Source of the DNA: Oscillospiraceae bacterium
GTDB lineage: Bacteria; Bacillota; Clostridia; Oscillospirales; Oscillospiraceae
Reading direction: 5' to 3'
NCBI GenBank assembly: GCA_009787625.1
Contig: WQSX01000001.1
Coordinates: forward strand, 124,001-188,000
Length of the DNA: 64,000 bases
Shown in pieces: positions 1 through 64,000 of the stretch. Each line of letters starts with the position of its first letter. Within the stretch, counting starts at the first letter, position 1. The notes under the pieces were generated by a model. The model saw nothing but the letters and a program-made list of their open reading frames with translations, did no database searches and had not been told where the DNA came from. The position numbers were made by a program, and so were the translations under genes.

Positions 1-792
1 TGCTATCACTTAGATGCAGTGACTACTGCAATCGACCGAAACATAAACTTTTTTGTAGAGAAACCACTTGCAGATACCCTTGAGGACTGCCGCACAATTT
101 TGACAAAAGCCAAAGGATTTCAGAAGAAAGCAATGGTTGGGTTCATCAGTCGTTTCGATTCAAGATTCCTAACAGTTAAACAAGAAATTGATAAAGGGAA
201 GATCGGCGATATTATGTATATGACCAGCAAGCGAGTTAGCCCTATACGTGCAGGGCTACGCTACGCTCCTCTGTGCCATATAACCACTCATAGTGGAGTA
301 CATGATTTTGACCTGGCTCGATGGTTTGCCGGAAGCGAATTTAAAAGTGTCTTTGCAAAATCAACTAAAGGCAGGATGATTGAGCATGGCTATGATGTAG
401 CAGATGCAGTTCTTTCATTGTGTGAGTTTGAAAATGGCGTTATTCACTCACATGAAAACACTTGGAGTATGCCCAAAGCATTCCCCGCTTATATTGATGG
501 CTGTTACACGATTGTAGGAACACGCGGATCTCTTCACGTTGACATGAGTAGCAGTGGTTTGAAAATTATAACAGATGAGAATATCGAACATCCTGACCTC
601 TATTTTTGGACAGAACTCATGGGTGCAAGGCATGGAGCACTTAGAACAGAGCTTGAAGCGTTTGTGAAATGCGTTACAGATGATACGACACCGCTCATTG
701 GTCTTGATGATGGATATAGAATATCCCAAGTTGCGCTGGCTATCTTGGAATCTCTGGATAAAGGTACTACCGTAGAAATAGCAAACGCTTAA
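1..792 (+). CDS. Gfo/Idh/MocA family NAD(P)-dependent sugar oxidoreductase, 5' partial
   Basis: The frame is open to base 1, so the N-terminal Rossmann dinucleotide-binding part lies outside the window; an internal GTG at 19 is not the real start. The visible part begins near the family's conserved EKP segment (FFVEKPLAD), whose Lys is a catalytic residue in this family. It continues through the C-terminal alpha/beta domain, including an HDFDLARW segment typical of substrate-binding residues. Such enzymes oxidise or epimerise sugars and polyols such as inositol or glucosides. It sits directly upstream of a sugar ABC importer and a sugar kinase, so a role in catabolising the imported sugar is inferred. 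The substrate cannot be read from the sequence. Confidence 0.85.
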   Translation, partial: CYHLDAVTTAIDRNINFFVEKPLADTLEDCRTILTKAKGFQKKAMVGFISRFDSRFLTVKQEIDKGKIGDIMYMTSKRVSPIRAGLRYAPLCHITTHSGVHDFDLARWFAGSEFKSVFAKSTKGRMIEHGYDVADAVLSLCEFENGVIHSHENTWSMPKAFPAYIDGCYTIVGTRGSLHVDMSSSGLKIITDENIEHPDLYFWTELMGARHGALRTELEAFVKCVTDDTTPLIGLDDGYRISQVALAILESLDKGTTVEIANA

Positions 793-849
793 AAACATTG
801 TTGCATAGGTGCAACTAAAAATAAATAAAATTTATTTTGGGAGGAATTT

Positions 850-2178
850 ATGAAAAAATTGATCGGTATTGTGTTGGTGTTGAGTTTGTTGGCTATACCT
901 CTTATGGGTTGTGATAACAATCAAGCTGACGAAGAGGTTGTGCGTACAGTCACCTTCATGACTGTGGGTGATCCGTATGTAGGTGCGATAGCGTATCTGT
1001 TGCCCGAATTTCATGAGGCAAACCCCGATATCAACGTTGTATTATCCAGCGTACCTTTTTTAAATCTACGCGAACTGGCTATTCTTGAATTTGTTGGTGG
1101 TACAGGCTCATACGACATTGTATCTGTAGATATGCCCTGGATAGGTGAATTTACAGAGGGTGGGCACTTGCGTGACATAACAGATCTTGTTGAGAGAGAT
1201 CGCGATATACTAAGACCTGATGAGTTTTTACCGGGTGCGTGGGAAGGCATTGCTATGTACGGCGGCAGAGTATGGACTTTGCCCATCGCTCCATATTATA
1301 TGTATCTGCATTATAGAACAGATGTGTTCGCCGAGCACAATTTAAGTGTACCCGTAACTCTCGAAGAGTTTAGAAACGCTATAGTTACACTCCATGATCC
1401 GGATCAGCCATTTTTCGGGTTATCTGTAGCCATGAGACGCGGTCCTTCCATTGTACATGACTGGATGGCATACTTCAATGGATTTGGCGGTACAACATTT
1501 GTTGATCATGAAAATAACTTTAGAACAGCCATTAATTCAGAAATTGGTTTCATTACAACTGAGCTATTCAAAAATGCAATACCATACTCTCCGCCCGGAG
1601 TCCTTCAGTATGAAAACATTGATCGCTGGAATGATTTTATGCACGGGAACTCTGCAATGGTAACGGTATTTAACGCAAACTCCCCTATGTTTGAAACCGC
1701 AGAAGATTCACAAGTCGCAGGCTTGGTAGGTTATGCACACTTGCCTCGCTTAAATGCCAACGACCCACCTTCTATGCCTTTTGCGGGATTTGGAATGGGA
1801 ATAAATGCAGACATAAGTGAAGAGCAAGTCGAAGCAGCTTGGAGATTTATGTTATGGATAACAAGTGAAGAGATTGACAGAAGATGGGTACAAGTTCCAG
1901 GTACACCCGGAGTTCCGCTGAGAACCGCAACTGTAAGAGATCCTGAACTTGTTGCTATGTTCCCATATTTTCAGTTGATTGCAGAAGCCGAAGAAGCAGG
2001 CACAGCAGATGGCGTGAATTTCAGATCAAGGCTTCCGGAGTGGCCAATAATAGAGGATATTCTGGGTCTTTACCTGAATCTTGCTGTGTCAGGAGAAATG
2101 GACATACAAGAAGCACTAGACGCTGCTGCAGAGCAAATAAACGAATTGATGATATCAAGAGGATATCCTGTAAACTAA
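850..2178 (+). CDS. ABC transporter extracellular solute-binding protein (family 1, sugar type), lipoprotein
   Basis: The 442-aa protein has a short basic N-terminus, a hydrophobic stretch and a lipobox-like LMGC at residues about 18-21. It should therefore be a lipid-anchored receptor on the outer face of the membrane. The body resembles family 1 solute-binding proteins: an early FMTVGDPY strand, a YDIVSVDMPW hinge strand and a C-terminal helical region. The start is set by GGGAGGA at about 840, a few bases before ATG 850. A small inverted repeat (800-805 with 810-815) lies upstream. It is followed by two permeases in the same direction, forming an importer for a sugar or oligosaccharide. 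The ligand is unknown. Confidence 0.9.
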   Translation: MKKLIGIVLVLSLLAIPLMGCDNNQADEEVVRTVTFMTVGDPYVGAIAYLLPEFHEANPDINVVLSSVPFLNLRELAILEFVGGTGSYDIVSVDMPWIGEFTEGGHLRDITDLVERDRDILRPDEFLPGAWEGIAMYGGRVWTLPIAPYYMYLHYRTDVFAEHNLSVPVTLEEFRNAIVTLHDPDQPFFGLSVAMRRGPSIVHDWMAYFNGFGGTTFVDHENNFRTAINSEIGFITTELFKNAIPYSPPGVLQYENIDRWNDFMHGNSAMVTVFNANSPMFETAEDSQVAGLVGYAHLPRLNANDPPSMPFAGFGMGINADISEEQVEAAWRFMLWITSEEIDRRWVQVPGTPGVPLRTATVRDPELVAMFPYFQLIAEAEEAGTADGVNFRSRLPEWPIIEDILGLYLNLAVSGEMDIQEALDAAAEQINELMISRGYPVN

Positions 2179-2194
2179 GGCGAGTCGGCTATAT

Positions 2195-2225
2195 ACTGAG
2201 GGGCAATGGAAAGTTGCCCCTCAGT
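2195..2225 (+). promoter_or_regulatory. Intercistronic stem-loop between binding-protein and permease genes
   Basis: A perfect 12-bp inverted repeat (2195-2206 with 2214-2225) with a 7-nt loop follows the binding-protein stop. There is no T-run after it, so it looks less like a terminator than an mRNA-stabilising or attenuating hairpin. Such hairpins are known to raise binding-protein expression over permeases in sugar importer operons. It covers an ATG at 2206, arguing against that ATG as the permease start. Confidence 0.7.
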
Positions 2226-2247
2226 CCTAGAGAGAGGAATGGTGTTC

Positions 2248-3144
2248 TTGAAAAAACCACTTGGAGTTAAGCAACGGGAAAATATTGTTTGGAAACTGAT
2301 GATTGCACCCACAATGATTATTTTAGTTTTGTTTATAATATTCCCAACACTCTTCACTTTATATAATAGCCTTCATTCGTGGAATTTGGCAAGCCCACAA
2401 TTTGGAAGACATTTTGTGGGATTAGATAATTTTATTTCAATGCTCACTGACCCCAGATTCTACAATGCCCTTTATAATTCACTCAGAATCTCATTCGCTT
2501 CTCTCTTTGTAGAGTTTACGCTCGGATTTTTCATTGCATTATTACTGGCAAGAGGTTTCAGGGGTTCTAAAATTATAAGAGCAGGTATGCTTCTCCCTAC
2601 AATGATAACTCCGGTTGTTGCCTCGTTCATGTGGCTTTTAATCTTTAACGCTGACTATGGGGTTTTGCGACACTTCTTTGAGTCTATAGGAATAGTTCCT
2701 GCGCCATTAATGTTGGCTGACAATAGGTTTGCATGGTTATCCATTGTTATAACCAATGCCTGGCAATGGACGCCTTTTGTTGCGTTGCTCCTGCTTGCGG
2801 GTATGCTTTCAGTGCCTGTTGATATAATAGAAGCCAGTTCAGTAGATGGTGCGAGCAAGTTCAAGCAAATGATTAAAATCGTACTGCCATGCATGAAATC
2901 TGTTACATTGGTTGCACTGCTCATAAGACTTATGGATTCTTTCCGATTATTTGAGCCTATATTCATTTTGACCAGAGGCGGTCCCGGCATAGAGACTGAA
3001 ACACTAACATTTTTGATTTTCAGAGAAGGTTTCAACTTTTTTGAAATGGGGTATGCAAGTACGCTCGCCTTGCTTCTTCTAGTGGTTATCACATTCTTTT
3101 CTCAAATTCTTGTGCGCATAGTAAAAGATGAGTGGGAGGTTTAA
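2248..3144 (+). CDS. Sugar ABC transporter permease, MalF/UgpA-like
   Basis: This polytopic inner-membrane protein has about six hydrophobic segments and the family's cytoplasmic EAA loop (EASSVDGAS, with the following IVLP), which docks the transporter ATPase. I prefer TTG 2248 as the start because AGAGAGGA lies about 9 nt upstream. ATG 2206 lies in a stem-loop, and ATG 2239 sits too close to the ribosome-binding site. It pairs with the next gene as a permease heterodimer. The operon shows no ATPase gene in the window, so a shared MsmX-type ATPase elsewhere is inferred. The identification as a sugar permease is secure; the substrate is not. Confidence 0.88.
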   Translation: MKKPLGVKQRENIVWKLMIAPTMIILVLFIIFPTLFTLYNSLHSWNLASPQFGRHFVGLDNFISMLTDPRFYNALYNSLRISFASLFVEFTLGFFIALLLARGFRGSKIIRAGMLLPTMITPVVASFMWLLIFNADYGVLRHFFESIGIVPAPLMLADNRFAWLSIVITNAWQWTPFVALLLLAGMLSVPVDIIEASSVDGASKFKQMIKIVLPCMKSVTLVALLIRLMDSFRLFEPIFILTRGGPGIETETLTFLIFREGFNFFEMGYASTLALLLLVVITFFSQILVRIVKDEWEV

Positions 3145-3145
3145 G

Positions 3146-4027
3146 ATGGACAATCTAAATAGAAACATGTACAAAATTTTTGCCTTCCTCTGCATTTTAC
3201 TACTTCTCGCTGTTTTCATTGTTTTTATGTTTCCAATTTATTGGATAGCCACGACATCAGTAAAAGATAGAGCAGATTTGTTTGCGAATCCTCCCAATAT
3301 TTTTCCAGTCAGTTTTACACTTAACAATTTTGCAGCTGTTTTTGGTGTATCAACTGATACTGCTGTTGCAACAGTTATTCCGGGAGACGGAATTATGAGG
3401 TTCTTTACCAACTCTGTAATTGTGACATCGATCTCTTGTGCAATTGCTCTTGTAATCGGAACATTTGGTGCATACGGGCTTGTGCGTGTGGATATGCCCG
3501 CAAAAAGAAAGAAAAATATTTCCTTCTTTATTCTCTCCACCAGAATGCTACCACCTATTTCTGCCGCAGTTCCGCTATTCTTGATTTTTAACGAGCTTAG
3601 ACTTGTCAACACCCATGTTGGCTTGATTATCGCCCATACTGTATTAAACTTAGCTTTCGTTGTTTGGATGATGCAGGGTTTTCTAAAAGATATTCCATCA
3701 GAAATTCACGACGCTGCCTCTGTGGATGGATGTGGACCGCTATCAGGGTTTTTGAGAGTTGTTCTGCCACTTGCTGCACCAGGCCTGGTAGTCACAGTGA
3801 TTTTTATTTCGATTTTTTCGTGGAACGAGTTTGCTCTTACGTTGGTTCTATCAGGCGAAGGAACCAGAACTATTCCTGTCTTTATCGCAAGCATGTGGAC
3901 TTCTGTACAGGCAGTCTGGGGAGAAATGGCCGCTGCCGCTTTTGTCGCAACTCTTCCTGTTTTGATCTTAGCCATCGTTGTTCAGAAAAATTTAATAAGA
4001 GGTTTAACATTTGGTGCAATTAAATAA
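3146..4027 (+). CDS. Sugar ABC transporter permease, MalG/UgpE-like
   Basis: This is the second permease of the importer, with six hydrophobic segments and an EAA-type loop (DAASVDGCGP followed by VVLP). ATG 3146 is chosen because GGGAGG at 3134-3139 sits 6 nt upstream; an earlier in-frame ATG at 3128 overlaps the previous gene and lacks a ribosome-binding site. It begins one base after the stop of the first permease, so translation is probably coupled. The C-terminus ends in the usual short cytoplasmic GLTFGAIK tail of MalG-type permeases. Confidence 0.9.
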   Translation: MDNLNRNMYKIFAFLCILLLLAVFIVFMFPIYWIATTSVKDRADLFANPPNIFPVSFTLNNFAAVFGVSTDTAVATVIPGDGIMRFFTNSVIVTSISCAIALVIGTFGAYGLVRVDMPAKRKKNISFFILSTRMLPPISAAVPLFLIFNELRLVNTHVGLIIAHTVLNLAFVVWMMQGFLKDIPSEIHDAASVDGCGPLSGFLRVVLPLAAPGLVVTVIFISIFSWNEFALTLVLSGEGTRTIPVFIASMWTSVQAVWGEMAAAAFVATLPVLILAIVVQKNLIRGLTFGAIK

Positions 4028-4054
4028 AGGTAAATTAACTCTGTACAGTTCAGC

Positions 4055-4076
4055 TTTGCTGGTATATACTAGCAAA
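4055..4076. promoter_or_regulatory. Near-perfect 22-bp palindrome upstream of the SIS gene
   Basis: The two halves (TTTGCT and AGCAAA at the ends, GTATATAC-type centre) match except for one symmetrical base pair. It lies in the 94-bp gap between the permease and the SIS-domain gene. It could be an operator for a LacI- or GntR-type repressor of this operon, or a weak attenuator, since a short T-run follows a few bases later. No regulator gene is visible nearby. Confidence 0.35.
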
Positions 4077-4121
4077 TGACTTTTTCATGATAAAATAAAT
4101 ATTTAATATGGAGGGATTATA

Positions 4122-4853
4122 GTGCTAAGTCAAAACTATAATGACAGCGTAGTTAATATTCTGCGCAAAATAAGCGAAACTCAATCGGAAAACATACAAA
4201 AAGCGGGAGCTTTAATAGCTAACGCATTGAATTCGGGAAATATATTGCATCTTTTTGGTGCAGGCCATTCGCATATGTTGGTTGAGGAAGGTTTCTACCG
4301 TGCAGGGGGTCTTATGCCTGTGAATCCGCTGTTTGACAGTGCAGTAATGCTTCATGGCGGCGCATTAAAAAGTTCGGCTGTGGAGCGCGTTGAAAGTTAT
4401 GCAGAAATGATTTTAGATAATTATTCAATTAACCCAGGTGATGCTATCATAATATTCTCCAACTCCGCTCGTAATGAGTTAGTTGTGGGTATGGCAGATT
4501 CTGCTCGGAAGAGAGGCATGAAGGTTATACTTGTTTACTCTGCTTCGTATAAAGATTCAAAGTCGCGGCACTCTTCAGGTAAACGCGCAGAGGGGTTTGC
4601 AGACATTGCAATTGACAACTGCTGTCCCTACGGGGATGCGTTGGTTGAACTTCCCGGGCAGAATATGAGCATTGCTCCGGGATCTACTGTTGCAGGTGCC
4701 ACTATCCTCAATATGATAAGTGTTTCCATTGCTGAAGCGCTTATAAAAATGGGCGGCGAGCTTGAATATCTTGTTAGTGCTAACATTGATAATGTTCCAA
4801 ATCGAAATGCAGAGCTGTTGGAGAAATACAAAGGCAAAATTAAAGCTTTATAA
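4122..4853 (+). CDS. SIS-domain sugar isomerase-like protein (UPF0309 type)
   Basis: The 243-aa cytoplasmic protein begins at GTG 4122, with GGAGGG at 4110-4115 six bases upstream. A single SIS (sugar isomerase) fold is indicated by LHLFGAGHSHML near residue 45 and by the IIIFSNSARNE segment, which binds phosphosugars in this family. The length and the EEGFYRAGGLMPVNP motif match the UPF0309/YfhH-like SIS group. It lies between the sugar importer and an FGGY kinase, so it probably acts on a phosphorylated intermediate, either as an isomerase or as a sensor. The specific reaction is not known for this subgroup. Confidence 0.8.
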   Translation: MLSQNYNDSVVNILRKISETQSENIQKAGALIANALNSGNILHLFGAGHSHMLVEEGFYRAGGLMPVNPLFDSAVMLHGGALKSSAVERVESYAEMILDNYSINPGDAIIIFSNSARNELVVGMADSARKRGMKVILVYSASYKDSKSRHSSGKRAEGFADIAIDNCCPYGDALVELPGQNMSIAPGSTVAGATILNMISVSIAEALIKMGGELEYLVSANIDNVPNRNAELLEKYKGKIKAL

Positions 4854-4882
4854 AGCTAAGATACATGAAAGGAAGTTTTCAC

Positions 4883-6364
4883 GTGAGCCATGTATATTTA
4901 GGTGTTGATCTTGGCACTTCAGCGGTCAAATGCTTGGCAATGAACCTTCAAGGTCAATGCTTGTCTCAAGGGGAGGGGCGATATCCGCTATATGCGCCCA
5001 AGCCCGGTTGGGTTGAGCAAAATCCCGAAGAGTGGATGGAACCGGTATACGGCGCTATTCGAGATTGTCTCAAAGGCTTAAAGCGTTGTACGCCTGTCGC
5101 ACTATCATTTTCCGGACATATGAGTTCACTCATAGTATTGGATAACAATCTAAACCCATTACTTCCGTGCTCATTGGTTGGAGACACGCGTGCATCTAAA
5201 CAAGCAGATGAATTAAAAGAACAATTAGGGAATGCTTTTATAGAAACTACCGGAAATGCACCTTGGCAAGCGTTTATTGTCTCAAAGCTACTTTGGATTA
5301 AACAAGAACTTCCTGATATTTATCGGAAAATTGACAAGTTTATAGTCGCAAAAGACTATATTCGGTATAAAATGACAGGCGAATTATATACTGACTATAC
5401 TGATGCAGGCAATTCCCTTTTGTATAACTCAAAGACACAGCAATGGAACGATGCTCTCATTGCAGCTACAGGACTAGATAAGAAAATCTTTCCGCAGCTA
5501 ATCTCGCCAACTGACCCCGCCGGAACTATTAACACTCATACAGCACGGATTACAGGTTTGCCTGAAGGCTTACCTGTGATTTGTGGTGGTGCAGATATGG
5601 CTTGTTCACAAATAGGAACCGGCGGCATAAATCCGGGGCGACTGATTATTACTCTCAGTACGTCAGGGCAAATGTGTATGAGTGTTAAGCAACCGTCAAC
5701 CTCCGTAAAAGAAAAGGTGACATTTCATCCGGGTATTGAGTCGATGTATGCGATGGCCTCTGTTTTTTCCGGTGGTTTAGCTGTAAACTGGGGATTTTCC
5801 CTTTTAAGTGGGAAAAACTCGGGTGACATTCCTGACTTTGAATCGTTAGGGCTCTTTGCAAAGAGCATTGAAAACTTCCTTCCCGGGCAGAGTGGAATTA
5901 CATTCCTGCCGTTTTTAACGGGTAGTGGTTCTCCCCACAACAAATCTGAAGATAAAGCTAATTTGGTTGGATTGACGCTTTCTTCCGGTAAAAGGGAAAT
6001 CATGCATGCTGTCATGGAGGGTGTTGCGTATAATTTCCGAGAAAACGCTGATGTGTTCAGGCAGCTTGGCAACTGGAAGGAAGTTCGGTTAGGTGGTGGT
6101 GGTGCGAAAATGAAGGTATGGCGGCACATAATTGCGGATGTGCTGGGTGAAAATCTCGATGTCTTGCGAACCGGTAATGCTTCCGCTGTGGGTGCTTGTA
6201 TATTGGCGATGGTTGGTGTCGGTGCTGCCGACTCAGTCTTAGATCTGTCAGAAAGAATTGTTGACTGTGATTGTCGGATTGAATACGACAAGGGGAAAAA
6301 ACAGGAGTATGACAAACTATATGCGGAGTATTGCGATATATATAGCGCACTCTGCTGCAGATAA
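4883..6364 (+). CDS. xylB: FGGY-family carbohydrate kinase, xylulokinase-like
   Basis: The protein of about 493 aa has the two-domain hexokinase/actin fold of FGGY kinases. The N-terminal phosphate-binding LGVDLGTSAVK lies near residues 5-15, the substrate-side VALSFSGHMSS around residue 75, and the C-terminal adenosine loop RLGGGGAKMKVW near residue 400. GTG 4883 is preferred because GGAAG sits 7 nt upstream; the earlier ATG at 4865 overlaps that ribosome-binding site. It would phosphorylate the imported ketose or polyol with ATP. Xylulokinase is the closest recognisable type, but FGGY specificity is hard to read from sequence. It is the last gene before a strong terminator. Confidence 0.8.
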   Translation: MSHVYLGVDLGTSAVKCLAMNLQGQCLSQGEGRYPLYAPKPGWVEQNPEEWMEPVYGAIRDCLKGLKRCTPVALSFSGHMSSLIVLDNNLNPLLPCSLVGDTRASKQADELKEQLGNAFIETTGNAPWQAFIVSKLLWIKQELPDIYRKIDKFIVAKDYIRYKMTGELYTDYTDAGNSLLYNSKTQQWNDALIAATGLDKKIFPQLISPTDPAGTINTHTARITGLPEGLPVICGGADMACSQIGTGGINPGRLIITLSTSGQMCMSVKQPSTSVKEKVTFHPGIESMYAMASVFSGGLAVNWGFSLLSGKNSGDIPDFESLGLFAKSIENFLPGQSGITFLPFLTGSGSPHNKSEDKANLVGLTLSSGKREIMHAVMEGVAYNFRENADVFRQLGNWKEVRLGGGGAKMKVWRHIIADVLGENLDVLRTGNASAVGACILAMVGVGAADSVLDLSERIVDCDCRIEYDKGKKQEYDKLYAEYCDIYSALCCR

Positions 6365-6386
6365 AGTGTACCTCTACCCTAACACA

Positions 6387-6427
6387 AAAAAGGTTGTCAT
6401 GAGATTCGCTCTCATGACAACCTTTTT
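6387..6427. terminator. Bidirectional rho-independent terminator
   Basis: A 17-bp perfect inverted repeat (6387-6403 with 6411-6427) has a 7-nt loop. It is flanked by an A-run on the left and ends in a T-run on the right. It can therefore stop transcription of the kinase operon on the plus strand and of the convergent pyrophosphatase gene on the minus strand. Confidence 0.9.
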
Positions 6428-6502
6428 ACTCGTTATTTTTGATATTTATAATGTTCGGATTACTAATGTTAGAATTACGAAATTAAAAGTTAGTGTAAAA
6501 CC

Positions 6503-8695
6503 TTATCCCAATAGCCAGTCAATCAATGAGAACTCAGCCAAGTATACGAACACTAGGGCAACAGATGATGACAGTGTAATCAGAATGTTAAATGACGGAC
6601 CTGCTGTGTCTTTGAACGGGTCACCTACGGTGTCGCCAATAACTGTGGCCTTGTGATTTTCACTGCCTTTACCGCCAAGTTTACCACTTTCAACGTATTT
6701 CTTCGCGTTGTCCCAAGCACCGCCTGAGCACATCATGAATACTGCAAGCGTAAACCCTGTGATAACGATTCCTGCGAGAAGTCCAACAACACCTGCGGCG
6801 CCGAGCAAGAAGCCTGTGCCAACCGGAACAACCAGTGCAAGGAGTGAGGGAGCGACCATTTTTTTAAGTGCGCCTTGTGTACACAGGTCAACGCATTTTG
6901 CATAGTCAGGTTCAGCTTTGCCTTCCATAAGGCCTGTAATTTCTTTGAACTGGCGGCGAACCTCAATGACAACACTCTGTGCCGCCTTGTGTACGGCTGA
7001 AATGGTGAGTGCAGCAAAGAAGAATGCTGTTGCAGCGCCTATGAATAATCCGATCAAAACTGGAGGATTCGCGACACTTAGTTCTTCGCGTCCTACACCT
7101 GCAAGAGCCATGTATGATACCAGCAGTGCGAGTGCAGTGAAAGATGTTGAGCCAATTGAGAAGCCCTTACCCGTTGCGGCCGTGGTGTTGCCGAGTGAGT
7201 CGAGGGCATCTGTGCGATTGCGTACCTCTTCGGGGAGGTGAGACATTTGTGCGATACCGCCTGCATTGTCTGCGACAGGACCGAATGCATCTGTGGCGAG
7301 GTTTACGCCGAGTGTAGAGAGCATTCCGACAGCGGCTATACCTATACCATATAATCCCGCATAGAAGTTGATGTCGCCGTCACGGAAACCACCTGAAATG
7401 AGGAAGCTAATAATCGCAGCAAATGCAACTGTGAGAATAGGGCCGACAGTTGCTTTCATTCCAAGTGCAAGTCCGCCGATCATAACCGTAGCAGTACCTG
7501 TTTCACTTGCTTCAGCGAGTTCTTTTGTGGGTTTATACATATCAGATGTAAAGTATTCGGTGAAATGTCCAATCAAGAGACCGGCGCCTATACCGAGCAA
7601 GATTGCTCCGAAAATGCCCCAGACATTGTCCATCATAGAAACGATTTGACCAGGAGGCAGACCTGTTGCCTCATAGAACGTGGCATTTGCGTTGGCAGGA
7701 AGCTCTAAACTGGCAACCAACCATGTGAGAGGCAATGCCGCAACAGCGGAGATACCTGCCGCGAGGAACGTTCCTCTGTGGAGTGACTTGAGAAGGGATT
7801 TTTGGCTGGCATCTTCCTTGGTTCGTACAAAGAAAGTACCAATTATAGAGGCGATGATACCAACAGCCGCCATAAGAATCGGCAATAGCATACCACCGTA
7901 GCTGTAGCCCACACCGACACCTAAAGCAAAGGTGGCGATAATCGCATGTGCATATGCTTCGTAGAGGTCAGCGCCCATTCCGGCGACGTCGCCGACATTA
8001 TCACCGACATTGTCAGCTATAACGGCGGGGTTGCGTGGGTCGTCTTCAGGAATGCCTGCCTCAACCTTACCAACCAGGTCAGCGCCGACATCAGCGGCTT
8101 TTGTGAATATGCCGCCGCCAACACGTGCAAACATGGCCATAAAACAAACACCGAGACCGAACTTAACCATGGCTTGACCAATCTCTATGTCATTTGCTCC
8201 AAATACAAAGCGCAGGAGTAAAAACCATATAGTAATATCCAAAAGCCCGAGCCCTGCAACAGTGAAGCCCATGACAGAACCGGATGAAAAAGACACTCTG
8301 AGCCCTTTGTTGAGACTTTCAGAAGCCGCCTGTGCAGTGCGCGAGTTTGATGCCGTAGCAACTTTCATTCCTATGTAACCTGAAAGTCCTGTAAAAAAGC
8401 CACCTGTTAAAAATGCGAAAGGTGCAAATCGGTTGACAAGACCTTCATCTTGTCCCATTAGGATAGGGATAAAAGCGAGAGCGCATAAGATAACAAACAC
8501 TATTACAAAAAACTTTATAACAGTGGTGTATTGGCGCTTTAAGTATGCGTCAGCGCCGACACGAATCGCCCCTGCGATTTTCTTCATTGTATCATTGCCT
8601 TCAGAGTAACCAAGCACCTTGCGAGCTTGGAAGAAAGCGAAGCCAATGGCAATAACTGCCCCTACAATGCCAAGCCAGAATAGTTGTACGATCAA
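6503..8695 (-). CDS. hppA: Membrane-bound ion-translocating pyrophosphatase, K+-dependent type
   Basis: The 730-aa integral membrane enzyme hydrolyses cytoplasmic PPi to pump H+ or Na+ outward. It carries the family's substrate-binding segment (EAGIPEDDPRNPAVIADNVG, then DVAGMGADLYE) and the second acidic motif near the C-terminus (ATVIGDTVGDPFKDTAGPS). The position after GNTT (about residue 506) is Ala rather than Lys, which in this family marks K+-dependent enzymes; these include both Na+ and H+ pumps, and I cannot tell which this is. It starts at TTG 8695 with AAGGTGAT upstream. It is monocistronic, divergent from the MFS gene and ends at the shared terminator. Confidence 0.95.
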   Translation of the reverse strand: MIVQLFWLGIVGAVIAIGFAFFQARKVLGYSEGNDTMKKIAGAIRVGADAYLKRQYTTVIKFFVIVFVILCALAFIPILMGQDEGLVNRFAPFAFLTGGFFTGLSGYIGMKVATASNSRTAQAASESLNKGLRVSFSSGSVMGFTVAGLGLLDITIWFLLLRFVFGANDIEIGQAMVKFGLGVCFMAMFARVGGGIFTKAADVGADLVGKVEAGIPEDDPRNPAVIADNVGDNVGDVAGMGADLYEAYAHAIIATFALGVGVGYSYGGMLLPILMAAVGIIASIIGTFFVRTKEDASQKSLLKSLHRGTFLAAGISAVAALPLTWLVASLELPANANATFYEATGLPPGQIVSMMDNVWGIFGAILLGIGAGLLIGHFTEYFTSDMYKPTKELAEASETGTATVMIGGLALGMKATVGPILTVAFAAIISFLISGGFRDGDINFYAGLYGIGIAAVGMLSTLGVNLATDAFGPVADNAGGIAQMSHLPEEVRNRTDALDSLGNTTAATGKGFSIGSTSFTALALLVSYMALAGVGREELSVANPPVLIGLFIGAATAFFFAALTISAVHKAAQSVVIEVRRQFKEITGLMEGKAEPDYAKCVDLCTQGALKKMVAPSLLALVVPVGTGFLLGAAGVVGLLAGIVITGFTLAVFMMCSGGAWDNAKKYVESGKLGGKGSENHKATVIGDTVGDPFKDTAGPSFNILITLSSSVALVFVYLAEFSLIDWLLG

Positions 8696-8872
8696 AAGAT
8701 ATCACCTTCTTTCTTAATTAGCAAAAAACGCCTATAAACTTAAATAAAGACGATTTTCACCGTTTATCATTTTATCACGATTTCAACAAATTACAATTGT
8801 TTAATATGTCTCAAAAATTATACAAATTAAGAGCAAAATTTCACATAATAGTCAACAGGTGATTATTATTCT

Positions 8873-8901
8873 TTGACATCATAATAACCATATGGTATCA
8901 T
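8873..8901 (+). promoter_or_regulatory. Sigma-A type promoter of the MFS transporter gene
   Basis: TTGACA (8873-8878), a 17-bp spacer and TATCAT (8896-8901) form a near-consensus housekeeping promoter about 33 bp before the MFS start codon. The rest of the 238-bp divergent gap is AT-rich and shows no other clear signal. Confidence 0.8.
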
Positions 8902-8933
8902 TCATGCTAACTTTATAAAGTAACGGAGAAATT

Positions 8934-10214
8934 ATGAGCTTAAGAGAAACACGAAAAGAACTGGACCTCGTCAGAACGATGCGCGAAGTAAAGGGAAATC
9001 CCAAACTCTGCCTTATAACGGAACCACTTTGGACAATCCCGTTTAGCCTGTACACGCCATTTATCTCAGTTTACATGGCGGCACTCCTCTTAACTGACAG
9101 TCAAATTGGACTTGTTGCATCAATATTTATGTTATTTAGTGCTATCATGGCACTCTTTAGCGGCGCAATAACAGATAAGCTCGGACGAAAGAAAACTACA
9201 TTTATCTTCGACACGCTTTCGTGGACAATACCTTGTTTGCTTTGGGCGTTTTCACAAAACTTCTGGTGGTTTGCTGTGGCTGCCGCATTTAATGGAATGA
9301 TGCAAATAACCACTGTTTCGTGGACGTGCCTGTTGGTCGAAGATGTGCAAAAAGGTTACATGGCAAAGGTATACAGTTTGCTGCACATGATATCACAGCT
9401 ATCAATAATGTTCCTGCCGATAGCGTTTATAATGGTAAGCAGGCTCTCCTTAATCCCCGCAATGCGAATACTCTTCATATTTTCAGCACTATCTATGACA
9501 ATAAAGTTCATAATACTATTTAAATTCGGCGATGAGACAGAAGTCGGCAAGACACGCATGGAAGAGACTAAAGGTATGTCGTTATGGCAGATTATGGGCG
9601 GTTACGGCGAAATCTTCAGGCGTATATTTGCTTCAAAAAGCATGGTTCTGTCACTGGTTATAACCACAATATTCAGCATACTCGGAATGGTCACAGCAAA
9701 CTTTTTTGGATTATATGTAACGGGAACCCTTATGATTCCGGAATATTTTCTAGCTATATTTCCCGTCATACGCGCAGTCGTAATAGCGGCATTTCTCATA
9801 TTCATACAGCCAAAACTCCAAAGATTTGGATTTAGAAACCCAATGCTGATAGGACTTATTCTCCATGCAACAGGAATGGCTATACTGATTGCGACCCCAT
9901 TATATGGTGCTATGCTTTCACTGATCATATATATATTAATTGATGCACTCGCATTCAGCCTAGTTGTGCCGCGCAGTGACTCGCTAACACAACTACTTAT
10001 CGAACCGAGTGAACGTGCTCGTATCAGAGGGCTTATGATGGTGATAGTGCTATCGCTCAGCATACCGTTTGGTTACATTTCGGGAGTGTTGTCGGATATG
10101 GATCGCCGCCTGCCGTTTGTCCTATGTATAGCGCTGCTCATAGTGACATTTATAGTTATAGCGTCGAATAAAAAAAGATTAGCAAAAGTTAGCGAACAAG
10201 AAAATATGGGGTGA
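8934..10214 (+). CDS. Major facilitator superfamily (MFS) transporter
   Basis: The 426-aa protein has about twelve hydrophobic segments. The MFS loop 2-3 signature (GAITDKLGRKKT, around residues 75-86) is present, and a second, weaker copy of that loop (SGVLSDMDRR) lies late in the protein. It is a secondary transporter of the cytoplasmic membrane; the substrate is unknown, with drug or sugar efflux both possible. Its own near-consensus promoter and GGAG ribosome-binding site precede ATG 8934. The gene is followed by a separate weak promoter for rsmE, so it is probably monocistronic. Confidence 0.85.
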   Translation: MSLRETRKELDLVRTMREVKGNPKLCLITEPLWTIPFSLYTPFISVYMAALLLTDSQIGLVASIFMLFSAIMALFSGAITDKLGRKKTTFIFDTLSWTIPCLLWAFSQNFWWFAVAAAFNGMMQITTVSWTCLLVEDVQKGYMAKVYSLLHMISQLSIMFLPIAFIMVSRLSLIPAMRILFIFSALSMTIKFIILFKFGDETEVGKTRMEETKGMSLWQIMGGYGEIFRRIFASKSMVLSLVITTIFSILGMVTANFFGLYVTGTLMIPEYFLAIFPVIRAVVIAAFLIFIQPKLQRFGFRNPMLIGLILHATGMAILIATPLYGAMLSLIIYILIDALAFSLVVPRSDSLTQLLIEPSERARIRGLMMVIVLSLSIPFGYISGVLSDMDRRLPFVLCIALLIVTFIVIASNKKRLAKVSEQENMG

Positions 10215-10227
10215 GAAGAGAAAACAA

Positions 10228-10256
10228 TTGCCTTTTTACTTTTTTTGGTGTATGAT
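10228..10256 (+). promoter_or_regulatory. Probable promoter for rsmE and downstream genes
   Basis: TTGCCT (10228-10233), a 17-bp spacer and TATGAT (10251-10256) lie about 47 bp before the rsmE start. The -35 box matches consensus at 4 of 6 positions and the -10 box at 5 of 6. Confidence 0.5.
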
Positions 10257-10302
10257 AAGGGGTGGTTTTTAGTGACCAAATTTCGGCGGGAGGCACAATA
10301 TC

Positions 10303-11049
10303 TTGATTCGCTTTTTTACAAGTCCGGAAAACATAAGAGAAACAAGTATTGAGCTCACTTCCGAGGACAGATTGCACCTACGTTCGCTCAGAATTCGTCC
10401 AAGCGAAGAGTTTATAGTGTGCGATGGAGCCGGAACGGATTATGTCTGCAAGTTAAAAAACGGCAAAAATGAAAATAAAGCTGACTTTGCAAGCACAGCA
10501 GTGATTCTAAGGCAAGAAAAAACACAGAGCGAGCCAACAACACACTGCACATTATACATAGCATATGCAAAAGGTGACAGGCTCGAATACGCAGTTCAAA
10601 AATCCGTAGAACTCGGTGTTACAGGTATAATTCTGTTCAAATCAAAACGATGCATCGCCACATTTGACAACACAAATAGAAAACTTGAGCGACTGCAAAA
10701 AATCGCACATGAAGCTGCAAAACAAAGTGGCAGGGGAATAGTTCCCATAGTGAAAAACGGCGGCGAATACGAAGAAATCCTTAACACAGCGGCGATTAGA
10801 GATGGATTTAGCATACTACTATATGAGGACGAAAAACATCTGCATATAAAGCAAGTGTTAGAAGCTAAACCCACATTTTCGCAAGTAGCCATTATTTCAG
10901 GTCCCGAAGGCGGATTTGAACTTGATGAAATAATGCAGGCACGAGAAAAAGGCATACACATAGCATCGCTCGGAGCCAGAATTTTACGCTCTGAAACAGC
11001 ACCGGTAGTCGCATTATCGGTACTTATGTTCCATACAGATAATCTGTAA
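10303..11049 (+). CDS. rsmE: 16S rRNA (uracil(1498)-N(3))-methyltransferase
   Basis: This 248-aa SPOUT-class methyltransferase modifies U1498 of 16S rRNA in the 30S subunit using S-adenosylmethionine. The N-terminal PUA-like part is followed by the trefoil-knot region, with the RsmE signatures ISGPEGGF and SLGARILRSETA near the C-terminus. The length is typical. TTG 10303 is the start, with GGGAGG 9 nt upstream. It is followed closely by a CheY-like gene, possibly co-transcribed. Confidence 0.93.
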   Translation: MIRFFTSPENIRETSIELTSEDRLHLRSLRIRPSEEFIVCDGAGTDYVCKLKNGKNENKADFASTAVILRQEKTQSEPTTHCTLYIAYAKGDRLEYAVQKSVELGVTGIILFKSKRCIATFDNTNRKLERLQKIAHEAAKQSGRGIVPIVKNGGEYEEILNTAAIRDGFSILLYEDEKHLHIKQVLEAKPTFSQVAIISGPEGGFELDEIMQAREKGIHIASLGARILRSETAPVVALSVLMFHTDNL

Positions 11050-11077
11050 TGAAGCTGAAAGGCGTGGTCATTATATA

Positions 11078-11440
11078 ATGAAGAGAGTACTAGTCGTTGA
11101 CGACTCGGCCTTTATGAGAAGAACTATGAAAAGTATCGTAGTCAGAAATGATTACGAAGTTGTCGGTGAAGGCACAAACGGGGTTGAGGCAGTCAGTTTA
11201 TATAAAAAATTAAGACCGGATATTGTAACACTTGATATAGTTATGAAGGATGTAGGTGGACTTGAAGCCTTAAAATCAATTATGAAAATAGACCCGAATG
11301 CAAACGTTATCATGGTGACATCAATGGGTCAAGATGTAATAGTGCGTGAGGCAATTGTTTCCGGTGCAAAAAACTTTATCCTAAAGCCATTCACAGAGCA
11401 ACAAGTAATGGCGGCCTTTGAAAAGTTAAAAGAAAAATAA
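11078..11440 (+). CDS. Stand-alone CheY-like response regulator receiver
   Basis: The 120-aa protein is a single receiver domain with no output domain. The acidic pocket D8-D9, phosphoacceptor D53, T81 and K103 are all in place, so it should be phosphorylated by a histidine kinase. Such stand-alone receivers act as CheY-type motor regulators or as relay proteins. No chemotaxis or kinase gene is present in the window, so the partner is unknown. It lies 28 bp after rsmE and 47 bp before the P-type ATPase. Confidence 0.9.
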   Translation: MKRVLVVDDSAFMRRTMKSIVVRNDYEVVGEGTNGVEAVSLYKKLRPDIVTLDIVMKDVGGLEALKSIMKIDPNANVIMVTSMGQDVIVREAIVSGAKNFILKPFTEQQVMAAFEKLKEK

Positions 11441-11487
11441 TAACTACCTATGTAATCGAAATTACCCTATTAAAGCGAGGTGCAACC

Positions 11488-13899
11488 GTGGCGACAAGGC
11501 AAGAGACTGTCAGATTAAATAGAGTGCTACCCAGAATCGAAGCTCCTGTCACAGTCGGATTAAGCGGACAGCAGGCACGTGAAAGACTCGAAAATGGCTA
11601 TGGGAACATGAAACCCGAGTCAGCCGAAAAGACTATAGCACAGATACTGCGAGGTAATATATTTACATATCTAAACCTACTGCTCACAACACTCGCTATA
11701 TGCCTCATGCTCGTAGGCTCTTTTGCACAGCTCACATTTCTCCCTGTAATAATGATAAACACAGTAATCGGTATCATACAGGAATTGCGTGCAAAACGCG
11801 CTCTGGCAAAGCTCACATTCATCACAGCACCAAATGCGACAGTCATAAGAGATGGTGTTGAAACAACCGTAAGACCGGAAGATGCAGTGCTCGATGATAT
11901 CGCAATGTTTGCAAAAGACCAACAGATATACGCCGATGCAGTGGTTTTGGCAGGTGAAGTTTCGGTAAATGAGGCCCTTGTCACCGGAGAATCAGATGAA
12001 ATAACTAAAAAACCCGGCGACACACTGCTGTCGGGCAGTTTTATTATATCCGGCGAGTGTGCCGCCCGTCTTGACAGAGTAGGCAGAGACTCATTTGTAG
12101 CACAGCTCACGCTGGAAGCAAAAAAGACAAAAGGAAAACTATCAGCCGGAATGGTTGCAACACTTAAGCGATTTGTGCAAATCATAGGTATCATTATGGT
12201 ACCCGTGGGAATAACAATGTTCGTCAGGCAAGTCATGCAAGAGCATATATACGTCACCACAGCCACAGAGACAACAGTAGGTGCGCTCGTTGGAATGGTA
12301 CCCGATGGGCTATATTTGCTTGTTTCGGTTGCACTCACAGTCAGTGTCCTGCGCCTTGCCAGAAGAAGAACTCTTGTGCAAGAACGAAACTGCATCGAAA
12401 CACTTGCAAGAGTAAACGTGCTCTGCGTCGACAAAACAGGCACAATAACAGAGAACAATATGGATGTAAAAGGCATTGCCCTGCTGAATGAAGACCGCTT
12501 TAGTGAGGAAGATGTTGTAAACATTTTAGCTGACTACTCCGGAAATATGTCAGATGAAAACGAGACAATGACAGCGATAAAATCATATATTAATATGCCT
12601 GCAAGAAGAAATGCGTCAAACATAATGCCATTTTCATCGGCAGTTAAATACGGCGGTGTGTCATTCAGTGATGGATCATCATATGTGCTTGGAGCGCCGG
12701 AGCGTATCTTGCAGTCAAAATACTACAAATATCAAAGCATAATCGAAGCGCACTCGGCAAGAGGGTACAGAGTGCTTTTACTTGCCATGTCGGGTAGTGG
12801 TATAGGAAACAAGCTGAGTCCGGAGTCTATAATGCCGCTTGCCTTGGTTCTTTTATCAAATAAAGTGAGAGCAGAAGCTCCCCCTACATTTGAGTTCTTC
12901 GCAAAACAAGGCGTTAAAATAATCGTTATAAGCGGCGATAACCCTGTTACAGTTTCACACATAGCCCTCGAAGCGGGAATAATCGGAGCAGAGAAATACA
13001 TAGACGCCGCGGAGCTGCAAACAGATCGTCAAATAAAAAAAGCGGTCAGTGAATATGTAGTGTTCGGCAGGGTAACACCCGACCAAAAGAGAAAACTCGT
13101 AAGGGCGTTAAAAAGAGCCGGCAATACCGTAGCTATGACAGGCGATGGTGTCAACGATGTTCTCGCGCTGAAAGACTCCGACTGCTCAATAGCCATGGCG
13201 TCAGGCAGTGAAGTTGCAAGCCAAGTCTCGGATATAGTTCTGCTGGACTCAGATTTTTCAGCAATGCCCCACGTAGTAATGGAAGGACGCAGGGTCATAA
13301 ACAATTTAGAGCGCAGTGCCGCACTATTTATAACAAAAAACATCTTTACACTGCTATTTGTGCTTGCAGTGACAATCCCGTTCGGAGCGCTGTTTCCGTT
13401 AAGACCGAACCAATTCACGCTGTTTAATGTCATGTTTATCGGTATACCGTCATTTGTCTTGGCTATGGAAGTAAACAAAAGCATAGTCAGAGGAAAATTC
13501 CTGATAAATGCTTTCAGGCACGCATTACCCGCAGGTCTCACAAGTTTTGTTGGTCTCGTGAGTATGTTTTATTTCAGCTCAAACTGGGACATGCCCATCT
13601 ACCAGGTACAAGCAGAAGCATCGACAGTATCACTGATTATAATAGGATTTGTGGGAATGTTAATGCTCATCAAGCTGTGTCTACCGTTTAATATACTGCG
13701 CATCGCACTTTGTATAGCCATGCTTATAGGTTTTGTCGGAGGAATAATTATACTCAGTGGCTTAGAAATAGACGGAGTAGCGGCACTTGCCCCACTATCA
13801 AGCAGCGGCATATGGCTGACCGTCTTGACCTGCCTGGCAATGGCACCCATATTTTTCGGGCTTACACTTGCATTTCGTAATATGGGGTTGCGTAAATAA
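11488..13899 (+). CDS. P-type cation-transporting ATPase, CtpE-like
   Basis: The 803-aa P-type ATPase has an actuator TGES at residues 166-169, the phosphorylated Asp at 315 in DKTGT, and the hinge TGDGVNDVLALK with GDGVND at 552-557. Membrane helices flank these domains and a C-terminal bundle follows. Heavy-metal CPx motifs and N-terminal metal-binding domains are absent. The overall layout and the ASGSEVASQVSDIVLLDSDF segment resemble the CtpE/PacL-like group, which is linked to Ca2+ uptake in mycobacteria. The transported ion is an inference. The start is GTG 11488 with GCGAGG upstream. Confidence 0.85.
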   Translation: MATRQETVRLNRVLPRIEAPVTVGLSGQQARERLENGYGNMKPESAEKTIAQILRGNIFTYLNLLLTTLAICLMLVGSFAQLTFLPVIMINTVIGIIQELRAKRALAKLTFITAPNATVIRDGVETTVRPEDAVLDDIAMFAKDQQIYADAVVLAGEVSVNEALVTGESDEITKKPGDTLLSGSFIISGECAARLDRVGRDSFVAQLTLEAKKTKGKLSAGMVATLKRFVQIIGIIMVPVGITMFVRQVMQEHIYVTTATETTVGALVGMVPDGLYLLVSVALTVSVLRLARRRTLVQERNCIETLARVNVLCVDKTGTITENNMDVKGIALLNEDRFSEEDVVNILADYSGNMSDENETMTAIKSYINMPARRNASNIMPFSSAVKYGGVSFSDGSSYVLGAPERILQSKYYKYQSIIEAHSARGYRVLLLAMSGSGIGNKLSPESIMPLALVLLSNKVRAEAPPTFEFFAKQGVKIIVISGDNPVTVSHIALEAGIIGAEKYIDAAELQTDRQIKKAVSEYVVFGRVTPDQKRKLVRALKRAGNTVAMTGDGVNDVLALKDSDCSIAMASGSEVASQVSDIVLLDSDFSAMPHVVMEGRRVINNLERSAALFITKNIFTLLFVLAVTIPFGALFPLRPNQFTLFNVMFIGIPSFVLAMEVNKSIVRGKFLINAFRHALPAGLTSFVGLVSMFYFSSNWDMPIYQVQAEASTVSLIIIGFVGMLMLIKLCLPFNILRIALCIAMLIGFVGGIIILSGLEIDGVAALAPLSSSGIWLTVLTCLAMAPIFFGLTLAFRNMGLRK

Positions 13900-13986
13900 T
13901 GTGGTGATGTAACTATTCAAAACCTTTGTCATTCTGTGTGCAGTCGCAGAACTGAGCGAGGGAAATGAAAATCATAGGAAAAACGA

Positions 13987-15885
13987 ATGGAACTGATAAA
14001 TACAATACTCGGCACACCCCTAGGTTATATCATTTACTTTGCATATCAACTGACAGGAAGTTACTGGCTGTCGGTAGTTGTGTTTGCAATAATCGTGCGG
14101 GTTGTTGTGCTATTCCCCGTGAGCATATTGGCACATAAAAACTCCATACGTCTTTTGCAAATATCACCGAGATTAAATATAATCAGAAAAAGATATTCAG
14201 GCGACAAGGAACGCCTAAACGAAGAGCAACATGAGCTTTTCAAAAGTGAAAAGTACAACCCACTCGTGGGAGTGATCCCGCTGGTAGTTCAGTTAATCCT
14301 AATAATCGGCATAATGCAAGTAATGTTAAACCCAATGCGCCATATGCACGGGATAGCCGAGGACAGTATTAACTTCATTTTTATGGGGCTTGATTTTCGT
14401 GTGATACCGTCGATATTCAGCCCATCACCGGAACTAATAATGCTCCTACTGTCAGGCGGCTCTGCATTTTTGTTCTGTCTAACAACAAACGCACTAAGCC
14501 CCGGTGCGCTGAGCCAGAGCGACAAAACAAACAACGGCATGACAATATTCACAGTGGCGTTGTCGCTATACCTTGCACTGGTGTTGCCTGTGGGGGTAGC
14601 GTTCTACTGGACAACAAGCAATTTTGTGGCAATAGGCATGGTGCTTTTGCTAAATGTAATGTATAATCCCAAAAAACTGGCACCTGAGGCACTAGCCGCA
14701 ACTCAGGCAGAAAAGAAATCCCCCGAAGAACTCAAAAAGGAGCGCGAACTAAATAAAAAGCTCAAAGCGCGAGAAAAGCAAGATGCAGCAAAGTTCCGAG
14801 AAGTGAAAAAGGAACTAGTATTTTACGCAATAACAGGTGGTCAGTATAAATACTACAAAACAGTCATAGAGTATATACTGGAAAATTCAGAAACCACAAT
14901 TCACTACCTGACAAGCGACCCCGACGATAGTATTTTTGCTCAAGACAACCCACGACTAATCCCATACTACGCAGGGCAAAGAAAAACAATTTCGCTAATG
15001 CTGAAACTAGACGCAGACATGCTCGTAACAACAGTCCCCGACCTGCAAAGCTACCACATGAAGCGCTCCATAGTATGCGATGATATTGAATATGTGTATG
15101 TGTTTCATGCCGCAACAAGCACACACATGATTTACAGAGAAAAAGCCTTTGACCACTTTGATACTATTTTCTGTGTCGGGCCGCATCATGTAGGAGAACT
15201 CCGCAGGCGTGAAGAACTCGCCGGGCTGGAAAAAAGAAAGCTGATAAAAGCGGGCTACGATTTGTTTGACCAACTGCTGCTATCATATGTTCCGGAGGCA
15301 AAAAACGATAAACCGGTAATACTGATAGCTCCTTCATGGCATAGCGGTAACATTTTGGAGACATGTATTGAAGATGTTCTCGACGCACTAAAAAGACACG
15401 GCTATGAGATTATAGTAAGACCTCACCCGCAGTTTACAAAGCTTTTCCGAAAGCGTTTGGATGAACTGGAAGAGAAATATGCTGAAAACACAAAACAAGG
15501 TGAGATAATATTTGAACTCGACTTTGGAAAGAGCAGTTCAATTTTTGAGTCGGATCTACTCATAACAGACTGGTCGGCAATAGCATACGAGTTCACATAC
15601 AGTACTTCCAAACCCTGTGTCTACATCAACACCCCAATGAAAGTCATGAATCCGAATTGGAAAAAATACGGATTGGAACCAATGGACATAGCTCTCCGCG
15701 ATAAAATCGGAATATCGATTGATACTGAGAACATACAAACTCAGTTAAGTGACACAGTAAAAAAACTGTTAGATGAGAAAGAAACATACAAGGAACGAAT
15801 ACATGAGGCACTATCGGAGTACATTTACCATCCCGGCAGGAGTGCTGAAGCAGGTGGGAAGTATATAATCGAGAGGCTCAAATAG
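13987..15885 (+). CDS. YidC/Oxa1 membrane insertase domain fused to a CDP-glycerol glycerophosphotransferase-like domain
   Basis: One continuous 632-aa frame carries two domains. Residues about 1-235 match the short Gram-positive YidC/Oxa1 core: five hydrophobic segments and a groove arginine at R38 in the first helix. A charged, Lys/Glu-rich linker (about 236-280) follows. Residues about 280-632 match the CDP-glycerol:polyglycerophosphate glycerophosphotransferase family (TagB/TagF): APSWHSGN, RPHPQF and SDLLITDWSAIAYEF are its nucleotide- and acceptor-side motifs. That family transfers a CDP-linked phospho-group onto a teichoic acid-type acceptor at the membrane. The next three genes make and activate a phosphonate, so this enzyme may transfer that head group. 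It is probably not the housekeeping YidC. Confidence 0.85.
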   Translation: MELINTILGTPLGYIIYFAYQLTGSYWLSVVVFAIIVRVVVLFPVSILAHKNSIRLLQISPRLNIIRKRYSGDKERLNEEQHELFKSEKYNPLVGVIPLVVQLILIIGIMQVMLNPMRHMHGIAEDSINFIFMGLDFRVIPSIFSPSPELIMLLLSGGSAFLFCLTTNALSPGALSQSDKTNNGMTIFTVALSLYLALVLPVGVAFYWTTSNFVAIGMVLLLNVMYNPKKLAPEALAATQAEKKSPEELKKERELNKKLKAREKQDAAKFREVKKELVFYAITGGQYKYYKTVIEYILENSETTIHYLTSDPDDSIFAQDNPRLIPYYAGQRKTISLMLKLDADMLVTTVPDLQSYHMKRSIVCDDIEYVYVFHAATSTHMIYREKAFDHFDTIFCVGPHHVGELRRREELAGLEKRKLIKAGYDLFDQLLLSYVPEAKNDKPVILIAPSWHSGNILETCIEDVLDALKRHGYEIIVRPHPQFTKLFRKRLDELEEKYAENTKQGEIIFELDFGKSSSIFESDLLITDWSAIAYEFTYSTSKPCVYINTPMKVMNPNWKKYGLEPMDIALRDKIGISIDTENIQTQLSDTVKKLLDEKETYKERIHEALSEYIYHPGRSAEAGGKYIIERLK

Positions 15886-15929
15886 TAAAAAAATTAGGAT
15901 TTTTAACATTATTAGGAGGAAACAAAAAA

Positions 15930-17345
15930 ATGCAATTACAAGAGAGAATAGACCTGAAAAAAGCTGATAGAAATGAGTTGTACTGCCTTGAGCCACCATT
16001 TCCTCGCACTAATTTTTTAATTGAAACATCAAATGCATGTAACCACAAATGCATTTTCTGTGCATACCAAAAAATGACACGTAAAGTCAACATGATTAAC
16101 CCGGAGACAGTCACGAGAGTGCTACAGCAAGCATATGACTTAGGCACACGTGAAGTTGGATTATATGCAACAGGCGAACCTTTTCTGGTAAAAGAGCTAC
16201 CGGATTATGTTGCAAAAGCGAAAGAAATCGGATATGAGTATGTCTATCTGACCTCAAATGGCGCCCCTGCGACACCTGAGCGGATACGTGCAGTTGTTGA
16301 TGCAGGAGTTGACAGCATTAAGTTTTCAATAAATGCACCGGAGCGTGAACTATATGAGTTCATCCACGGATATGACGATTTTGACCTCGTTATGGAAAAC
16401 CTCAAGTACCTGAATCAATACAGGCAGGAGAGCGGTAAAAAATACAAAATCTTCGTAACCGGAATACTCACGCGCTTCACCGAATATATGAAAGACGAGT
16501 TTCAACGCGTATTCGGCAATCTCGCAGATGAAATAGTGTTCAAAAATGTATATAATCAAGGCGGATATATGCATGAAATCGAGGGTCTGCTCAAATGCTA
16601 CTCCGATGACGAATCGTTTAGGCGTTGCAATTTGCCGTTTGACGCCATCTGCGTGACATGCGAGGGTTATCTCTCTGTGGAAAATGCTGATTATGAAAAT
16701 ATGCTGGTGGTTGCAGACTTAAACAAAGTCAATCTCAAAGAAGGTTGGTATGGTGAAAACATGAAGAGAGTTCGCCAAGCATTTATTGATGATAAGCTGG
16801 ACGGTCTGGTATGCGATGGTTGCGTACACCACGAAATACGCCCCTCGTCACCCGTTATGCCTGAACTTGCCGCAAGGCAGTCTCTGGATTTTTCAGATTC
16901 TGTTGTAGCCGACAGAATTAATAAATTCAACCCACCAAAACTGGTATACGTGCCGATGGTAGCAGATATACTTCACCCCGGTCATATCAACATAATCAAA
17001 GAAGCAGGTAAATACGGCAATGTGATGGTTGGACTTTACTCGGATGAAGCGGTTAAAACTTACAAAAAACCACCGACCATGAGCTATGAAATGCGTAAGA
17101 CAATACTTGAAAATGTCAAAGGCGTGAGCTATGTTGTGAAACAAAACGTAAAAGATTATGAGCCAAACTTACGTAAATTCAAACCGGACTTCATGGTGCA
17201 TGGCACAGATTGGCGCACAGGACCACTTGCAGAGGTCAGAGCAAGGGCGATTGCTACCATGGGAGAATGGGGTGGCGAAGTAATAGAGCCTGAATATACA
17301 GCAGGCGTTTCATCTACGGCAATTAAACAGAAAATGGAGAACTGA
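15930..17345 (+). CDS. Radical SAM/SPASM-like enzyme fused to a cytidylyltransferase domain
   Basis: The 471-aa fusion has a radical SAM domain with the 4Fe-4S motif CX3CX2C at C37, C41 and C44. A cysteine-rich SPASM/twitch-like region around residues 230-305 follows (CNLPFDAICVTC, CDGCVHH). A C-terminal cytidylyltransferase-like domain spans about residues 335-471, with HPGH at 349-352 and GVSST near the end. The second half is closely similar to the N-terminal half of the next protein. The start ATG 15930 follows an AGGAGG site. A CTP-dependent activation step combined with radical chemistry on a phosphonate is inferred from the neighbours. The radical reaction is unknown. Confidence 0.85.
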   Translation: MQLQERIDLKKADRNELYCLEPPFPRTNFLIETSNACNHKCIFCAYQKMTRKVNMINPETVTRVLQQAYDLGTREVGLYATGEPFLVKELPDYVAKAKEIGYEYVYLTSNGAPATPERIRAVVDAGVDSIKFSINAPERELYEFIHGYDDFDLVMENLKYLNQYRQESGKKYKIFVTGILTRFTEYMKDEFQRVFGNLADEIVFKNVYNQGGYMHEIEGLLKCYSDDESFRRCNLPFDAICVTCEGYLSVENADYENMLVVADLNKVNLKEGWYGENMKRVRQAFIDDKLDGLVCDGCVHHEIRPSSPVMPELAARQSLDFSDSVVADRINKFNPPKLVYVPMVADILHPGHINIIKEAGKYGNVMVGLYSDEAVKTYKKPPTMSYEMRKTILENVKGVSYVVKQNVKDYEPNLRKFKPDFMVHGTDWRTGPLAEVRARAIATMGEWGGEVIEPEYTAGVSSTAIKQKMEN

Positions 17346-17348
17346 GTA

Positions 17349-18650
17349 ATGGGAGAAAAAACAGCATATGTTGCTATGGCAACAGACCTGTATCATTCCG
17401 GACACTTAAATATCATAAATGAGGCGGCGAAGCACGGCAGTGTGATTGTCGGAGTTCTGACTGATGAAGCCGTTGCAACCTATAAGCGCCCACCACTGCT
17501 TGACACTGCTGAACGTGTCAGAATTGCGTCTGGATTTAAGCATGTAGAGCGCGTGGTAGTGCAAGAGCATATGGACTACACAGACACATTACATGAAATC
17601 CGCCCCGATTATGTCGTGCACGGCGATGACTGGCGCACGGGGCATATGCAAATAATCAGAGAGCGGGTCATATCGGTGCTCGCCGAATGGGGAGGTGAAT
17701 TAATTGAGATACCGTACACAAAGGGAATCTCCACTGATGGACTCTCCAGACAACTCTCTGCGGCGTTTTCAACACCTGATGTACGCCTTGCAAAGCTTCG
17801 AAAACTTCTCAAGCTTAAGCCATATATAAGAGCTATAGATGTATCAAACGGACTCACGGGAATTATAGCCGAGAACGTGCGTGTTATGGACGAAGCGAGC
17901 CTGACAGTCAAAGAGTTTGATGCAATGTGGGTGTCCAGCCTTTGCGATTCCTCATTTAAAGGGAAGCCGGACATAGAACTCGTTGACCTGACAAGCCGAA
18001 TCAGCACTATAGATGAAATTATGGAAGTGACGACAAAACCCATCATTTTAGACGGCGATACAGGCGGTAAAATCGAGCATTTTTCATATCATGTGAAAAC
18101 GTTAGAGCGTATTGGGGTATCAGCGGTTATAATCGAGGACAAAACAGGATTAAAGCAAAACTCCCTGTTTGGAACCGAGGTGGAGCAGACATTGGACGAC
18201 CCGGAGCATTTTGGAGCTAAGATTGCGGCGGGTAAGCAGGCACAAGCCACACGTGAGTTCATGATAATCGCTCGCTTGGAGAGCTTGATTGCCGGAAAAG
18301 ATACTGACGATGCCATGAAAAGGGCAAAAATATACATCGAAGCAGGTGCTGATGCCATCATGATTCACAGCAAGGAAAAATCCGGCGACGATATATTTGA
18401 GTTTATGGATAAATTCAGAGCATATTCAGCAGATATCCCCGTTGTAGCTGTTCCGACAACCTACAATCAATTCACGGAAGAAGAGCTCCACAAAAGGGGC
18501 GCAAATATAATTATCCATGCAAACTATCTGCTACGCAGTGCATATCCTGCAATGCTGAAAACAGCCGAAAGCATTCTAACTCACAATCGCAGTGAAGAAG
18601 CCTCCGACGAATACTGCATGTCTATAAAAGACGTACTGACATTTATATAG
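17349..18650 (+). CDS. aepX: Cytidylyltransferase-phosphoenolpyruvate mutase fusion
   Basis: The 433-aa protein joins an N-terminal cytidylyltransferase-like domain (HSGH at 16-19, GISTD near residue 134) to a PEP mutase of the isocitrate lyase superfamily (about 150-433). PEP mutase hallmarks are the DGDTGG Mg2+-site loop and the gating-loop motif EDKTGLKQNS beginning at E263. The enzyme converts phosphoenolpyruvate to phosphonopyruvate, the committed step of C-P bond formation. The fused nucleotidyltransferase would activate a phosphonate as a CMP ester, as is known in several bacterial phosphonate clusters. It starts 3 bp after the previous stop, so the genes are translationally coupled. 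Confidence 0.92.
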   Translation: MGEKTAYVAMATDLYHSGHLNIINEAAKHGSVIVGVLTDEAVATYKRPPLLDTAERVRIASGFKHVERVVVQEHMDYTDTLHEIRPDYVVHGDDWRTGHMQIIRERVISVLAEWGGELIEIPYTKGISTDGLSRQLSAAFSTPDVRLAKLRKLLKLKPYIRAIDVSNGLTGIIAENVRVMDEASLTVKEFDAMWVSSLCDSSFKGKPDIELVDLTSRISTIDEIMEVTTKPIILDGDTGGKIEHFSYHVKTLERIGVSAVIIEDKTGLKQNSLFGTEVEQTLDDPEHFGAKIAAGKQAQATREFMIIARLESLIAGKDTDDAMKRAKIYIEAGADAIMIHSKEKSGDDIFEFMDKFRAYSADIPVVAVPTTYNQFTEEELHKRGANIIIHANYLLRSAYPAMLKTAESILTHNRSEEASDEYCMSIKDVLTFI

Positions 18651-18663
18651 AAGGTAGGGAGCC

Positions 18664-19815
18664 ATGCAAGCAACTAAATTTCTCGACATTCTTCAGTCAC
18701 TAAGTGGTGGTCTCTACACAGGTGTGCCGGACTCACTGCTCAGCCCATTTATTGATGCAGTTATGGAAAGGCATGGCATATCGGAAAAGCACATAGTAGC
18801 GGCAAACGAAGGTGCGGCTGTGGGGATTGCCGCAGGGCACTTTTTGGCTACATCAAAGCCCGCAGTGGTTTACATGCAAAACAGCGGAATAGGAAATGCC
18901 GTGAACCCAATTTGCTCGCTCTTACATGAAAAAGTCTATTCAATTCCCGCCATTTTTGTAATAGGCTGGCGTGGCGAACCCGGCGTAAAAGACGAGCCAC
19001 AGCACGTGTTTCAAGGAGAAATCACGCTCTCGTTACTTGATAACTTGGAGATACCATATATAGTGATATCAGGCGATGATGATTTGGAAAAGACGGTAAA
19101 TGAATTCAGCGAGCATCTGAAAAATGGACGTTCCGTAGCATTTGTCATAAAAAAAGGTGCTCTGCAAAATGACAAGAAATATGAGTACAGCTCGGGCGCA
19201 AAACTCTCACGTGAGGAAGCACTTGGCGCAATACTTTCAGTAGATACCACCGATAGCCACTCCGTAAACAGCCCAATCTACGTCTGTACAACAGGAAAGC
19301 TCTCTCGCGAAGTCTATGAAATCCGAGAACAGCAAGGCGCAGGGCATGGTTCTGACTTTCTGACAGTAGGCTCAATGGGTCATAGCCTAATGATTGCCTA
19401 TGGCATAGCGTTAGAAAAACCAAAGAGACAAGTCTTTTGTCTGGACGGAGACGGTGCAGTGCTAATGCATATGGGAAGTCTTGCAACCATCGGCGTACAC
19501 AAACCAAAAAACCTAATCCATATCGTGATAAACAATGGAGCACACGAAACAGTTGGCGGATTGCCGACTGTAGGAGAAAATCTGGACTTTTCCAAAGTTG
19601 CGGAGTCTCTGGGATACAAAAAAGCAAGTCGTGCCACCGAAGTAACAAAGCTTGTCAAAGTGATAAAAGACACAAAAAGCACAGAAGGCCCGTTTTTAAT
19701 AGAAGTCATATGCAACCTATCATCTCGCAGTGACTTGGGTAGACCAACAACAACCCCGGCACAAAACAGAGACGAGTTGATGGAAAATTTATTGGGCTCC
19801 AGGCTCAAAGACTAA
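18664..19815 (+). CDS. aepY: Phosphonopyruvate decarboxylase
   Basis: This 383-aa thiamine-diphosphate enzyme decarboxylates phosphonopyruvate to phosphonoacetaldehyde, which pulls the unfavourable PEP mutase reaction forward. The N-terminal PYR domain carries the catalytic Glu region (AANEGAAVGIAAGH). The C-terminal PP domain carries the TPP/Mg2+ motif GDG at 262-264 through NN at 290-291. GGTAGGGAG precedes ATG 18664, 13 bp after the previous gene. No aminotransferase or alcohol dehydrogenase follows, so the fate of phosphonoacetaldehyde is not encoded here. Its last 11 bases overlap the convergent DMT gene. Confidence 0.93.
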   Translation: MQATKFLDILQSLSGGLYTGVPDSLLSPFIDAVMERHGISEKHIVAANEGAAVGIAAGHFLATSKPAVVYMQNSGIGNAVNPICSLLHEKVYSIPAIFVIGWRGEPGVKDEPQHVFQGEITLSLLDNLEIPYIVISGDDDLEKTVNEFSEHLKNGRSVAFVIKKGALQNDKKYEYSSGAKLSREEALGAILSVDTTDSHSVNSPIYVCTTGKLSREVYEIREQQGAGHGSDFLTVGSMGHSLMIAYGIALEKPKRQVFCLDGDGAVLMHMGSLATIGVHKPKNLIHIVINNGAHETVGGLPTVGENLDFSKVAESLGYKKASRATEVTKLVKVIKDTKSTEGPFLIEVICNLSSRSDLGRPTTTPAQNRDELMENLLGSRLKD

Positions 19816-20149
19816 ACACAACAATGCCCACAATGATTAGCACGATGCCTAAATACTGCGATAGCCGTAGTTTCTCATTGAGAAAAAACAAGCTCAGCAC
19901 CGGAATGAATATGAATGCCGCCGATTCTAAAATCGGAATAAGAGACAGCGGAATGTACCGCAACATGTAAAAATTAACAATAGCGGCGACACCAAAAATG
20001 AAATACGCAAGCATAACTCGCCAGTTTAGATACTCGGCGAGTCTATTTTTCCATGTGATTTGTGCCGCCTTCTTGAGCAAAAGCTGAGAGCATGCCGAGA
20101 TGAAAACCATAGATAAGACAATAGCCATATGAATCAAATAATCATCCAT
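19805..20149 (-). CDS. Small DMT/EamA-type membrane protein, subunit B of a pair
   Basis: The protein of about 114 aa has four hydrophobic segments, half the size of an EamA transporter and similar to ArnE/ArnF or small multidrug resistance subunits. ATG 20149 follows a GGTGAT site; a GTG at 20158 is an alternative. It overlaps the upstream half-transporter gene by 8-17 bp, so the two products probably form an asymmetric heterodimer. ArnEF-like pairs flip lipid-linked sugars, so a role in moving a lipid-linked head-group donor fits the context but is not proven. The 3' end overlaps aepY on the other strand. Confidence 0.7.
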   Translation of the reverse strand: MDDYLIHMAIVLSMVFISACSQLLLKKAAQITWKNRLAEYLNWRVMLAYFIFGVAAIVNFYMLRYIPLSLIPILESAAFIFIPVLSLFFLNEKLRLSQYLGIVLIIVGIVVFSL

Positions 20150-20510
20150 GCTTATCACCGACCTTTTTGTTGTTTCTCACTATGAGAACTATTCCGGCAA
20201 TAATAATAAGTGCCCCGATTATCATGTTTAAACTTATGGTCTCGCCAAAAAGCACAGCACCAAAAAACATGCCGTAGATGATTGTAACGGCACGGTTTGC
20301 GTGAGCTATGGTAAGCGGAAGACGTTTTAGGACTTGTTGCCAAACTAATGCAAAAATTCCAAAGAGCATAAACGCAAGCCCGTACAGCCCTATAGCTTGA
20401 ATTGAAACAAGAGGAAAAGTGCCGGCAAAGTTAGCCACAACCAAACTTACCGAAAACAGAAGATAGCAGAGATATATGATCCCATAGGTTTTTATTTTAC
20501 TTTTTTCCAA
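20142..20510 (-). CDS. Small DMT/EamA-type membrane protein, subunit A of a pair
   Basis: The 122-aa protein has four hydrophobic segments and a Gly-rich last helix (IGALIIIAGIVLIV), typical of half-size DMT transporters. It begins at TTG 20510. It precedes and overlaps its partner gene, which points to translational coupling and a heterodimer. It runs toward aepY, downstream of the ABC exporter genes on the minus strand. The substrate is unknown. An undecaprenyl-linked intermediate or an amine are both possible. Confidence 0.7.
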   Translation of the reverse strand: MEKSKIKTYGIIYLCYLLFSVSLVVANFAGTFPLVSIQAIGLYGLAFMLFGIFALVWQQVLKRLPLTIAHANRAVTIIYGMFFGAVLFGETISLNMIIGALIIIAGIVLIVRNNKKVGDKHG

Positions 20511-20539
20511 GGAAACACCAACCCTTTTATGTCTGAGTC

Positions 20540-21271
20540 TTATACATCTCCATAGGCGGCAGCGACTTCATCCACATCTCCGATGCAAGCTATGTTGCCC
20601 TTTTCGAGTAATACTGCCCGTGTACACATTGATTTAATGAGATCTATGCTATGCGAGACCAAGAGAACAGTGGCACCACCCGTCATTAATTTGTTCATAC
20701 GCTCTATGCATTTTGCTTGAAACTTATAGTCCCCGACTCCAAGCACCTCATCTACAATCAAAATGTCAGGATCAACACTGGTAGCCACTGCAAAACCTAA
20801 GCGTGCGTTCATACCCGTTGAAAAGTTTTTTAGTGCGACGTCTTCAAAATCTCGAAGCTCCGCAAAATCAATTATTTCATTGAATTTCTTCTCCATGAAA
20901 CTAGGGGGATATCCATACATGGCACCATTCATATATATATTGTCACGAGCAGAGAACTCAGGGTCAAAACCGGCACCAAGCTCCAATAGTGGAGAAATGT
21001 TGCCATTGACGGTTATGCTGCCAAGGGTCGGCTTAAAAACCCCTGCAATAATTTTTAGCAAAGTTGATTTGCCGGCGCCATTAAATCCAATGATTCCAAA
21101 GACCTCACCGCGCTTGACGTCAAAGCTGACATCCTTAAGTGCCCAAAAATCTTCATAAAAGGCCTGCCCCTTAATGATTTTTATGACATGCTCTTTGAGA
21201 CTCGTGATTTTGTCCTTACTGAGACTAAATTTCATTGAAACATTTTCGATATTGATAGCAATATTTTCCAC
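20540..21271 (-). CDS. tagH: Polysaccharide/teichoic acid ABC exporter, ATP-binding subunit (TagH/Wzt-like)
   Basis: The protein of about 243 aa has Walker A GFNGAGKS, the ABC signature FSTGMNARLGFA, Walker B ILIVDEVLGVGD and the switch His (LLVSHS). This subfamily energises export of lipid-linked teichoic acids or O-antigens. GTG 21271 is preferred because GGGAG (21281-21285) lies 9 nt upstream; the ATG at 21289 has no ribosome-binding site. No extended C-terminal substrate-binding domain of the Wzt type is present, so it resembles the short forms. Its permease is the next gene upstream. Confidence 0.88.
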   Translation of the reverse strand: MENIAINIENVSMKFSLSKDKITSLKEHVIKIIKGQAFYEDFWALKDVSFDVKRGEVFGIIGFNGAGKSTLLKIIAGVFKPTLGSITVNGNISPLLELGAGFDPEFSARDNIYMNGAMYGYPPSFMEKKFNEIIDFAELRDFEDVALKNFSTGMNARLGFAVATSVDPDILIVDEVLGVGDYKFQAKCIERMNKLMTGGATVLLVSHSIDLIKSMCTRAVLLEKGNIACIGDVDEVAAAYGDV

Positions 21272-21316
21272 AGTATGGCTCTCCCACATTAATAATTAGA
21301 ATCTGTATACCCCTCA

Positions 21317-21333
21317 GGCGAACACAGTTCGCC
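21317..21333. repeat. Short GC-rich inverted repeat between exporter genes
   Basis: A 7-bp stem (GGCGAAC with GTTCGCC) and a 3-nt loop sit in a GC-rich patch inside an otherwise AT-rich 90-bp gap. Similar GGGCGAAC-type short hairpins occur as scattered intergenic repeats in many bacteria. No second copy was seen in this window. Confidence 0.35.
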
Positions 21334-21361
21334 CCTACAGAGGCATTACGAATATTTTAGA

Positions 21362-22342
21362 CTACATATTATGAATGTATTTATCTTGCTTTGACATAAA
21401 CATATATGTGCCCAGGCAGAGTGATGCAACGGCAAATCCAATGCAAACCATGTTAGCCCAAAGGTTCGGAACAACTCCAAACATCGCAACATCTCTAAAA
21501 TACTCAACAAAATGAACCATTGGGTTTAGCCAATAGAATGGGATAATCCAGTCGGGCAAGATGTCGACAGGATACATTATCGGGGTGAGGAAAAAAAGCA
21601 GCTGCATCAGTACACCCCATAAATGTGTTACATCACGATAGAACACAGCGAACGATGAAATAAACATCGAAACACCAAGGGTGAATACGAAAGTGTAGAA
21701 GATTGGGATAGGCATTAAAATTAATGTCCACTGTAGCTGAACACCTGAAAAAAGCAGTATAATCAAAAATGCTATAAAAGTGAAAGCCATATTGACAAAA
21801 GCTGAAAGGAGTTTAGTCAAAGGAAACACATATTTTGGAACATATATTTTTTTAATTATAGCCTCATTGCTAATCAGTGAGGTCATGGATTGCGTTGTCC
21901 CTTCAGAAAAAAAGTTAAATATGAGTTGCCCACTGAAGAGGTAGACTGGGAAATGCTCGACATCCCACCTGAACAGGTGAGAAAAAACAGCAGCCATAAC
22001 AAGCATCATGAGAAGAGGATTGAGCCATGACCAAATAACTCCAAATATGCTCTTTCGATATCTGGAGATAAAATCACGCTTTATCATAAGTCCCATGTAA
22101 TATTTGTAGCGCTGAAAAGCAAAAAGTTGTCCCATGACGAATTTGCGCTTAAACACAAAAAGTAGGACAAACGCTGTGGCCACAGCTGCAGTACCGGCCA
22201 AAAACAAAAGCCTTGGAGCAAACAAAAAGAAATTATCACCTCGATTGCCAACTATGCTCTCGGGCAAGAAAATAAGCGAGATAAAATAAATAATTGTTAA
22301 AGCAAAAGTAATCCCGGCCAGGCGCTTTTTTGTGAGTTCCAT
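21362..22342 (-). CDS. tagG: Polysaccharide/teichoic acid ABC exporter, permease subunit (TagG/Wzm-like, ABC-2 family)
   Basis: The 326-aa ABC-2 permease has two extra N-terminal hydrophobic segments (about residues 8-65) before the usual six-helix export core. The amphipathic entry motif (YYMGLMIKRDFISRYRKSIFG) and the PLLM/VNMAFTFIAF segments are typical of TagG/Wzm. Together with the ATPase encoded downstream it should export a lipid-linked polymer across the membrane. The two extra helices are not usual for TagG. The ribosome-binding site is weak (GAAAGGAA about 15 nt before ATG 22342). Confidence 0.85.
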   Translation of the reverse strand: MELTKKRLAGITFALTIIYFISLIFLPESIVGNRGDNFFLFAPRLLFLAGTAAVATAFVLLFVFKRKFVMGQLFAFQRYKYYMGLMIKRDFISRYRKSIFGVIWSWLNPLLMMLVMAAVFSHLFRWDVEHFPVYLFSGQLIFNFFSEGTTQSMTSLISNEAIIKKIYVPKYVFPLTKLLSAFVNMAFTFIAFLIILLFSGVQLQWTLILMPIPIFYTFVFTLGVSMFISSFAVFYRDVTHLWGVLMQLLFFLTPIMYPVDILPDWIIPFYWLNPMVHFVEYFRDVAMFGVVPNLWANMVCIGFAVASLCLGTYMFMSKQDKYIHNM

Positions 22343-22381
22343 AAATAAATGACTATTCCTTTCAAACCCTAAACTACAAAC

Positions 22382-22582
22382 TCAATTTGTGTCATCATCA
22401 AGCATATCGACAGTATCATCGTCGGTTATAGTGTGTTTAATATCAGATGTTGGTCCAGACTTATTTTTAGAAAACAAATTGCTGATTTTCTTTCTCAAAG
22501 AAAAGATAACTCCCCCGCCAACGGCTGCAATCACAACAATAATCTGAACAAGCATTCCTCCAAAACCAGGATCTAAATACAT
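22382..22582 (-). CDS. Small conserved membrane protein of unknown function
   Basis: The 66-aa protein has a strong ribosome-binding site (AAGGGGTGAT before ATG 22582). One transmembrane helix spans about residues 9-28, a basic stretch follows (RKKISNLFSKNK), and the tail is acidic (DDDTVDMLDDDT). The opening MYLDPGFGGML resembles a group of small proteins seen beside polysaccharide genes, but I know of no assigned function. It is the first gene of the minus-strand exporter operon, 40 bp before the permease, which suggests a role in polymer export or assembly. Confidence 0.65.
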   Translation of the reverse strand: MYLDPGFGGMLVQIIVVIAAVGGGVIFSLRKKISNLFSKNKSGPTSDIKHTITDDDTVDMLDDDTN

Positions 22583-22640
22583 AAGATCACCCCTTAAAAA
22601 TAAAAAATTACAAAAATTTACAAAATATTACAAAAAACAC

Positions 22641-22669
22641 TTGATTTTTGTTCCAAGTTAGTGTAACAT
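22641..22669 (+). promoter_or_regulatory. Possible promoter of the SpoIID/LytB gene
   Basis: TTGATT (22641-22646), a 17-bp spacer and TAACAT (22664-22669) lie about 55 bp before the start codon in a 141-bp divergent gap. The gap also holds short near-repeats of the form ACAAAATT upstream of the -35 box. Confidence 0.45.
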
Positions 22670-22723
22670 ATACGTCTGCATATTGCAAGTTAAAGGTGCA
22701 TATGCCTTACGGTTAGGAAAGGA

Positions 22724-24568
22724 ATGGTCATTTTAATGAATTTGGTTAGGAAATATGCAAGGTTCACTGCGATTTTCCTCGTAGTGTGTGTGGCAATATC
22801 TCTTGTAGTGACTGAATCAGTTTCGGCTAATACAAATATCAGGAGAACTATAAGAGCAGGTTTAAACTGGGGTGACACAGCAGTATCAACAACCAACCTG
22901 CAAAACAATCCCGGAAGTGGCTTCGAGTGGGGGACATACAACTCTTCTACAGACCACTTCACATCATTTGGTTCTACATACGTAGGAAACGTCAATGTAG
23001 CAGTGGGTGGCGAAAGCCAAGTAGTTATCAACAGAGCTGATACAGGCGAAGTCTTATTCACCTTTACACAAAACGGCACAGCAGAACTATTTGGAGTGAG
23101 ACCACTTGGTGCAAACCCATCTACACGATACAGAAACAGTAGTCCCAGATTTTCGGCAAACAGAAACTATACGTTCTTTGGTGGATTCAGATTTGAAAGG
23201 CGGGGTAGTTCGCTTATAGTTGTCAATATAGTCGATATTGAAGATTATGTCAAAGGCGTCGTGCCATATGAAATGAGCCCAAGCTGGCACATTGAAGCTC
23301 TCAGAGCTCAGGCAATTACCGCACGTTCGTTTGCAATGTTCAGAATGCTAAATCCCACACCTAAAGCGGTAAATAACCGATTTGATTTATGTGTTGAGGC
23401 TTGCTGTCAGGTATATTGGGGCAATCGCAACGCTACGGCGAGAACTGACCAAGCTATCACAAGCACCGCAAACTTAATAGTGACACACAACGGTTCAATA
23501 GCGGAAACACTTTACTCATCATCACATGGTGGTGGTTCTGAAAATAATGAAAACGTATTTCTCGGACCTCCGAGACCATATCTGCGCGGAGTGATTGACA
23601 CCTATGAGGAAGATGTTAATATTCCTAACTATAACTGGACAGTAACGGTTTCTCAATCAACGCTCACATCGCGTGTTCGTTTAACACACTCAAATGCAGG
23701 AACCATACACTGGGTTCAACCGGAATTTACGCCAACAGGAAATGTGCGCTCTGTCTTAGTATACGACAACAATAGCAGAGAATTCAGATTTACAGGACGT
23801 GCAGCACTTCAAAGACTCTTTGGCGGCTCAACCGTTATGCGATCACAACGCTTTACAATTGACAATGCAGGAACAGACGGCTGGGTAGATGTCCGCGGTA
23901 GCAACGTCGTTCTCAGAGGGCGAGGCTGGGGGCACAGCATCGGCTTGAGCCAGTGGGGCGCACAGTCTATGGCGAGTGTACGCGGCAGAACTGCAGATCA
24001 AATAATACATCACTTCTACACAGGAGTCCAAATTACGAATTTTGAAACAGGTTTGATTACAATATTGCCCTCAATACCACCGATTAGTGATGCGGAACAA
24101 CCAGGGCAGTCAGAGTCACCACAATTTCCCGGTCGAAGCGGCTGGGTGCAAGAGGGTGGAAACTGGTTCTTCGTTCGTAGTGGCGGCACAGTAGCGACAG
24201 GTTGGCTGCAAGACGGAGGAGTTTGGTACTACTTTAACGAAGGTGGCATAATGCAGACGGGCTGGATAAACAACACCGGTAGTTGGTATTATCTGCGGTC
24301 AAGCGGTGCAATGGCAACAGGCTGGGTGCTGACAGGCGGGCAATGGTTCTTTCTGCATTCAAGCGGCGCAATGGCAACAGGTTGGATTTTTGACGGCAGA
24401 AACTGGTATTATCTGCGATCTAACGGTGCAATGGCAGTCGGCTGGGTAGAAACCGGCGGACAATGGTATTTCATGCGTCCAAGCGGCGAAATGGTAACAG
24501 GAAGATTCACTGCCGACGGAGTAAGACATAGATTTGCCAATGACGGCAGATGGCTCGGCAGGGCGTAG
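22724..24568 (+). CDS. SpoIID/LytB-domain secreted protein with choline-binding-type repeats
   Basis: The 614-aa protein has a signal peptide, a SpoIID/LytB domain (core near residues 170-450, with EDYVKGVVPYEMSPSWH and ALRAQAITARSFA) and a tail from residue 473 onward. SpoIID proteins are lytic transglycosylases acting on peptidoglycan. The tail has six full 20-residue repeats of the form GW-x-(G)-x-WYY-L-x-S-GAMATGW, plus a degenerate seventh; this is the CW/choline-binding module that anchors proteins to phosphocholine on teichoic acids. ATG 22736 is an alternative start. It lies beside phosphonate-activation and TagGH-like genes, so its ligand may be the head group they make. Confidence 0.88.
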   Translation: MVILMNLVRKYARFTAIFLVVCVAISLVVTESVSANTNIRRTIRAGLNWGDTAVSTTNLQNNPGSGFEWGTYNSSTDHFTSFGSTYVGNVNVAVGGESQVVINRADTGEVLFTFTQNGTAELFGVRPLGANPSTRYRNSSPRFSANRNYTFFGGFRFERRGSSLIVVNIVDIEDYVKGVVPYEMSPSWHIEALRAQAITARSFAMFRMLNPTPKAVNNRFDLCVEACCQVYWGNRNATARTDQAITSTANLIVTHNGSIAETLYSSSHGGGSENNENVFLGPPRPYLRGVIDTYEEDVNIPNYNWTVTVSQSTLTSRVRLTHSNAGTIHWVQPEFTPTGNVRSVLVYDNNSREFRFTGRAALQRLFGGSTVMRSQRFTIDNAGTDGWVDVRGSNVVLRGRGWGHSIGLSQWGAQSMASVRGRTADQIIHHFYTGVQITNFETGLITILPSIPPISDAEQPGQSESPQFPGRSGWVQEGGNWFFVRSGGTVATGWLQDGGVWYYFNEGGIMQTGWINNTGSWYYLRSSGAMATGWVLTGGQWFFLHSSGAMATGWIFDGRNWYYLRSNGAMAVGWVETGGQWYFMRPSGEMVTGRFTADGVRHRFANDGRWLGRA

Positions 24569-24579
24569 GGGTTTAGAGT

Positions 24580-25704
24580 TCACTTTCGCCAAACCATCAT
24601 ATCCACAATGCTTCTGTAGCTTTGTATAATTTTCACTACTTTTGATGAAGTATTTTCATCGACATAATCCGGCACCTTAGCACCTATACTATTTTCTGAA
24701 TCCAATTGAACAGCAAGGTTAACAGATTGAATGACACTCTCAGACGTAATACTCCCGATTATGAAATTACCCTTGTCCATCGCTTCAGGGCGCTCTGTGC
24801 TTGTTCTGATTGATACAGCGGGGAAGTTAAAGTAACTAGCCTCTTCAGGCAAAGTGCCGCTGTCCGACACAACACACAGAGCGTGTTTTTGCAGACAATT
24901 ATAATCAGTGAAACTAAATGGTTTTAAACTACGCACCAACGGATTAAACTGAAATCCACGGTTTTCGATGTGTTTTTTGCTTCTGGGGTGGGTTGAGTAT
25001 ATAATCGGCACATTATATGTTTCTGCGAGTTTATTTATCGATTCCATTAGAGAAAAAAAGTTGTGCTCGTTATCTATATTCTCCTCCCGATGAGCAGAGA
25101 GGAGAATATATTTTTTACTATCAAGTCCTAAACTGTTCAGTACATCACTTTCGTTTATTCTATCAAGATGAGTACGAAGAACTTCAGCCATAGGGGAGCC
25201 AACGACGAAAACGCTCTCTCTTTTTAAACCTTCTGCCAAAAGGTTTCGGCGAGCATGTTCTGAATATGCCAAGTTTACATCGCTGGTATGGTCAACTATT
25301 CGTCTGTTGACCTCTTCCGGGAGGTTTTCATCAAAGCACCTGTTTCCTGCCTCTAAATGAAAAATAGGTATTTTGAGCCTTTTAGCTGAAATCGCACATA
25401 AGGTTGAATTTGTGTCGCCAAGTATCAAAAGTGCATCAGGCTTGAGCTCTCGCATGATACTATAACTCTTTGATATAACGCTTCCAATAGTTTGACCTAA
25501 GTCATCGCCTACCACATTGAGATAGTGGTCGGGTTCTCTAAGCCCTAAATCGCTAAAGAAAATTTCATTAAGTGTGTAATCATAATTTTGCCCGGTGTGG
25601 ACAAGAACATGCTCAAAGCACCTATTACATGCCTTAATAATTTCAGAAAGCTTGATTATTTCCGGCCTTGTCCCAACAATTGTCATCAGTTTAAGTTTTG
25701 TCAT
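24580..25704 (-). CDS. wecB: Non-hydrolysing UDP-N-acetylglucosamine 2-epimerase family, CapG/FnlC-like
   Basis: The 374-aa cytoplasmic enzyme has the family opening VGTRPEIIKL, the UDP-binding region HREEN and the substrate loop SDSGTLPEEA. Several segments (EVNRRIVDHTSDVNLAYSEHAR, STHPRSKKHIE, IRTSTERPEAMDKG) are closer to the CapG/FnlC branch than to classical WecB. That branch makes UDP-N-acetyl-L-fucosamine from UDP-pneumosamine, whereas WecB makes UDP-ManNAc. CapE/CapF partners are not in the window, so the exact substrate stays open. It is the third gene of a minus-strand UDP-sugar operon and converges on the SpoIID gene. Confidence 0.85.
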   Translation of the reverse strand: MTKLKLMTIVGTRPEIIKLSEIIKACNRCFEHVLVHTGQNYDYTLNEIFFSDLGLREPDHYLNVVGDDLGQTIGSVISKSYSIMRELKPDALLILGDTNSTLCAISAKRLKIPIFHLEAGNRCFDENLPEEVNRRIVDHTSDVNLAYSEHARRNLLAEGLKRESVFVVGSPMAEVLRTHLDRINESDVLNSLGLDSKKYILLSAHREENIDNEHNFFSLMESINKLAETYNVPIIYSTHPRSKKHIENRGFQFNPLVRSLKPFSFTDYNCLQKHALCVVSDSGTLPEEASYFNFPAVSIRTSTERPEAMDKGNFIIGSITSESVIQSVNLAVQLDSENSIGAKVPDYVDENTSSKVVKIIQSYRSIVDMMVWRK

Positions 25705-25769
25705 ATATTTCCTACCCCCACTTTAAATGAAGTCTGCCAGTCACTCATGCTACAAATAAATGAATTGTA

Positions 25770-26939
25770 CTAATCCCGCCTGAAAATATCCCTAGTGTAA
25801 ACTTTGTCAATAACACTCTCCAGTTCCGGGCTATAACGGTTGGCAACAATTACGTCACTTAGGGTAAAAAACTCTTCTATGTCGCGCACTACTTTTGAAT
25901 GATAGAAATGCTCATCTTCAAGGGCAGGCTCATACACTATGACCTCAACGCCTTTGCCCTTGAGGCGCTTCATCACACCCTGAGCACTGGACTGGCGGAA
26001 ATTATCAGAACCGGCTTTCATCGTCAGGCGGTATATGCCAACCACATGCGGATTTAGCTCTAATATTCGGTCAGCAATATGATCCTTGCGTGTGCGGTTT
26101 GCTTCGACAATAGCCCCGATGAGGTTGTTTGGCACATTGTCGAAATTTGCCCGAAGCTGCTTTGCATCTTTGGGTAAACAGTAACCGCCATAACCAAAGG
26201 ACGGATTGTTATAAGTTGTGCCAATTCTTGGGTCATGGCACACGCCTTCTATAATTTGAGATGTGTCAAGCCCACGCAATTCGGCATATGTGTCAAGCTC
26301 GTTAAAAAAAGATACCCTAAGAGCAAGAAAAGTGTTTGCAAAGAGCTTCACAGCTTCAGCTTCAGTAGAATCAGTAAAAAGAACGGGAACATCGTTTTTA
26401 AGAGAGCCTTGAAGCAGCAATTCTGCGAAACGCTTTGCACTTTCGCTTTTTTCACCAACGATGATACGCGATGGATACAGATTGTCATATAGAGCTTGCC
26501 CTTCACGCAAAAATTCCGGTGAGAATATGATGTTATCCGTGTCAAACTTCTTTTTCGCACCCACTGTATATCCGACAGGAACTGTAGACTTAATTACTAT
26601 GGTGGCACGGGGGTTAATCTTAGTCACATCTCTAATAACCGAATCAACCACAGCAGTATCAAAAAAGTTGAGTGCAGGGTCATAGTTTGTTGGCACAGCA
26701 ACTACTACGAAATCGGCACTCGAATAAGCAGCTACAGAATCTGTTGATGCAGTGAGATTGAGCTGCTTGGTCTTTAAATAATCTTCGATATCAGGGTCTT
26801 TAATCGGTGAAATGCGTGCATTAAGTGCATCTATCTTGCTTTGCGCTATGTCGAGCGCTATGACGTCATTCTCTTGAGCGAGCAAGACGGCTAATGATAG
26901 CCCAACATAACCGATCCCTACAATAGTAATATTCGTCAA
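25770..26939 (-). CDS. ugd: UDP-glucose 6-dehydrogenase (short type)
   Basis: The 389-aa enzyme oxidises UDP-glucose to UDP-glucuronate with two NAD+. It has the N-terminal Rossmann GIGYVGLS, the helix motif FSPEFLREG and the catalytic Cys (C254) in [12 protein letters not shown]. The length matches the compact E. coli/Klebsiella-type Ugd. It overlaps the UDP-glucuronate 4-epimerase gene by 4 bp, so the two act in sequence: UDP-Glc to UDP-GlcA to UDP-GalA. A decayed second copy lies at 53681-54503. Confidence 0.93.
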
Positions 26940-27970
26940 AATTCTTCTCTCCTATCTAACCACCACTTTACAAAATGCTCAAGCCCGGCCCTCAGTGGCG
27001 TCTCGGGCTTAACTCCCGTGTCCAATATAAGCTCATCAATGTCCGCAAAAGTAGCAGGTACATCACCGGGCTGAATCGGCAACATTTCCATTATAGCCTT
27101 TTTGCCGGAAAATTTCTCGAGCAGTGAGATAAAATCTAAAAGCTTTTCAGGGTGATTATTGCCGATGTTATAAACCTTATATGGTGCATCATTACTTCCG
27201 GGTGCAAGTGCAGCAGATTTATTTATAAGGGCAAGAATACTTTTCACCACATCATCGACATAAGTGAAATCACGTTTCATTTCGCCATTGTTAAAGACCT
27301 TTATGGGTTTTTCGGCATTGATTGCATCCATAAATAAAAATGCTGCCATATCAGGACGCCCCCATGGTCCGTATACCGTGAAGAACCGCATACCTGTAGT
27401 GGGCAGCCCAAACAAGTGTGAATATGTGTGCGCCATCAACTCATTAGACTTTTTTGTCGCAGCGTAGAGGCTAATAGGGTTGTCTACCCTGTCCTCAACT
27501 GCAAATGGCAACTTCTTATTTGAGCCATAAACGGAGCTGGAAGAAGCATAGAGCAAATGCTGAACATCACCACTGCGGCAGCACTCTAGAATATTCATGA
27601 ACCCAACAAGATTAGACTGGACATAAGCATCCGGGTTTTCGAGTGAATACCGCACCCCGGCCTGCGCAGCCAGATGGATCACTATCTGAGGTTTATGTTC
27701 AACAAAAACAGATTCAAGCGCCGCCTTGTCTGCCAAGTCTGCATGAACGAATGTAAATGATTTGCCTGTGACCGAGGAAACTCTGCATAGTTCTTCGAGT
27801 CGTGCCTCTTTGAGCACCACTGAGTAATAGTTGTTGAGGTTATCGTATCCAACAACGTCTGCACCAAGTTCCATGAGCTTTCTTGCTACATGGAAGCCGA
27901 TAAAACCTGCTGCTCCTGTTACCAGCACCGGAGTCGCGCCTATCTGGGAGTTGTCAATAAAAAAATCCAT
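26936..27970 (-). CDS. UDP-glucuronate 4-epimerase (extended SDR)
   Basis: The 344-aa extended short-chain dehydrogenase has GAAGFIG in the NAD+-binding motif, the catalytic YAATK, and the segments [11 protein letters not shown] and [14 protein letters not shown] that are typical of UDP-GlcA 4-epimerases (Cap1J/LpsL type). It is the first gene of the minus-strand operon with ugd directly after it. A 14-residue N-terminal extension precedes the Rossmann fold. The AGGAGA ribosome-binding site lies inside the 147-bp tandem repeat that begins just outside the start codon. A relic of this gene is at 59481-59584. Confidence 0.9.
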
Positions 27971-28010
27971 ATATGCATTTTCTCCTAATGTTTTGTATCA
28001 AGGCAATAAT

Positions 28011-28019
28011 AGTATACCA
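28011..28019 (-). promoter_or_regulatory. Extended -10 promoter for the UDP-sugar operon (two copies)
   Basis: On the minus strand TGGTATACT forms an extended -10 element about 40 bp before the 4-epimerase ATG; no good -35 is present. The same element recurs at 28158-28166 in the second repeat copy, so the operon may have two promoters. Confidence 0.5.
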
Positions 28020-28213
28020 TATGATTGGTAATATTTCTACTTTCCGATTAATTTTAACCCACTGCATTGATAAAATGTGCTTCGTGGTATATGATGCCTT
28101 ATAAACATAATTACTCAATATGCATTTTCTCCTAATGTTTTGTATCAAGGCAATAATAGTATACCATATGATTGGTAATATTTCTACTTTCCGATTAATT
28201 TTAACCCACTGCA

Positions 28214-28242
28214 TTGATAAAATGTGCTTCGTGGTATATAAT
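28214..28242 (+). promoter_or_regulatory. Promoter for the AAA-ATPase/PD-(D/E)XK gene (proximal copy)
   Basis: TTGATA (28214-28219), 17 bp and a perfect TATAAT (28237-28242) lie about 85 bp before the gene. The distal repeat copy has the same -35 (28067-28072) but TATGAT as -10 (28090-28095). A short inverted repeat (28295-28300 with 28304-28309) sits between the promoter and the ribosome-binding site. Confidence 0.75.
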
Positions 28243-28326
28243 GCCTTATAAACATAATTACTCAGAATCTGTACAGTGTTAGACTTTTGGATGGGTTAAA
28301 TAGTTTAACTGTGATTGGAGGTAGAT

Positions 28327-29919
28327 ATGAAAAAATTACCGCTTGGAGTCCAAAACTTCCGCAAGATAGTGGAAGGAGACTATGTTTATGTCGATAAAAC
28401 TAATTATGTCTATGATATTATCAATAAAGCAAGCTATTATTTCCTGTCGCGTCCAAGAAGATTCGGGAAGTCACTTTTGCTTGACACAATAGCCGAGGCA
28501 TTTAGTGGCGACAAGGAGCTTTTTAAAGGACTCTATATCTACGATACTGACTATTCATTTGAGCGGCATCCTGTGATTCGGCTTGATATGAGCAATATTG
28601 TTAATCGGACATCTGATACACTGGAAAGTGCACTCCGTGAAGCGCTGCTGAAGCAAATTAATTCAGAGGGCTTTGATATATCGTCAAGTCTATCATCTGA
28701 TTTATTCAAAAACCTCATCATGGAGCTACATGAGAAGTATGGGAAAAGAGTTGTTGTGCTCATAGATGAATATGACAAGCCAATGCTAGATCAATTGAAC
28801 AATATTGAAGTTGCGGAAGCCAATCGAGATGTGCTCAGAGATTTTTACGGCATACTAAAATCCATGGACCCGCACCTACAGCTCACATTCTTAACAGGAG
28901 TGACTAAATTCACGAAAACCTCAGTATTTTCAGGTCTGAACAATTTGCTTGATATCACGCTCATGGAAGACTATGCAAATGTCTGTGGTATTGAAGTAGA
29001 TGCACTTGATTGCTACTTTAGTGAGCATATAGATGATTTGGCATCACAAAAAAACTTCAAATGCAGCTCAAGTCTGCGTGACGAGATATTGGCTTGGTAT
29101 GACGGATATTCATGGGATGGCGAAACAAAACTCATTAATCCGTTTTCACTTCTTAGCCTTTTCATGAAAAAACGCATTTACAGTTTTTGGTATGCCAGCG
29201 GTACTCCCTCGTTTCTCATCAAACTACTTAAAGACAAACCCTCTTCATATATGGACCTCGACGACTTGGATATGAGCGAGAGTGCTCTTGATTCTGTCGA
29301 CATCCGCAAAATGAGTGCTGCACCGCTTTTATTTCAAGCAGGATACCTTACGGTGGAGAGCGTTAACTATGACCCTCCGCCTGCTTATTATAAGCTACGT
29401 ATGCCAAACCTCGAGGTCAAAGAGGCGTTCAATTTAAACATAATTTCTGAGTTTACCGAAAGCGACTATGCATTCACAGAGAGTTCTTATCGAAAACTTA
29501 AACAATTGCTTCAGTCGGGAAATCTTGAAGGAATTCTTAGCATTTTAAAATCACTTTTTGCATCCATACCACACCAGTTACATGTCAATCGTGAAGCCTA
29601 TTATCACTCAATATTTTATGCCATAATGACAATCCTTGGATTTGACATTGAGGCAGAAATATCTGTGTCGGGCGGGAGGATTGATGCTACGCTTGAGCTT
29701 GCTGACAATGTTTATGTTATGGAATTTAAGTATTTAGATTGCCCGGTTGATGTGAGTGCAGACGTAAAGCGTAATGCGATTGACAAGGCTTTGGATGCAG
29801 GCATGGCGCAGATAGTAGGCAAGGGTTATGCAAATAAGTTCAAAAATAGCAACAAGACTGTGCGTAGAGCGGTGTTGGTTTTTACAGGGCGAGACGAGAT
29901 TGAAATGCGTGTGGAATGA
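28327..29919 (+). CDS. AAA-ATPase-like protein with C-terminal PD-(D/E)XK nuclease-type domain
   Basis: The 530-aa protein begins LPLGVQNFRK, the start of the AAA-ATPase-like family (PF09820 type). It has a Walker A-like RPRRFGKSLLLDT, a Walker B-like VVLIDEYDKPM and a C-terminal domain resembling PF08011 (PDDEXK_9), with GGRIDATLEL and YVMEFKY as the D and ExK elements. ATG 28327 is chosen because GGAGGT lies 5 nt upstream. The family is abundant, often in many copies per genome, and its role is not established; links to defence or mobile DNA have been suggested. It interrupts the polysaccharide locus under its own promoter. Confidence 0.88.
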   Translation: MKKLPLGVQNFRKIVEGDYVYVDKTNYVYDIINKASYYFLSRPRRFGKSLLLDTIAEAFSGDKELFKGLYIYDTDYSFERHPVIRLDMSNIVNRTSDTLESALREALLKQINSEGFDISSSLSSDLFKNLIMELHEKYGKRVVVLIDEYDKPMLDQLNNIEVAEANRDVLRDFYGILKSMDPHLQLTFLTGVTKFTKTSVFSGLNNLLDITLMEDYANVCGIEVDALDCYFSEHIDDLASQKNFKCSSSLRDEILAWYDGYSWDGETKLINPFSLLSLFMKKRIYSFWYASGTPSFLIKLLKDKPSSYMDLDDLDMSESALDSVDIRKMSAAPLLFQAGYLTVESVNYDPPPAYYKLRMPNLEVKEAFNLNIISEFTESDYAFTESSYRKLKQLLQSGNLEGILSILKSLFASIPHQLHVNREAYYHSIFYAIMTILGFDIEAEISVSGGRIDATLELADNVYVMEFKYLDCPVDVSADVKRNAIDKALDAGMAQIVGKGYANKFKNSNKTVRRAVLVFTGRDEIEMRVE

Positions 29920-29929
29920 ATCGATCCCG

Positions 29930-30838
29930 TCAGCTTCCGGCGTGGACTCCCGGTGAAATAATTATATTTAATGCAGCTTTTCCCACCTCATCAAGCCAAT
30001 TTTCGATGTCGCTCCTTTTTCTACCGAAATATGCAGGGAAATCTATATGGAATAGATGGTGGCTTTCTTCTGTGGCAATATGTGAATAAGTAATAAGCCC
30101 TCTTAGTGGTTGCATCTTCTCGTTGTTATTTTTAAATGCTTCATCTTTTTTCGGGTTTAGCTCATCAAAGCATTCTCGTTTACTACCAATAAGTGGAAAA
30201 ATTGCATCAGGAACTGTAGAAGTTTTGTCAACTTGAATCATGGGGCGGCTGTCTTTTCCTTCGCTCTTATGCCACACCTCTTTGCTGTCTTTATATGGAT
30301 CAATCCACTTTGCAGATGCCGCTAAGAAATACTCCACAATAGCGGGCTTCTCACTATATTTTTGAGAATAGTTTAAACTCGCCAGAATCACTTTTTTGCA
30401 ATCAGAACCTGTTTTATCTTTTTCCCAATATTTCCTAACTATATCGTCATCATCATTATCGGGCTTGCAGAGTATGATGCAGTAATTTAAAGCAAAATCA
30501 AAGCTTCGTATATTACCATCATCGGACGAATTCTTAGTATAGTGTTTTCTCTTATAATCGAGGAGTATGTTATGTAGCTTATATGTCGCTGAAAGCGTTG
30601 TTCCCATCGGCATGATTGAGATAACTGATATCGTTTGTTTCGAAGATTCTGTTACCAGTTCAATGAACTCACGCTCATCCGCATAAGGAAAGTTAAGCAA
30701 GCGTTTTCCGGTACTGTCCTCGGTAACAAATGCCGACCAGATTTTAGACTTACAAAATGGCACTCCGCTCTCATGCTTTTCTATCAGAGCATGAACCTCA
30801 AGCAGCGTTGTTGTGAAGTAATTATCATATCCCAACAA
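29930..30838 (-). CDS. Hypothetical protein, possibly 5' truncated
   Basis: I do not recognise this 302-aa soluble protein. It has no signal peptide or membrane helix. It is rich in charged residues and contains a string of acidic residues (KPDNDDDDIVRKYW, around residues 130-143). The only in-frame starts are two adjacent TTG codons at 30838 with no ribosome-binding site, and a stop lies just upstream. It may therefore be the 3' part of a longer gene or poorly expressed. It converges on the AAA-ATPase gene with a 10-bp gap. It could belong with that gene as an accessory island, but nothing in the sequence shows a function. Confidence 0.55.
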   Translation of the reverse strand: MLGYDNYFTTTLLEVHALIEKHESGVPFCKSKIWSAFVTEDSTGKRLLNFPYADEREFIELVTESSKQTISVISIMPMGTTLSATYKLHNILLDYKRKHYTKNSSDDGNIRSFDFALNYCIILCKPDNDDDDIVRKYWEKDKTGSDCKKVILASLNYSQKYSEKPAIVEYFLAASAKWIDPYKDSKEVWHKSEGKDSRPMIQVDKTSTVPDAIFPLIGSKRECFDELNPKKDEAFKNNNEKMQPLRGLITYSHIATEESHHLFHIDFPAYFGRKRSDIENWLDEVGKAALNIIISPGVHAGS

Positions 30839-30916
30839 TTAAGATATTGCCATTTTTAGTTTTGTAGTTATCACGTAATAGTTAGACTATAGTCGACAAT
30901 AGTTTTTTATTAGAGA

Positions 30917-30945
30917 TTTACAGCACAGCTTATATATGTTATAGT
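30917..30945 (+). promoter_or_regulatory. Promoter of the aquaporin gene
   Basis: TTTACA (30917-30922), a 17-bp spacer and TATAGT (30940-30945) with an extended -10 TG lie about 55 bp before the aquaporin start codon. A GGAGG ribosome-binding site follows. Confidence 0.7.
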
Positions 30946-30999
30946 TAACCTCAATCGCAACTGAATATATTTTATTACGTTGGCAGGAGGAAGTTTTTC

Positions 31000-31677
31000 G
31001 TGAAGAAATACATTGCAGAAATAATTGGTACTATGGTTCTCGTATTTATGGGATGCGGTGCCGCCGTGGTGTTGGGTGCAGATGCGGGGGTAGGGAATCT
31101 GCCTGTCGCACTTGCGTTTGGTTTGTCTATAGTGGCAATGGCTTATGTCATAGGAAATGTTTCGGGCTGTCACATCAATCCGGCTGTGTCGCTCGGAGTG
31201 CTGCTTGATAAGCGTATAAATGCAAAGGAATTTTGCGGATACGTTGTCTCACAAGTTATTGGCGCAATTATTGGCGCAGGTTTACTGTTTTTGATGGTAG
31301 AAGTGTTTGGAGTGCATGATCACACAGGAAGTCTTGGCTCAAACGGTGTGGCTAATGCCGGCGGCATAGGCGGAGGGTTGTTTGTTGAGGGAATTCTTAC
31401 ATTCATATTTGTACTTACCATTTTGGGAGTCACTGCAGATAAGAATAAAAGCAGTGTAGCAGGCATAGTTATCGGGCTCACACTCGCCTTTGTACACATA
31501 GTTGGGATTCCACTCACGGGCACATCGGTCAACCCTGCAAGAAGCATAGGTCCTGCCATTTTCAGCGGAGGGCAAGCTCTTACAGATTTATGGGTGTTTA
31601 TAGTAGGCCCATTGGTCGGTGCTGCACTTGCGGCGTTGGTTTTTCAAGTATTAAAGACAAAGAAAGGCGCAAAGTAG
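31000..31677 (+). CDS. aqpZ: MIP-family aquaporin/glycerol channel, AqpZ-like
   Basis: The 225-aa channel has six hydrophobic helices and two half-helices with NPA at residues 60-62 and 178-180; Arg-181 follows the second NPA, as in the selectivity filter. The short loops and overall length fit water-selective AqpZ-type channels better than the longer GlpF type. The start is GTG 31000 with GGCAGGAGG upstream. Why it stands inside a polysaccharide locus is not evident; it has its own promoter. Confidence 0.88.
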   Translation: MKKYIAEIIGTMVLVFMGCGAAVVLGADAGVGNLPVALAFGLSIVAMAYVIGNVSGCHINPAVSLGVLLDKRINAKEFCGYVVSQVIGAIIGAGLLFLMVEVFGVHDHTGSLGSNGVANAGGIGGGLFVEGILTFIFVLTILGVTADKNKSSVAGIVIGLTLAFVHIVGIPLTGTSVNPARSIGPAIFSGGQALTDLWVFIVGPLVGAALAALVFQVLKTKKGAK

Positions 31678-31737
31678 AATTTGTACTATTATCATAGAAT
31701 GGTTGATAGTATATGCTATGTGAGTATGAGGAAAATA

Positions 31738-32691
31738 ATGCTTATGAATAGTCTGTCAATAGTTGTTCCGATATTCAATGAAGCGGAAAATGTGGTGCGT
31801 CTGCATGAAGAAATTCGCACTGTCTGCGACAAGCTTGACCGCCATTATGAAATCATTTTTGTTGATGATGGTTCGACGGATGGGACTGCCGAGGTTGCGA
31901 GAAAACTGTCGCCATTAAAACTTATTTGCCTGCGGCGCAATTTCGGGCAGACCGCAGCGATGGATGCCGGGATAAAGGCAGCTGAAAATGACTATATCGT
32001 CACCATGGATGGCGACTGTCAAAATGACCCTGCCGATATTTCAAGGCTCATTTCGCATCTTGAAGAGAATAATCTGGATATTGTTTCGGGATGGAGAAAA
32101 AACCGTAAAGACAGCTTTTTAAAGAGATTTACTTCCAGGGGTGCAAATCTGCTCCGCTACATCATGGTGCACGATAATATACACGACAGCGGATGCTCCT
32201 TAAAAATTTATAAGCGTGAGTGCTTTGAAGGGGTGAATCTATATGGTGAAATGCATAGATTTATTCCGGCACTATTAAAAATTAAGGGTTTTACGATAGG
32301 TGAAATAGTTGTCAACCACCGCCCTCGCACCGCAGGAAAGACTAAATATAATTGGAAGCGCACTATCAAAGGTTTTTTAGACATGATATCAGTTTGGTTT
32401 TGGCATAAATATGCCGTGCGGCCACTACATCTGATGGGTACACTTGGCATTGTTATGTTGCTTTTAGGTGCAGCCAGCGGAGTTTGGACAACGATAAACT
32501 TCATCAGAGGACAGAGCCTAACAGATGATTTTCAGGCGTTTCTTACAATCACGTTCATAGCTGTAGGACTTTTTTTGTTGGTGTTCGGACTTATTGCGGA
32601 CGTGCTTGTTAAGATATATTATGGCAACAAAATCGACATGCCGTATTCGGTGAAAGAAGTTTTTGAGAGCGATGAGACTGGTAAGGATTAG
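31738..32691 (+). CDS. Polyprenyl-phosphate sugar transferase, GT2 (DPM1/GtrB-like)
   Basis: The GT2 protein of about 317 aa has an N-terminal GT-A fold (SIVVPIFNEAEN, FVDDGSTDGT, and DGDCQNDP with the metal-binding DxD). Two C-terminal membrane helices (about residues 225-300) follow. This is the architecture of DPM1/GtrB/ArnC enzymes, which load a sugar onto undecaprenyl phosphate at the cytoplasmic face. The product would feed the GT-C enzymes in this locus. ATG 31738 is preferred, with GAGGA five bases upstream. The open frame extends back to 31681 without a ribosome-binding site. Confidence 0.85.
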   Translation: MLMNSLSIVVPIFNEAENVVRLHEEIRTVCDKLDRHYEIIFVDDGSTDGTAEVARKLSPLKLICLRRNFGQTAAMDAGIKAAENDYIVTMDGDCQNDPADISRLISHLEENNLDIVSGWRKNRKDSFLKRFTSRGANLLRYIMVHDNIHDSGCSLKIYKRECFEGVNLYGEMHRFIPALLKIKGFTIGEIVVNHRPRTAGKTKYNWKRTIKGFLDMISVWFWHKYAVRPLHLMGTLGIVMLLLGAASGVWTTINFIRGQSLTDDFQAFLTITFIAVGLFLLVFGLIADVLVKIYYGNKIDMPYSVKEVFESDETGKD

Positions 32692-32700
32692 AAAAGCACA

Positions 32701-33855
32701 ATGAAAATACTGTTGGTTAACTATGAATACAAAGGTCAAGGCGGTGGTGCGGGGCAACAGATGTACTACCTTGCCAAAGCTTTGCGTGATTTTGGGCATG
32801 ACGTCTCTTTACTGATTGGCTGGGATAAAGAGCTTGGAACGCCTGAGATGCTTGATGGAGTCACAACTCATATTGTCAAACACAAAAGAAAAAATATCCA
32901 ACTATCTACTCCGCTCGGGATGCTTTTTTTTGTGTTTAGGGGGCTTAGGGAAATAAACAAGCTGACGAAAACGTATAAATACGATATAATTCAGTTTTAC
33001 TTCTGTGTGCCTACAGGGATACTAAAATACGGAATTCATGGCAAAGTGCCATATGTTGTGTCACTTCGTGGTATGGATATTCCCGGGTTACACAGCGATA
33101 GAAATAAGGGGTTAAGCAAACTGACCTCATCATTCAATAAAAATATATCGCGCAAGGCTGTTGCAGTAACATGTAATAGTACGGAATCTTATGCCATTTT
33201 TCATAGCTTTGCACCTGAAATTCCTATAACGATTATACCAAATGCCTTTGATTCAGATATTGAATGCAAGCATTTTTATTCTGAAACTGTAAAAAGTTTT
33301 GTTTATGTTGGAAGACTCATATACTTGAAACGCATAGACCTACTAATTGATGCTGTTATTGAGCTTCGCAAGGCTTATCCCGACGTAACTCTTGACATAT
33401 TTGGGCAAGGCTACCTATTCGATGAGTTAATGCAGCAAATTAAAGATAATGAGGCTGATGAATTCATTACACTCAAAGGTTACATAAATAAGTCGCAATT
33501 AACTGAAGCGTTATGCAATTACGATTTATTCTTATTCGCTAGTGTGAGTGATTCGTGCCCCAATGTTTTACTGGAAGCAATGGCAGCGGGATTGCCTGTT
33601 GTTGCCGCTAGGGCGGGGGGGTCAATAGATATAGTTGAGGATGGTGTGACAGGATTGTTTACAGCCCCCGGCGATTTGGGGGACGCGATTGAGAAACTTG
33701 AGTATTGCATTAATAATCCCACAAAAATGAAAGAATTTGGGATAGCCGGAAGACAGAGGGTACAGCGCCAATATTCACTTGAATATGTCGGGCAGAGACA
33801 TATAGAGATATTTGGGAGGTCTGAAAAAGTTGTGAATGTTGACAAAAACGCATAA
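32701..33855 (+). CDS. Glycosyltransferase family 4
   Basis: The 384-aa GT-B fold glycosyltransferase has a Gly-rich N-terminal acceptor loop (YKGQGGGAGQQMYYLAKAL). The C-terminal nucleotide-sugar site includes VGRLIYLKRIDLLI and the E-x7-E region SDSCPNVLLEAMAAGLPVVA, in which Asp replaces the first Glu. It should add one sugar of the repeat unit in the cytoplasm. The last residues after HIEIFGRS come from sequence that resembles another GT4 gene in a different frame, so the C-terminus looks altered by recombination. It starts 9 bp after the GT2 gene. Confidence 0.85.
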   Translation: MKILLVNYEYKGQGGGAGQQMYYLAKALRDFGHDVSLLIGWDKELGTPEMLDGVTTHIVKHKRKNIQLSTPLGMLFFVFRGLREINKLTKTYKYDIIQFYFCVPTGILKYGIHGKVPYVVSLRGMDIPGLHSDRNKGLSKLTSSFNKNISRKAVAVTCNSTESYAIFHSFAPEIPITIIPNAFDSDIECKHFYSETVKSFVYVGRLIYLKRIDLLIDAVIELRKAYPDVTLDIFGQGYLFDELMQQIKDNEADEFITLKGYINKSQLTEALCNYDLFLFASVSDSCPNVLLEAMAAGLPVVAARAGGSIDIVEDGVTGLFTAPGDLGDAIEKLEYCINNPTKMKEFGIAGRQRVQRQYSLEYVGQRHIEIFGRSEKVVNVDKNA

Positions 33856-33894
33856 ATATGATGTAATACAGTTCTATTTTGTGTTCCACAAGTG
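33836..33894 (+). pseudogene. Relic of a second GT4 glycosyltransferase gene
   Basis: About 50 bp here closely resemble 32967-33017 inside the preceding GT4 gene. In the matching frame it reads LTKTHKYDVIQFYFVF, against LTKTYKYDIIQFYFCV in the intact gene. The relic overlaps the 3' end of that gene in another frame and stops soon after. It looks like a leftover from a deleted tandem paralog. Confidence 0.65.
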
Positions 33895-33975
33895 AGTCCG
33901 CATATGCAAAATTAACTGAGGCGAATATAAAAGTGGCCTGCGCCTATTAAGATACTTTCTTGGAGAGAAGTCAGA

Positions 33976-35640
33976 ATGAAAATGTCTCATAAACTGCTTA
34001 GTAAAGCTGTATTCATAAAGATTTTGATTTGCATATTTATTATTTCGATTCCTGCAATTCACATCTATGACTCCATTATATCAGACTTTATTTTTACTGC
34101 TGAAATATCATCAGACGACATTCGAGTGCGGGAAAGATTTAATGTTTCGTTATTTTATGATGTAGGTGATGGTGTGGATTTTGACAACCATCTTTTAGGG
34201 GAAAGGCTCGGTAGCGGTGCATCTGTTGGGATGTCTCCGAATGTATTTAACAGCCTCGTGAGTCTGCGCATTGATTTAAATGGGGTATCTCAAGGTCAAT
34301 CACTCACGCTCGAAACGTTTGAAATTAGTAAACCATTAAGCAGGAGTGTTTCAGTGTCATTTTCTGATATTATTTATCAGGATGCTCCTATAAACGATAT
34401 GTATATTGAGCTTGCCGAAAATGGGGCTCCAGTTATCATTACCGGGATGGATCCCTTTTTCTTTATAATGATTGACGAAATGAGAGAAGCTGCTGACTCT
34501 GTGCGCATGCGCACAGGAGCGACCTTACTCTTAAGTGCAGGTGCTGTGGCAAGTTTGATTGTTTTAGTTATGCCACCAAAAATCTACAAAAAAGTGTGGA
34601 ATAAACTAATTTACTTCTTTGAATTCATTTCTAAAAGAATCAAATATTTTCCATCCTTCTGCAGAAATATGCTTAGCCGTATCTGTAAAAAAAATGATTA
34701 TGAGAAAGTTGTTTTAGTCGCATTCATCATTGCTTTGTTTGCTTCTGTACCTATTTTATTTATTTCTACTAACGAGACATATACCGGAAATCCCAATATG
34801 ATACGAACTGTAGTCGCTCCTAATGCTATATCAGGTGGCGATGAAATGGTTTTTAATGTGGATCTTATCAGAGAAATAGATGATTATTTTTCTGTAATTG
34901 GGTGGATGGTAAAACTCGGCGAAGATATTATTAACGCAGACACAAGTGTGTTGCTTAGAAACAGTGAATCAGGTGAATTTATCCAAATGAACACAGACAT
35001 TGTACTAACGCCTGGCGTAACAGCTCTTTTTTCTAGTAGATTTGGCTTTGTTGATAACGACCAAAGCGGAATGAACGCAACAATCAACAGAATATTTTTA
35101 GAAAATGGCAGAGAGTATGATATTTATTTTTGGTATAAAAGTGATGGCAATAGTATTTTAGTTCCCACAGGCAGAATCTTATCAACCATACCGGAAGCAC
35201 TGACTATTGTCACTCCGAATGATGAAATGGCTGATGGGGATAGCGATATTAAGTTTGATATTATACACATAGAGCATGTGGGGTCCATCCTCTATGTACG
35301 CGGCTTGGTAAAAAGGGATGGCGACGTGATGGAGCTTGCAGACAGTTCTGTGTTGCTGCGAGATAGTTACACAGGCGACTTTATCCTGATGGATACAGAC
35401 GTGACGCTTAGCTCGGATATTGCTGAAGAGGGCGGAATAGTTGCGCAGCTCGATGGTCTTCTGTTGGAAAACGACAGAATATATTCTGTTTACTTTTGGT
35501 GCAGGAGCGGTGATGATAGTATTTTGATTTCGGCAGATAAGCATATTAGTATGGGTTTTACGACATTTACGGCTACGGAGTTGGTTGTTGATGTTCAGGA
35601 GTATAAGAAAGATGAGGCAGAGGGTGGGGATACGGATTGA
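33976..35640 (+). CDS. Membrane-anchored protein with tandem beta-rich repeats, unknown function
   Basis: I do not recognise this 554-aa protein. It has an N-terminal helix (about residues 13-30), an extracytoplasmic segment and two membrane spans near 180-200 and 248-270. Two related repeats of about 110 residues then follow. The repeats share SVLLR(N/D)S-x-(S/T)G-(E/D)F-I-x-M(N/D)TD and an ENxRxYxxYFW segment. The stop codon overlaps the start of the GT-C gene by 4 bp, so the two are translationally coupled and probably work together at the outer membrane face. A carbohydrate-binding or chain-length role is possible but unsupported. Confidence 0.75.
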   Translation: MKMSHKLLSKAVFIKILICIFIISIPAIHIYDSIISDFIFTAEISSDDIRVRERFNVSLFYDVGDGVDFDNHLLGERLGSGASVGMSPNVFNSLVSLRIDLNGVSQGQSLTLETFEISKPLSRSVSVSFSDIIYQDAPINDMYIELAENGAPVIITGMDPFFFIMIDEMREAADSVRMRTGATLLLSAGAVASLIVLVMPPKIYKKVWNKLIYFFEFISKRIKYFPSFCRNMLSRICKKNDYEKVVLVAFIIALFASVPILFISTNETYTGNPNMIRTVVAPNAISGGDEMVFNVDLIREIDDYFSVIGWMVKLGEDIINADTSVLLRNSESGEFIQMNTDIVLTPGVTALFSSRFGFVDNDQSGMNATINRIFLENGREYDIYFWYKSDGNSILVPTGRILSTIPEALTIVTPNDEMADGDSDIKFDIIHIEHVGSILYVRGLVKRDGDVMELADSSVLLRDSYTGDFILMDTDVTLSSDIAEEGGIVAQLDGLLLENDRIYSVYFWCRSGDDSILISADKHISMGFTTFTATELVVDVQEYKKDEAEGGDTD

Positions 35641-38165
35641 AAGTGGTGAATTCATTGGTCGCTGATTCAGCACAAAAAGAACCAACAGAACCAACTGTGT
35701 TCCAGCGGTTCTACGGAAAGTACAAAATATTCTTGGCGGTTGTTGCGTTCATTGTCGCACTTACCGTCACATATTGCACTTTGTCATTTGTCATTTCCGG
35801 TTCTATAGGCGTCCCGGAACAAATGCAATCTATCGTAACGTTTAACCAAAAAGAGGTGTATAGCAACCTTCGCGGGTTTGAACTAAGAGGTATCGATAAC
35901 AATGTAATTTTTACATATGGCGACTTTGGTTATTTCGTTATGGAGAACGTCGATGAAAAATTTAGCCAATATAATTATATTACCATCTTTTTATCACGGC
36001 TCAGCGATCCAAATACTAACATATTGCTGAAAGCACATGAGCCGGTCAGCTTGTTTGACGATGGGCACAGCGTGCAACATAGGATTCTTGCTTCACAGTT
36101 TAGAATCCTCGACGGGCAGAACACGATAGCTATACCATTAAACGAATGGTTAGCACTGGAACTGCGCCTCGGTGATAGACAGCATATGTCTATGATTGTT
36201 GAAGAAGTAACCCTTAGCCGGTTTCCTGTTTTACCGGACTGGTTTATACCTGTATACTTAATACTGACTCTTGTAATAGTTGCTTTATGGTATTTTCTTG
36301 TATTTAAAGGACTTGGCAAGTGGTTTTTAGCGCATCCTTGGGCATTGCTTGCTGTTATTATCATATTCCAAGCTCTCTTGATGGCATATTATGTTGGTCA
36401 AAAAAGAGGCGTACACATTGACGATATATACACTATATCACAAGCGACTGCATTTGAAACGGGGGAATATGGTCGCCATTTTGTTTTTCGTCCGGACTTG
36501 ACAAATAATTGGCATACACCTGATTTTTTTTGGAATGCCATAACGGTTCAAGAACATGAGCGCTTTGACTTTGTCGGTTTGCATAGCTATATAATGGCTG
36601 TGCCGCACCCAAATCCGTTATATCAAATAACTTATCTATTCGTAGCCTCATTCTTTCCGGACACGTTTAACTTTTGGATAGGAGGCGGAATAAACATTTT
36701 TTGGATGATATTAATAAGCATTTTTATGTACAAATCATCGCTTTTGATAATAAAAAACCCATTGTTGGCACTCATGCCTGTTGCCATTTGGGCTTTTAGT
36801 AATGCTGCCATGTCTATAGTTGTGTTTATCAGATTCTATAGTCCCAGTGCATTCTTTTTCACTCTTACAACTTATCTTAGTCTGCTTTTAATAACAAAAA
36901 AGACAGATGGTGGAGTAAAGTTTTGTTTGGCACTTGGAGCGGTATTTCTTTTTGGTTGGATTACAAATACACAATTTATACTTTTCTTCGGACTTTTGGC
37001 GGCTTTGCTATTATTATGGTTACTCTTAAATAAAGAGTTTAAGAAAATAGCTAATTGTATAATAACCTTAGTGGCAGGTGTTGGTATTCACTATTTTTTC
37101 TACAATGTGGGGATAAGAGGCGTATTTGAAGGTGGAAGACTGCATGGCCCTTTAGGAATTGCGGAACGCCAAGAAGGCAGAATAGCAGGGATGACTACGG
37201 CACAGCATGTTGTACGAAACAATGAATTTTTGTCGCATATGGATCGGTTCTTTTTTGGAGAGAACATGATTCTGGTTTTACTACTACTGGTAGCGTTGCT
37301 GGTTATTATGGTTATAAAACTCAGTAGTCTCAAATTAGGTGTTTTAAGCGATATTCCTATGAAAGATAAACTACTACAGATATTCATGGTGGTAATCAGC
37401 CTGACACTATTATCTGCGTTTGCTTATATCAGCAGTGCGGTGATTGGAGAAAACCTCACTATACTTGCCGGTATATTAATTATGTTGCTGATTATCGCTT
37501 CTACTTACATGTATAAGTACAAGTCTGTTTTTATCAGCTTTTTTACTCAGCATAACGGATACGCCATTATACTTCTATTGGTAAGTGTGTCGGTGTTCTT
37601 TGTCATTATTGCCAGATATAACCCCGGCATATCTGAATACCGCAATAGACATATGATTCCTATTTACCCGACTCTGGCAATCGCATTAATTTATTCACTT
37701 TATCTCATTATCCCGAACTTAAGCAAAAGGCTTGTGGCTGCTACACTTGTTCTTGTCACCTGCTTTATAGTGCTTAGCAACGTATCAAATAGACATGTAA
37801 TGTTCTTATACCCTTATACTCCTGATACGGCGGCAATTCTGTCAACTGAGGAGCGTAGGGATTCTTTGTTTTTGATAGCAGGAAGAACCGGACCGGGAGT
37901 TAATTATCAAATATACGATTTAGTACACTTTGATAGGATATTTATTGCTGATGGACTTCCTGAAAATATAGAAGATGAAAGCTTTTATGATGCACTTCAC
38001 GACATCAATCATGGCGAAGGAATCTTTATTTCGATTTGTGAGACCTTAAATGCCGGACCGATTTTTGAACATATGCGAGAAGTCATTGGCTTTAGTGATA
38101 TAGAACTCCTATATAGAAAGTACGCTTTTATAGAGTATTTCTATATGTACCGTATTGTATGGTAA
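35637..38165 (+). CDS. Large GT-C type membrane glycosyltransferase-like protein
   Basis: The 842-aa protein has an N-terminal helix, an extracytoplasmic domain of about 170 residues (with a jelly-roll-like DGQNTIAIP segment) and then many hydrophobic helices. The extracytoplasmic loop after the second helix carries HIDD at D262-D263, like the acidic catalytic pair of GT39/GT83 (PMT/ArnT-type) enzymes. These use polyprenyl-phosphate sugars, which the GT2 enzyme at 31738 could supply. The start is TTG 35637 overlapping the previous stop. A paralog sharing the layout is encoded at 59603-61909 on the other strand. Confidence 0.75.
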   Translation: MKVVNSLVADSAQKEPTEPTVFQRFYGKYKIFLAVVAFIVALTVTYCTLSFVISGSIGVPEQMQSIVTFNQKEVYSNLRGFELRGIDNNVIFTYGDFGYFVMENVDEKFSQYNYITIFLSRLSDPNTNILLKAHEPVSLFDDGHSVQHRILASQFRILDGQNTIAIPLNEWLALELRLGDRQHMSMIVEEVTLSRFPVLPDWFIPVYLILTLVIVALWYFLVFKGLGKWFLAHPWALLAVIIIFQALLMAYYVGQKRGVHIDDIYTISQATAFETGEYGRHFVFRPDLTNNWHTPDFFWNAITVQEHERFDFVGLHSYIMAVPHPNPLYQITYLFVASFFPDTFNFWIGGGINIFWMILISIFMYKSSLLIIKNPLLALMPVAIWAFSNAAMSIVVFIRFYSPSAFFFTLTTYLSLLLITKKTDGGVKFCLALGAVFLFGWITNTQFILFFGLLAALLLLWLLLNKEFKKIANCIITLVAGVGIHYFFYNVGIRGVFEGGRLHGPLGIAERQEGRIAGMTTAQHVVRNNEFLSHMDRFFFGENMILVLLLLVALLVIMVIKLSSLKLGVLSDIPMKDKLLQIFMVVISLTLLSAFAYISSAVIGENLTILAGILIMLLIIASTYMYKYKSVFISFFTQHNGYAIILLLVSVSVFFVIIARYNPGISEYRNRHMIPIYPTLAIALIYSLYLIIPNLSKRLVAATLVLVTCFIVLSNVSNRHVMFLYPYTPDTAAILSTEERRDSLFLIAGRTGPGVNYQIYDLVHFDRIFIADGLPENIEDESFYDALHDINHGEGIFISICETLNAGPIFEHMREVIGFSDIELLYRKYAFIEYFYMYRIVW

Positions 38166-38187
38166 TGTCTAAATGATGGTGTGAATT

Positions 38188-39384
38188 ATGGAAAAAGTGT
38201 TGTTCGTGATTTCCTCTTTGGAAGCAGGCGGGGCGCAGAGGGCCCTATCCAATGTAGTGACAAATTTACCCGATGATTTGGAGATTGATATTCTTCTGTC
38301 ACACACAGAAAAAGTCACATATCCATACAAGGGAAACATTATTGGACTGAGTATCAAAGAGCCTGATAATCGCAAAAATTTGCTATATCAAGCCAGAGTA
38401 CTGTGCAGGAGATTTTTTGCATTGCGAAAGCTGAAAAAGCATAAAAATTATACTGCTTGCATAAGCTTTTTAACCAGCGCAAATATAGTAAACGTGCTGA
38501 CGGGCAATAAGTACTGCAAAACAATAGTTTCCATACGTAACGATTCCCGACATAGTGGATTTTCTGGTATTGAGCGCTTTTTCAACAGGATAGAATGCTT
38601 ACTAAATAAGAGAGCCGATTTTGCAGTTTCTGTGTCTGAGAGTATCCGAGAATACATGATAAGGGATTTAGGGTTTTCTCCCCATAAAGTAAAAACAATT
38701 TACAATGGATACAGTAAAGAGAACTATATTACTGATGAATCCACCACGATAGAAAGAACAGCCGGCAATAATTTTACATTTATTACAACCGGAAGGCTCA
38801 GCAAGCAAAAGGGTCAGTGGCACTTGATACGGGCTTTTTCGAGACTGGTAGAAAAACATCCTGATTGCCGCCTCTGCATTTTAGGAGAGGGTCCATTACG
38901 CACCTACCTTGAAGAACTCGTGAAACAATTGAATTTAGAACGCCATGTCTCGCTTCCCGGTTTTGTTGAGAACACTTTTGATTATTATCGGCAGTCTTCG
39001 GCGTTTGTGCTTACATCGAGATGGGAAGGTTTTCCAAATGTCATGATAGAAGCGATGATGTGTGGGTTACCTGTTATTAGTTGTGACTGTTACACAGGGC
39101 CCCGAGAAATACTGGCTCCCGATACTGACAACAGCTACCAAGTAAAATGCGAAATTGAGTGTGCCCGGTATGGCATTATAACACCTCCCATGTCAGGAGC
39201 TTTTTTACCGGCACATTCTGCTCTCGAGAAAGAGGAAATGTTGCTATTTGAAGCAATGCAAAAGATAATTACAAAAGATAATTTGAGGGAAAAATACTGT
39301 AATATGTCAATAATGCGATCAGAACACTTTCTTATTGATAACTGTGTTAAGCAATGGCTAGAGTTACTAAAAAGCAGTATATGA
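38188..39384 (+). CDS. Glycosyltransferase family 4 (paralog 1)
   Basis: The 398-aa GT-B protein has an N-terminal ISSLEAGGAQRALSNV loop and a C-terminal donor site with TTGRLSKQKGQWHLIRAF and EGFPNVMIEAMMCGLPVISCD, the E-x7-E element of GT4. The layout resembles PglJ/WbnK-type N-acetylgalactosaminyl transferases, but specificity cannot be read. It is clearly paralogous to the protein at 40445-41641. The TupA-like gene lies between them, suggesting a duplicated cassette. It starts 22 bp after the GT-C gene. Confidence 0.87.
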   Translation: MEKVLFVISSLEAGGAQRALSNVVTNLPDDLEIDILLSHTEKVTYPYKGNIIGLSIKEPDNRKNLLYQARVLCRRFFALRKLKKHKNYTACISFLTSANIVNVLTGNKYCKTIVSIRNDSRHSGFSGIERFFNRIECLLNKRADFAVSVSESIREYMIRDLGFSPHKVKTIYNGYSKENYITDESTTIERTAGNNFTFITTGRLSKQKGQWHLIRAFSRLVEKHPDCRLCILGEGPLRTYLEELVKQLNLERHVSLPGFVENTFDYYRQSSAFVLTSRWEGFPNVMIEAMMCGLPVISCDCYTGPREILAPDTDNSYQVKCEIECARYGIITPPMSGAFLPAHSALEKEEMLLFEAMQKIITKDNLREKYCNMSIMRSEHFLIDNCVKQWLELLKSSI

Positions 39385-39422
39385 GAATCACCATATGTGA
39401 AGAGAAGTGAGGTTAGTAAGAC

Positions 39423-40376
39423 ATGAATATAATAGAGTTAAAGAAAAACATAAGAAAACTTCCGGGTGTTTTGTATTGGTATAGAAAAATAAGATATGCA
39501 TATATGAAGAGAATTACTTCAACTGAGGAGGATATCATAGAGGTACTTTGTCGTCGATATAAGAAAGTTTTTGGCAAGCCATTAAATCTCAGTAACCCTC
39601 AAACTTTTAACGAAAAAATGAGTTGGTCTATGATTTTTGACCATGACCCTTTGCGGTCCATGTTGGCTGATAAATACTTGGTTCGCGATTTTATACGCGA
39701 GCGGATTGGAGAAAATCACCTAATACCATTACTAGGCGTGTGGGAAGATGCAAGGGATATTGATTTTAGCACTCTACCCCAGCGATTTGTCCTAAAGTGC
39801 AACCATGCTTCCGGGCTTAATATCATTGTTAAAGACAAATCCAAACTTAACATAAAAAAGACGTGCAGAACACTCAATTCATGGCTTAAGATTAACCATG
39901 CTACATATAATTTGGAGCTGCATTATGCGAATATTTCTCCTAAAATTATTGCGGAAGCATATATGGAAGATGCTGTTTTGAAGGGGCAGTTACTTGACCA
40001 CCGGTTTATATGTTTCAATGGAGAGCCACATTTTGTATATGTAGACATAGACTGGTTATCCACAACCCCATCACGAAATGTATATGATTTGTCGTGGACT
40101 TTACAGCCATGGAGGATGAAGTATCCTAATACCACCACGGAGCACCCAATGCCGACTAACTTTAACGAGATGGTTGATATAGCTCGAAAATTGTGCAAAG
40201 GTTTTTCTCACGTACGAGTTGACCTATATAACATTAGTGGAAAGATTTACTTCGCGGAAATGACATTTGCTGCATGTGCAGGAAGGAATAGGTTTATCCC
40301 CTCTGATTATGATGCTGTTCTAGGAGAACTGTGGACTTTGCCGGAAAGGAACGAATCACTGAACACTGAGAACTGA
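39423..40376 (+). CDS. TupA-like ATP-grasp polysaccharide biosynthesis protein
   Basis: The 317-aa protein carries the TupA-like ATP-grasp pattern (PF14305 type): NPQTFNEKMSW, ADKYLVRDFIRERIGE, PQRFVLKCNHASG and a late metal-site segment ISGKIYFAEMTFAACAG. TupA was described in teichuronopeptide synthesis, where it is thought to attach amino acids to uronic acid carboxyls. Similar proteins are common in capsule loci. Uronate-making enzymes in this locus (ugd, TviB-like) would provide suitable acceptors, so amidation of uronates is a reasonable inference. Confidence 0.8.
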   Translation: MNIIELKKNIRKLPGVLYWYRKIRYAYMKRITSTEEDIIEVLCRRYKKVFGKPLNLSNPQTFNEKMSWSMIFDHDPLRSMLADKYLVRDFIRERIGENHLIPLLGVWEDARDIDFSTLPQRFVLKCNHASGLNIIVKDKSKLNIKKTCRTLNSWLKINHATYNLELHYANISPKIIAEAYMEDAVLKGQLLDHRFICFNGEPHFVYVDIDWLSTTPSRNVYDLSWTLQPWRMKYPNTTTEHPMPTNFNEMVDIARKLCKGFSHVRVDLYNISGKIYFAEMTFAACAGRNRFIPSDYDAVLGELWTLPERNESLNTEN

Positions 40377-40444
40377 GAGTTTTGATATGAAAGAAGTATT
40401 GTAAAAATGAAGGTCGCACTAGTGCAAGACAGGAGCAGTTTATT

Positions 40445-41641
40445 ATGCAAAAAATCCTTTTTGTGATAACTTCACTCAGCGGAGGTGGCGCTGAGAGAAT
40501 TATATCTAATTTAACAACAGGATTTCCCCCTGAATGGGAAATAGATATTCTCATTGCCCGCAAGGATAGCACTATGTATCCGCATAGAGGCAATTTATTT
40601 AGTATTGATATCAAGGATGGGAGTAATCGCAATAATCTATTATACCGAATCAGGGTGCTATTAAAAAAATACATTATGTTACGAAATTTGAAAAAAAAAG
40701 GCGGATATACCGCTTGCGTAAGCTTTATGACAAGATCAAATATATTAAATGTACTCACCGGTAATAAGCGTTGTAAAACAATAGTCTCTGTCCGTTGCGA
40801 TGGTAGGCATAATAAATACAAGCGAAGCAAAGATAAAGTAGAGAGCTATCTCAACGGAAAGGCCGATTTTGTAATTTCTATATCTAATGGCGTTAGGGAG
40901 CACCTGATAAATAATGTGGGATTACCTCCGAAAAAGGTAAAGACGATTTATAATGGTTTTGACGTTAATAATTATATTCATGGAAAACCTTTACAGTCCG
41001 AAATTGCAAAACTGATAAGCGTGCAAGATTCATTTACGTTCATTACAGCGGGACGGCTTACCTCTCAAAAAAATCAATGGCATTTGATTCGTGTATTTGC
41101 ACACTTATCAAAGAGGCACCCTAAGTGCTCGCTTATAATACTTGGCGAGGGTGAGTTGCGACCATATTTAGAAGAGCTTGTGAGTGACTTTGGAGTTGAA
41201 GCGAATGTACATTTTGCGGGTTTTGTTGAAAATACATTTGATTATTACAGAGAGGCTTCGGCATTTGTCTTTACGTCTCTGTGGGAAGGGTTCGGTAATG
41301 TGCTGATTGAAGCTATGATGTGCGGTTTGCCCGTTATAAGCACTGACTGCCACAGCGGACCTCGAGAGATTTTGGCGCCAACCACAGATGTTAGCTTTCA
41401 AAATAAGGGTTGTATTGAATACGCTGATTATGGTATACTTGTCCCGCCGTGCTCAGGCGTCAGGCACGGTGCCGATGCACCGTTAGAGCTGCAAGAACAA
41501 CTTTTATTAGATGCAATGGAAAAGATTATTAATGACGACGATATGCGAGAGAGCTATGTAGAACAATCCAGAAAAAGAGCCGGTGACTTCGCTATTGAAA
41601 AAATTGTTGGTATTTGGACTGAAGTAATCGAGGGAATTTAA
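40445..41641 (+). CDS. Glycosyltransferase family 4 (paralog 2)
   Basis: This 398-aa GT4 enzyme has the same length and motif order as the protein at 38188-39384: ITSLSGGGAERIISNL, TAGRLTSQKNQWHLIRVF and EGFGNVLIEAMMCGLPVISTD. The two are paralogs, probably from duplication with divergence to a different linkage. AGGAGCAG precedes ATG 40445. It should act on a lipid-linked intermediate in the cytoplasm. Confidence 0.87.
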   Translation: MQKILFVITSLSGGGAERIISNLTTGFPPEWEIDILIARKDSTMYPHRGNLFSIDIKDGSNRNNLLYRIRVLLKKYIMLRNLKKKGGYTACVSFMTRSNILNVLTGNKRCKTIVSVRCDGRHNKYKRSKDKVESYLNGKADFVISISNGVREHLINNVGLPPKKVKTIYNGFDVNNYIHGKPLQSEIAKLISVQDSFTFITAGRLTSQKNQWHLIRVFAHLSKRHPKCSLIILGEGELRPYLEELVSDFGVEANVHFAGFVENTFDYYREASAFVFTSLWEGFGNVLIEAMMCGLPVISTDCHSGPREILAPTTDVSFQNKGCIEYADYGILVPPCSGVRHGADAPLELQEQLLLDAMEKIINDDDMRESYVEQSRKRAGDFAIEKIVGIWTEVIEGI

Positions 41642-41658
41642 TTTTGGAAGGTAAAACA

Positions 41659-42639
41659 GTGAAAAAATTGCTAGTTGTTGTAAATGTATTCGGCAAGTAT
41701 CAAGATTATATCCCTCTCTATGTGTTATCATGGCTTAGGGCTTACCCAGATGTGAATCTGAGGGTTTATTTAAACGATGCACTAAACCCAGATATACAAG
41801 CGCAACTTGATATGTTAGGTGTTTCGGATAGTGTAACAATGGTTGAATATGTCGGAACGCTGGTTGGGCTTACACAAAAAGCAATACAGCACAAAGAAAT
41901 ATCAAAATGTATACGCTGGCTGATATACGAGCCGATTTTTGACGAATATGAGGCAATTTACATTGGAGATGTCGATATCATAATTGCTAAAGAAGAGGAA
42001 TCTCTATATAACCAACACATGAGGCACTGTGACTTCCTGAACCTGCCGTATAGCAACATAGTGAGAACACGACGAATTCCTAACCAGGCTCTTCCGCTTG
42101 AAGTGGCAAGGAACATAGTGCGATGTGGTTTTCGGGAGGCGCTGCGGAGCGTCCCTGTAGGTAGTCAAACATTGTATAGATTGAGCGGATTGCATTTTAT
42201 TAAGACGGAGCCGTACTACCAGTCAATAAAGCCTGTTTTGCGAGAGTTTGTCCAGCATTTGAACCTTATGGCAGAAGGAAAACGGGGAAAGTATAATATT
42301 TGTACTTTCAGAACTAACGAGGCAATGCTATTCGACATGGTCAAAACTGCCGAACTGCGCACACCCGAAAACACTGAAAACGGATCTGATGACGTGGAAA
42401 ACCCGGAAACGGAAGCATTTCGCCCGCACCATGGTATTCACTTGGCTCCCTTTAGAAAGGCGAGTACGGAAAAAAATATATTTGTCGGTTCGCTGAAAAG
42501 CGAGTTATACAAGAAGTATTATGGCGATTTTCGCGACTTAACTAACTCTAATAGTTATAAAGACTTGGAAAAGCATCTCTCGCCCTTTATAAATGAGCAG
42601 ATTCAAGGTGTTCACGATTACTATTCGTGGCTTACATGA
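41659..42639 (+). CDS. GT-A fold glycosyltransferase-like protein
   Basis: The protein of about 326 aa has an N-terminal nucleotide-sugar strand (LLVVVNVFG), then AIYIGDVDIIIA, in which DVD is a DxD-type metal site, and a GIHLAPFRK segment. It resembles GT8-like or capsule-locus nucleotide-diphospho-sugar transferases, but the family is not certain. GTG 41659 is preferred because GGAAGG (41646-41651) lies 7 nt upstream; TTG 41644 overlaps that site. A low-complexity acidic stretch of about 20 residues near 235-255 looks like a surface loop insertion. Confidence 0.65.
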   Translation: MKKLLVVVNVFGKYQDYIPLYVLSWLRAYPDVNLRVYLNDALNPDIQAQLDMLGVSDSVTMVEYVGTLVGLTQKAIQHKEISKCIRWLIYEPIFDEYEAIYIGDVDIIIAKEEESLYNQHMRHCDFLNLPYSNIVRTRRIPNQALPLEVARNIVRCGFREALRSVPVGSQTLYRLSGLHFIKTEPYYQSIKPVLREFVQHLNLMAEGKRGKYNICTFRTNEAMLFDMVKTAELRTPENTENGSDDVENPETEAFRPHHGIHLAPFRKASTEKNIFVGSLKSELYKKYYGDFRDLTNSNSYKDLEKHLSPFINEQIQGVHDYYSWLT

Positions 42640-42709
42640 AGTTCCATAACAACCTACATTCCGATAATAATACAATAGGTGCAAGTCAAAAAAGAAAGTT
42701 TGGTATTTA

Positions 42710-43855
42710 ATGAGTAACATTTCTAACAAATTATCCAGAAATGCAAAATTAATCATATGGAACGTTGCGCATAAATGCTTTATTACAAAGAAAAGCCGAG
42801 TATATTTAACTATGCACAAGGCTTTGAAGGGTCTTGACGTACTTACCAAAAAGATTATACATAACTTTGCTCAAACTCCATACGATTTGGCACAGTTTGT
42901 TGAAACATACAAAAAAAAGTCTTTGGAAAACGTGAGACATTGCACCCCATTGCCAAACGAACCCATACTTCTCTGTGTTGCAAAAGACAGCTTAATTACT
43001 GTAAAAGCGCAAGTCGACTGGCATAGGAGGATGGGGATTAAAAATTTTGTTTATGTTGATAATATGTCAACCGACGGAACCTTTGAGTGGCTTCTGTCTC
43101 AAAAAGATGTTTCGCTATTTATTGCCAGAGAAAGTTTTAGCGAAGCAAAAAAAATAGCGTGGCGCCGAATTGTCATGGACATCTTCGGCTATGATAGATG
43201 GTATTTGTATTTAGACCAAGATGAGTTCTTTTGTTATCCGGGAATTGAGAGCATACCTATACAAAAATATATACATTATCTAGAAGAAAAAGGGATATGT
43301 ACTACTTTAGCACCTATGATAGATATGTATTCTAATAACTCATTATATTCAGAGAATCAGGATAGCAATAACATTATGGATGAGTACTGTTATTTTGACA
43401 CAGACACATACACATTGTACAAAAACCGCATAATGCCAATGGTGCGCGGAGGTCCTAGAAGCAGATTATATCAACTTAAGGATTATTTTATTCTTTCAAA
43501 ATATCCATTCGTCCGAGTTAATTCTGAAACAATTATGGGCAACCAAAGAGTCTATCCTACAAGCACCCGTTTTCTAAATTCCACCACGCTTGCGCTTGGT
43601 TTTTTACTTCACTATAAGTTCCTGCCACACGATTATTTGAAATTCAAGGAACATATTACATCAGGTGTCCAGTACAATGATCCGAGGGTGTTGCGTCTTT
43701 ACACAGAATCCTTCGAGAAGAACAATGGGATTTCATTTTTTTATGAAGGCTCACAGAAATTTAACAGTTCTATGGATTTACTAAAAATCAACATTTGTGA
43801 CAGGGTATTTTTTGAGGCATTTTTGGCAGAAAATGGGATAAATATAGTTGATTGA
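42710..43855 (+). CDS. Glycosyltransferase family 2/92-like protein
   Basis: The 381-aa protein has the GT2_4/GT92-type pattern: ILLCVAKDSLITVKAQVDWHRRMGIKNFVYVDNMSTDGT, which I quote here only as the segments CVAKDS, DWHRRMGI and VDNMSTDGT. The metal-site region LYLDQDEFFCYPG follows near residue 165. It should transfer a sugar in the cytoplasm. It lacks membrane helices. The start is ATG 42710; the ribosome-binding site is weak. Confidence 0.8.
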   Translation: MSNISNKLSRNAKLIIWNVAHKCFITKKSRVYLTMHKALKGLDVLTKKIIHNFAQTPYDLAQFVETYKKKSLENVRHCTPLPNEPILLCVAKDSLITVKAQVDWHRRMGIKNFVYVDNMSTDGTFEWLLSQKDVSLFIARESFSEAKKIAWRRIVMDIFGYDRWYLYLDQDEFFCYPGIESIPIQKYIHYLEEKGICTTLAPMIDMYSNNSLYSENQDSNNIMDEYCYFDTDTYTLYKNRIMPMVRGGPRSRLYQLKDYFILSKYPFVRVNSETIMGNQRVYPTSTRFLNSTTLALGFLLHYKFLPHDYLKFKEHITSGVQYNDPRVLRLYTESFEKNNGISFFYEGSQKFNSSMDLLKINICDRVFFEAFLAENGINIVD

Positions 43856-43873
43856 AAAGGGGGTGTAAGTTAA

Positions 43874-44851
43874 ATGCTTACATGTGAGATTTGCGGCAAC
43901 AGTGAAAGAAATATAAACCATAATGCAAAGGAGTTGATGTTTGGATTTGCTGATGAGTTTATTTACGTGGAGTGCGGAAAGTGTGGGTGCTTGCGATTGA
44001 TGGACCCTCCCTTTGATATGGCGAAGTACTATCCTGATAGTTATGGCCCTCATAATGCTAGTTCAAAACGTTTAAGGACATTGACGTATTTGTTGCACAT
44101 CCTGAAAGGCAAATATTTTACCGGAAAATGGCGCCTAATAACAAACTTAATAATAGGCGTCTTCCCATGGAAGATGCCTATTATTAAACCGTGTGATAAT
44201 GTTTATAATAAGAAAATACTGGACGTAGGGTGCGGTAATGGGGCTCGTCTAATAGAATTAGCAGCAGATGGATTTTTGTCTCTTTATGGTGTTGACCCAA
44301 ATATAGGAGATGATATTGTGTCAAATTCGTCTGAAACAGATAATCCTTATATTAAGAAGAGTGAAATTTTTGATGTCAACGATAAATATGATATTATCAT
44401 GTTTAATCACTCACTTGAGCATATGTATGAACATGAGAAAGTCCTGCTGCACGCAAAGTCGATACTCACAGATGATGGATACCTTATCATCAGGTTTCCA
44501 ACTGTCTCAAGCACCGCTTGGTCAAAGTATAGAGAGCATTGGTATGCGCTTGATCCTCCGCGGCATGTGTTTTTGCACTCACTTAAAAGCATAGAGATAC
44601 TCGCTAAAAAATGCGGATATGAAATTACAGATATAATTTCAGAAACAGTTTCGAACATTACGCTAAGCAAGCTTTATAGAATTGGCTTAGACCGTAAGCA
44701 GCAAAGGAAATTCCTAAAAACACCAAGAGGAATTCTTATGCGTGTGTTAAATTTACCAAGCAAGTTTTTCGCACCCCGAGTTGGCAAAAGTGACCGCATA
44801 AGATTATACTTAAGGAAATCAGGAGGAACACAAGATGGGCATAAGTTGTAA
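43874..44851 (+). CDS. Class I SAM-dependent methyltransferase with N-terminal Cys cluster
   Basis: The 325-aa protein opens with a probable zinc-binding knuckle pair (CEICGN and CGKCGCLRL). The S-adenosylmethionine fold follows, with ILDVGCGNGARLIEL near residue 120 and FNHSLEHM as the motif IV region. This layout is common for methyltransferases in capsule and LPS loci that modify a sugar or the chain end. AAAGGGGGTG precedes ATG 43874. Its 3' end overlaps the start of the next, frameshifted methyltransferase gene. Confidence 0.82.
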   Translation: MLTCEICGNSERNINHNAKELMFGFADEFIYVECGKCGCLRLMDPPFDMAKYYPDSYGPHNASSKRLRTLTYLLHILKGKYFTGKWRLITNLIIGVFPWKMPIIKPCDNVYNKKILDVGCGNGARLIELAADGFLSLYGVDPNIGDDIVSNSSETDNPYIKKSEIFDVNDKYDIIMFNHSLEHMYEHEKVLLHAKSILTDDGYLIIRFPTVSSTAWSKYREHWYALDPPRHVFLHSLKSIEILAKKCGYEITDIISETVSNITLSKLYRIGLDRKQQRKFLKTPRGILMRVLNLPSKFFAPRVGKSDRIRLYLRKSGGTQDGHKL

Positions 44852-45727
44852 TACTGCAATGTTTTTAGCGAGTTGTGCAGATGCGCATGAGAATATTGAA
44901 AATGTAGACTTTTCAAAAACACTCACACTGGGTCGGCAATTTTTGAATTATCTACAAAAGAGTGTAATAAAGTTCTAAACAAGATGGGAAAGTTTTCGAA
45001 TGACCTCCTAATGCATGCTGCGAATAGCAACTCTGAACCATGTTATGCAGAGCCATTTCTATCGCTTCTGGGGAAGGGAGAATCTTCCGTGGAGTCGCTA
45101 GATTATTCAAGTTATGAAGGTGCAACAATTATTCATGATTTGACAAAACCGGTTCCGGAGGATCTCAAAAATAGGTTTGCTTGCGTTTTGGATGGTGGTC
45201 TTCTGGAACATGTATATGACTATCCTGTTGCTCTTAAAAACGCTATGGATATGGTATCTATCGGAGGACATCTTATATTATGCACTCCGGGCAATAACCA
45301 CTTTGGACATGGCTTCTATCAATTTTCACCCGAGCTTTTTTATTCTGTTTTGCGAGAAGAAAACGGTTTTAGCAATACAAAGGTTTACTGTAAATTCCGC
45401 AGAAAGTGGTACCTTATAAAAAACCCACGAGAAACGCACTCGCGCTCATATTTTCCACCCATAACGGATAGATTGTTACTTTATGTTGTGTCTAAAAAGA
45501 GAACTAATGTCCCCGATGACGTAAAGGCTTACCAAAGTGATTACGAAGAGCTGTGGGCAGCTGCAGGTGATGACAAAGCAAAAGCCATTTCTATGACAAA
45601 AAGAGAGAAGTTAATACTGATTAAAGCAAGAATGCCGCGTATATTTCAAAAAATAATTAATAGAGTATCTAACAAATTATTTTCGCGTACAAAGTTTAAT
45701 AAACGATTTGTTCGTATTCGGATTTAA
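44835..45727 (+). pseudogene. Methyltransferase-like gene with a single-base frameshift at a T5 tract
   Basis: A strong AGGAGG (44821-44826) precedes ATG 44835, which opens MGISCNTAMFLASCADAHEN and reaches TLTLGRQF before hitting a stop at 44978. From there the other frame continues ELSTKECNKVLNKMGKFSND and on through a class I methyltransferase-like core (YEGATIIHDLTKPVP, VLDGGLLEHVYDYP). Adding one T to the T5 run at 44940-44944 would make one frame of about 297 codons. The downstream fragment on its own (ATG 44984) lacks a ribosome-binding site. It is either inactivated, phase-variable or an assembly error. Confidence 0.75.
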
Positions 45728-45771
45728 TAATCGAATTTTGGGCTCTGGAGAGAAGAGGTGGATGTTCCTAT

Positions 45772-47274
45772 ATGAGAGCTAAGCGGATTGCATATACTTC
45801 GATAACACAGTTTCTGAATGTCATCGCGACGGTCATCGCAGGATTTGTTTTGCCTCGTCTGATTCTTACTAATTTTGGTAGCGATTATTATGGAATCATT
45901 GCAGCAATAACACAATTTATGGGATATGGCGCATTGCTTGTTGCCGGTGTTGGAGGCGCCACCAGAGCTGCTTTGTATAAGCCATTAGCTGAACAAAACA
46001 ATGAACTTATAAGCGGTATTATGTGCGCAACTATGATTTTCATGCGCAAGGTTGCGTTTGTTTTTGTTGGAATCTTGATAGTTGTAGCAGCAATATACCC
46101 GCTGCTTGTAAGTGAAGATTTCGAATGGTTCTTTGTTTTTTCTCTTATACTTATACTAGGTGGTGGCTCATTTATCACATTTTTTTTTGGGGCAGCATAC
46201 TCAATGCTTATACAAGCAGATCAACGATTCTACATTACGACAATCGTTAGCATATGTACAGTAGCCCTTAATATTGGTATTGCCGCCCTTTTAATACTCG
46301 CAGGCAATGAGATTAGGGTTGTCTATCTCGCAAGTTTACTCGTTTTCGCAATAAACCCGATATATATATATATATATGCACGCAAACGATATAAATTTAA
46401 TCACGCTGTGGCACCCAATAACAATGCGATAAGACAACGATGGGACGCCTTTGCCCATGAAATAGTGAATTTCATTAACAGAAATGCCCCTATTGTAATA
46501 TTGACAATATTTGTCGGAATATTTGAAGTAGCTGTTTATGCTTTGTACCACTTAATTATTAGTAAAATTATGAGAATTATTAACAGTCTGGTAGGAGGCA
46601 TGATACCTGCTTTTGGAGATATGATAGCAAAAAATGAGCATAAAACGCTTCAAAAGGGATTAACCTTATATGATTTTGTTATCAATTCGCTATCTATCCT
46701 TTTGATTACATGCACAATATTGTTAATTGTACCTTTTGTGACTGTATTTACCTTAGGCATTGATGATGCAAACTACTATAGACCGCTTTTTGCAGTTATA
46801 GCTTGCTCATCACTTTTTGTCACATTTGCAGGTGTCCCGCATTTTCATTTAATTCATGCGGCAGGGCATTTCAAACAAACAAAATACATAATATATGCAG
46901 AGCTAGCCATAGGTGTTACCCTAGCCATTACATTGGTGCAGTGGTTCGGAATTGTTGGTGTTGCTCTGGGAATGCTCTGTGCAACGATTTTCCGCACCAT
47001 TGCGCTAGCTCTCTATGCATCAAAACATCTGGTTAAGCGTAGTATGTGGGTATTTGTCCGTAGGATGCTTGTGTCATTACTCACCGCCGGTGTGATTATT
47101 GCAATTGCTCAGCTGTTGCCGACAATGGCTGAGACTACATATGTTGCCTGGATATTGCATGCTTTACCTGTCTTTGGCACTGCAGTTGCTGTTACGGCGT
47201 TGAGCACACTACTGTTTTATAGAGAAGAGGCGCGAATGCTGTTTACTAAGGTTCGAGGCGTGGTGCGAAGATAG
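45772..47274 (+). CDS. wzx: Polysaccharide flippase, Wzx/MurJ-like (MOP superfamily)
   Basis: The 500-aa integral membrane protein has about 12-14 hydrophobic helices. Its N-terminal helix pair (ITQFLNVIATVIAGFVLPRLIL, quoted here as FLNVIATVIAGFVLPR) and the later GLxLYDFVINSLS region fit the oligosaccharide flippase family. It would move the lipid-linked repeat unit across the membrane. It gives the locus a second export route besides the TagGH-like ABC exporter. An in-frame (AT)9 dinucleotide tract lies in the coding sequence at 46360-46377. Confidence 0.83.
   Translation: MRAKRIAYTSITQFLNVIATVIAGFVLPRLILTNFGSDYYGIIAAITQFMGYGALLVAGVGGATRAALYKPLAEQNNELISGIMCATMIFMRKVAFVFVGILIVVAAIYPLLVSEDFEWFFVFSLILILGGGSFITFFFGAAYSMLIQADQRFYITTIVSICTVALNIGIAALLILAGNEIRVVYLASLLVFAINPIYIYIYARKRYKFNHAVAPNNNAIRQRWDAFAHEIVNFINRNAPIVILTIFVGIFEVAVYALYHLIISKIMRIINSLVGGMIPAFGDMIAKNEHKTLQKGLTLYDFVINSLSILLITCTILLIVPFVTVFTLGIDDANYYRPLFAVIACSSLFVTFAGVPHFHLIHAAGHFKQTKYIIYAELAIGVTLAITLVQWFGIVGVALGMLCATIFRTIALALYASKHLVKRSMWVFVRRMLVSLLTAGVIIAIAQLLPTMAETTYVAWILHALPVFGTAVAVTALSTLLFYREEARMLFTKVRGVVRR
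46360..46377 (+). repeat. In-frame (AT)9 dinucleotide tract inside the flippase gene
   Basis: Nine AT units encode alternating Ile-Tyr residues within a predicted membrane helix. Gain or loss of one unit would shift the reading frame, so the tract is slippage-prone and could switch the flippase off. Confidence 0.85.
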
Positions 47275-47277
47275 TTG

Positions 47278-47306
47278 TTTACAACTCGGTATAAACAATA
47301 TATAAT
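47278..47306 (+). promoter_or_regulatory. Near-consensus promoter for the TviB-like gene
   Basis: TTTACA (47278-47283), a 17-bp spacer and a perfect TATAAT (47301-47306) lie just after the flippase stop and about 30 bp before the chosen start at 47338. It would give the downstream genes their own transcript. Confidence 0.75.
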
Positions 47307-47337
47307 AAGCTCGAAATACATACGTTGGAGGTGCAAG

Positions 47338-48636
47338 TTGGTTACATATAGCGACATTTCGTCCGGGAAAACCAAAATCTCAATCATTGGGCTAGGCTAT
47401 GTAGGATTACCTATCTCCATAGCTTTTGCGAGAAAAACATCCGTCATCGGTTTTGACATAGATTCCGCAAAGATTGATACTTACAGAAGTGGCGTTGACC
47501 CCACCGGCGAGGTTGGAGATGAAGAACTCAGAAAATCAACCATGCGCTTTACCGCTGACCCCACCGAGCTGAAAAAAGCGCTATTTCACATTGTGGCAGT
47601 ACCAACACCTGTTCGAGGAGACAAAACCCCTGACCTCGGTCCCTTAGAAGGTGCTTGTGAGACTCTTGGTGCAAATCTTACCGGAGGTTCTGTCGTGGTC
47701 TTTGAGTCCACGGTATACCCCGGCGTTACCGAGGATATCTGTGTTCCGATACTTGAACGGGCATCAGGGTTTAGGTGTGGTGCAGACTTCCATGTGGGCT
47801 ACTCCCCTGAGCGGATAAACCCCGGAGACACAGTCCATCGTTTGGAAAACATCGTCAAGGTAGTATCCGGAATGGATGATAAAACTTTAGACTTAACTGC
47901 AAAGGTTTACGAACTTGTTGTCGAAGTGGGGGTTTATCGCGCTCCTACCATCAAGGTAGCTGAAGCTGCAAAAGTAATCGAGAACAGCCAACGTGACCTC
48001 AATATTGCGTTTATGAATGAACTTTCGTTGATTTTTAACCGTATGGATATTGACACATTGGAAGTTTTAAAGGCTGCAGGGACAAAATGGAATTTCTTAA
48101 AATTCCAACCGGGATTGGTTGGTGGACACTGTATAGGAGTTGACCCATATTATCTGACTTACAAAGCTCAGCAGGAGGGTTATCATCCGCAGGTCATTCT
48201 CGCTGGTCGCCGCATAAATGATGATATGGGTAGGTATATAGCAGAAAATGCAATAAAGCAACTCATTTTAATGGGTAAGGAGGTCTGTCGTTCAAAATTT
48301 GCAGTTCTCGGCTTTACCTTTAAAGAGGATTGCCCTGATACTCGCAACACACGAGTCATTGATGTTGTCCGAGAACTTGAGTCGTATGGACTAAACCCAC
48401 TAATTGCAGATCCGGTGGCCGATGCCGCAGAAGCCTGCGAACACTACGGCGTGTCACTTGTTGCACAGGAAGAAATAGATGGTGCAGATTGTCTGATAGT
48501 GGCTGTAGCACATAAAGTTTTTACAGGGATTCGTCTTGAAAAGTTTCTATCGCCGGGGGGGTTACTTGTAGATGTTAAGGGGCTATTCGACCCGAACGTG
48601 GTGAAACAGGCAGGGTATAGGTACTGGAGACTGTAG
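47338..48636 (+). CDS. tviB: UDP-N-acetylhexosamine 6-dehydrogenase, TviB/WbpA-like
   Basis: This NAD-dependent nucleotide-sugar dehydrogenase of about 432 aa has the Rossmann IIGLGYVGLP, FESTVYPG, GYSPERINPGD, EAAKVIENSQRDLNIA and the catalytic Cys-265 in GGHCIGVDPYYL. The motifs match TviB of the Vi-antigen pathway most closely, which makes UDP-GlcNAcA; WecC-like enzymes are an alternative. TTG 47338 is chosen because GGAGGTG (47327-47333) lies just upstream; the frame runs back to 47275 without a ribosome-binding site and across the promoter. The uronate product fits the TupA-like enzyme as a carboxyl donor. Confidence 0.88.
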   Translation: MVTYSDISSGKTKISIIGLGYVGLPISIAFARKTSVIGFDIDSAKIDTYRSGVDPTGEVGDEELRKSTMRFTADPTELKKALFHIVAVPTPVRGDKTPDLGPLEGACETLGANLTGGSVVVFESTVYPGVTEDICVPILERASGFRCGADFHVGYSPERINPGDTVHRLENIVKVVSGMDDKTLDLTAKVYELVVEVGVYRAPTIKVAEAAKVIENSQRDLNIAFMNELSLIFNRMDIDTLEVLKAAGTKWNFLKFQPGLVGGHCIGVDPYYLTYKAQQEGYHPQVILAGRRINDDMGRYIAENAIKQLILMGKEVCRSKFAVLGFTFKEDCPDTRNTRVIDVVRELESYGLNPLIADPVADAAEACEHYGVSLVAQEEIDGADCLIVAVAHKVFTGIRLEKFLSPGGLLVDVKGLFDPNVVKQAGYRYWRL

Positions 48637-48733
48637 TTAACTAGCTTGGGCGTTCATTGCGTGAAATATTAGCTACAATTTATGTTTTTTCATGCCATGA
48701 GCAGAAGCTCTGACAACTAGTGTTTTTTGTGAG

Positions 48734-51595
48734 ATGGGATTAAATGCGATGATTTTAGTTTTATTATTGTTAATGCTACTCCCCGGGGTTATTTCAGTGC
48801 TTACACTTTGGTTGAAAAGTCAACTCCAAAAAGAGAATGGAAATCCTATCTCTAAACTCATCATTCGCAATTATTTATTGTATTCGGTCATGATTGTGTT
48901 TTTTGCAGTTGGCGTTATCTTTGTACTTGATTTGGTGCGCTCTATTTCATTCATTGAGCGTATAACTAGCTTCAGATATAATTTCACACCCTCTTTTATA
49001 CTCAATTACTCAGCAGTCGCGCTCATAGCAGCAGTGGGGCTACCTTTCGTTTTTCCACCACTCATTCGCATTTATGAAAAACATAAAAAAACTGTAGCAC
49101 AAACGATGCGAAAGTTCATTTTCCCGCTTGCCCATCTCTATAGAGCCAATAAACACCACCCTGCATTTCGCCTTGTTACTGTAATTCCTGTAGTGATTAT
49201 TGCAATATTGGGTGTTGTTTTCGTCGTGCAGCATTACACTCGCTCTTATGCCCCAATCATACTAGCAATAAGCCCAAATGAAATTATTCAAAATCCAAAT
49301 ATATCGGGGGAAACTGAAATTACTGTTGAAGGTATTTATCTGTCGCTTAATACGGCCATTTACGTAAATAACCTGAGGGTAAATCACACTTGGATTCCCA
49401 CACAAGAAGAGGAGAGCACAGCTGAAGATCAGAGTCAAGAATACGAATATCATTACGATGACTACGAAAGCTACGAGTTCTTTGAAGAGATAAGTTTCTT
49501 TTTACCGCCTGAGCTCCTTGAGCCGGGTGAAGTGAGTATCGTTGCAATAAATAACGCAGATGGGATCATACCTGCAAGATCAAATGAGTTAGTACTTAAC
49601 ATAATGGAAACAATACCTCCCATGATACACAACATAGCAGTCACTACTTTCACGGATATGACAGCTGTACTTCACATTCATGGCGAAAATTTTGAGTCGA
49701 CAACCCGCGTTATGGTAAATGGGGCAGAGCAATCCTTTGCAATGGTGGAGGATGAACAAAATATCGTCGCAAGTATAAACCTCGTTTCCCTACCGCTTTA
49801 TGGACTTGCGCCTATGGATGCCATTGTGGATAAATTTGATGATGATGAACGTGATTTTGAAGCCTTAGGTGATTACGTCAACGGACGAGGTGACATAAGA
49901 CCCCATGATGCACTCGTTGTAGTTGAAAACTACGGAGGAATAATCAGCAACGAATACCTCTTAACCAACCTGCCGAGAATTGATACGGCGCAAACTATAT
50001 CAAATCGCATAGATTGGCTTAATATAGATGCAAATCTTATTGTTTCAGGGGGAATAACTAATAGTGAGGAAGCCTTTTTGCAAGGTTATGAGGATGGCTT
50101 TAGAATATTCGAGTTTAGCACCCTGTTTAGTGCAGATGGAATGTTATTTTCAACAAATAGTGCTATGAGGAGGCATCCCAACTTAACATTTTATCAGCAA
50201 AAAAATGCTGCTCCTTTCACGCTGCTCACATTTGAAGATATTCTAAGGCTTATGTTGGAGTATGACGACTGGTGGCTAATCACAGAGACAGGTTATCAAG
50301 GCAATTTCCATGCACTATACAATACATTTGAATATATGATGCATGCGATTGAGCATGTAGACCCGGCACTAATAAACCGCGTCATTGTACAAATTTATGA
50401 TGCAGACATGTTCCATTTCATAGCAGAAAATTTCTCTTTCACCTCTTTCATATTTAATATAAGAAGCACCCGGGATGATTCTATAGTTCTTGATTTTTTG
50501 GACACATCGGGCGTGCAGGCTGTGATATTACCAATCACCCGTGCTACGGAGGATTTAATGTATGCTCTGGGCGAGCGCGATATAGCAGCCTTTGCTCAAA
50601 GAACTGATGACAGAAATGAAGTGCTCGACCTCCTTAACATGGGATTTAGAGGGGTTTATACGCAGTTTCTCACGCCAAGGCTGCTGAGCAAAACAGAAAA
50701 CGAATACGAAGAATATAGCTTAGCACAGACATTAGAGCATAACTACGATGAGTTTACTCGCTTTGTCTCGCAACTTGATACACGGGAAGATGAAAACCTT
50801 GTTCGGATGATTTTTGCCGAACACTTCATAAACCGTGATGTAGTAATTAATGATGACTCAGGCGATGGTAGTGAAATTTCCGGAACTTTCACCGCTTCCA
50901 ATGTAAACACAGAATACATCCCTGAAAATCTGCTAGAGTATTTCATGCAGCTCGTAAACCTTGAATCCAGCTCACAACTGCCATTTTGCATAGTAGATTC
51001 CGGCTACTTAAACTTAGATGGATTTGTGTACAGTCACAGAATAGACGAACACGCAATAACATATATCGTATACGATCTCACAACAAATCGGGTTGTGCAG
51101 TGGGTGGTGTTCGAGCCGCAAAACCATTTCAATAGAATTACTCATGATATCAGGCGCATTAACAACAGTAGAAATTTTGTAGAATACCTAGAAGCTATGC
51201 ACGGAGATGACTCCGTTATCATTTTATCCGTGAAAGATGAAGCGTCAAACCATTTTGATTATGGAATGCTCTCCGCTCTAGCTTCGTTCGGGCTTGAGCA
51301 AAGTTTATATGGCAGAGGGATGTATAGTTATATAGCCATTATTGATGACAATTCAGTTATATTTGAGAGTCTTTCTACTGAGCGAATCGACTACTCACGG
51401 CTGATTGACAGATGGCTCTTTGAAGTCACCAGTGCCGGAAGAAATGTTGGGGATGTTTCGAAAATTATGATTAATGGAGTAGATCACTCGCCAAATGAGC
51501 GAGGTATCAATATCGTTGTGTTCAACAAACGAACAGGGACAGTAGTGGCTTCCGTAGCCTTTGATACACATGATCGTATTGAATTTCACAGATAG
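48734..51595 (+). CDS. Membrane protein with TIG-like, degenerate GDPD-like and FAM3/ILEI-like domains (copy 1)
   Basis: The 953-aa protein starts with about three or four membrane helices (to residue 170). One or two IPT/TIG-like beta domains follow (PIILAISPNEI, about 175-390). A glycerophosphodiester phosphodiesterase-like domain lies at about 420-690, with ITNSEEAF, DDWWLITETGYQG, INRVIVQIYDADM and GFRGVYTQFLTP. The C-terminal part resembles FAM3/ILEI domains (YLEAMHGDDSVIILSVKDEASNH, NERGINIVVFNKRTG). The GDPD His and acidic metal residues are largely missing, so catalysis is doubtful. A second in-frame ATG at 48749 is an alternative start. It is duplicated at 54577-57390. Confidence 0.7.
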   Translation: MGLNAMILVLLLLMLLPGVISVLTLWLKSQLQKENGNPISKLIIRNYLLYSVMIVFFAVGVIFVLDLVRSISFIERITSFRYNFTPSFILNYSAVALIAAVGLPFVFPPLIRIYEKHKKTVAQTMRKFIFPLAHLYRANKHHPAFRLVTVIPVVIIAILGVVFVVQHYTRSYAPIILAISPNEIIQNPNISGETEITVEGIYLSLNTAIYVNNLRVNHTWIPTQEEESTAEDQSQEYEYHYDDYESYEFFEEISFFLPPELLEPGEVSIVAINNADGIIPARSNELVLNIMETIPPMIHNIAVTTFTDMTAVLHIHGENFESTTRVMVNGAEQSFAMVEDEQNIVASINLVSLPLYGLAPMDAIVDKFDDDERDFEALGDYVNGRGDIRPHDALVVVENYGGIISNEYLLTNLPRIDTAQTISNRIDWLNIDANLIVSGGITNSEEAFLQGYEDGFRIFEFSTLFSADGMLFSTNSAMRRHPNLTFYQQKNAAPFTLLTFEDILRLMLEYDDWWLITETGYQGNFHALYNTFEYMMHAIEHVDPALINRVIVQIYDADMFHFIAENFSFTSFIFNIRSTRDDSIVLDFLDTSGVQAVILPITRATEDLMYALGERDIAAFAQRTDDRNEVLDLLNMGFRGVYTQFLTPRLLSKTENEYEEYSLAQTLEHNYDEFTRFVSQLDTREDENLVRMIFAEHFINRDVVINDDSGDGSEISGTFTASNVNTEYIPENLLEYFMQLVNLESSSQLPFCIVDSGYLNLDGFVYSHRIDEHAITYIVYDLTTNRVVQWVVFEPQNHFNRITHDIRRINNSRNFVEYLEAMHGDDSVIILSVKDEASNHFDYGMLSALASFGLEQSLYGRGMYSYIAIIDDNSVIFESLSTERIDYSRLIDRWLFEVTSAGRNVGDVSKIMINGVDHSPNERGINIVVFNKRTGTVVASVAFDTHDRIEFHR

Positions 51596-51603
51596 GTAAA
51601 AGA

Positions 51604-53654
51604 TTGGACAACTGCAAAATGAAGCGGGCTTTAATAAATTCTTCCATACTCTTTTTTGGTATTATGGTACTGAATGCATCTGTGTTCATAGGCGACACAT
51701 ATCTTATTGCGCCTAACCAATTACTAATACCGAATCCCCTGCCGGCATCGGTTATAGTGGATTTACTGGTGCTCTGCGTTTTCCCGGGGTTGCTGTTTGC
51801 TGCTACCTATTTGTGGAGTACAATTAAGCTGAGCAAAAAGGACCCTAGCATGGGGGGGGGGGCACTAGCGTTACGGAGCAATTTCTTTACATCTTGCCGT
51901 TTCTTTTGCTCGTTACAACCACCATCGCTATATATAACAGTCTGCGGAACTCCCTATACTTTTCAACATCCGGATTTTTTGGGTTTGTGGCTCTCATCGG
52001 CACAACTATGGTTTTTCCCAACATCGCAAGAGTTTGGATAACCGCTATCGTCGCCACGGTTTTACTGGCGGCTGTGAAGTATTCGATAATACCACTTTTT
52101 GCTTTGCAGAAAGTTAAGGCACCCAAACCAAAGAGCAGGCTTGACACAGGATTGTTCTACACTGCATCCGCATTTATGCCGAGTATTTTGCTTTTTAACC
52201 TATACAACGACAACAGGGTGGAAAACCACATTGTATTTTCCCATGTGCTTATCTTTGCAGGGTTTCTCGCAATCGTGGGTGTGCTGCTTTATTATTTCTT
52301 TAAGCGTATTTCCGGAAGTTCTGAGGCGGCACTGCTTCTTTCTTTCCTATTCTGGATTTGCTTCTGGCTGTTTGAGGCAATGTATGGTGCGGTGCGTAGC
52401 TTGCTTACTGCCTTGTCGCCAACAGTTTTTATGACGATACTTGCTTTTATATTAGTCGGCGGGGCGATTTTATTGCGCATATCCAAGCCACGTTTTTTGA
52501 CAGGTCACCCCGTATATAGAGCGCTCACAGCAGGTTTGTTTGTGATTTTCATTATTAATCTCGTTCCAGGAGTCAGTCATGAAATTGTACTTCAAAGAGC
52601 AATTGCGGCAAGACTGGCAGAAGGAGAGAACGCACCATTTTATATTAAGCGAGAGTTTTACATAGATGAGTCGCTACCGACACCGGATATTTACTGGCTG
52701 CATCTTGACGGCATGATGAGCATGGAAACCGTGGAACGTTTTTGGGGAGAATGTCAAGATGATTTACGTGAGGAACTGTCGCGAAGGGGGTTTCTTGTAT
52801 ACGCAGACGCTGAACTAAACGCAGGGGCAACAACATACGCACTGCCTGCGTTACTCTCACCCACATTCTATGATAGTTTCTGGGGTGAGCAACTAAGCCA
52901 GGTAGACACAGAACTAATGAGATTCAGGCGGGGAATTTTAAATGATAAACTCACACAAGTCGGGGTGACTGTCGCTCGCGACATTGCTCCACAATATGAG
53001 TTATTTGCAGCTTTTGCAAAGCGCGGATATGGGATGTACGGTTTGCGTGAATCAGGTACTGTCTGGCCTTCTGTATCTTATGCTCATACAAATGATAACG
53101 CTCAAGGTCTACTGCATAATTTTATACGAGGAGCAGGAGATTTCCCTGAGTTGCTCAGCCTAACCACGCCCTTTAATATTTCTATTGACACGGTTCCTGA
53201 TGAAAATATTAGATTTGTTATAACCCCTCACCTAACTATTGAATCACTGGCGCAATTTACATGGATAGTGTATATGGACACACATATGACAGAGGTATGG
53301 AGGCATGACCTAACCTTATCGAGATCTGATCATACGGCAATACATGTGTATCCCCGAGCCTATGCATATATAGCAAACAAAGCTCTGATACATGTTGACA
53401 ACATCCTTAATGGAAACCCTAATGCAGTGATAATCTTACAAGCCGATCATGGGTTTCATTTTGGGAGAACACAACAATTTTTGCTAGATCAAGGGTATTC
53501 TTTAGAGCAAGTTATTGAACTAAATCATTCCGTGTTTAGCGCAGTGCGGATACCGGCTGAATACGGAGGATTGGGTGCACCAATTGCGCCGCTGAACATA
53601 TCTCGCGAGTTAGTCAATCGCTTTGTGGGGCAGAATTATAAGTTGTTGCCCTGA
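51604..53654 (+). pseudogene. Sulfatase-like membrane protein, reading frame broken at a G11 tract (copy 1)
   Basis: The first frame (from TTG 51604 or ATG 51619) encodes membrane helices starting MKRALINSSILFFG and reaches PSMGGG at the G11 run. The next frame then continues through YILPFLLLV and a full sulfatase/alkaline phosphatase superfamily domain to the stop at 53654. One more G (G12), or two fewer (G9), would give a single frame equivalent to the intact 684-aa paralog at 57402-59456. The catalytic domain keeps HLDGMMSMET and ADHGFH. Such proteins are usually phospho- or sulfo-group transferases or hydrolases with the active site outside the cell. It is either a phase-variable gene or an assembly error. 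Confidence 0.8.
51852..51862 (+). repeat. Poly-G (G11) tract within the sulfatase-like gene
   Basis: Eleven consecutive G residues occur about 240 bp into the gene, exactly where the reading frame shifts. The paralog at 57402 has no such tract. Poly-G tracts of this length are classical slipped-strand contingency sites in surface-structure genes. Confidence 0.9.
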
Positions 53655-53680
53655 CACAAACATTTATGGAGGTCTAGGTT

Positions 53681-54503
53681 ATGAACATAACCATCGCAGG
53701 CATAGGCTATGTTGGATTGTCGCTTGCTGTCTTACTCGCTCAGGATAATGATGTCACGGCGGTTGATATTGTGCAGAGTAAAGTGGATGCTCTAAATGCT
53801 CGCACATCGCCTATAAAGGACAATGATATAGAGGAATATTTAAGAGAGAAAACACTTAATCTTAAAGCTATGACAGACAGTCTCTCAGCTTATAAAAAGG
53901 CGGATTTCGTTATCGTCGCAACACCGACAAACTACGACCCTGTGCTTAATTATTTTGATACAAAAGCGGTTGATGGAGTAATTTCAGATGCCACTGCGGC
54001 GAATACGGATGCTATCATGGTTATTAAGTCCACAGTTCCCGTCGGGTATACAGAAAGTGCGAAAAAGAAGTTTGACACAGACAACATAATATTTTCACCG
54101 GAATTTTCGCGTGAAGGGCAATTCCTTTATGATTGCCTCTATCCATCGCGAGTCATCGTAGGTGAAAAGAGCAAGCGAGCAGAACTTTTTGCAGAATTGC
54201 TGGTTAAAGGAGCAATTAAAGATGATATGAATGTACTTTTCACCGATTCAGCAGAAGCTGAGGCAGTAAAACTTTTCGCAAGTCTAGCGTTCAGGGTGTG
54301 ATGAAACGCCTTAAGGGTGAGGGCATAGAAGTTGTTGTTTATGAACCTGCCAGTGAAGATGAGTATTTCTATTATTCCAAAGTGGCGCGAAGCTCGGAGG
54401 AGTTTTTGCTATGAGCGATGTCATTGCCGCAAATCGATAAAGCCCTGAACTTGAGGGTGTCATGAACAAGGTATATACAAGGGATATTTTCAAGCGGGAT
54501 TAA
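53681..54503 (+). pseudogene. ugd: Decayed UDP-glucose 6-dehydrogenase (second ugd copy)
   Basis: A good GGAGGTCTA ribosome-binding site leads into ATG 53681 and about 200 residues close to the intact Ugd at 25770-26939 ([26 protein letters not shown]). After EAVKLFAS the sequence jumps straight to the C-terminal VMKRLKGEGIEV, so the central region with the catalytic Cys is deleted. Further on, a T5 run (54403-54407) causes a frameshift where T6 would be in frame, and a TAA replaces a codon after AANR. The last [11 protein letters not shown] is still readable to the stop at 54503. It cannot make active Ugd. Confidence 0.9.
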
Positions 54504-54576
54504 AAAGCAGTAATTATTATTCTATGGCACTCAAAGAGTGTCGATGAGTGATGAAAGTTTCGAGGGGTATTATTTC

Positions 54577-57390
54577 ATGAACATAACAATTGTTATAACG
54601 CTATTGGCGATGCTGTTATTTCCGGGAAGTATTTCTGCGCTGATACTTTGGTGGAGGAGGCGAGCAACGAGTGGAGTGCAGAAAAATAATAATCCAACCT
54701 TTAGTCTTATTTTGCGCGACTATTTTACATATTCGCTCTTGGTTGCTCTTTTTGCGATTAGCTTTATTTTTATTGTCGATGTGGCTCGAGGGCTCCCATT
54801 TTTAGAACGTATATCTAACATTAGCACGACTCTAACACCCACCTTTATTTTAAGATACTTTATAGTCGCGGGTGCAGCAGCAATAGGCCTGCCTTTCGTT
54901 TTGTCAATATTAGTCCGCACATACAAAAAACACAAACATTCGGCAACAAAAGCGGTGCGAAAGATTGTAACAGAATTGTTGCGGATATATAAATCGAATA
55001 AACATCGCCCGGCATTTCGCCTTGTAACGATAATGCCGATATTAGTTATTGCAATAGTGATTGTCGTAAGTATACAGCAACATTATACTCGCTCATACGC
55101 ACCCATCATATTATCAATAAGCCCAAATGAGATCACCTACAATCCGAACATCTCTGAAGAACTTGAAATAGTTGTTGAAGGTGTTTTTCTGTCACTTGAT
55201 ACAGCCATTTACGTTAATGATATGAGGATAAGCAGCACTTGGCAAACCATACATGAAGAAGGGGAGTACTATGTTGAGGAGCTTTTTGAAGAATTAAGCT
55301 TCAACCTACCACCTGAACTTTTTGAGCCGGGGGATGTGAGAATTGTTGCAGTAAATAGGGCAAATGACATAATTCAGACAAGATCAAATGAAATAGTTCT
55401 TAACATAATTGAGACAGTACCTCCGGCGATATATAGTATAGCGGTTACTACTTTTCCGGATATGACTGCAATCATCAACATTCAGGGGGAAGGATTTGAA
55501 GCGAATGCGCGCGTTTTTGCAAACAGAGAATTGCAGTCCGCTGTGATAGTGGAGAATGCGCAAAGCATCATCGCAAGCATAAGTCTCATTTACTTGCCAC
55601 TTAACGAGCTCGACATTTTTTTTGATGAGTTTGATGAAGAAGATGATCTTTTGCCTGAAACAGTGCATGATCAGGATGACCTGAAGATCATTAGTCCTTT
55701 CGATATAGTTATAGAAATCGAAAACAGTGGGGGAATAATCAGCAACGAATATATTATAGCCAACTTACCGAGAATTGGTATGACGCAGACAGTGCAAAAT
55801 CACACAAACTGGATTGATATTGGAAATAATAACCTCGTTGCACATTCTCTTGGGAGTTGGGATGGTTTGGTCGGCACTAATAGCAAAGAAGCTTTTCTAC
55901 AGAACTATGAGAATGGATTTAGATTATTTGAGTTCAGCACCCAATTTAGTGCAGATGGGGTACTTTTTGGGGCAGATGCTACCACAAATATGCCGCGTGC
56001 AAGATTTAATGAGCAACAGGATGCTTCGCCATTTACATTGCTTACATTTGAAGATATTCTTGGTCTTATGTTGCAATACAACGACTGGTGGCTCATAACA
56101 GACACAGGTTACCAAGGTAATTTTACAGCTCTTCATAATACATTTGAGCATATGATAAAAGCACTTGAGCGCACAGACGCAGAACTGATAAATCGAATTA
56201 TTGTTCAGGTTTATGATGCAGATATGTATAATTTCTTAGTAGAGAATTTTCCTTTCACGTACTATGTGTTCAACATAGCAGATACAATGGAAGATTCCGC
56301 TGTGCTAGAGTTTCTGGACACATCGGGTGTACAGGCTGTAATTGTGCCGCTCGCTCGTGCTACCGATGAGCTTATGTATGCCTTAGGCGAAAGAGATATA
56401 ATAGCTTTCGCTCACATTACTGATGATAGGGATGAAATGCTCAGGCTCTTGGACATGGGATTTAGAGGTGTGTATACACAGTCTCTTACACCGAGGCTGC
56501 TCATCAAAACAGATAATGAGTATAAAGAGTATAACTTGGTGCAGACAATAGTGAGCAACCACAATGAATTTGTCAACGTTGTCTCGCTACTTTATAGCCA
56601 AAAAGAGGAAGGACTAGTCCAAATAATCTTTGCTGAGCACTTCATAAACCACGATGATGTAGAAGATAGGGTGCTCACAGTTTCCAATGTAAACACCGAG
56701 CACATACCGGAACATCTGATGGAGTATTTCCTGCAACTGGTAAATTTTGAATCAGCCTTACAGGTTCCATATAATATAACGGATAGCGGATACTTAATTT
56801 TGGATGGCTTTATCTATAACCTAAGGATAGATGATACTGCGATTACATATATCCTATATGATAAAGAAGCAAGAAAGCTTGTCAAGTGGATGGAGTTTAG
56901 TCCACAAAATCATTTTGAGAGCATGAGTATCGACATTGTTCACGATAATAACCGCAGATATTTCATTGAATATTTAGATGCAATTCAAAAAGATGGTTCC
57001 ATCATTATCTTCTCGGTCAGAGATGAAGCATCAAACCATCTGGATGAAGCCATGCTTAATAGCCTATATTCACTCGGCCTTGTGCAAAGCCTCTATGATA
57101 GAGGTATGTACAGCTATGTAGCTATAATTGATGACGGAACGGTTATTTTTGAGCATCTCTCTGATCAGCGAGTCATCTATGAACGGCTCATTGACAGGTG
57201 GCTCATAGAGGTTGTCAGTGCGGGTAGAGCTGTGGGGAATGTGTCAAGCATCAGGATTAACGGCGTTGACCTCTCACAAAATAGTCGAGGTATTAATATT
57301 GTCGTGTTCAGTAAGCATACAGGACTGGTGGTGGATTCTGTGTCATTTGACACGCATTACCACATTGGAATTACCAGATATGAAGGATGA
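54577..57390 (+). CDS. Membrane protein with TIG-like, degenerate GDPD-like and FAM3/ILEI-like domains (copy 2)
   Basis: This paralog of about 937 aa has the same domain order as the protein at 48734-51595. N-terminal helices come first, then TIG-like beta domains (PIILSISPNEI) and the GDPD-like domain (VAHSLGSWDG, NSKEAFLQNYENGF, FSADGVLF, INRIIVQVYDADM). The C-terminal part is FAM3/ILEI-like (YLDAIQKDGSIIIFSVRDEASNH, NSRGINIVVFSKHTG). The AH of the GDPD active site is kept here, but the ExD and HD elements are replaced (FEFS, GAD). ATG 54577 follows GAGGGG by 9 nt and is preferred over GTG 54538. It probably acts with the sulfatase-like protein encoded 12 bp downstream. Confidence 0.7.
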   Translation: MNITIVITLLAMLLFPGSISALILWWRRRATSGVQKNNNPTFSLILRDYFTYSLLVALFAISFIFIVDVARGLPFLERISNISTTLTPTFILRYFIVAGAAAIGLPFVLSILVRTYKKHKHSATKAVRKIVTELLRIYKSNKHRPAFRLVTIMPILVIAIVIVVSIQQHYTRSYAPIILSISPNEITYNPNISEELEIVVEGVFLSLDTAIYVNDMRISSTWQTIHEEGEYYVEELFEELSFNLPPELFEPGDVRIVAVNRANDIIQTRSNEIVLNIIETVPPAIYSIAVTTFPDMTAIINIQGEGFEANARVFANRELQSAVIVENAQSIIASISLIYLPLNELDIFFDEFDEEDDLLPETVHDQDDLKIISPFDIVIEIENSGGIISNEYIIANLPRIGMTQTVQNHTNWIDIGNNNLVAHSLGSWDGLVGTNSKEAFLQNYENGFRLFEFSTQFSADGVLFGADATTNMPRARFNEQQDASPFTLLTFEDILGLMLQYNDWWLITDTGYQGNFTALHNTFEHMIKALERTDAELINRIIVQVYDADMYNFLVENFPFTYYVFNIADTMEDSAVLEFLDTSGVQAVIVPLARATDELMYALGERDIIAFAHITDDRDEMLRLLDMGFRGVYTQSLTPRLLIKTDNEYKEYNLVQTIVSNHNEFVNVVSLLYSQKEEGLVQIIFAEHFINHDDVEDRVLTVSNVNTEHIPEHLMEYFLQLVNFESALQVPYNITDSGYLILDGFIYNLRIDDTAITYILYDKEARKLVKWMEFSPQNHFESMSIDIVHDNNRRYFIEYLDAIQKDGSIIIFSVRDEASNHLDEAMLNSLYSLGLVQSLYDRGMYSYVAIIDDGTVIFEHLSDQRVIYERLIDRWLIEVVSAGRAVGNVSSIRINGVDLSQNSRGINIVVFSKHTGLVVDSVSFDTHYHIGITRYEG

Positions 57391-57401
57391 AAGATTAGAA
57401 G

Positions 57402-59456
57402 ATGAAAAGAACTATAATTAATTCATCAATATTATTTTTCGGCATCACGGCGTTGTATATGCTTGTGTTTATAGGCAGTACATATCGAATAACACCTAAT
57501 CAGTTGCTCATACCAATCCCATTGCCGTCATCAAGCATTATCGATTTGTTAGTGCTGTGCATTTTGCCCGGGCTTCTGACTAGTGGCGTTTATTTGTGGG
57601 CTTCAAGTAGGTTTCGCCAAAGCAACCCGGAACCGACCAAGTCACACAGTTTTTTAATGTTAGTGCTGGATGGTCTGCCATTTGCTTTTCTTATTGCAGC
57701 AACAGTTGCGGCTTATACTGCATTGAGACATTCCTCGATATTTACGTCATCTGGTTTTTGGGGACTTGTTGCTCCGACCGGGACAACTATGGTATTTCCG
57801 AATACTGCCGGAGTATGGGTCACTACGATTATTATAGCGCTAATGTTAGCGGCTGTTATATACATGTTTGCTCCACTTTTTACGTTTAGCCGGCATAAGA
57901 CACCACCGCCAACACACAGATTTGACAAATGGCTGTTCTATGCTGCTGCCGCATTTATTCCGAGTATTCCACTGTTTTACTTATACAATGGAAACCAGGT
58001 GGAGAACCACTTAGTGTTTTCACATATTCTTATAGTAGCGGGAATACTTGCAATAGTCGGCATGCTGTTACTTCATATACTCAAGAGAGCGACTGACCGT
58101 GGAGAGGCTGCACTGCTTCTTTCCATACTTTTCTGGCTTTGCTTTTGGCTATTTGAAGCAATGTACCGCGCAGTCTATAACATTTTTGTCACTTTATCAT
58201 CCACAGTCTTTATGATAATTTTGATACTGACATTCGCCGGCTTGGCGATACTAATTCGTATGTTCAAACCACGCTTCTTCAACAGCTCCCCTGTGTACAA
58301 GATACTTACAGCAAGTCTATTTGTGATTTTCGTTTTTAATTTGGTTCCGGGAATTAATCACGAGATTATTCTGCAAAGAGCAATAGCTGCAGATGGTGAG
58401 GGAGAAAATGCAACATTCTATATTAAAAGAGACTTCTACACAAGTGATTCACTTCCAACCCCGGATATTTATTGGGTACACTTGGATGGCATGATGAGTA
58501 TGGAGACGGTGGAGCGTTTTTTTGGAGTGTCGCAGAACTCACTTCGAGAGGAACTTGAATATAGGGGTTTTCTTGTATATCCTAATGCAGAATTAAATGC
58601 AGGATCTACTAGAATGGCATTACCGGCATTGCTTTCTCCCGCATTTTATGATAGTTTTTTTGGAGAACTGCTTGATGAGTATAATGAACTACTTACAAGG
58701 GAAACATCGGTTGTAGTTAATGACCATTTAAGGCAGCTTGGTTTAAGATGGGACAATATTTCCACCAGTTATGAACTTCTGACAGCATTAGCCAATAGGC
58801 AGTACGATTTAACTATATTGAACAGTATGGGTGGAAGAATGCAATTACCAAGTTCTTTTGACTCTATTGCAGGTGACAACGTTTCTGTTATCAACTTTTC
58901 AAAATCCATTAGAGACCACTTCGGTGACTTGGTTGAGATGATGAACCTAACAACCCCACTTTATATTTCGGATAGTCATGAATTAATTGATGATTTACGA
59001 ACCGTGATAGTCCCCCAGACAGATTCAGATATTGAACCGGTGGCTCGATTTACATTTCGGGCATTTAATCAAACACAGGCCACCAATTTTTGGCGTCTTG
59101 ATGCCGCCTTTAGTGAAGATACTGAAATTTCTCGAACTAGGGTGGATATTTACCCTATGGCTTATGCACTGATAACGCAATCCATGCTTAATTATATTGA
59201 TAGTGTGCTTAATAATAACCCAAATGCAGTAATAGTCTTGCAATCAGATCATGGTTTTCATATATATGAAACACAACGTTACCTATTGGAACAAGGTTAT
59301 AGTTTAGAACAAGTTTTAGAGCTAATCTACTCAGTATTCAGTGCAGTGCGAATACCACCCGAGTATGGGGGCTTAAATGCACCAATTGCGCCGTTAAACA
59401 TATCCCGCGAGTTAGTAAATCGCTTCGTGGGGGAGAATTATGAGTTATTGCCTTGA
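57402..59456 (+). CDS. Sulfatase/alkaline phosphatase-superfamily membrane protein (copy 2, intact)
   Basis: The 684-aa protein has about nine hydrophobic segments in its N-terminal 320 residues and then an extracytoplasmic catalytic domain. DIYWVHLDGMMSMET places a metal Asp at 362 and a possible nucleophile Thr at 369; NAGSTRMALPALLSPAF and QSDHGFH (D616-H617) complete the superfamily pattern. LtaS, EptA and related enzymes of this fold transfer phospho-head groups onto glycans or lipids. The distinctive C-terminal PLNISRELVNRF is shared by all three copies in the window. ATG 57402 follows an AGAAG site, 12 bp after copy 2 of the GDPD-like gene. Confidence 0.75.
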   Translation: MKRTIINSSILFFGITALYMLVFIGSTYRITPNQLLIPIPLPSSSIIDLLVLCILPGLLTSGVYLWASSRFRQSNPEPTKSHSFLMLVLDGLPFAFLIAATVAAYTALRHSSIFTSSGFWGLVAPTGTTMVFPNTAGVWVTTIIIALMLAAVIYMFAPLFTFSRHKTPPPTHRFDKWLFYAAAAFIPSIPLFYLYNGNQVENHLVFSHILIVAGILAIVGMLLLHILKRATDRGEAALLLSILFWLCFWLFEAMYRAVYNIFVTLSSTVFMIILILTFAGLAILIRMFKPRFFNSSPVYKILTASLFVIFVFNLVPGINHEIILQRAIAADGEGENATFYIKRDFYTSDSLPTPDIYWVHLDGMMSMETVERFFGVSQNSLREELEYRGFLVYPNAELNAGSTRMALPALLSPAFYDSFFGELLDEYNELLTRETSVVVNDHLRQLGLRWDNISTSYELLTALANRQYDLTILNSMGGRMQLPSSFDSIAGDNVSVINFSKSIRDHFGDLVEMMNLTTPLYISDSHELIDDLRTVIVPQTDSDIEPVARFTFRAFNQTQATNFWRLDAAFSEDTEISRTRVDIYPMAYALITQSMLNYIDSVLNNNPNAVIVLQSDHGFHIYETQRYLLEQGYSLEQVLELIYSVFSAVRIPPEYGGLNAPIAPLNISRELVNRFVGENYELLP

Positions 59457-59480
59457 CACAAACATTTGCGGAGGTCTAAG

Positions 59481-59584
59481 TTCATGAACCAACAAGATTA
59501 GACCGAACATAAGCATCCGGGTTTTCAAGTGAATACCATACCCCAGCCTGCGCAGCCAGATGAATCACAACCTCCGGTTATAGT
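59481..59584 (-). pseudogene. Relic of the UDP-glucuronate 4-epimerase gene
   Basis: About 100 bp match 27594-27690 inside the intact 4-epimerase gene, in the same orientation, with scattered substitutions and one missing C. On the minus strand it still reads [27 protein letters not shown]. It is joined at ATGAAC to the ribosome-binding-site/ATG flank that precedes ugd in the other unit. It is non-functional and marks a recombination junction. Confidence 0.85.
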
Positions 59585-59602
59585 AATGTTACATCAACAC
59601 AG

Positions 59603-61909
59603 CTACCACACGATGCGATACATATTGAGTGTGTGCCATCCGTAATAAGCATCTATTCTATATAGCAACATTGCATGATCAAAGCCTATAGACTGTTGTA
59701 TATGATTAATTATTGGAGTTGTGTCAGAAGCTCTGAATATTGCGAGATATAACCCCTCGCCGGGAGATATGTCATCAAGTGCGCTGTTGAGGTGTTCATG
59801 ATTAAAATCAGCAGGTATTTGGCTTGAAATAAATGTTCTATCAAAGTGCGTGAAATCATACATTTCCCACTGGATTACATTACTGTGAGGGACTGCAAAC
59901 ATACCTGCGACATCCCCAATTACAATCAAAGTATCTCTATTTTCTTCTGTACTTAAAATAGCGGCTGTATCAGGTCTGTTTGGATATAGAAAATGAACCT
60001 CCCTGTTTGCAATATTGCCTAAAACAATTACTATAGAAACTAAAACTAATACCACAGGCATAAATCTCTTGTTCAAATAAGATGCAACGAGATAAAATGA
60101 AAGGGTAATCAGAACTGTTAAAGATGGGTAGAGCAAAATCATATATCTATTGTGAATAGGCAATGTAAACATACGGGCGAGCCGTGCAACCACTATAAAA
60201 TATATAGCGACACTGATGAACATATAGATGAATGCATATACGTTATGCTGCTTAAAAGAGCTGAGCAATGAAGACAAGTTTTCTCGTCTCAAGATAAAAA
60301 CAATGACCAGCGAAACAAGAAGCAGGCCAAAGAGTACTATAACAGGAATTACGTTGCCCCCAAAAAATGACTGATTCAAGTTCGACAAAAACGCATTAAT
60401 TCGCTCCAGATGACCTTCAATCCCAAAGTGGCTAACTTCGCCTTCCAAGCGTTCAGCTAAAGCTACTACATTTTGAAGTCTACCGCCGGTTAATATACCT
60501 CCGAAATTGAAATTAAAAAAGAAATAGTGAAGGCCTATTGAGATTATGAGGGTGATTACACTGTTTATGAGTTGCTTAAACTCCTTGTTAAATAACAACC
60601 ATAGCGAAAGTGAAGCTGCAGCCAGACCAAAAAATAGTACAAATTGCGAATTCGATAGCCATCCAAGAAGAAATGTTAATCCAAGTGCAATGCAGAACTT
60701 TAGGTCGACCTTCGCTTTTTTCGTTATCAGGAGCAATCCTAAGTGTGTTGTAAGCGTAAAAAAGAAGGTGCTCGGATTATAGAAGCGAATGAACACGGCA
60801 AGCGTCATAGCAGCGTTGCTAAAGCCCCAGACTATAACAGGCAAAAGCGATAGTAACGGATCTTTGATCAGTAGTAGCGAAGCTTTGTACAGAAAAATAC
60901 TAGTCAATATAATCCAAAAAATGTTGATACCTCCACCTATCCAGACACTAAATGTGTCGGGAAAAAATGAGGCGGCAAATAAGTAGTTTATATGGTGAAA
61001 CGGAAATGAATGATGTGCTCTAGCCCAACTAAACAAACTCAGAAAATCAAATTGTTCTTCTTGCACAGTAACTGCATTTCTGAAATATTCGGGACTATTC
61101 CATGTATCAAAAAAATCAGGATGCCTGCTGAACCATCTGATATTTTCTTCTGCAAGAAATGAGGAAGCTTGCGATATGGTAATCATTTCATCTATGTGCA
61201 AACCTCTCTTCTGGCTTATAAAGTAAACCATCACGAGCGATTGAAAGAATAGCAAGATGGCAAGCAGTATCCAAGGGTGGGAGAGCAGCCATTTGCCCAG
61301 TCCACGAAAAACAATGAAATACCAAGCTACTCCCAAAGATAAAGCTAACACGGCAAAAATTGTGGCAAAATAATCAGGCAAAACAGGGAAACGGCTAAAG
61401 GTTATCTCTTCAATTATCATTGACATATGCTGCCTTGTGCCGAGTCTTATTTGCACTTCGTCTATGCCTCCAGCAGGCAATCGAACCGTGTTCTGTCCAT
61501 CGAATAGATTAAAAGATTTGGATGAGCCGTTTTGAAAGTCACTATCAGCTTCATTCGTTGTAATTAGTATGTCACTACCGGGGTCACTTAGCCTAGAGAT
61601 AAATAGTGTAGCATACCTATATCTCTCGAAAGTGATGTTTTCAGAGGTTATTATGACATAGGCACTGTCGCTATTTGCCCACAAAACTTCACCGTCAACA
61701 TCAAAGTTGTAAAGCAAATGATCGTATACTACACCTTGTGGGCGTGTATGTGTACATTGCATAAAACGTGGTACGCCAATGGCATCAGACATGACCAGCG
61801 ACAATGTGCAATAGACAACCAAAAGCACGGCAAGTAGAACAAAGATTGCTATGTGCAACTTGTATCTTTTTATTTCAAATTTACCAATTGTTCCACCGCT
61901 ATTGTTCAT
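59603..61909 (-). CDS. Large GT-C type membrane glycosyltransferase-like protein (paralog)
   Basis: The 768-aa protein shares the layout of the 842-aa protein at 35637-38165. An N-terminal helix is followed by an extracytoplasmic domain with LFDGQNTVRLP, the QKRGLHIDEMITISQA loop with acidic pair D240-E241, then a multi-helix membrane core and a short C-terminal soluble domain ending MYRIVW. It probably uses a polyprenyl-phosphate sugar outside the membrane. Its start overlaps the acyltransferase stop by 4 bp, indicating coupling in a minus-strand operon. Confidence 0.75.
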   Translation of the reverse strand: MNNSGGTIGKFEIKRYKLHIAIFVLLAVLLVVYCTLSLVMSDAIGVPRFMQCTHTRPQGVVYDHLLYNFDVDGEVLWANSDSAYVIITSENITFERYRYATLFISRLSDPGSDILITTNEADSDFQNGSSKSFNLFDGQNTVRLPAGGIDEVQIRLGTRQHMSMIIEEITFSRFPVLPDYFATIFAVLALSLGVAWYFIVFRGLGKWLLSHPWILLAILLFFQSLVMVYFISQKRGLHIDEMITISQASSFLAEENIRWFSRHPDFFDTWNSPEYFRNAVTVQEEQFDFLSLFSWARAHHSFPFHHINYLFAASFFPDTFSVWIGGGINIFWIILTSIFLYKASLLLIKDPLLSLLPVIVWGFSNAAMTLAVFIRFYNPSTFFFTLTTHLGLLLITKKAKVDLKFCIALGLTFLLGWLSNSQFVLFFGLAAASLSLWLLFNKEFKQLINSVITLIISIGLHYFFFNFNFGGILTGGRLQNVVALAERLEGEVSHFGIEGHLERINAFLSNLNQSFFGGNVIPVIVLFGLLLVSLVIVFILRRENLSSLLSSFKQHNVYAFIYMFISVAIYFIVVARLARMFTLPIHNRYMILLYPSLTVLITLSFYLVASYLNKRFMPVVLVLVSIVIVLGNIANREVHFLYPNRPDTAAILSTEENRDTLIVIGDVAGMFAVPHSNVIQWEMYDFTHFDRTFISSQIPADFNHEHLNSALDDISPGEGLYLAIFRASDTTPIINHIQQSIGFDHAMLLYRIDAYYGWHTLNMYRIVW

Positions 61910-62472
61910 AAATTACCCCTAACATATCCATGTGGCAACATTTTTAGAAGATTTTTTGATCGCTCCTTTATTTTTTTGCATGGTATCCCTACGCAGACAC
62001 TCCATGCGGGAACATCTTTGTTGACAAGACTCATAGTGCCGATGGAAGCACCTTCGCCTATAGTGATATCAGGTAGCACTGTGGAGGCTGAACCTATAAT
62101 TGCATGTTGTTTTAAAATCACGTCGCCACCATAAGTAGTGCGGCATTCTTCGGGCACCATAGGATTTGTCATGCATTCACCTGAGTAATCATCGCTTTCT
62201 GCATAAATTGCACAGCGTGAAGAAACAGTACAAAAATCGCCTAATTGAATCTTGTATGAACCTGCATAGAGTGAGGTGTATGCTGAGATGTGGATATAGC
62301 TTCCTATTTCAATATTGCCAGACAAAATACAGAAATCATCTATCCGAACATGACTTCCAACAGATACTTTCCCTGCAGCATAAATAGAGCATTTTCTCGA
62401 AATCAGTACATTTTCCCCAAAGGTTTTGAGACCAAGTGCTGAAAGTTCGTCACTAGTGTAAAAACTATTCAT
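61906..62472 (-). CDS. Hexapeptide-repeat (left-handed beta-helix) acyltransferase
   Basis: The 188-aa protein has hexapeptide turns along its length ([IV]-G-x-x-x-x repeats such as VSVGSHVRID, IEIGSYIHIS, AIIGSASTVLP, ITIGEGASIG, ending VPAWSVCVGIPCK). It resembles WcaF/WbbJ-type O-acetyltransferases, which use acetyl-CoA to acetylate a sugar. A trimer is typical. It sits between a methyltransferase and the GT-C paralog and probably decorates the same glycan. Confidence 0.87.
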   Translation of the reverse strand: MNSFYTSDELSALGLKTFGENVLISRKCSIYAAGKVSVGSHVRIDDFCILSGNIEIGSYIHISAYTSLYAGSYKIQLGDFCTVSSRCAIYAESDDYSGECMTNPMVPEECRTTYGGDVILKQHAIIGSASTVLPDITIGEGASIGTMSLVNKDVPAWSVCVGIPCKKIKERSKNLLKMLPHGYVRGNL

Positions 62473-62499
62473 AATCTGCTCTCCATTTCAATTGGATTA

Positions 62500-63408
62500 T
62501 CATTTTTTCAGAAGAGTAACACAATCAGAATTCGGCACAGCCCAATCAAAAATATTTTGCTCAACTACACTGAATCCGTGCTTTTCAGAAATGAACCTAA
62601 TATCTTCTGCTGAGTTGGGGCTTCTTCCGCCCGGATTTTCATAATAAATCTCACTTTTCCTATTGTCAGTTACGACATCAGGTGATCCTAGGTTAGAATG
62701 ATGAATGAATAAATACCCGCCATTATCAAGGATTCTGTAAAATTCACTCATATAAAAATCAATCCACTTATATGAAAAATGTACCATTGAATCAAATGAA
62801 TAAACAAATGTAAAGCTTTCATTGCTGAACTCAAATGGGATGCATTGATACTCATGTGTTTTATTTACCATATAATCAAACACATCGTTACCTGCAAATC
62901 TCTCCCGGCAATTATCAATCGCATTGCTGTTTGCATCACAGCATACAAAATATTCAATATTTTCAGCATACACCTTATAAAAAGCTTCTGCTATTCTTCC
63001 ACGCCCACTGGGAAAATCTAAAACACGATTGAAAGGAATCGTATGTTTTGAAAGCAGTGGGATTATGTAGTGTTCAACCTGCAGTGTTTCGGCACCCTCT
63101 GCATTATCGTAATATTCATCCCAACCATCACCGGCATCGGGCGTTATAGGCCCTCTACCAGGGGCTCTGGTCAAAGCAAGACGTAGCATCATTTCACGGT
63201 ATTGCTGACTGAGAAGATCCAACCTAGACATTACTTCATTGTAGCGTTGACCTAAACTACTTTCAATTTCATTGTAGCGTTGACCTAAATTACTCTCAAT
63301 TTCACTGTATTGCTGACCAAGAAGATCCAACCTAGACACTATCTCATTGTGATAAGCTACTGACCTTTTTGCGGGTAGAGGTAAAACATTTTTAAGAAAA
63401 TTCTTCAT
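62500..63408 (-). CDS. Class I SAM-dependent methyltransferase with an N-terminal 11-residue coiled-coil repeat
   Basis: The protein of about 302 aa begins MKNFLKNVLPLPAKRS. A coiled-coil segment (about residues 20-80) built on repeats such as IESNLGQRYNE and IESSLGQRYNE follows, then the methyltransferase core with VLDFPSGRGRIAEAF and SFDSMVHFSYKW. At DNA level the repeat has a 33-bp period (63241 and 63274). ATG 63408 is preferred; the frame extends to 63474 without a clear ribosome-binding site. Coiled-coil fused methyltransferases such as WbdD can set chain length in O-antigen systems, which is a possible analogy only. Confidence 0.82.
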   Translation of the reverse strand: MKNFLKNVLPLPAKRSVAYHNEIVSRLDLLGQQYSEIESNLGQRYNEIESSLGQRYNEVMSRLDLLSQQYREMMLRLALTRAPGRGPITPDAGDGWDEYYDNAEGAETLQVEHYIIPLLSKHTIPFNRVLDFPSGRGRIAEAFYKVYAENIEYFVCCDANSNAIDNCRERFAGNDVFDYMVNKTHEYQCIPFEFSNESFTFVYSFDSMVHFSYKWIDFYMSEFYRILDNGGYLFIHHSNLGSPDVVTDNRKSEIYYENPGGRSPNSAEDIRFISEKHGFSVVEQNIFDWAVPNSDCVTLLKK

Positions 63409-63491
63409 ATTCTGTCTCTTTCTGGTTGTAAAATAAACCATTAAGCGTTTAATTAATATTGTGAAATATAACACATACCGTCATTCAATAA

Positions 63492-64000
63492 TTATGGATC
63501 AGATAAAATATAGTAATTATCACCTACAAACCGATTAACTAACTCACGGGATATGTTTAGCGGTGCGATAGGAGCATCCAAACCGCCGTACTCAGGAGGT
63601 ATTCGTACCGCGCTGAACACTGAATAAACCAACTCCAGTACTTGCTCAGTACTATAGCCATCAGAAAGCAATTGTCCCAATGTAGTGCGATAATGAAAAC
63701 CATGGTCGGCTTGCAAAACTATTACAGCATTAGGGTTATTTCTAAGGATTTCATCAATAGCATACAGCATCTCATCAATAGCCTCTGCAAAAGCTAGGGG
63801 ATATAAGTCATACCTTAAAGTTCCCTCAAGATTTGGGTACGCTTCTATAGTATGGTAAAACCTGAATAACCCTGATGTGTGAGCCAGAAAACAAGTTCTC
63901 CAAACAAATTGAGGTGAGTACGATGTTAAAGCGTTGCCATCATTATGACTATCATCGTAAAAGCGTTCGGGACTCCATTGGATGTTTAGCGGGGTTGTTT
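63492..64000 (-). CDS. Sulfatase-like membrane protein, third copy, 5' partial (cut by window end)
   Basis: The minus-strand frame is open from the stop at 63492 to the window edge at 64000. It gives about 169 residues of the C-terminal catalytic domain, including VLQADHGFHYR (metal site) and PLNISRELVNRFVG, which are shared with the proteins at 51604-53654 and 57402-59456. The upstream TTPLNIQWSPERF also matches them. It is the most diverged of the three copies. The N-terminal membrane part lies beyond the window. Confidence 0.85.
   Translation of the reverse strand, partial: TTPLNIQWSPERFYDDSHNDGNALTSYSPQFVWRTCFLAHTSGLFRFYHTIEAYPNLEGTLRYDLYPLAFAEAIDEMLYAIDEILRNNPNAVIVLQADHGFHYRTTLGQLLSDGYSTEQVLELVYSVFSAVRIPPEYGGLDAPIAPLNISRELVNRFVGDNYYILSDP

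Follow-up and report, generated by a model that had tools for sequence, protein, structure and literature searches.

An operon in a member of the Oscillospiraceae encodes what we judge, with somewhat better than even confidence, to be a phosphonyl-tailoring pathway in which a radical SAM-cytidylyltransferase fusion (rSAM-CyT) stands in for the step that a transaminase or an iron alcohol dehydrogenase (Fe-ADH) normally performs and is followed by CMP activation and transfer to the cell surface. The operon lies within a 64,000-nucleotide stretch of DNA (hereafter the window), and an earlier sequence-only reading of this region is partly supported by our analyses.

A four-gene phosphonate operon and its relatives

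The four genes are tightly arranged at positions 13987-19815 (+), with intergenic gaps of 44, 3 and 13 bp, and encode, in order, a YidC-Glyphos_transf fusion, rSAM-CyT, a fusion of a cytidylyltransferase (CyT) to PEP mutase (Ppm) and phosphonopyruvate decarboxylase (Ppd) (Table 1). The sequence-only reading had described this row of genes, and Pfam and NCBIfam profiles bear it out, with each gene found where that reading had placed it.

Table 1. Features of the operon and of the genes that follow it on the opposite strand.
Feature	Position in window	Strand	Basis or remark
YidC-Glyphos_transf (TagF-like GT-B) fusion, 632 aa	13987..15885	+	proposed membrane-anchored phosphonyl transferase
YidC/Oxa1-like membrane domain, aa 26-222	14062..14652	+	PF02096
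Glyphos_transf/TagF-like domain, aa 277-632	14815..15882	+	Pfam, motifs, fold comparison
rSAM-CyT fusion, 471 aa	15930..17345	+	PF04055 + PF01467
Radical SAM domain, twitch/SPASM-like C-terminus	15930..16904	+	invariant cysteines
Fom1-type CyT domain of rSAM-CyT	16932..17342	+	motifs HPGH, HGxDWR, YTxxxSS
CyT-PEP mutase fusion (Fom1-like), 433 aa	17349..18650	+	PF01467 + TIGR02320
Fom1-type CyT domain of PEP mutase fusion	17349..17768	+	Pfam, Fom1 match
PEP mutase domain	17796..18644	+	TIGR02320, EDKx5NS motif
Ppd, 383 aa	18664..19815	+	TIGR03297
Two half-size EamA/ArnE-F-like membrane proteins	19805..20510	-	neighbours only, without conservation with operon
TagH-like ATPase + ABC2 permease, polymer exporter	20540..22342	-	operon link unsupported by conservation
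TagH-like ATPase	20540-21289	-	
ABC2 permease	21362-22342	-	

Phosphonate synthesis by Ppm and Ppd, as previously proposed, is supported, and both proteins exceed curated cut-offs (TIGR02320, 361 bits against 319.6, with the EDKx5NS motif present; TIGR03297, 452 bits against 312.5). The N-terminal domain of the PEP mutase protein matches PF01467 (Pfam, 54.9 bits), and the fusion is of the Fom1 type (5x3d match, 139.7 bits). Such fusions are known, for example fosfomycin Fom1, and make up 23.6% of the PEP mutases in a published survey (PMC6697681). The suggestion that the fusions lack precedent is thus too strong; for rSAM-CyT and YidC-Glyphos_transf, literature searches found no description.

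In rSAM-CyT, Pfam reports PF04055 (76.8 bits) and PF01467 (54.1 bits) only; no B12-binding family is among its matches, and a SPASM domain, which scores above the cut-off in one relative (L096), is unreported for the window protein. Residues C37, C41 and C44, together with C223, C233, C295 and C298, do not vary across the 20 sequences aligned, and the CX3CX2C motif plus auxiliary cluster cysteines are present in all 30 scored family proteins, 22 of which are fused to a CyT. Fom1 cytidylyltransferase is the closest solved structure for both CyT domains of the operon, and the rSAM-linked domain best matches its HEP-CMP complex, in agreement with the predicted activation as a CMP ester. Top structure matches for the radical SAM domain include DesII and CTP-bound viperin, tied with many others.

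The window rSAM-CyT is 61-72% identical to 19 aligned relatives from several phyla. Of 33 loci with close family members (>55% identity), 32 have a PEP mutase no more than 6 kb away, though their other neighbours differ, and 17 of 31 named records bear an animal or gut label. Because the rSAM-CyT/CyT-Ppm/Ppd set recurs, closely spaced, across many genomes, its grouping is not due to chance. The refuting condition set by the sequence-only reading, homologous neighbourhoods without linkage, does not hold for these three genes but holds in part for YidC-Glyphos_transf, linked in only 4 of 32 rSAM clusters. The rSAM-linked CyT domains and the stand-alone CyT of L039 form one clade (34 rows, SH-aLRT 100). 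On the Ppm tree the rSAM label is scattered, with 10 changes, and a single clade is rejected (p-AU 6.8e-47).

Phosphonoacetaldehyde-consuming enzymes

To our knowledge, the biosynthetic steps known on phosphonoacetaldehyde are transamination and reduction. The window cluster contains no recognised phosphonoacetaldehyde-consuming enzyme, and rSAM-CyT occupies that position, a feature overlooked in the first reading. A FomC-type Fe-ADH is absent from the cluster, no PF12804 PntC lies within 6 kb of the window Ppm, and the seven matches to 2-aminoethylphosphonate (2-AEP) transaminase (TIGR03301) in the window genome (95% complete, 5.5% contamination) all fall below the cut-off.

This pattern extends to related loci. 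A transaminase or Fe-ADH occurs within 6 kb of Ppm in 3 of 32 rSAM clusters and 35 of 43 clusters without rSAM (Fisher p 2.3e-10). Separate searches supplied these two sets, and rSAM-negative loci seeded the profiles for Fe-ADH and AEPT. Restricted to loci flanked on either side by 3 kb or more, the counts are 1 of 20 and 25 of 30, respectively. Phylogenetically independent pairs trend the same way (opposite 3.4, same 0.3, tied 2.2 on average) but, numbering only six, are too few for significance (median p 0.25). PhnW scores above the cut-off in one of 32 searched genomes carrying the rSAM family and was recovered from G113, which carries one in its cluster; the L044 Fe-ADH has no match at E<=1e-15 in 7 of 32 such genomes. 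Since most named genomes are MAGs, such absences may be gaps, and unlinked or other reductases may be present. The Ppm nearest to that of the window (L150, 82% identity) belongs to an Fe-ADH cluster whose contig starts 316 bp upstream, and rSAM-CyT has no match at E<=1e-20 in the same genome (G437). Fe-ADH is fused to an NTase in the rSAM-free clusters L040 and L148, and in L149 with LicD too, an arrangement that follows the same logic as rSAM-CyT.

These observations suggest that rSAM-CyT most likely takes over the phosphonoacetaldehyde-consuming step and activates the product as a CMP ester. By established family chemistry, the PEP mutase half of CyT-Ppm would convert PEP to phosphonopyruvate, which Ppd would decarboxylate to phosphonoacetaldehyde. 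The radical SAM half would then act where a transaminase or Fe-ADH usually does, turning phosphonoacetaldehyde, or its CMP ester, into another phosphonate, and the Fom1-type CyT domains, judged by close homology, would make the CMP-phosphonate.

Alternatively, an unlinked enzyme could aminate phosphonoacetaldehyde or reduce it to 2-hydroxyethylphosphonate, with the CyT making the CMP ester and the radical SAM domain decorating it rather than replacing a step. We consider this rather unlikely. It has a precedent in Fom3, a B12 radical SAM enzyme that acts on 2-HEP-CMP (PMC8158854), and it agrees with the HEP-CMP match of the rSAM-linked CyT and with the DesII and viperin matches, tied as these are. 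The Synergistota clusters L099, L100 and L110 carry Fe-ADH alongside rSAM-CyT, and a fourth (L098) has an Fe-ADH fragment at a contig end that our count missed; rSAM is therefore not a strict substitute. The window genome also holds three unlinked Fe-ADHs, but these are only 20-30% identical to cluster Fe-ADHs. The lack of a counted Fe-ADH or AEPT beside 29 of the 32 rSAM clusters, the genomes without an L044 Fe-ADH match and the lack of a Pfam B12-binding family on rSAM-CyT further argue against such tailoring.

Proposed transfer to a surface polymer

In the final step, the YidC domain of YidC-Glyphos_transf would keep the protein at the membrane while its GT-B half passes the phosphonyl group on to a surface polymer, a role that LicD or other Glyphos_transf proteins might fill in relatives. 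The fusion matches PF02096 (93.2 bits) and, through a weak partial profile match, PF04464 (31.1 bits, cut-off 22.1). RPHP and TDWS motifs are invariant in four of four aligned Glyphos_transf domains, and a low-confidence model of this half has a GT-B fold, with 20-21% identity to TagF in fold comparison. Of the 32 rSAM clusters, 16 have LicD or Glyphos_transf within 6 kb, as do 21 of the 43 others, so these transferases are no commoner near rSAM.

It is also conceivable, if unlikely, that YidC-Glyphos_transf serves a choline or glycerol phosphate pathway and that its position here is a local feature, with an unlinked LicD, for example, attaching the phosphonate. Open frames identify the fusion in 17 of 394 genomes of the order (14 of the 17 were checked and hold both domains), and 9 of these 17 lack a Fom1-type CyT match. 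A second copy in the window genome has a LicC-LicA fusion ~7 kb away and a BCCT transporter at 6 kb, a setting near choline-activation genes that also fits a surface-polymer attachment role, and two LicD genes occur elsewhere in that genome. Against this separation, the fusion adjoins four rSAM clusters (window, L085, L087 and L089, in differing gene orders) and the rSAM-free phosphonate clusters L044 and L154; Fom1-type CyT is enriched in genomes that encode it (8 of 17 versus 19 of 377, p 2.7e-6); and LicD has no match in the genomes of L085, L086, L087 and L089.

The proposal that the glycerophosphotransferase-like domain moves CMP-phosphonate onto an exported polymer thus survives insofar as a CDP/CMP-dependent transferase adjoins the pathway genes, but its TagGH exporter finds no support. 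A TagG homologue within 6 kb of Ppm is confined to the window and a second locus, and an EamA pair at that distance to the window alone. Membership of either the exporter or the half-size DMT pair is not supported; the neighbouring exporter need not belong to the operon. That the radical SAM domain modifies an acceptor sugar or nucleotide sugar, with the CyT fused for proximity only, is improbable: CyT-less rSAM relatives (L038, L118 and L119) do occur in surface-glycan loci, where nucleotidyltransferases, DegT aminotransferases or sugar dehydratases accompany them, but the close family stays beside Ppm while other neighbours vary, and most scored members carry the CyT.

Known phosphonate systems and implications

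The operon shares with the Streptomyces fosfomycin pathway (Fom1, Fom2, FomC, Fom3) a CyT-PEP mutase fusion, Ppd, a CMP-activated phosphonate and a radical SAM enzyme. It differs in lacking a linked Fe-ADH, in having a transferase and polymer setting whereas fosfomycin is a soluble antibiotic, and in its non-B12 radical SAM protein, which has a twitch-like auxiliary cluster site and is fused to its own CyT, unlike Fom3. Pnt phosphonyl tailoring (PntC; Rice et al. 2019, PMC6697681) likewise combines Ppm, Ppd and cytidylyl activation with predicted transfer onto a cell-surface glycan by LicD-like enzymes, whereas the window Ppm has no AEPT or PF12804 PntC nearby and is accompanied by a second PF01467 CyT, fused to rSAM, and a YidC-TagF-like transferase. 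Lic phosphocholine decoration of teichoic acids follows the same logic, and the YidC-Glyphos_transf paralogue near LicC-LicA recalls it; the proposed donor of the window operon, in contrast, has a C-P bond that is built de novo starting with PEP. TagF/CDP-glycerol glycerophosphotransferases (PF04464) share the GT-B C-terminal half, which scores over the Pfam threshold, but the window protein has an N-terminal YidC domain, and CDP-glycerol is not established as its donor.

A broader possibility, which we advance tentatively, is that rSAM-CyT is a new phosphonate branch-point enzyme that acts on phosphonoacetaldehyde or CMP-phosphonoacetaldehyde by radical chemistry without oxygen, the rSAM-CyT, CyT-Ppm and Ppd module having been repeatedly assembled or swapped in surface-polymer loci of several phyla. 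Its product may be a phosphonate undescribed on cell surfaces, such as phosphonoacetate (by oxidation) or methylphosphonate (by carbon-carbon cleavage); were it methylphosphonate, a precursor of methane would, speculatively, be formed anaerobically. With copies near choline genes as well as phosphonate genes, the YidC-TagF-like fusion is a candidate for the transfer step of the Pnt pathway. Early branch points set which phosphonates a cell can make and, if the branch-point reading is true, surveys that use transaminase, Fe-ADH or PntC would misassign surface phosphonate chemistry.

The phosphonate operon and its radical SAM fusion

The four same-strand genes described in the sequence-only reading were borne out, and profile matches likewise recovered, on the minus strand, the EamA pair and the TagGH-like exporter that it had placed beside them. 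The genes are separated by 44, 3 and 13 bp, and the PEP mutase (Ppm) and phosphonopyruvate decarboxylase (Ppd) pass curated profile cut-offs.

Features of the window, its genome and related numbered loci (L)
Feature	Location	Strand	Size
Four-gene operon	window 13987-19815	+
YidC-Glyphos_transf	operon gene 1	+	632 aa
rSAM-CyT (radical SAM-cytidylyltransferase)	operon gene 2	+	471 aa
CyT-Ppm	operon gene 3	+	433 aa
Ppd	operon gene 4	+	383 aa
SpoIID-domain protein, choline-binding repeats	window 22724-24568	+
Two ILEI-domain proteins, each with the protein after it	window 48734-59456		~950 aa per ILEI protein
BCCT transporter, window genome	L007:1360-2883	+
Second YidC-Glyphos_transf, window genome	L007:8750-10648	-
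wHTH-LicC-LicA fusion, window genome	L194:10569-12362	+
Cluster, possibly for a longer phosphonate pathway	L039:6881-13511
Fe-ADH-nucleotidyltransferase fusion	L040:12527-14212
Fe-ADH-nucleotidyltransferase fusion	L148:2268-5861		1197 aa
Fe-ADH-nucleotidyltransferase-LicD protein	L149:1693-4599		968 aa
APS-kinase-like gene	L091:77-601
APS-kinase-like gene	L105:5822-6343
APS-kinase-like gene	L111:9461-9994

Within the radical SAM half of rSAM-CyT, C37, C41, C44, C223, C233, C295 and C298 are invariant in a 20-row alignment, and both cysteine motifs are kept in 30/30 family proteins. Such a set agrees with a twitch-type enzyme that carries a single auxiliary cluster; Pfam reported no B12 domain on the window protein. 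Fold comparison returned DesII, viperin with CTP, SuiB, MoaA, BlsE and BtrN with near-tied scores, so the reaction is not readable from structure.

One named-genome scan yielded 56 relatives. The close family is carried by 31 of its loci (L085-L114, L116), with record titles that include Clostridiales, Lachnospiraceae, Oscillospiraceae, Phascolarctobacterium, Agathobaculum, Synergistaceae, Bacteroidaceae, Gastranaerophilales and Desulfovibrio, among others; a gut site is named in six and an animal (Red_deer or Lapin) in a further eleven, while the remainder give no readable source. Nineteen aligned relatives are 61-72% identical to the window protein. With the window and genome G500 (L147) included, Ppm lies within 6 kb of the radical SAM gene at 32 of 33 loci (the exception, L088, lies on an 8.2-kb contig), and 31 of the 32 clusters have Ppd within 6 kb as well. 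The rSAM, CyT-Ppm and Ppd genes remain together even though their order differs. Relatives without the cytidylyltransferase (L038, L118, L119) sit in surface-glycan loci alongside sugar dehydratases, DegT aminotransferases or nucleotidyltransferases.

Radical SAM genes and phosphonoacetaldehyde-consuming enzymes

We examined 85 loci, excluding 11 without Ppm; the other 74 hold 75 Ppm genes, of which 32 have a radical SAM gene within 6 kb and 43 do not. A 2-AEP transaminase (PhnW) or iron alcohol dehydrogenase (Fe-ADH), the enzymes that normally consume phosphonoacetaldehyde, lies within 6 kb in 3/32 rSAM-positive versus 35/43 rSAM-negative rows (Fisher p 2.3e-10), the groups having been collected through different searches and the two profiles seeded from rSAM-negative loci. 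Requiring 3 kb or more of context on each side gives 1/20 versus 25/30 (p 2.9e-8). The three rSAM-positive rows (L099, L100, L110) are all Synergistota, and at the contig end of L098, from the same phylum, lies an Fe-ADH fragment below the counting threshold. Neither enzyme was counted in eight rSAM-negative rows (L050, L055, L056, L057, L156, L157, L166, L169), of which L050, L166 and L169 are close to an end of their stretch. PF12804 nucleotidyltransferases follow the same pattern (8/32 versus 36/43), whereas LicD or Glyphos_transf is near-equal (16/32 versus 21/43).

Across whole genomes, PhnW (TIGR03301) exceeds its cut-off in 2 of 36 searched: G693, the only one of 32 rSAM-family genomes, on a contig other than the cassette's, and G113, inside its rSAM-free cluster. 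TIGR03301 matches at E<=0.001 occur in 36/36, the best sub-cut-off score being 208 bits. An Fe-ADH query from L044 found no match at E<=1e-15 in 7 of 32 rSAM-family genomes, and the three Fe-ADHs of the window genome share 20-30% identity with six Fe-ADHs from clusters.

On a 74-row Ppm tree, the radical SAM label requires 10 changes, at least six forced by well-supported branches. A single clade of rSAM-positive Ppm was rejected (p-AU 6.8e-47). The window's nearest Ppm (L150, 82% identical) has Fe-ADH in its cluster, on a contig that starts 316 bp before Ppm, but in the L150 genome (G437) an rSAM-CyT query at E<=1e-20 matched the cytidylyltransferase only. Together, these observations suggest that the module has been repeatedly exchanged. 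Independent pairs are the appropriate test of the contrast, and only six were available; they averaged 3.4 opposite, 0.3 same and 2.2 tied (median p 0.25), a trend that agrees with the contrast and is not significant.

Related clusters and choline loci

APS-kinase-like genes (called by Pfam for L111, by BLAST for the rest) lie within 6 kb of Ppm at L091, L105, L111, L046, L147 and L167; at the first three they sit just upstream of the cassette. The L039 cluster (CyT-Ppm, an HMGL-like enzyme, a three-domain TPP enzyme, Fe-ADH, a stand-alone rSAM-type cytidylyltransferase and Ppd) has the look of a phosphonate pathway with more steps.

The window genome's second YidC-Glyphos_transf lies 6-7 kb from the wHTH-LicC-LicA fusion and BCCT transporter, a Lic-type choline locus. 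YidC-Glyphos_transf loci L189, L191 and L192 contain a nucleotidyltransferase, which in L189 and L191 carries a predicted HTH and is accompanied by a binding-protein ABC transporter; no Ppm was observed in the vicinity of the fusion. These three may serve salvage of choline or a phosphonate. After each window ILEI protein comes a relative of the large membrane protein that partners YidC-Glyphos_transf in L085/L089. The SpoIID-domain protein adjoins the TagGH-like genes, and its repeats are consistent with envelope choline in this organism.

Fusions and precedents

Fe-ADH-nucleotidyltransferase fusions occur in the rSAM-free clusters L040 and L148, the L148 protein also having a weak LicD match; in L149, likewise rSAM-free, the protein matches the Fe-ADH, nucleotidyltransferase and LicD profiles. 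Such fusions line up the phosphonoacetaldehyde enzyme with its CMP activation and the transfer step, and rSAM-CyT seems to follow that plan with another enzyme at its start. Two papers offer precedents for CyT-Ppm and for CMP activation paired with a radical SAM enzyme: PF01467, the cytidylyltransferase family of Fom1, is fused to 23.6% of 1485 surveyed PEP mutases (PMC6697681), and in fosfomycin biosynthesis HEP-CMP, made by Fom1, Fom2 and FomC, is methylated by the B12 radical SAM enzyme Fom3 (PMC8158854). Open-licence PMC literature yielded no description of the rSAM-CyT or YidC-Glyphos_transf fusions. The window operon is best read as a phosphonyl-tailoring system of a generally known kind, whose early branch point appears to be occupied by a previously undescribed enzyme, rSAM-CyT.
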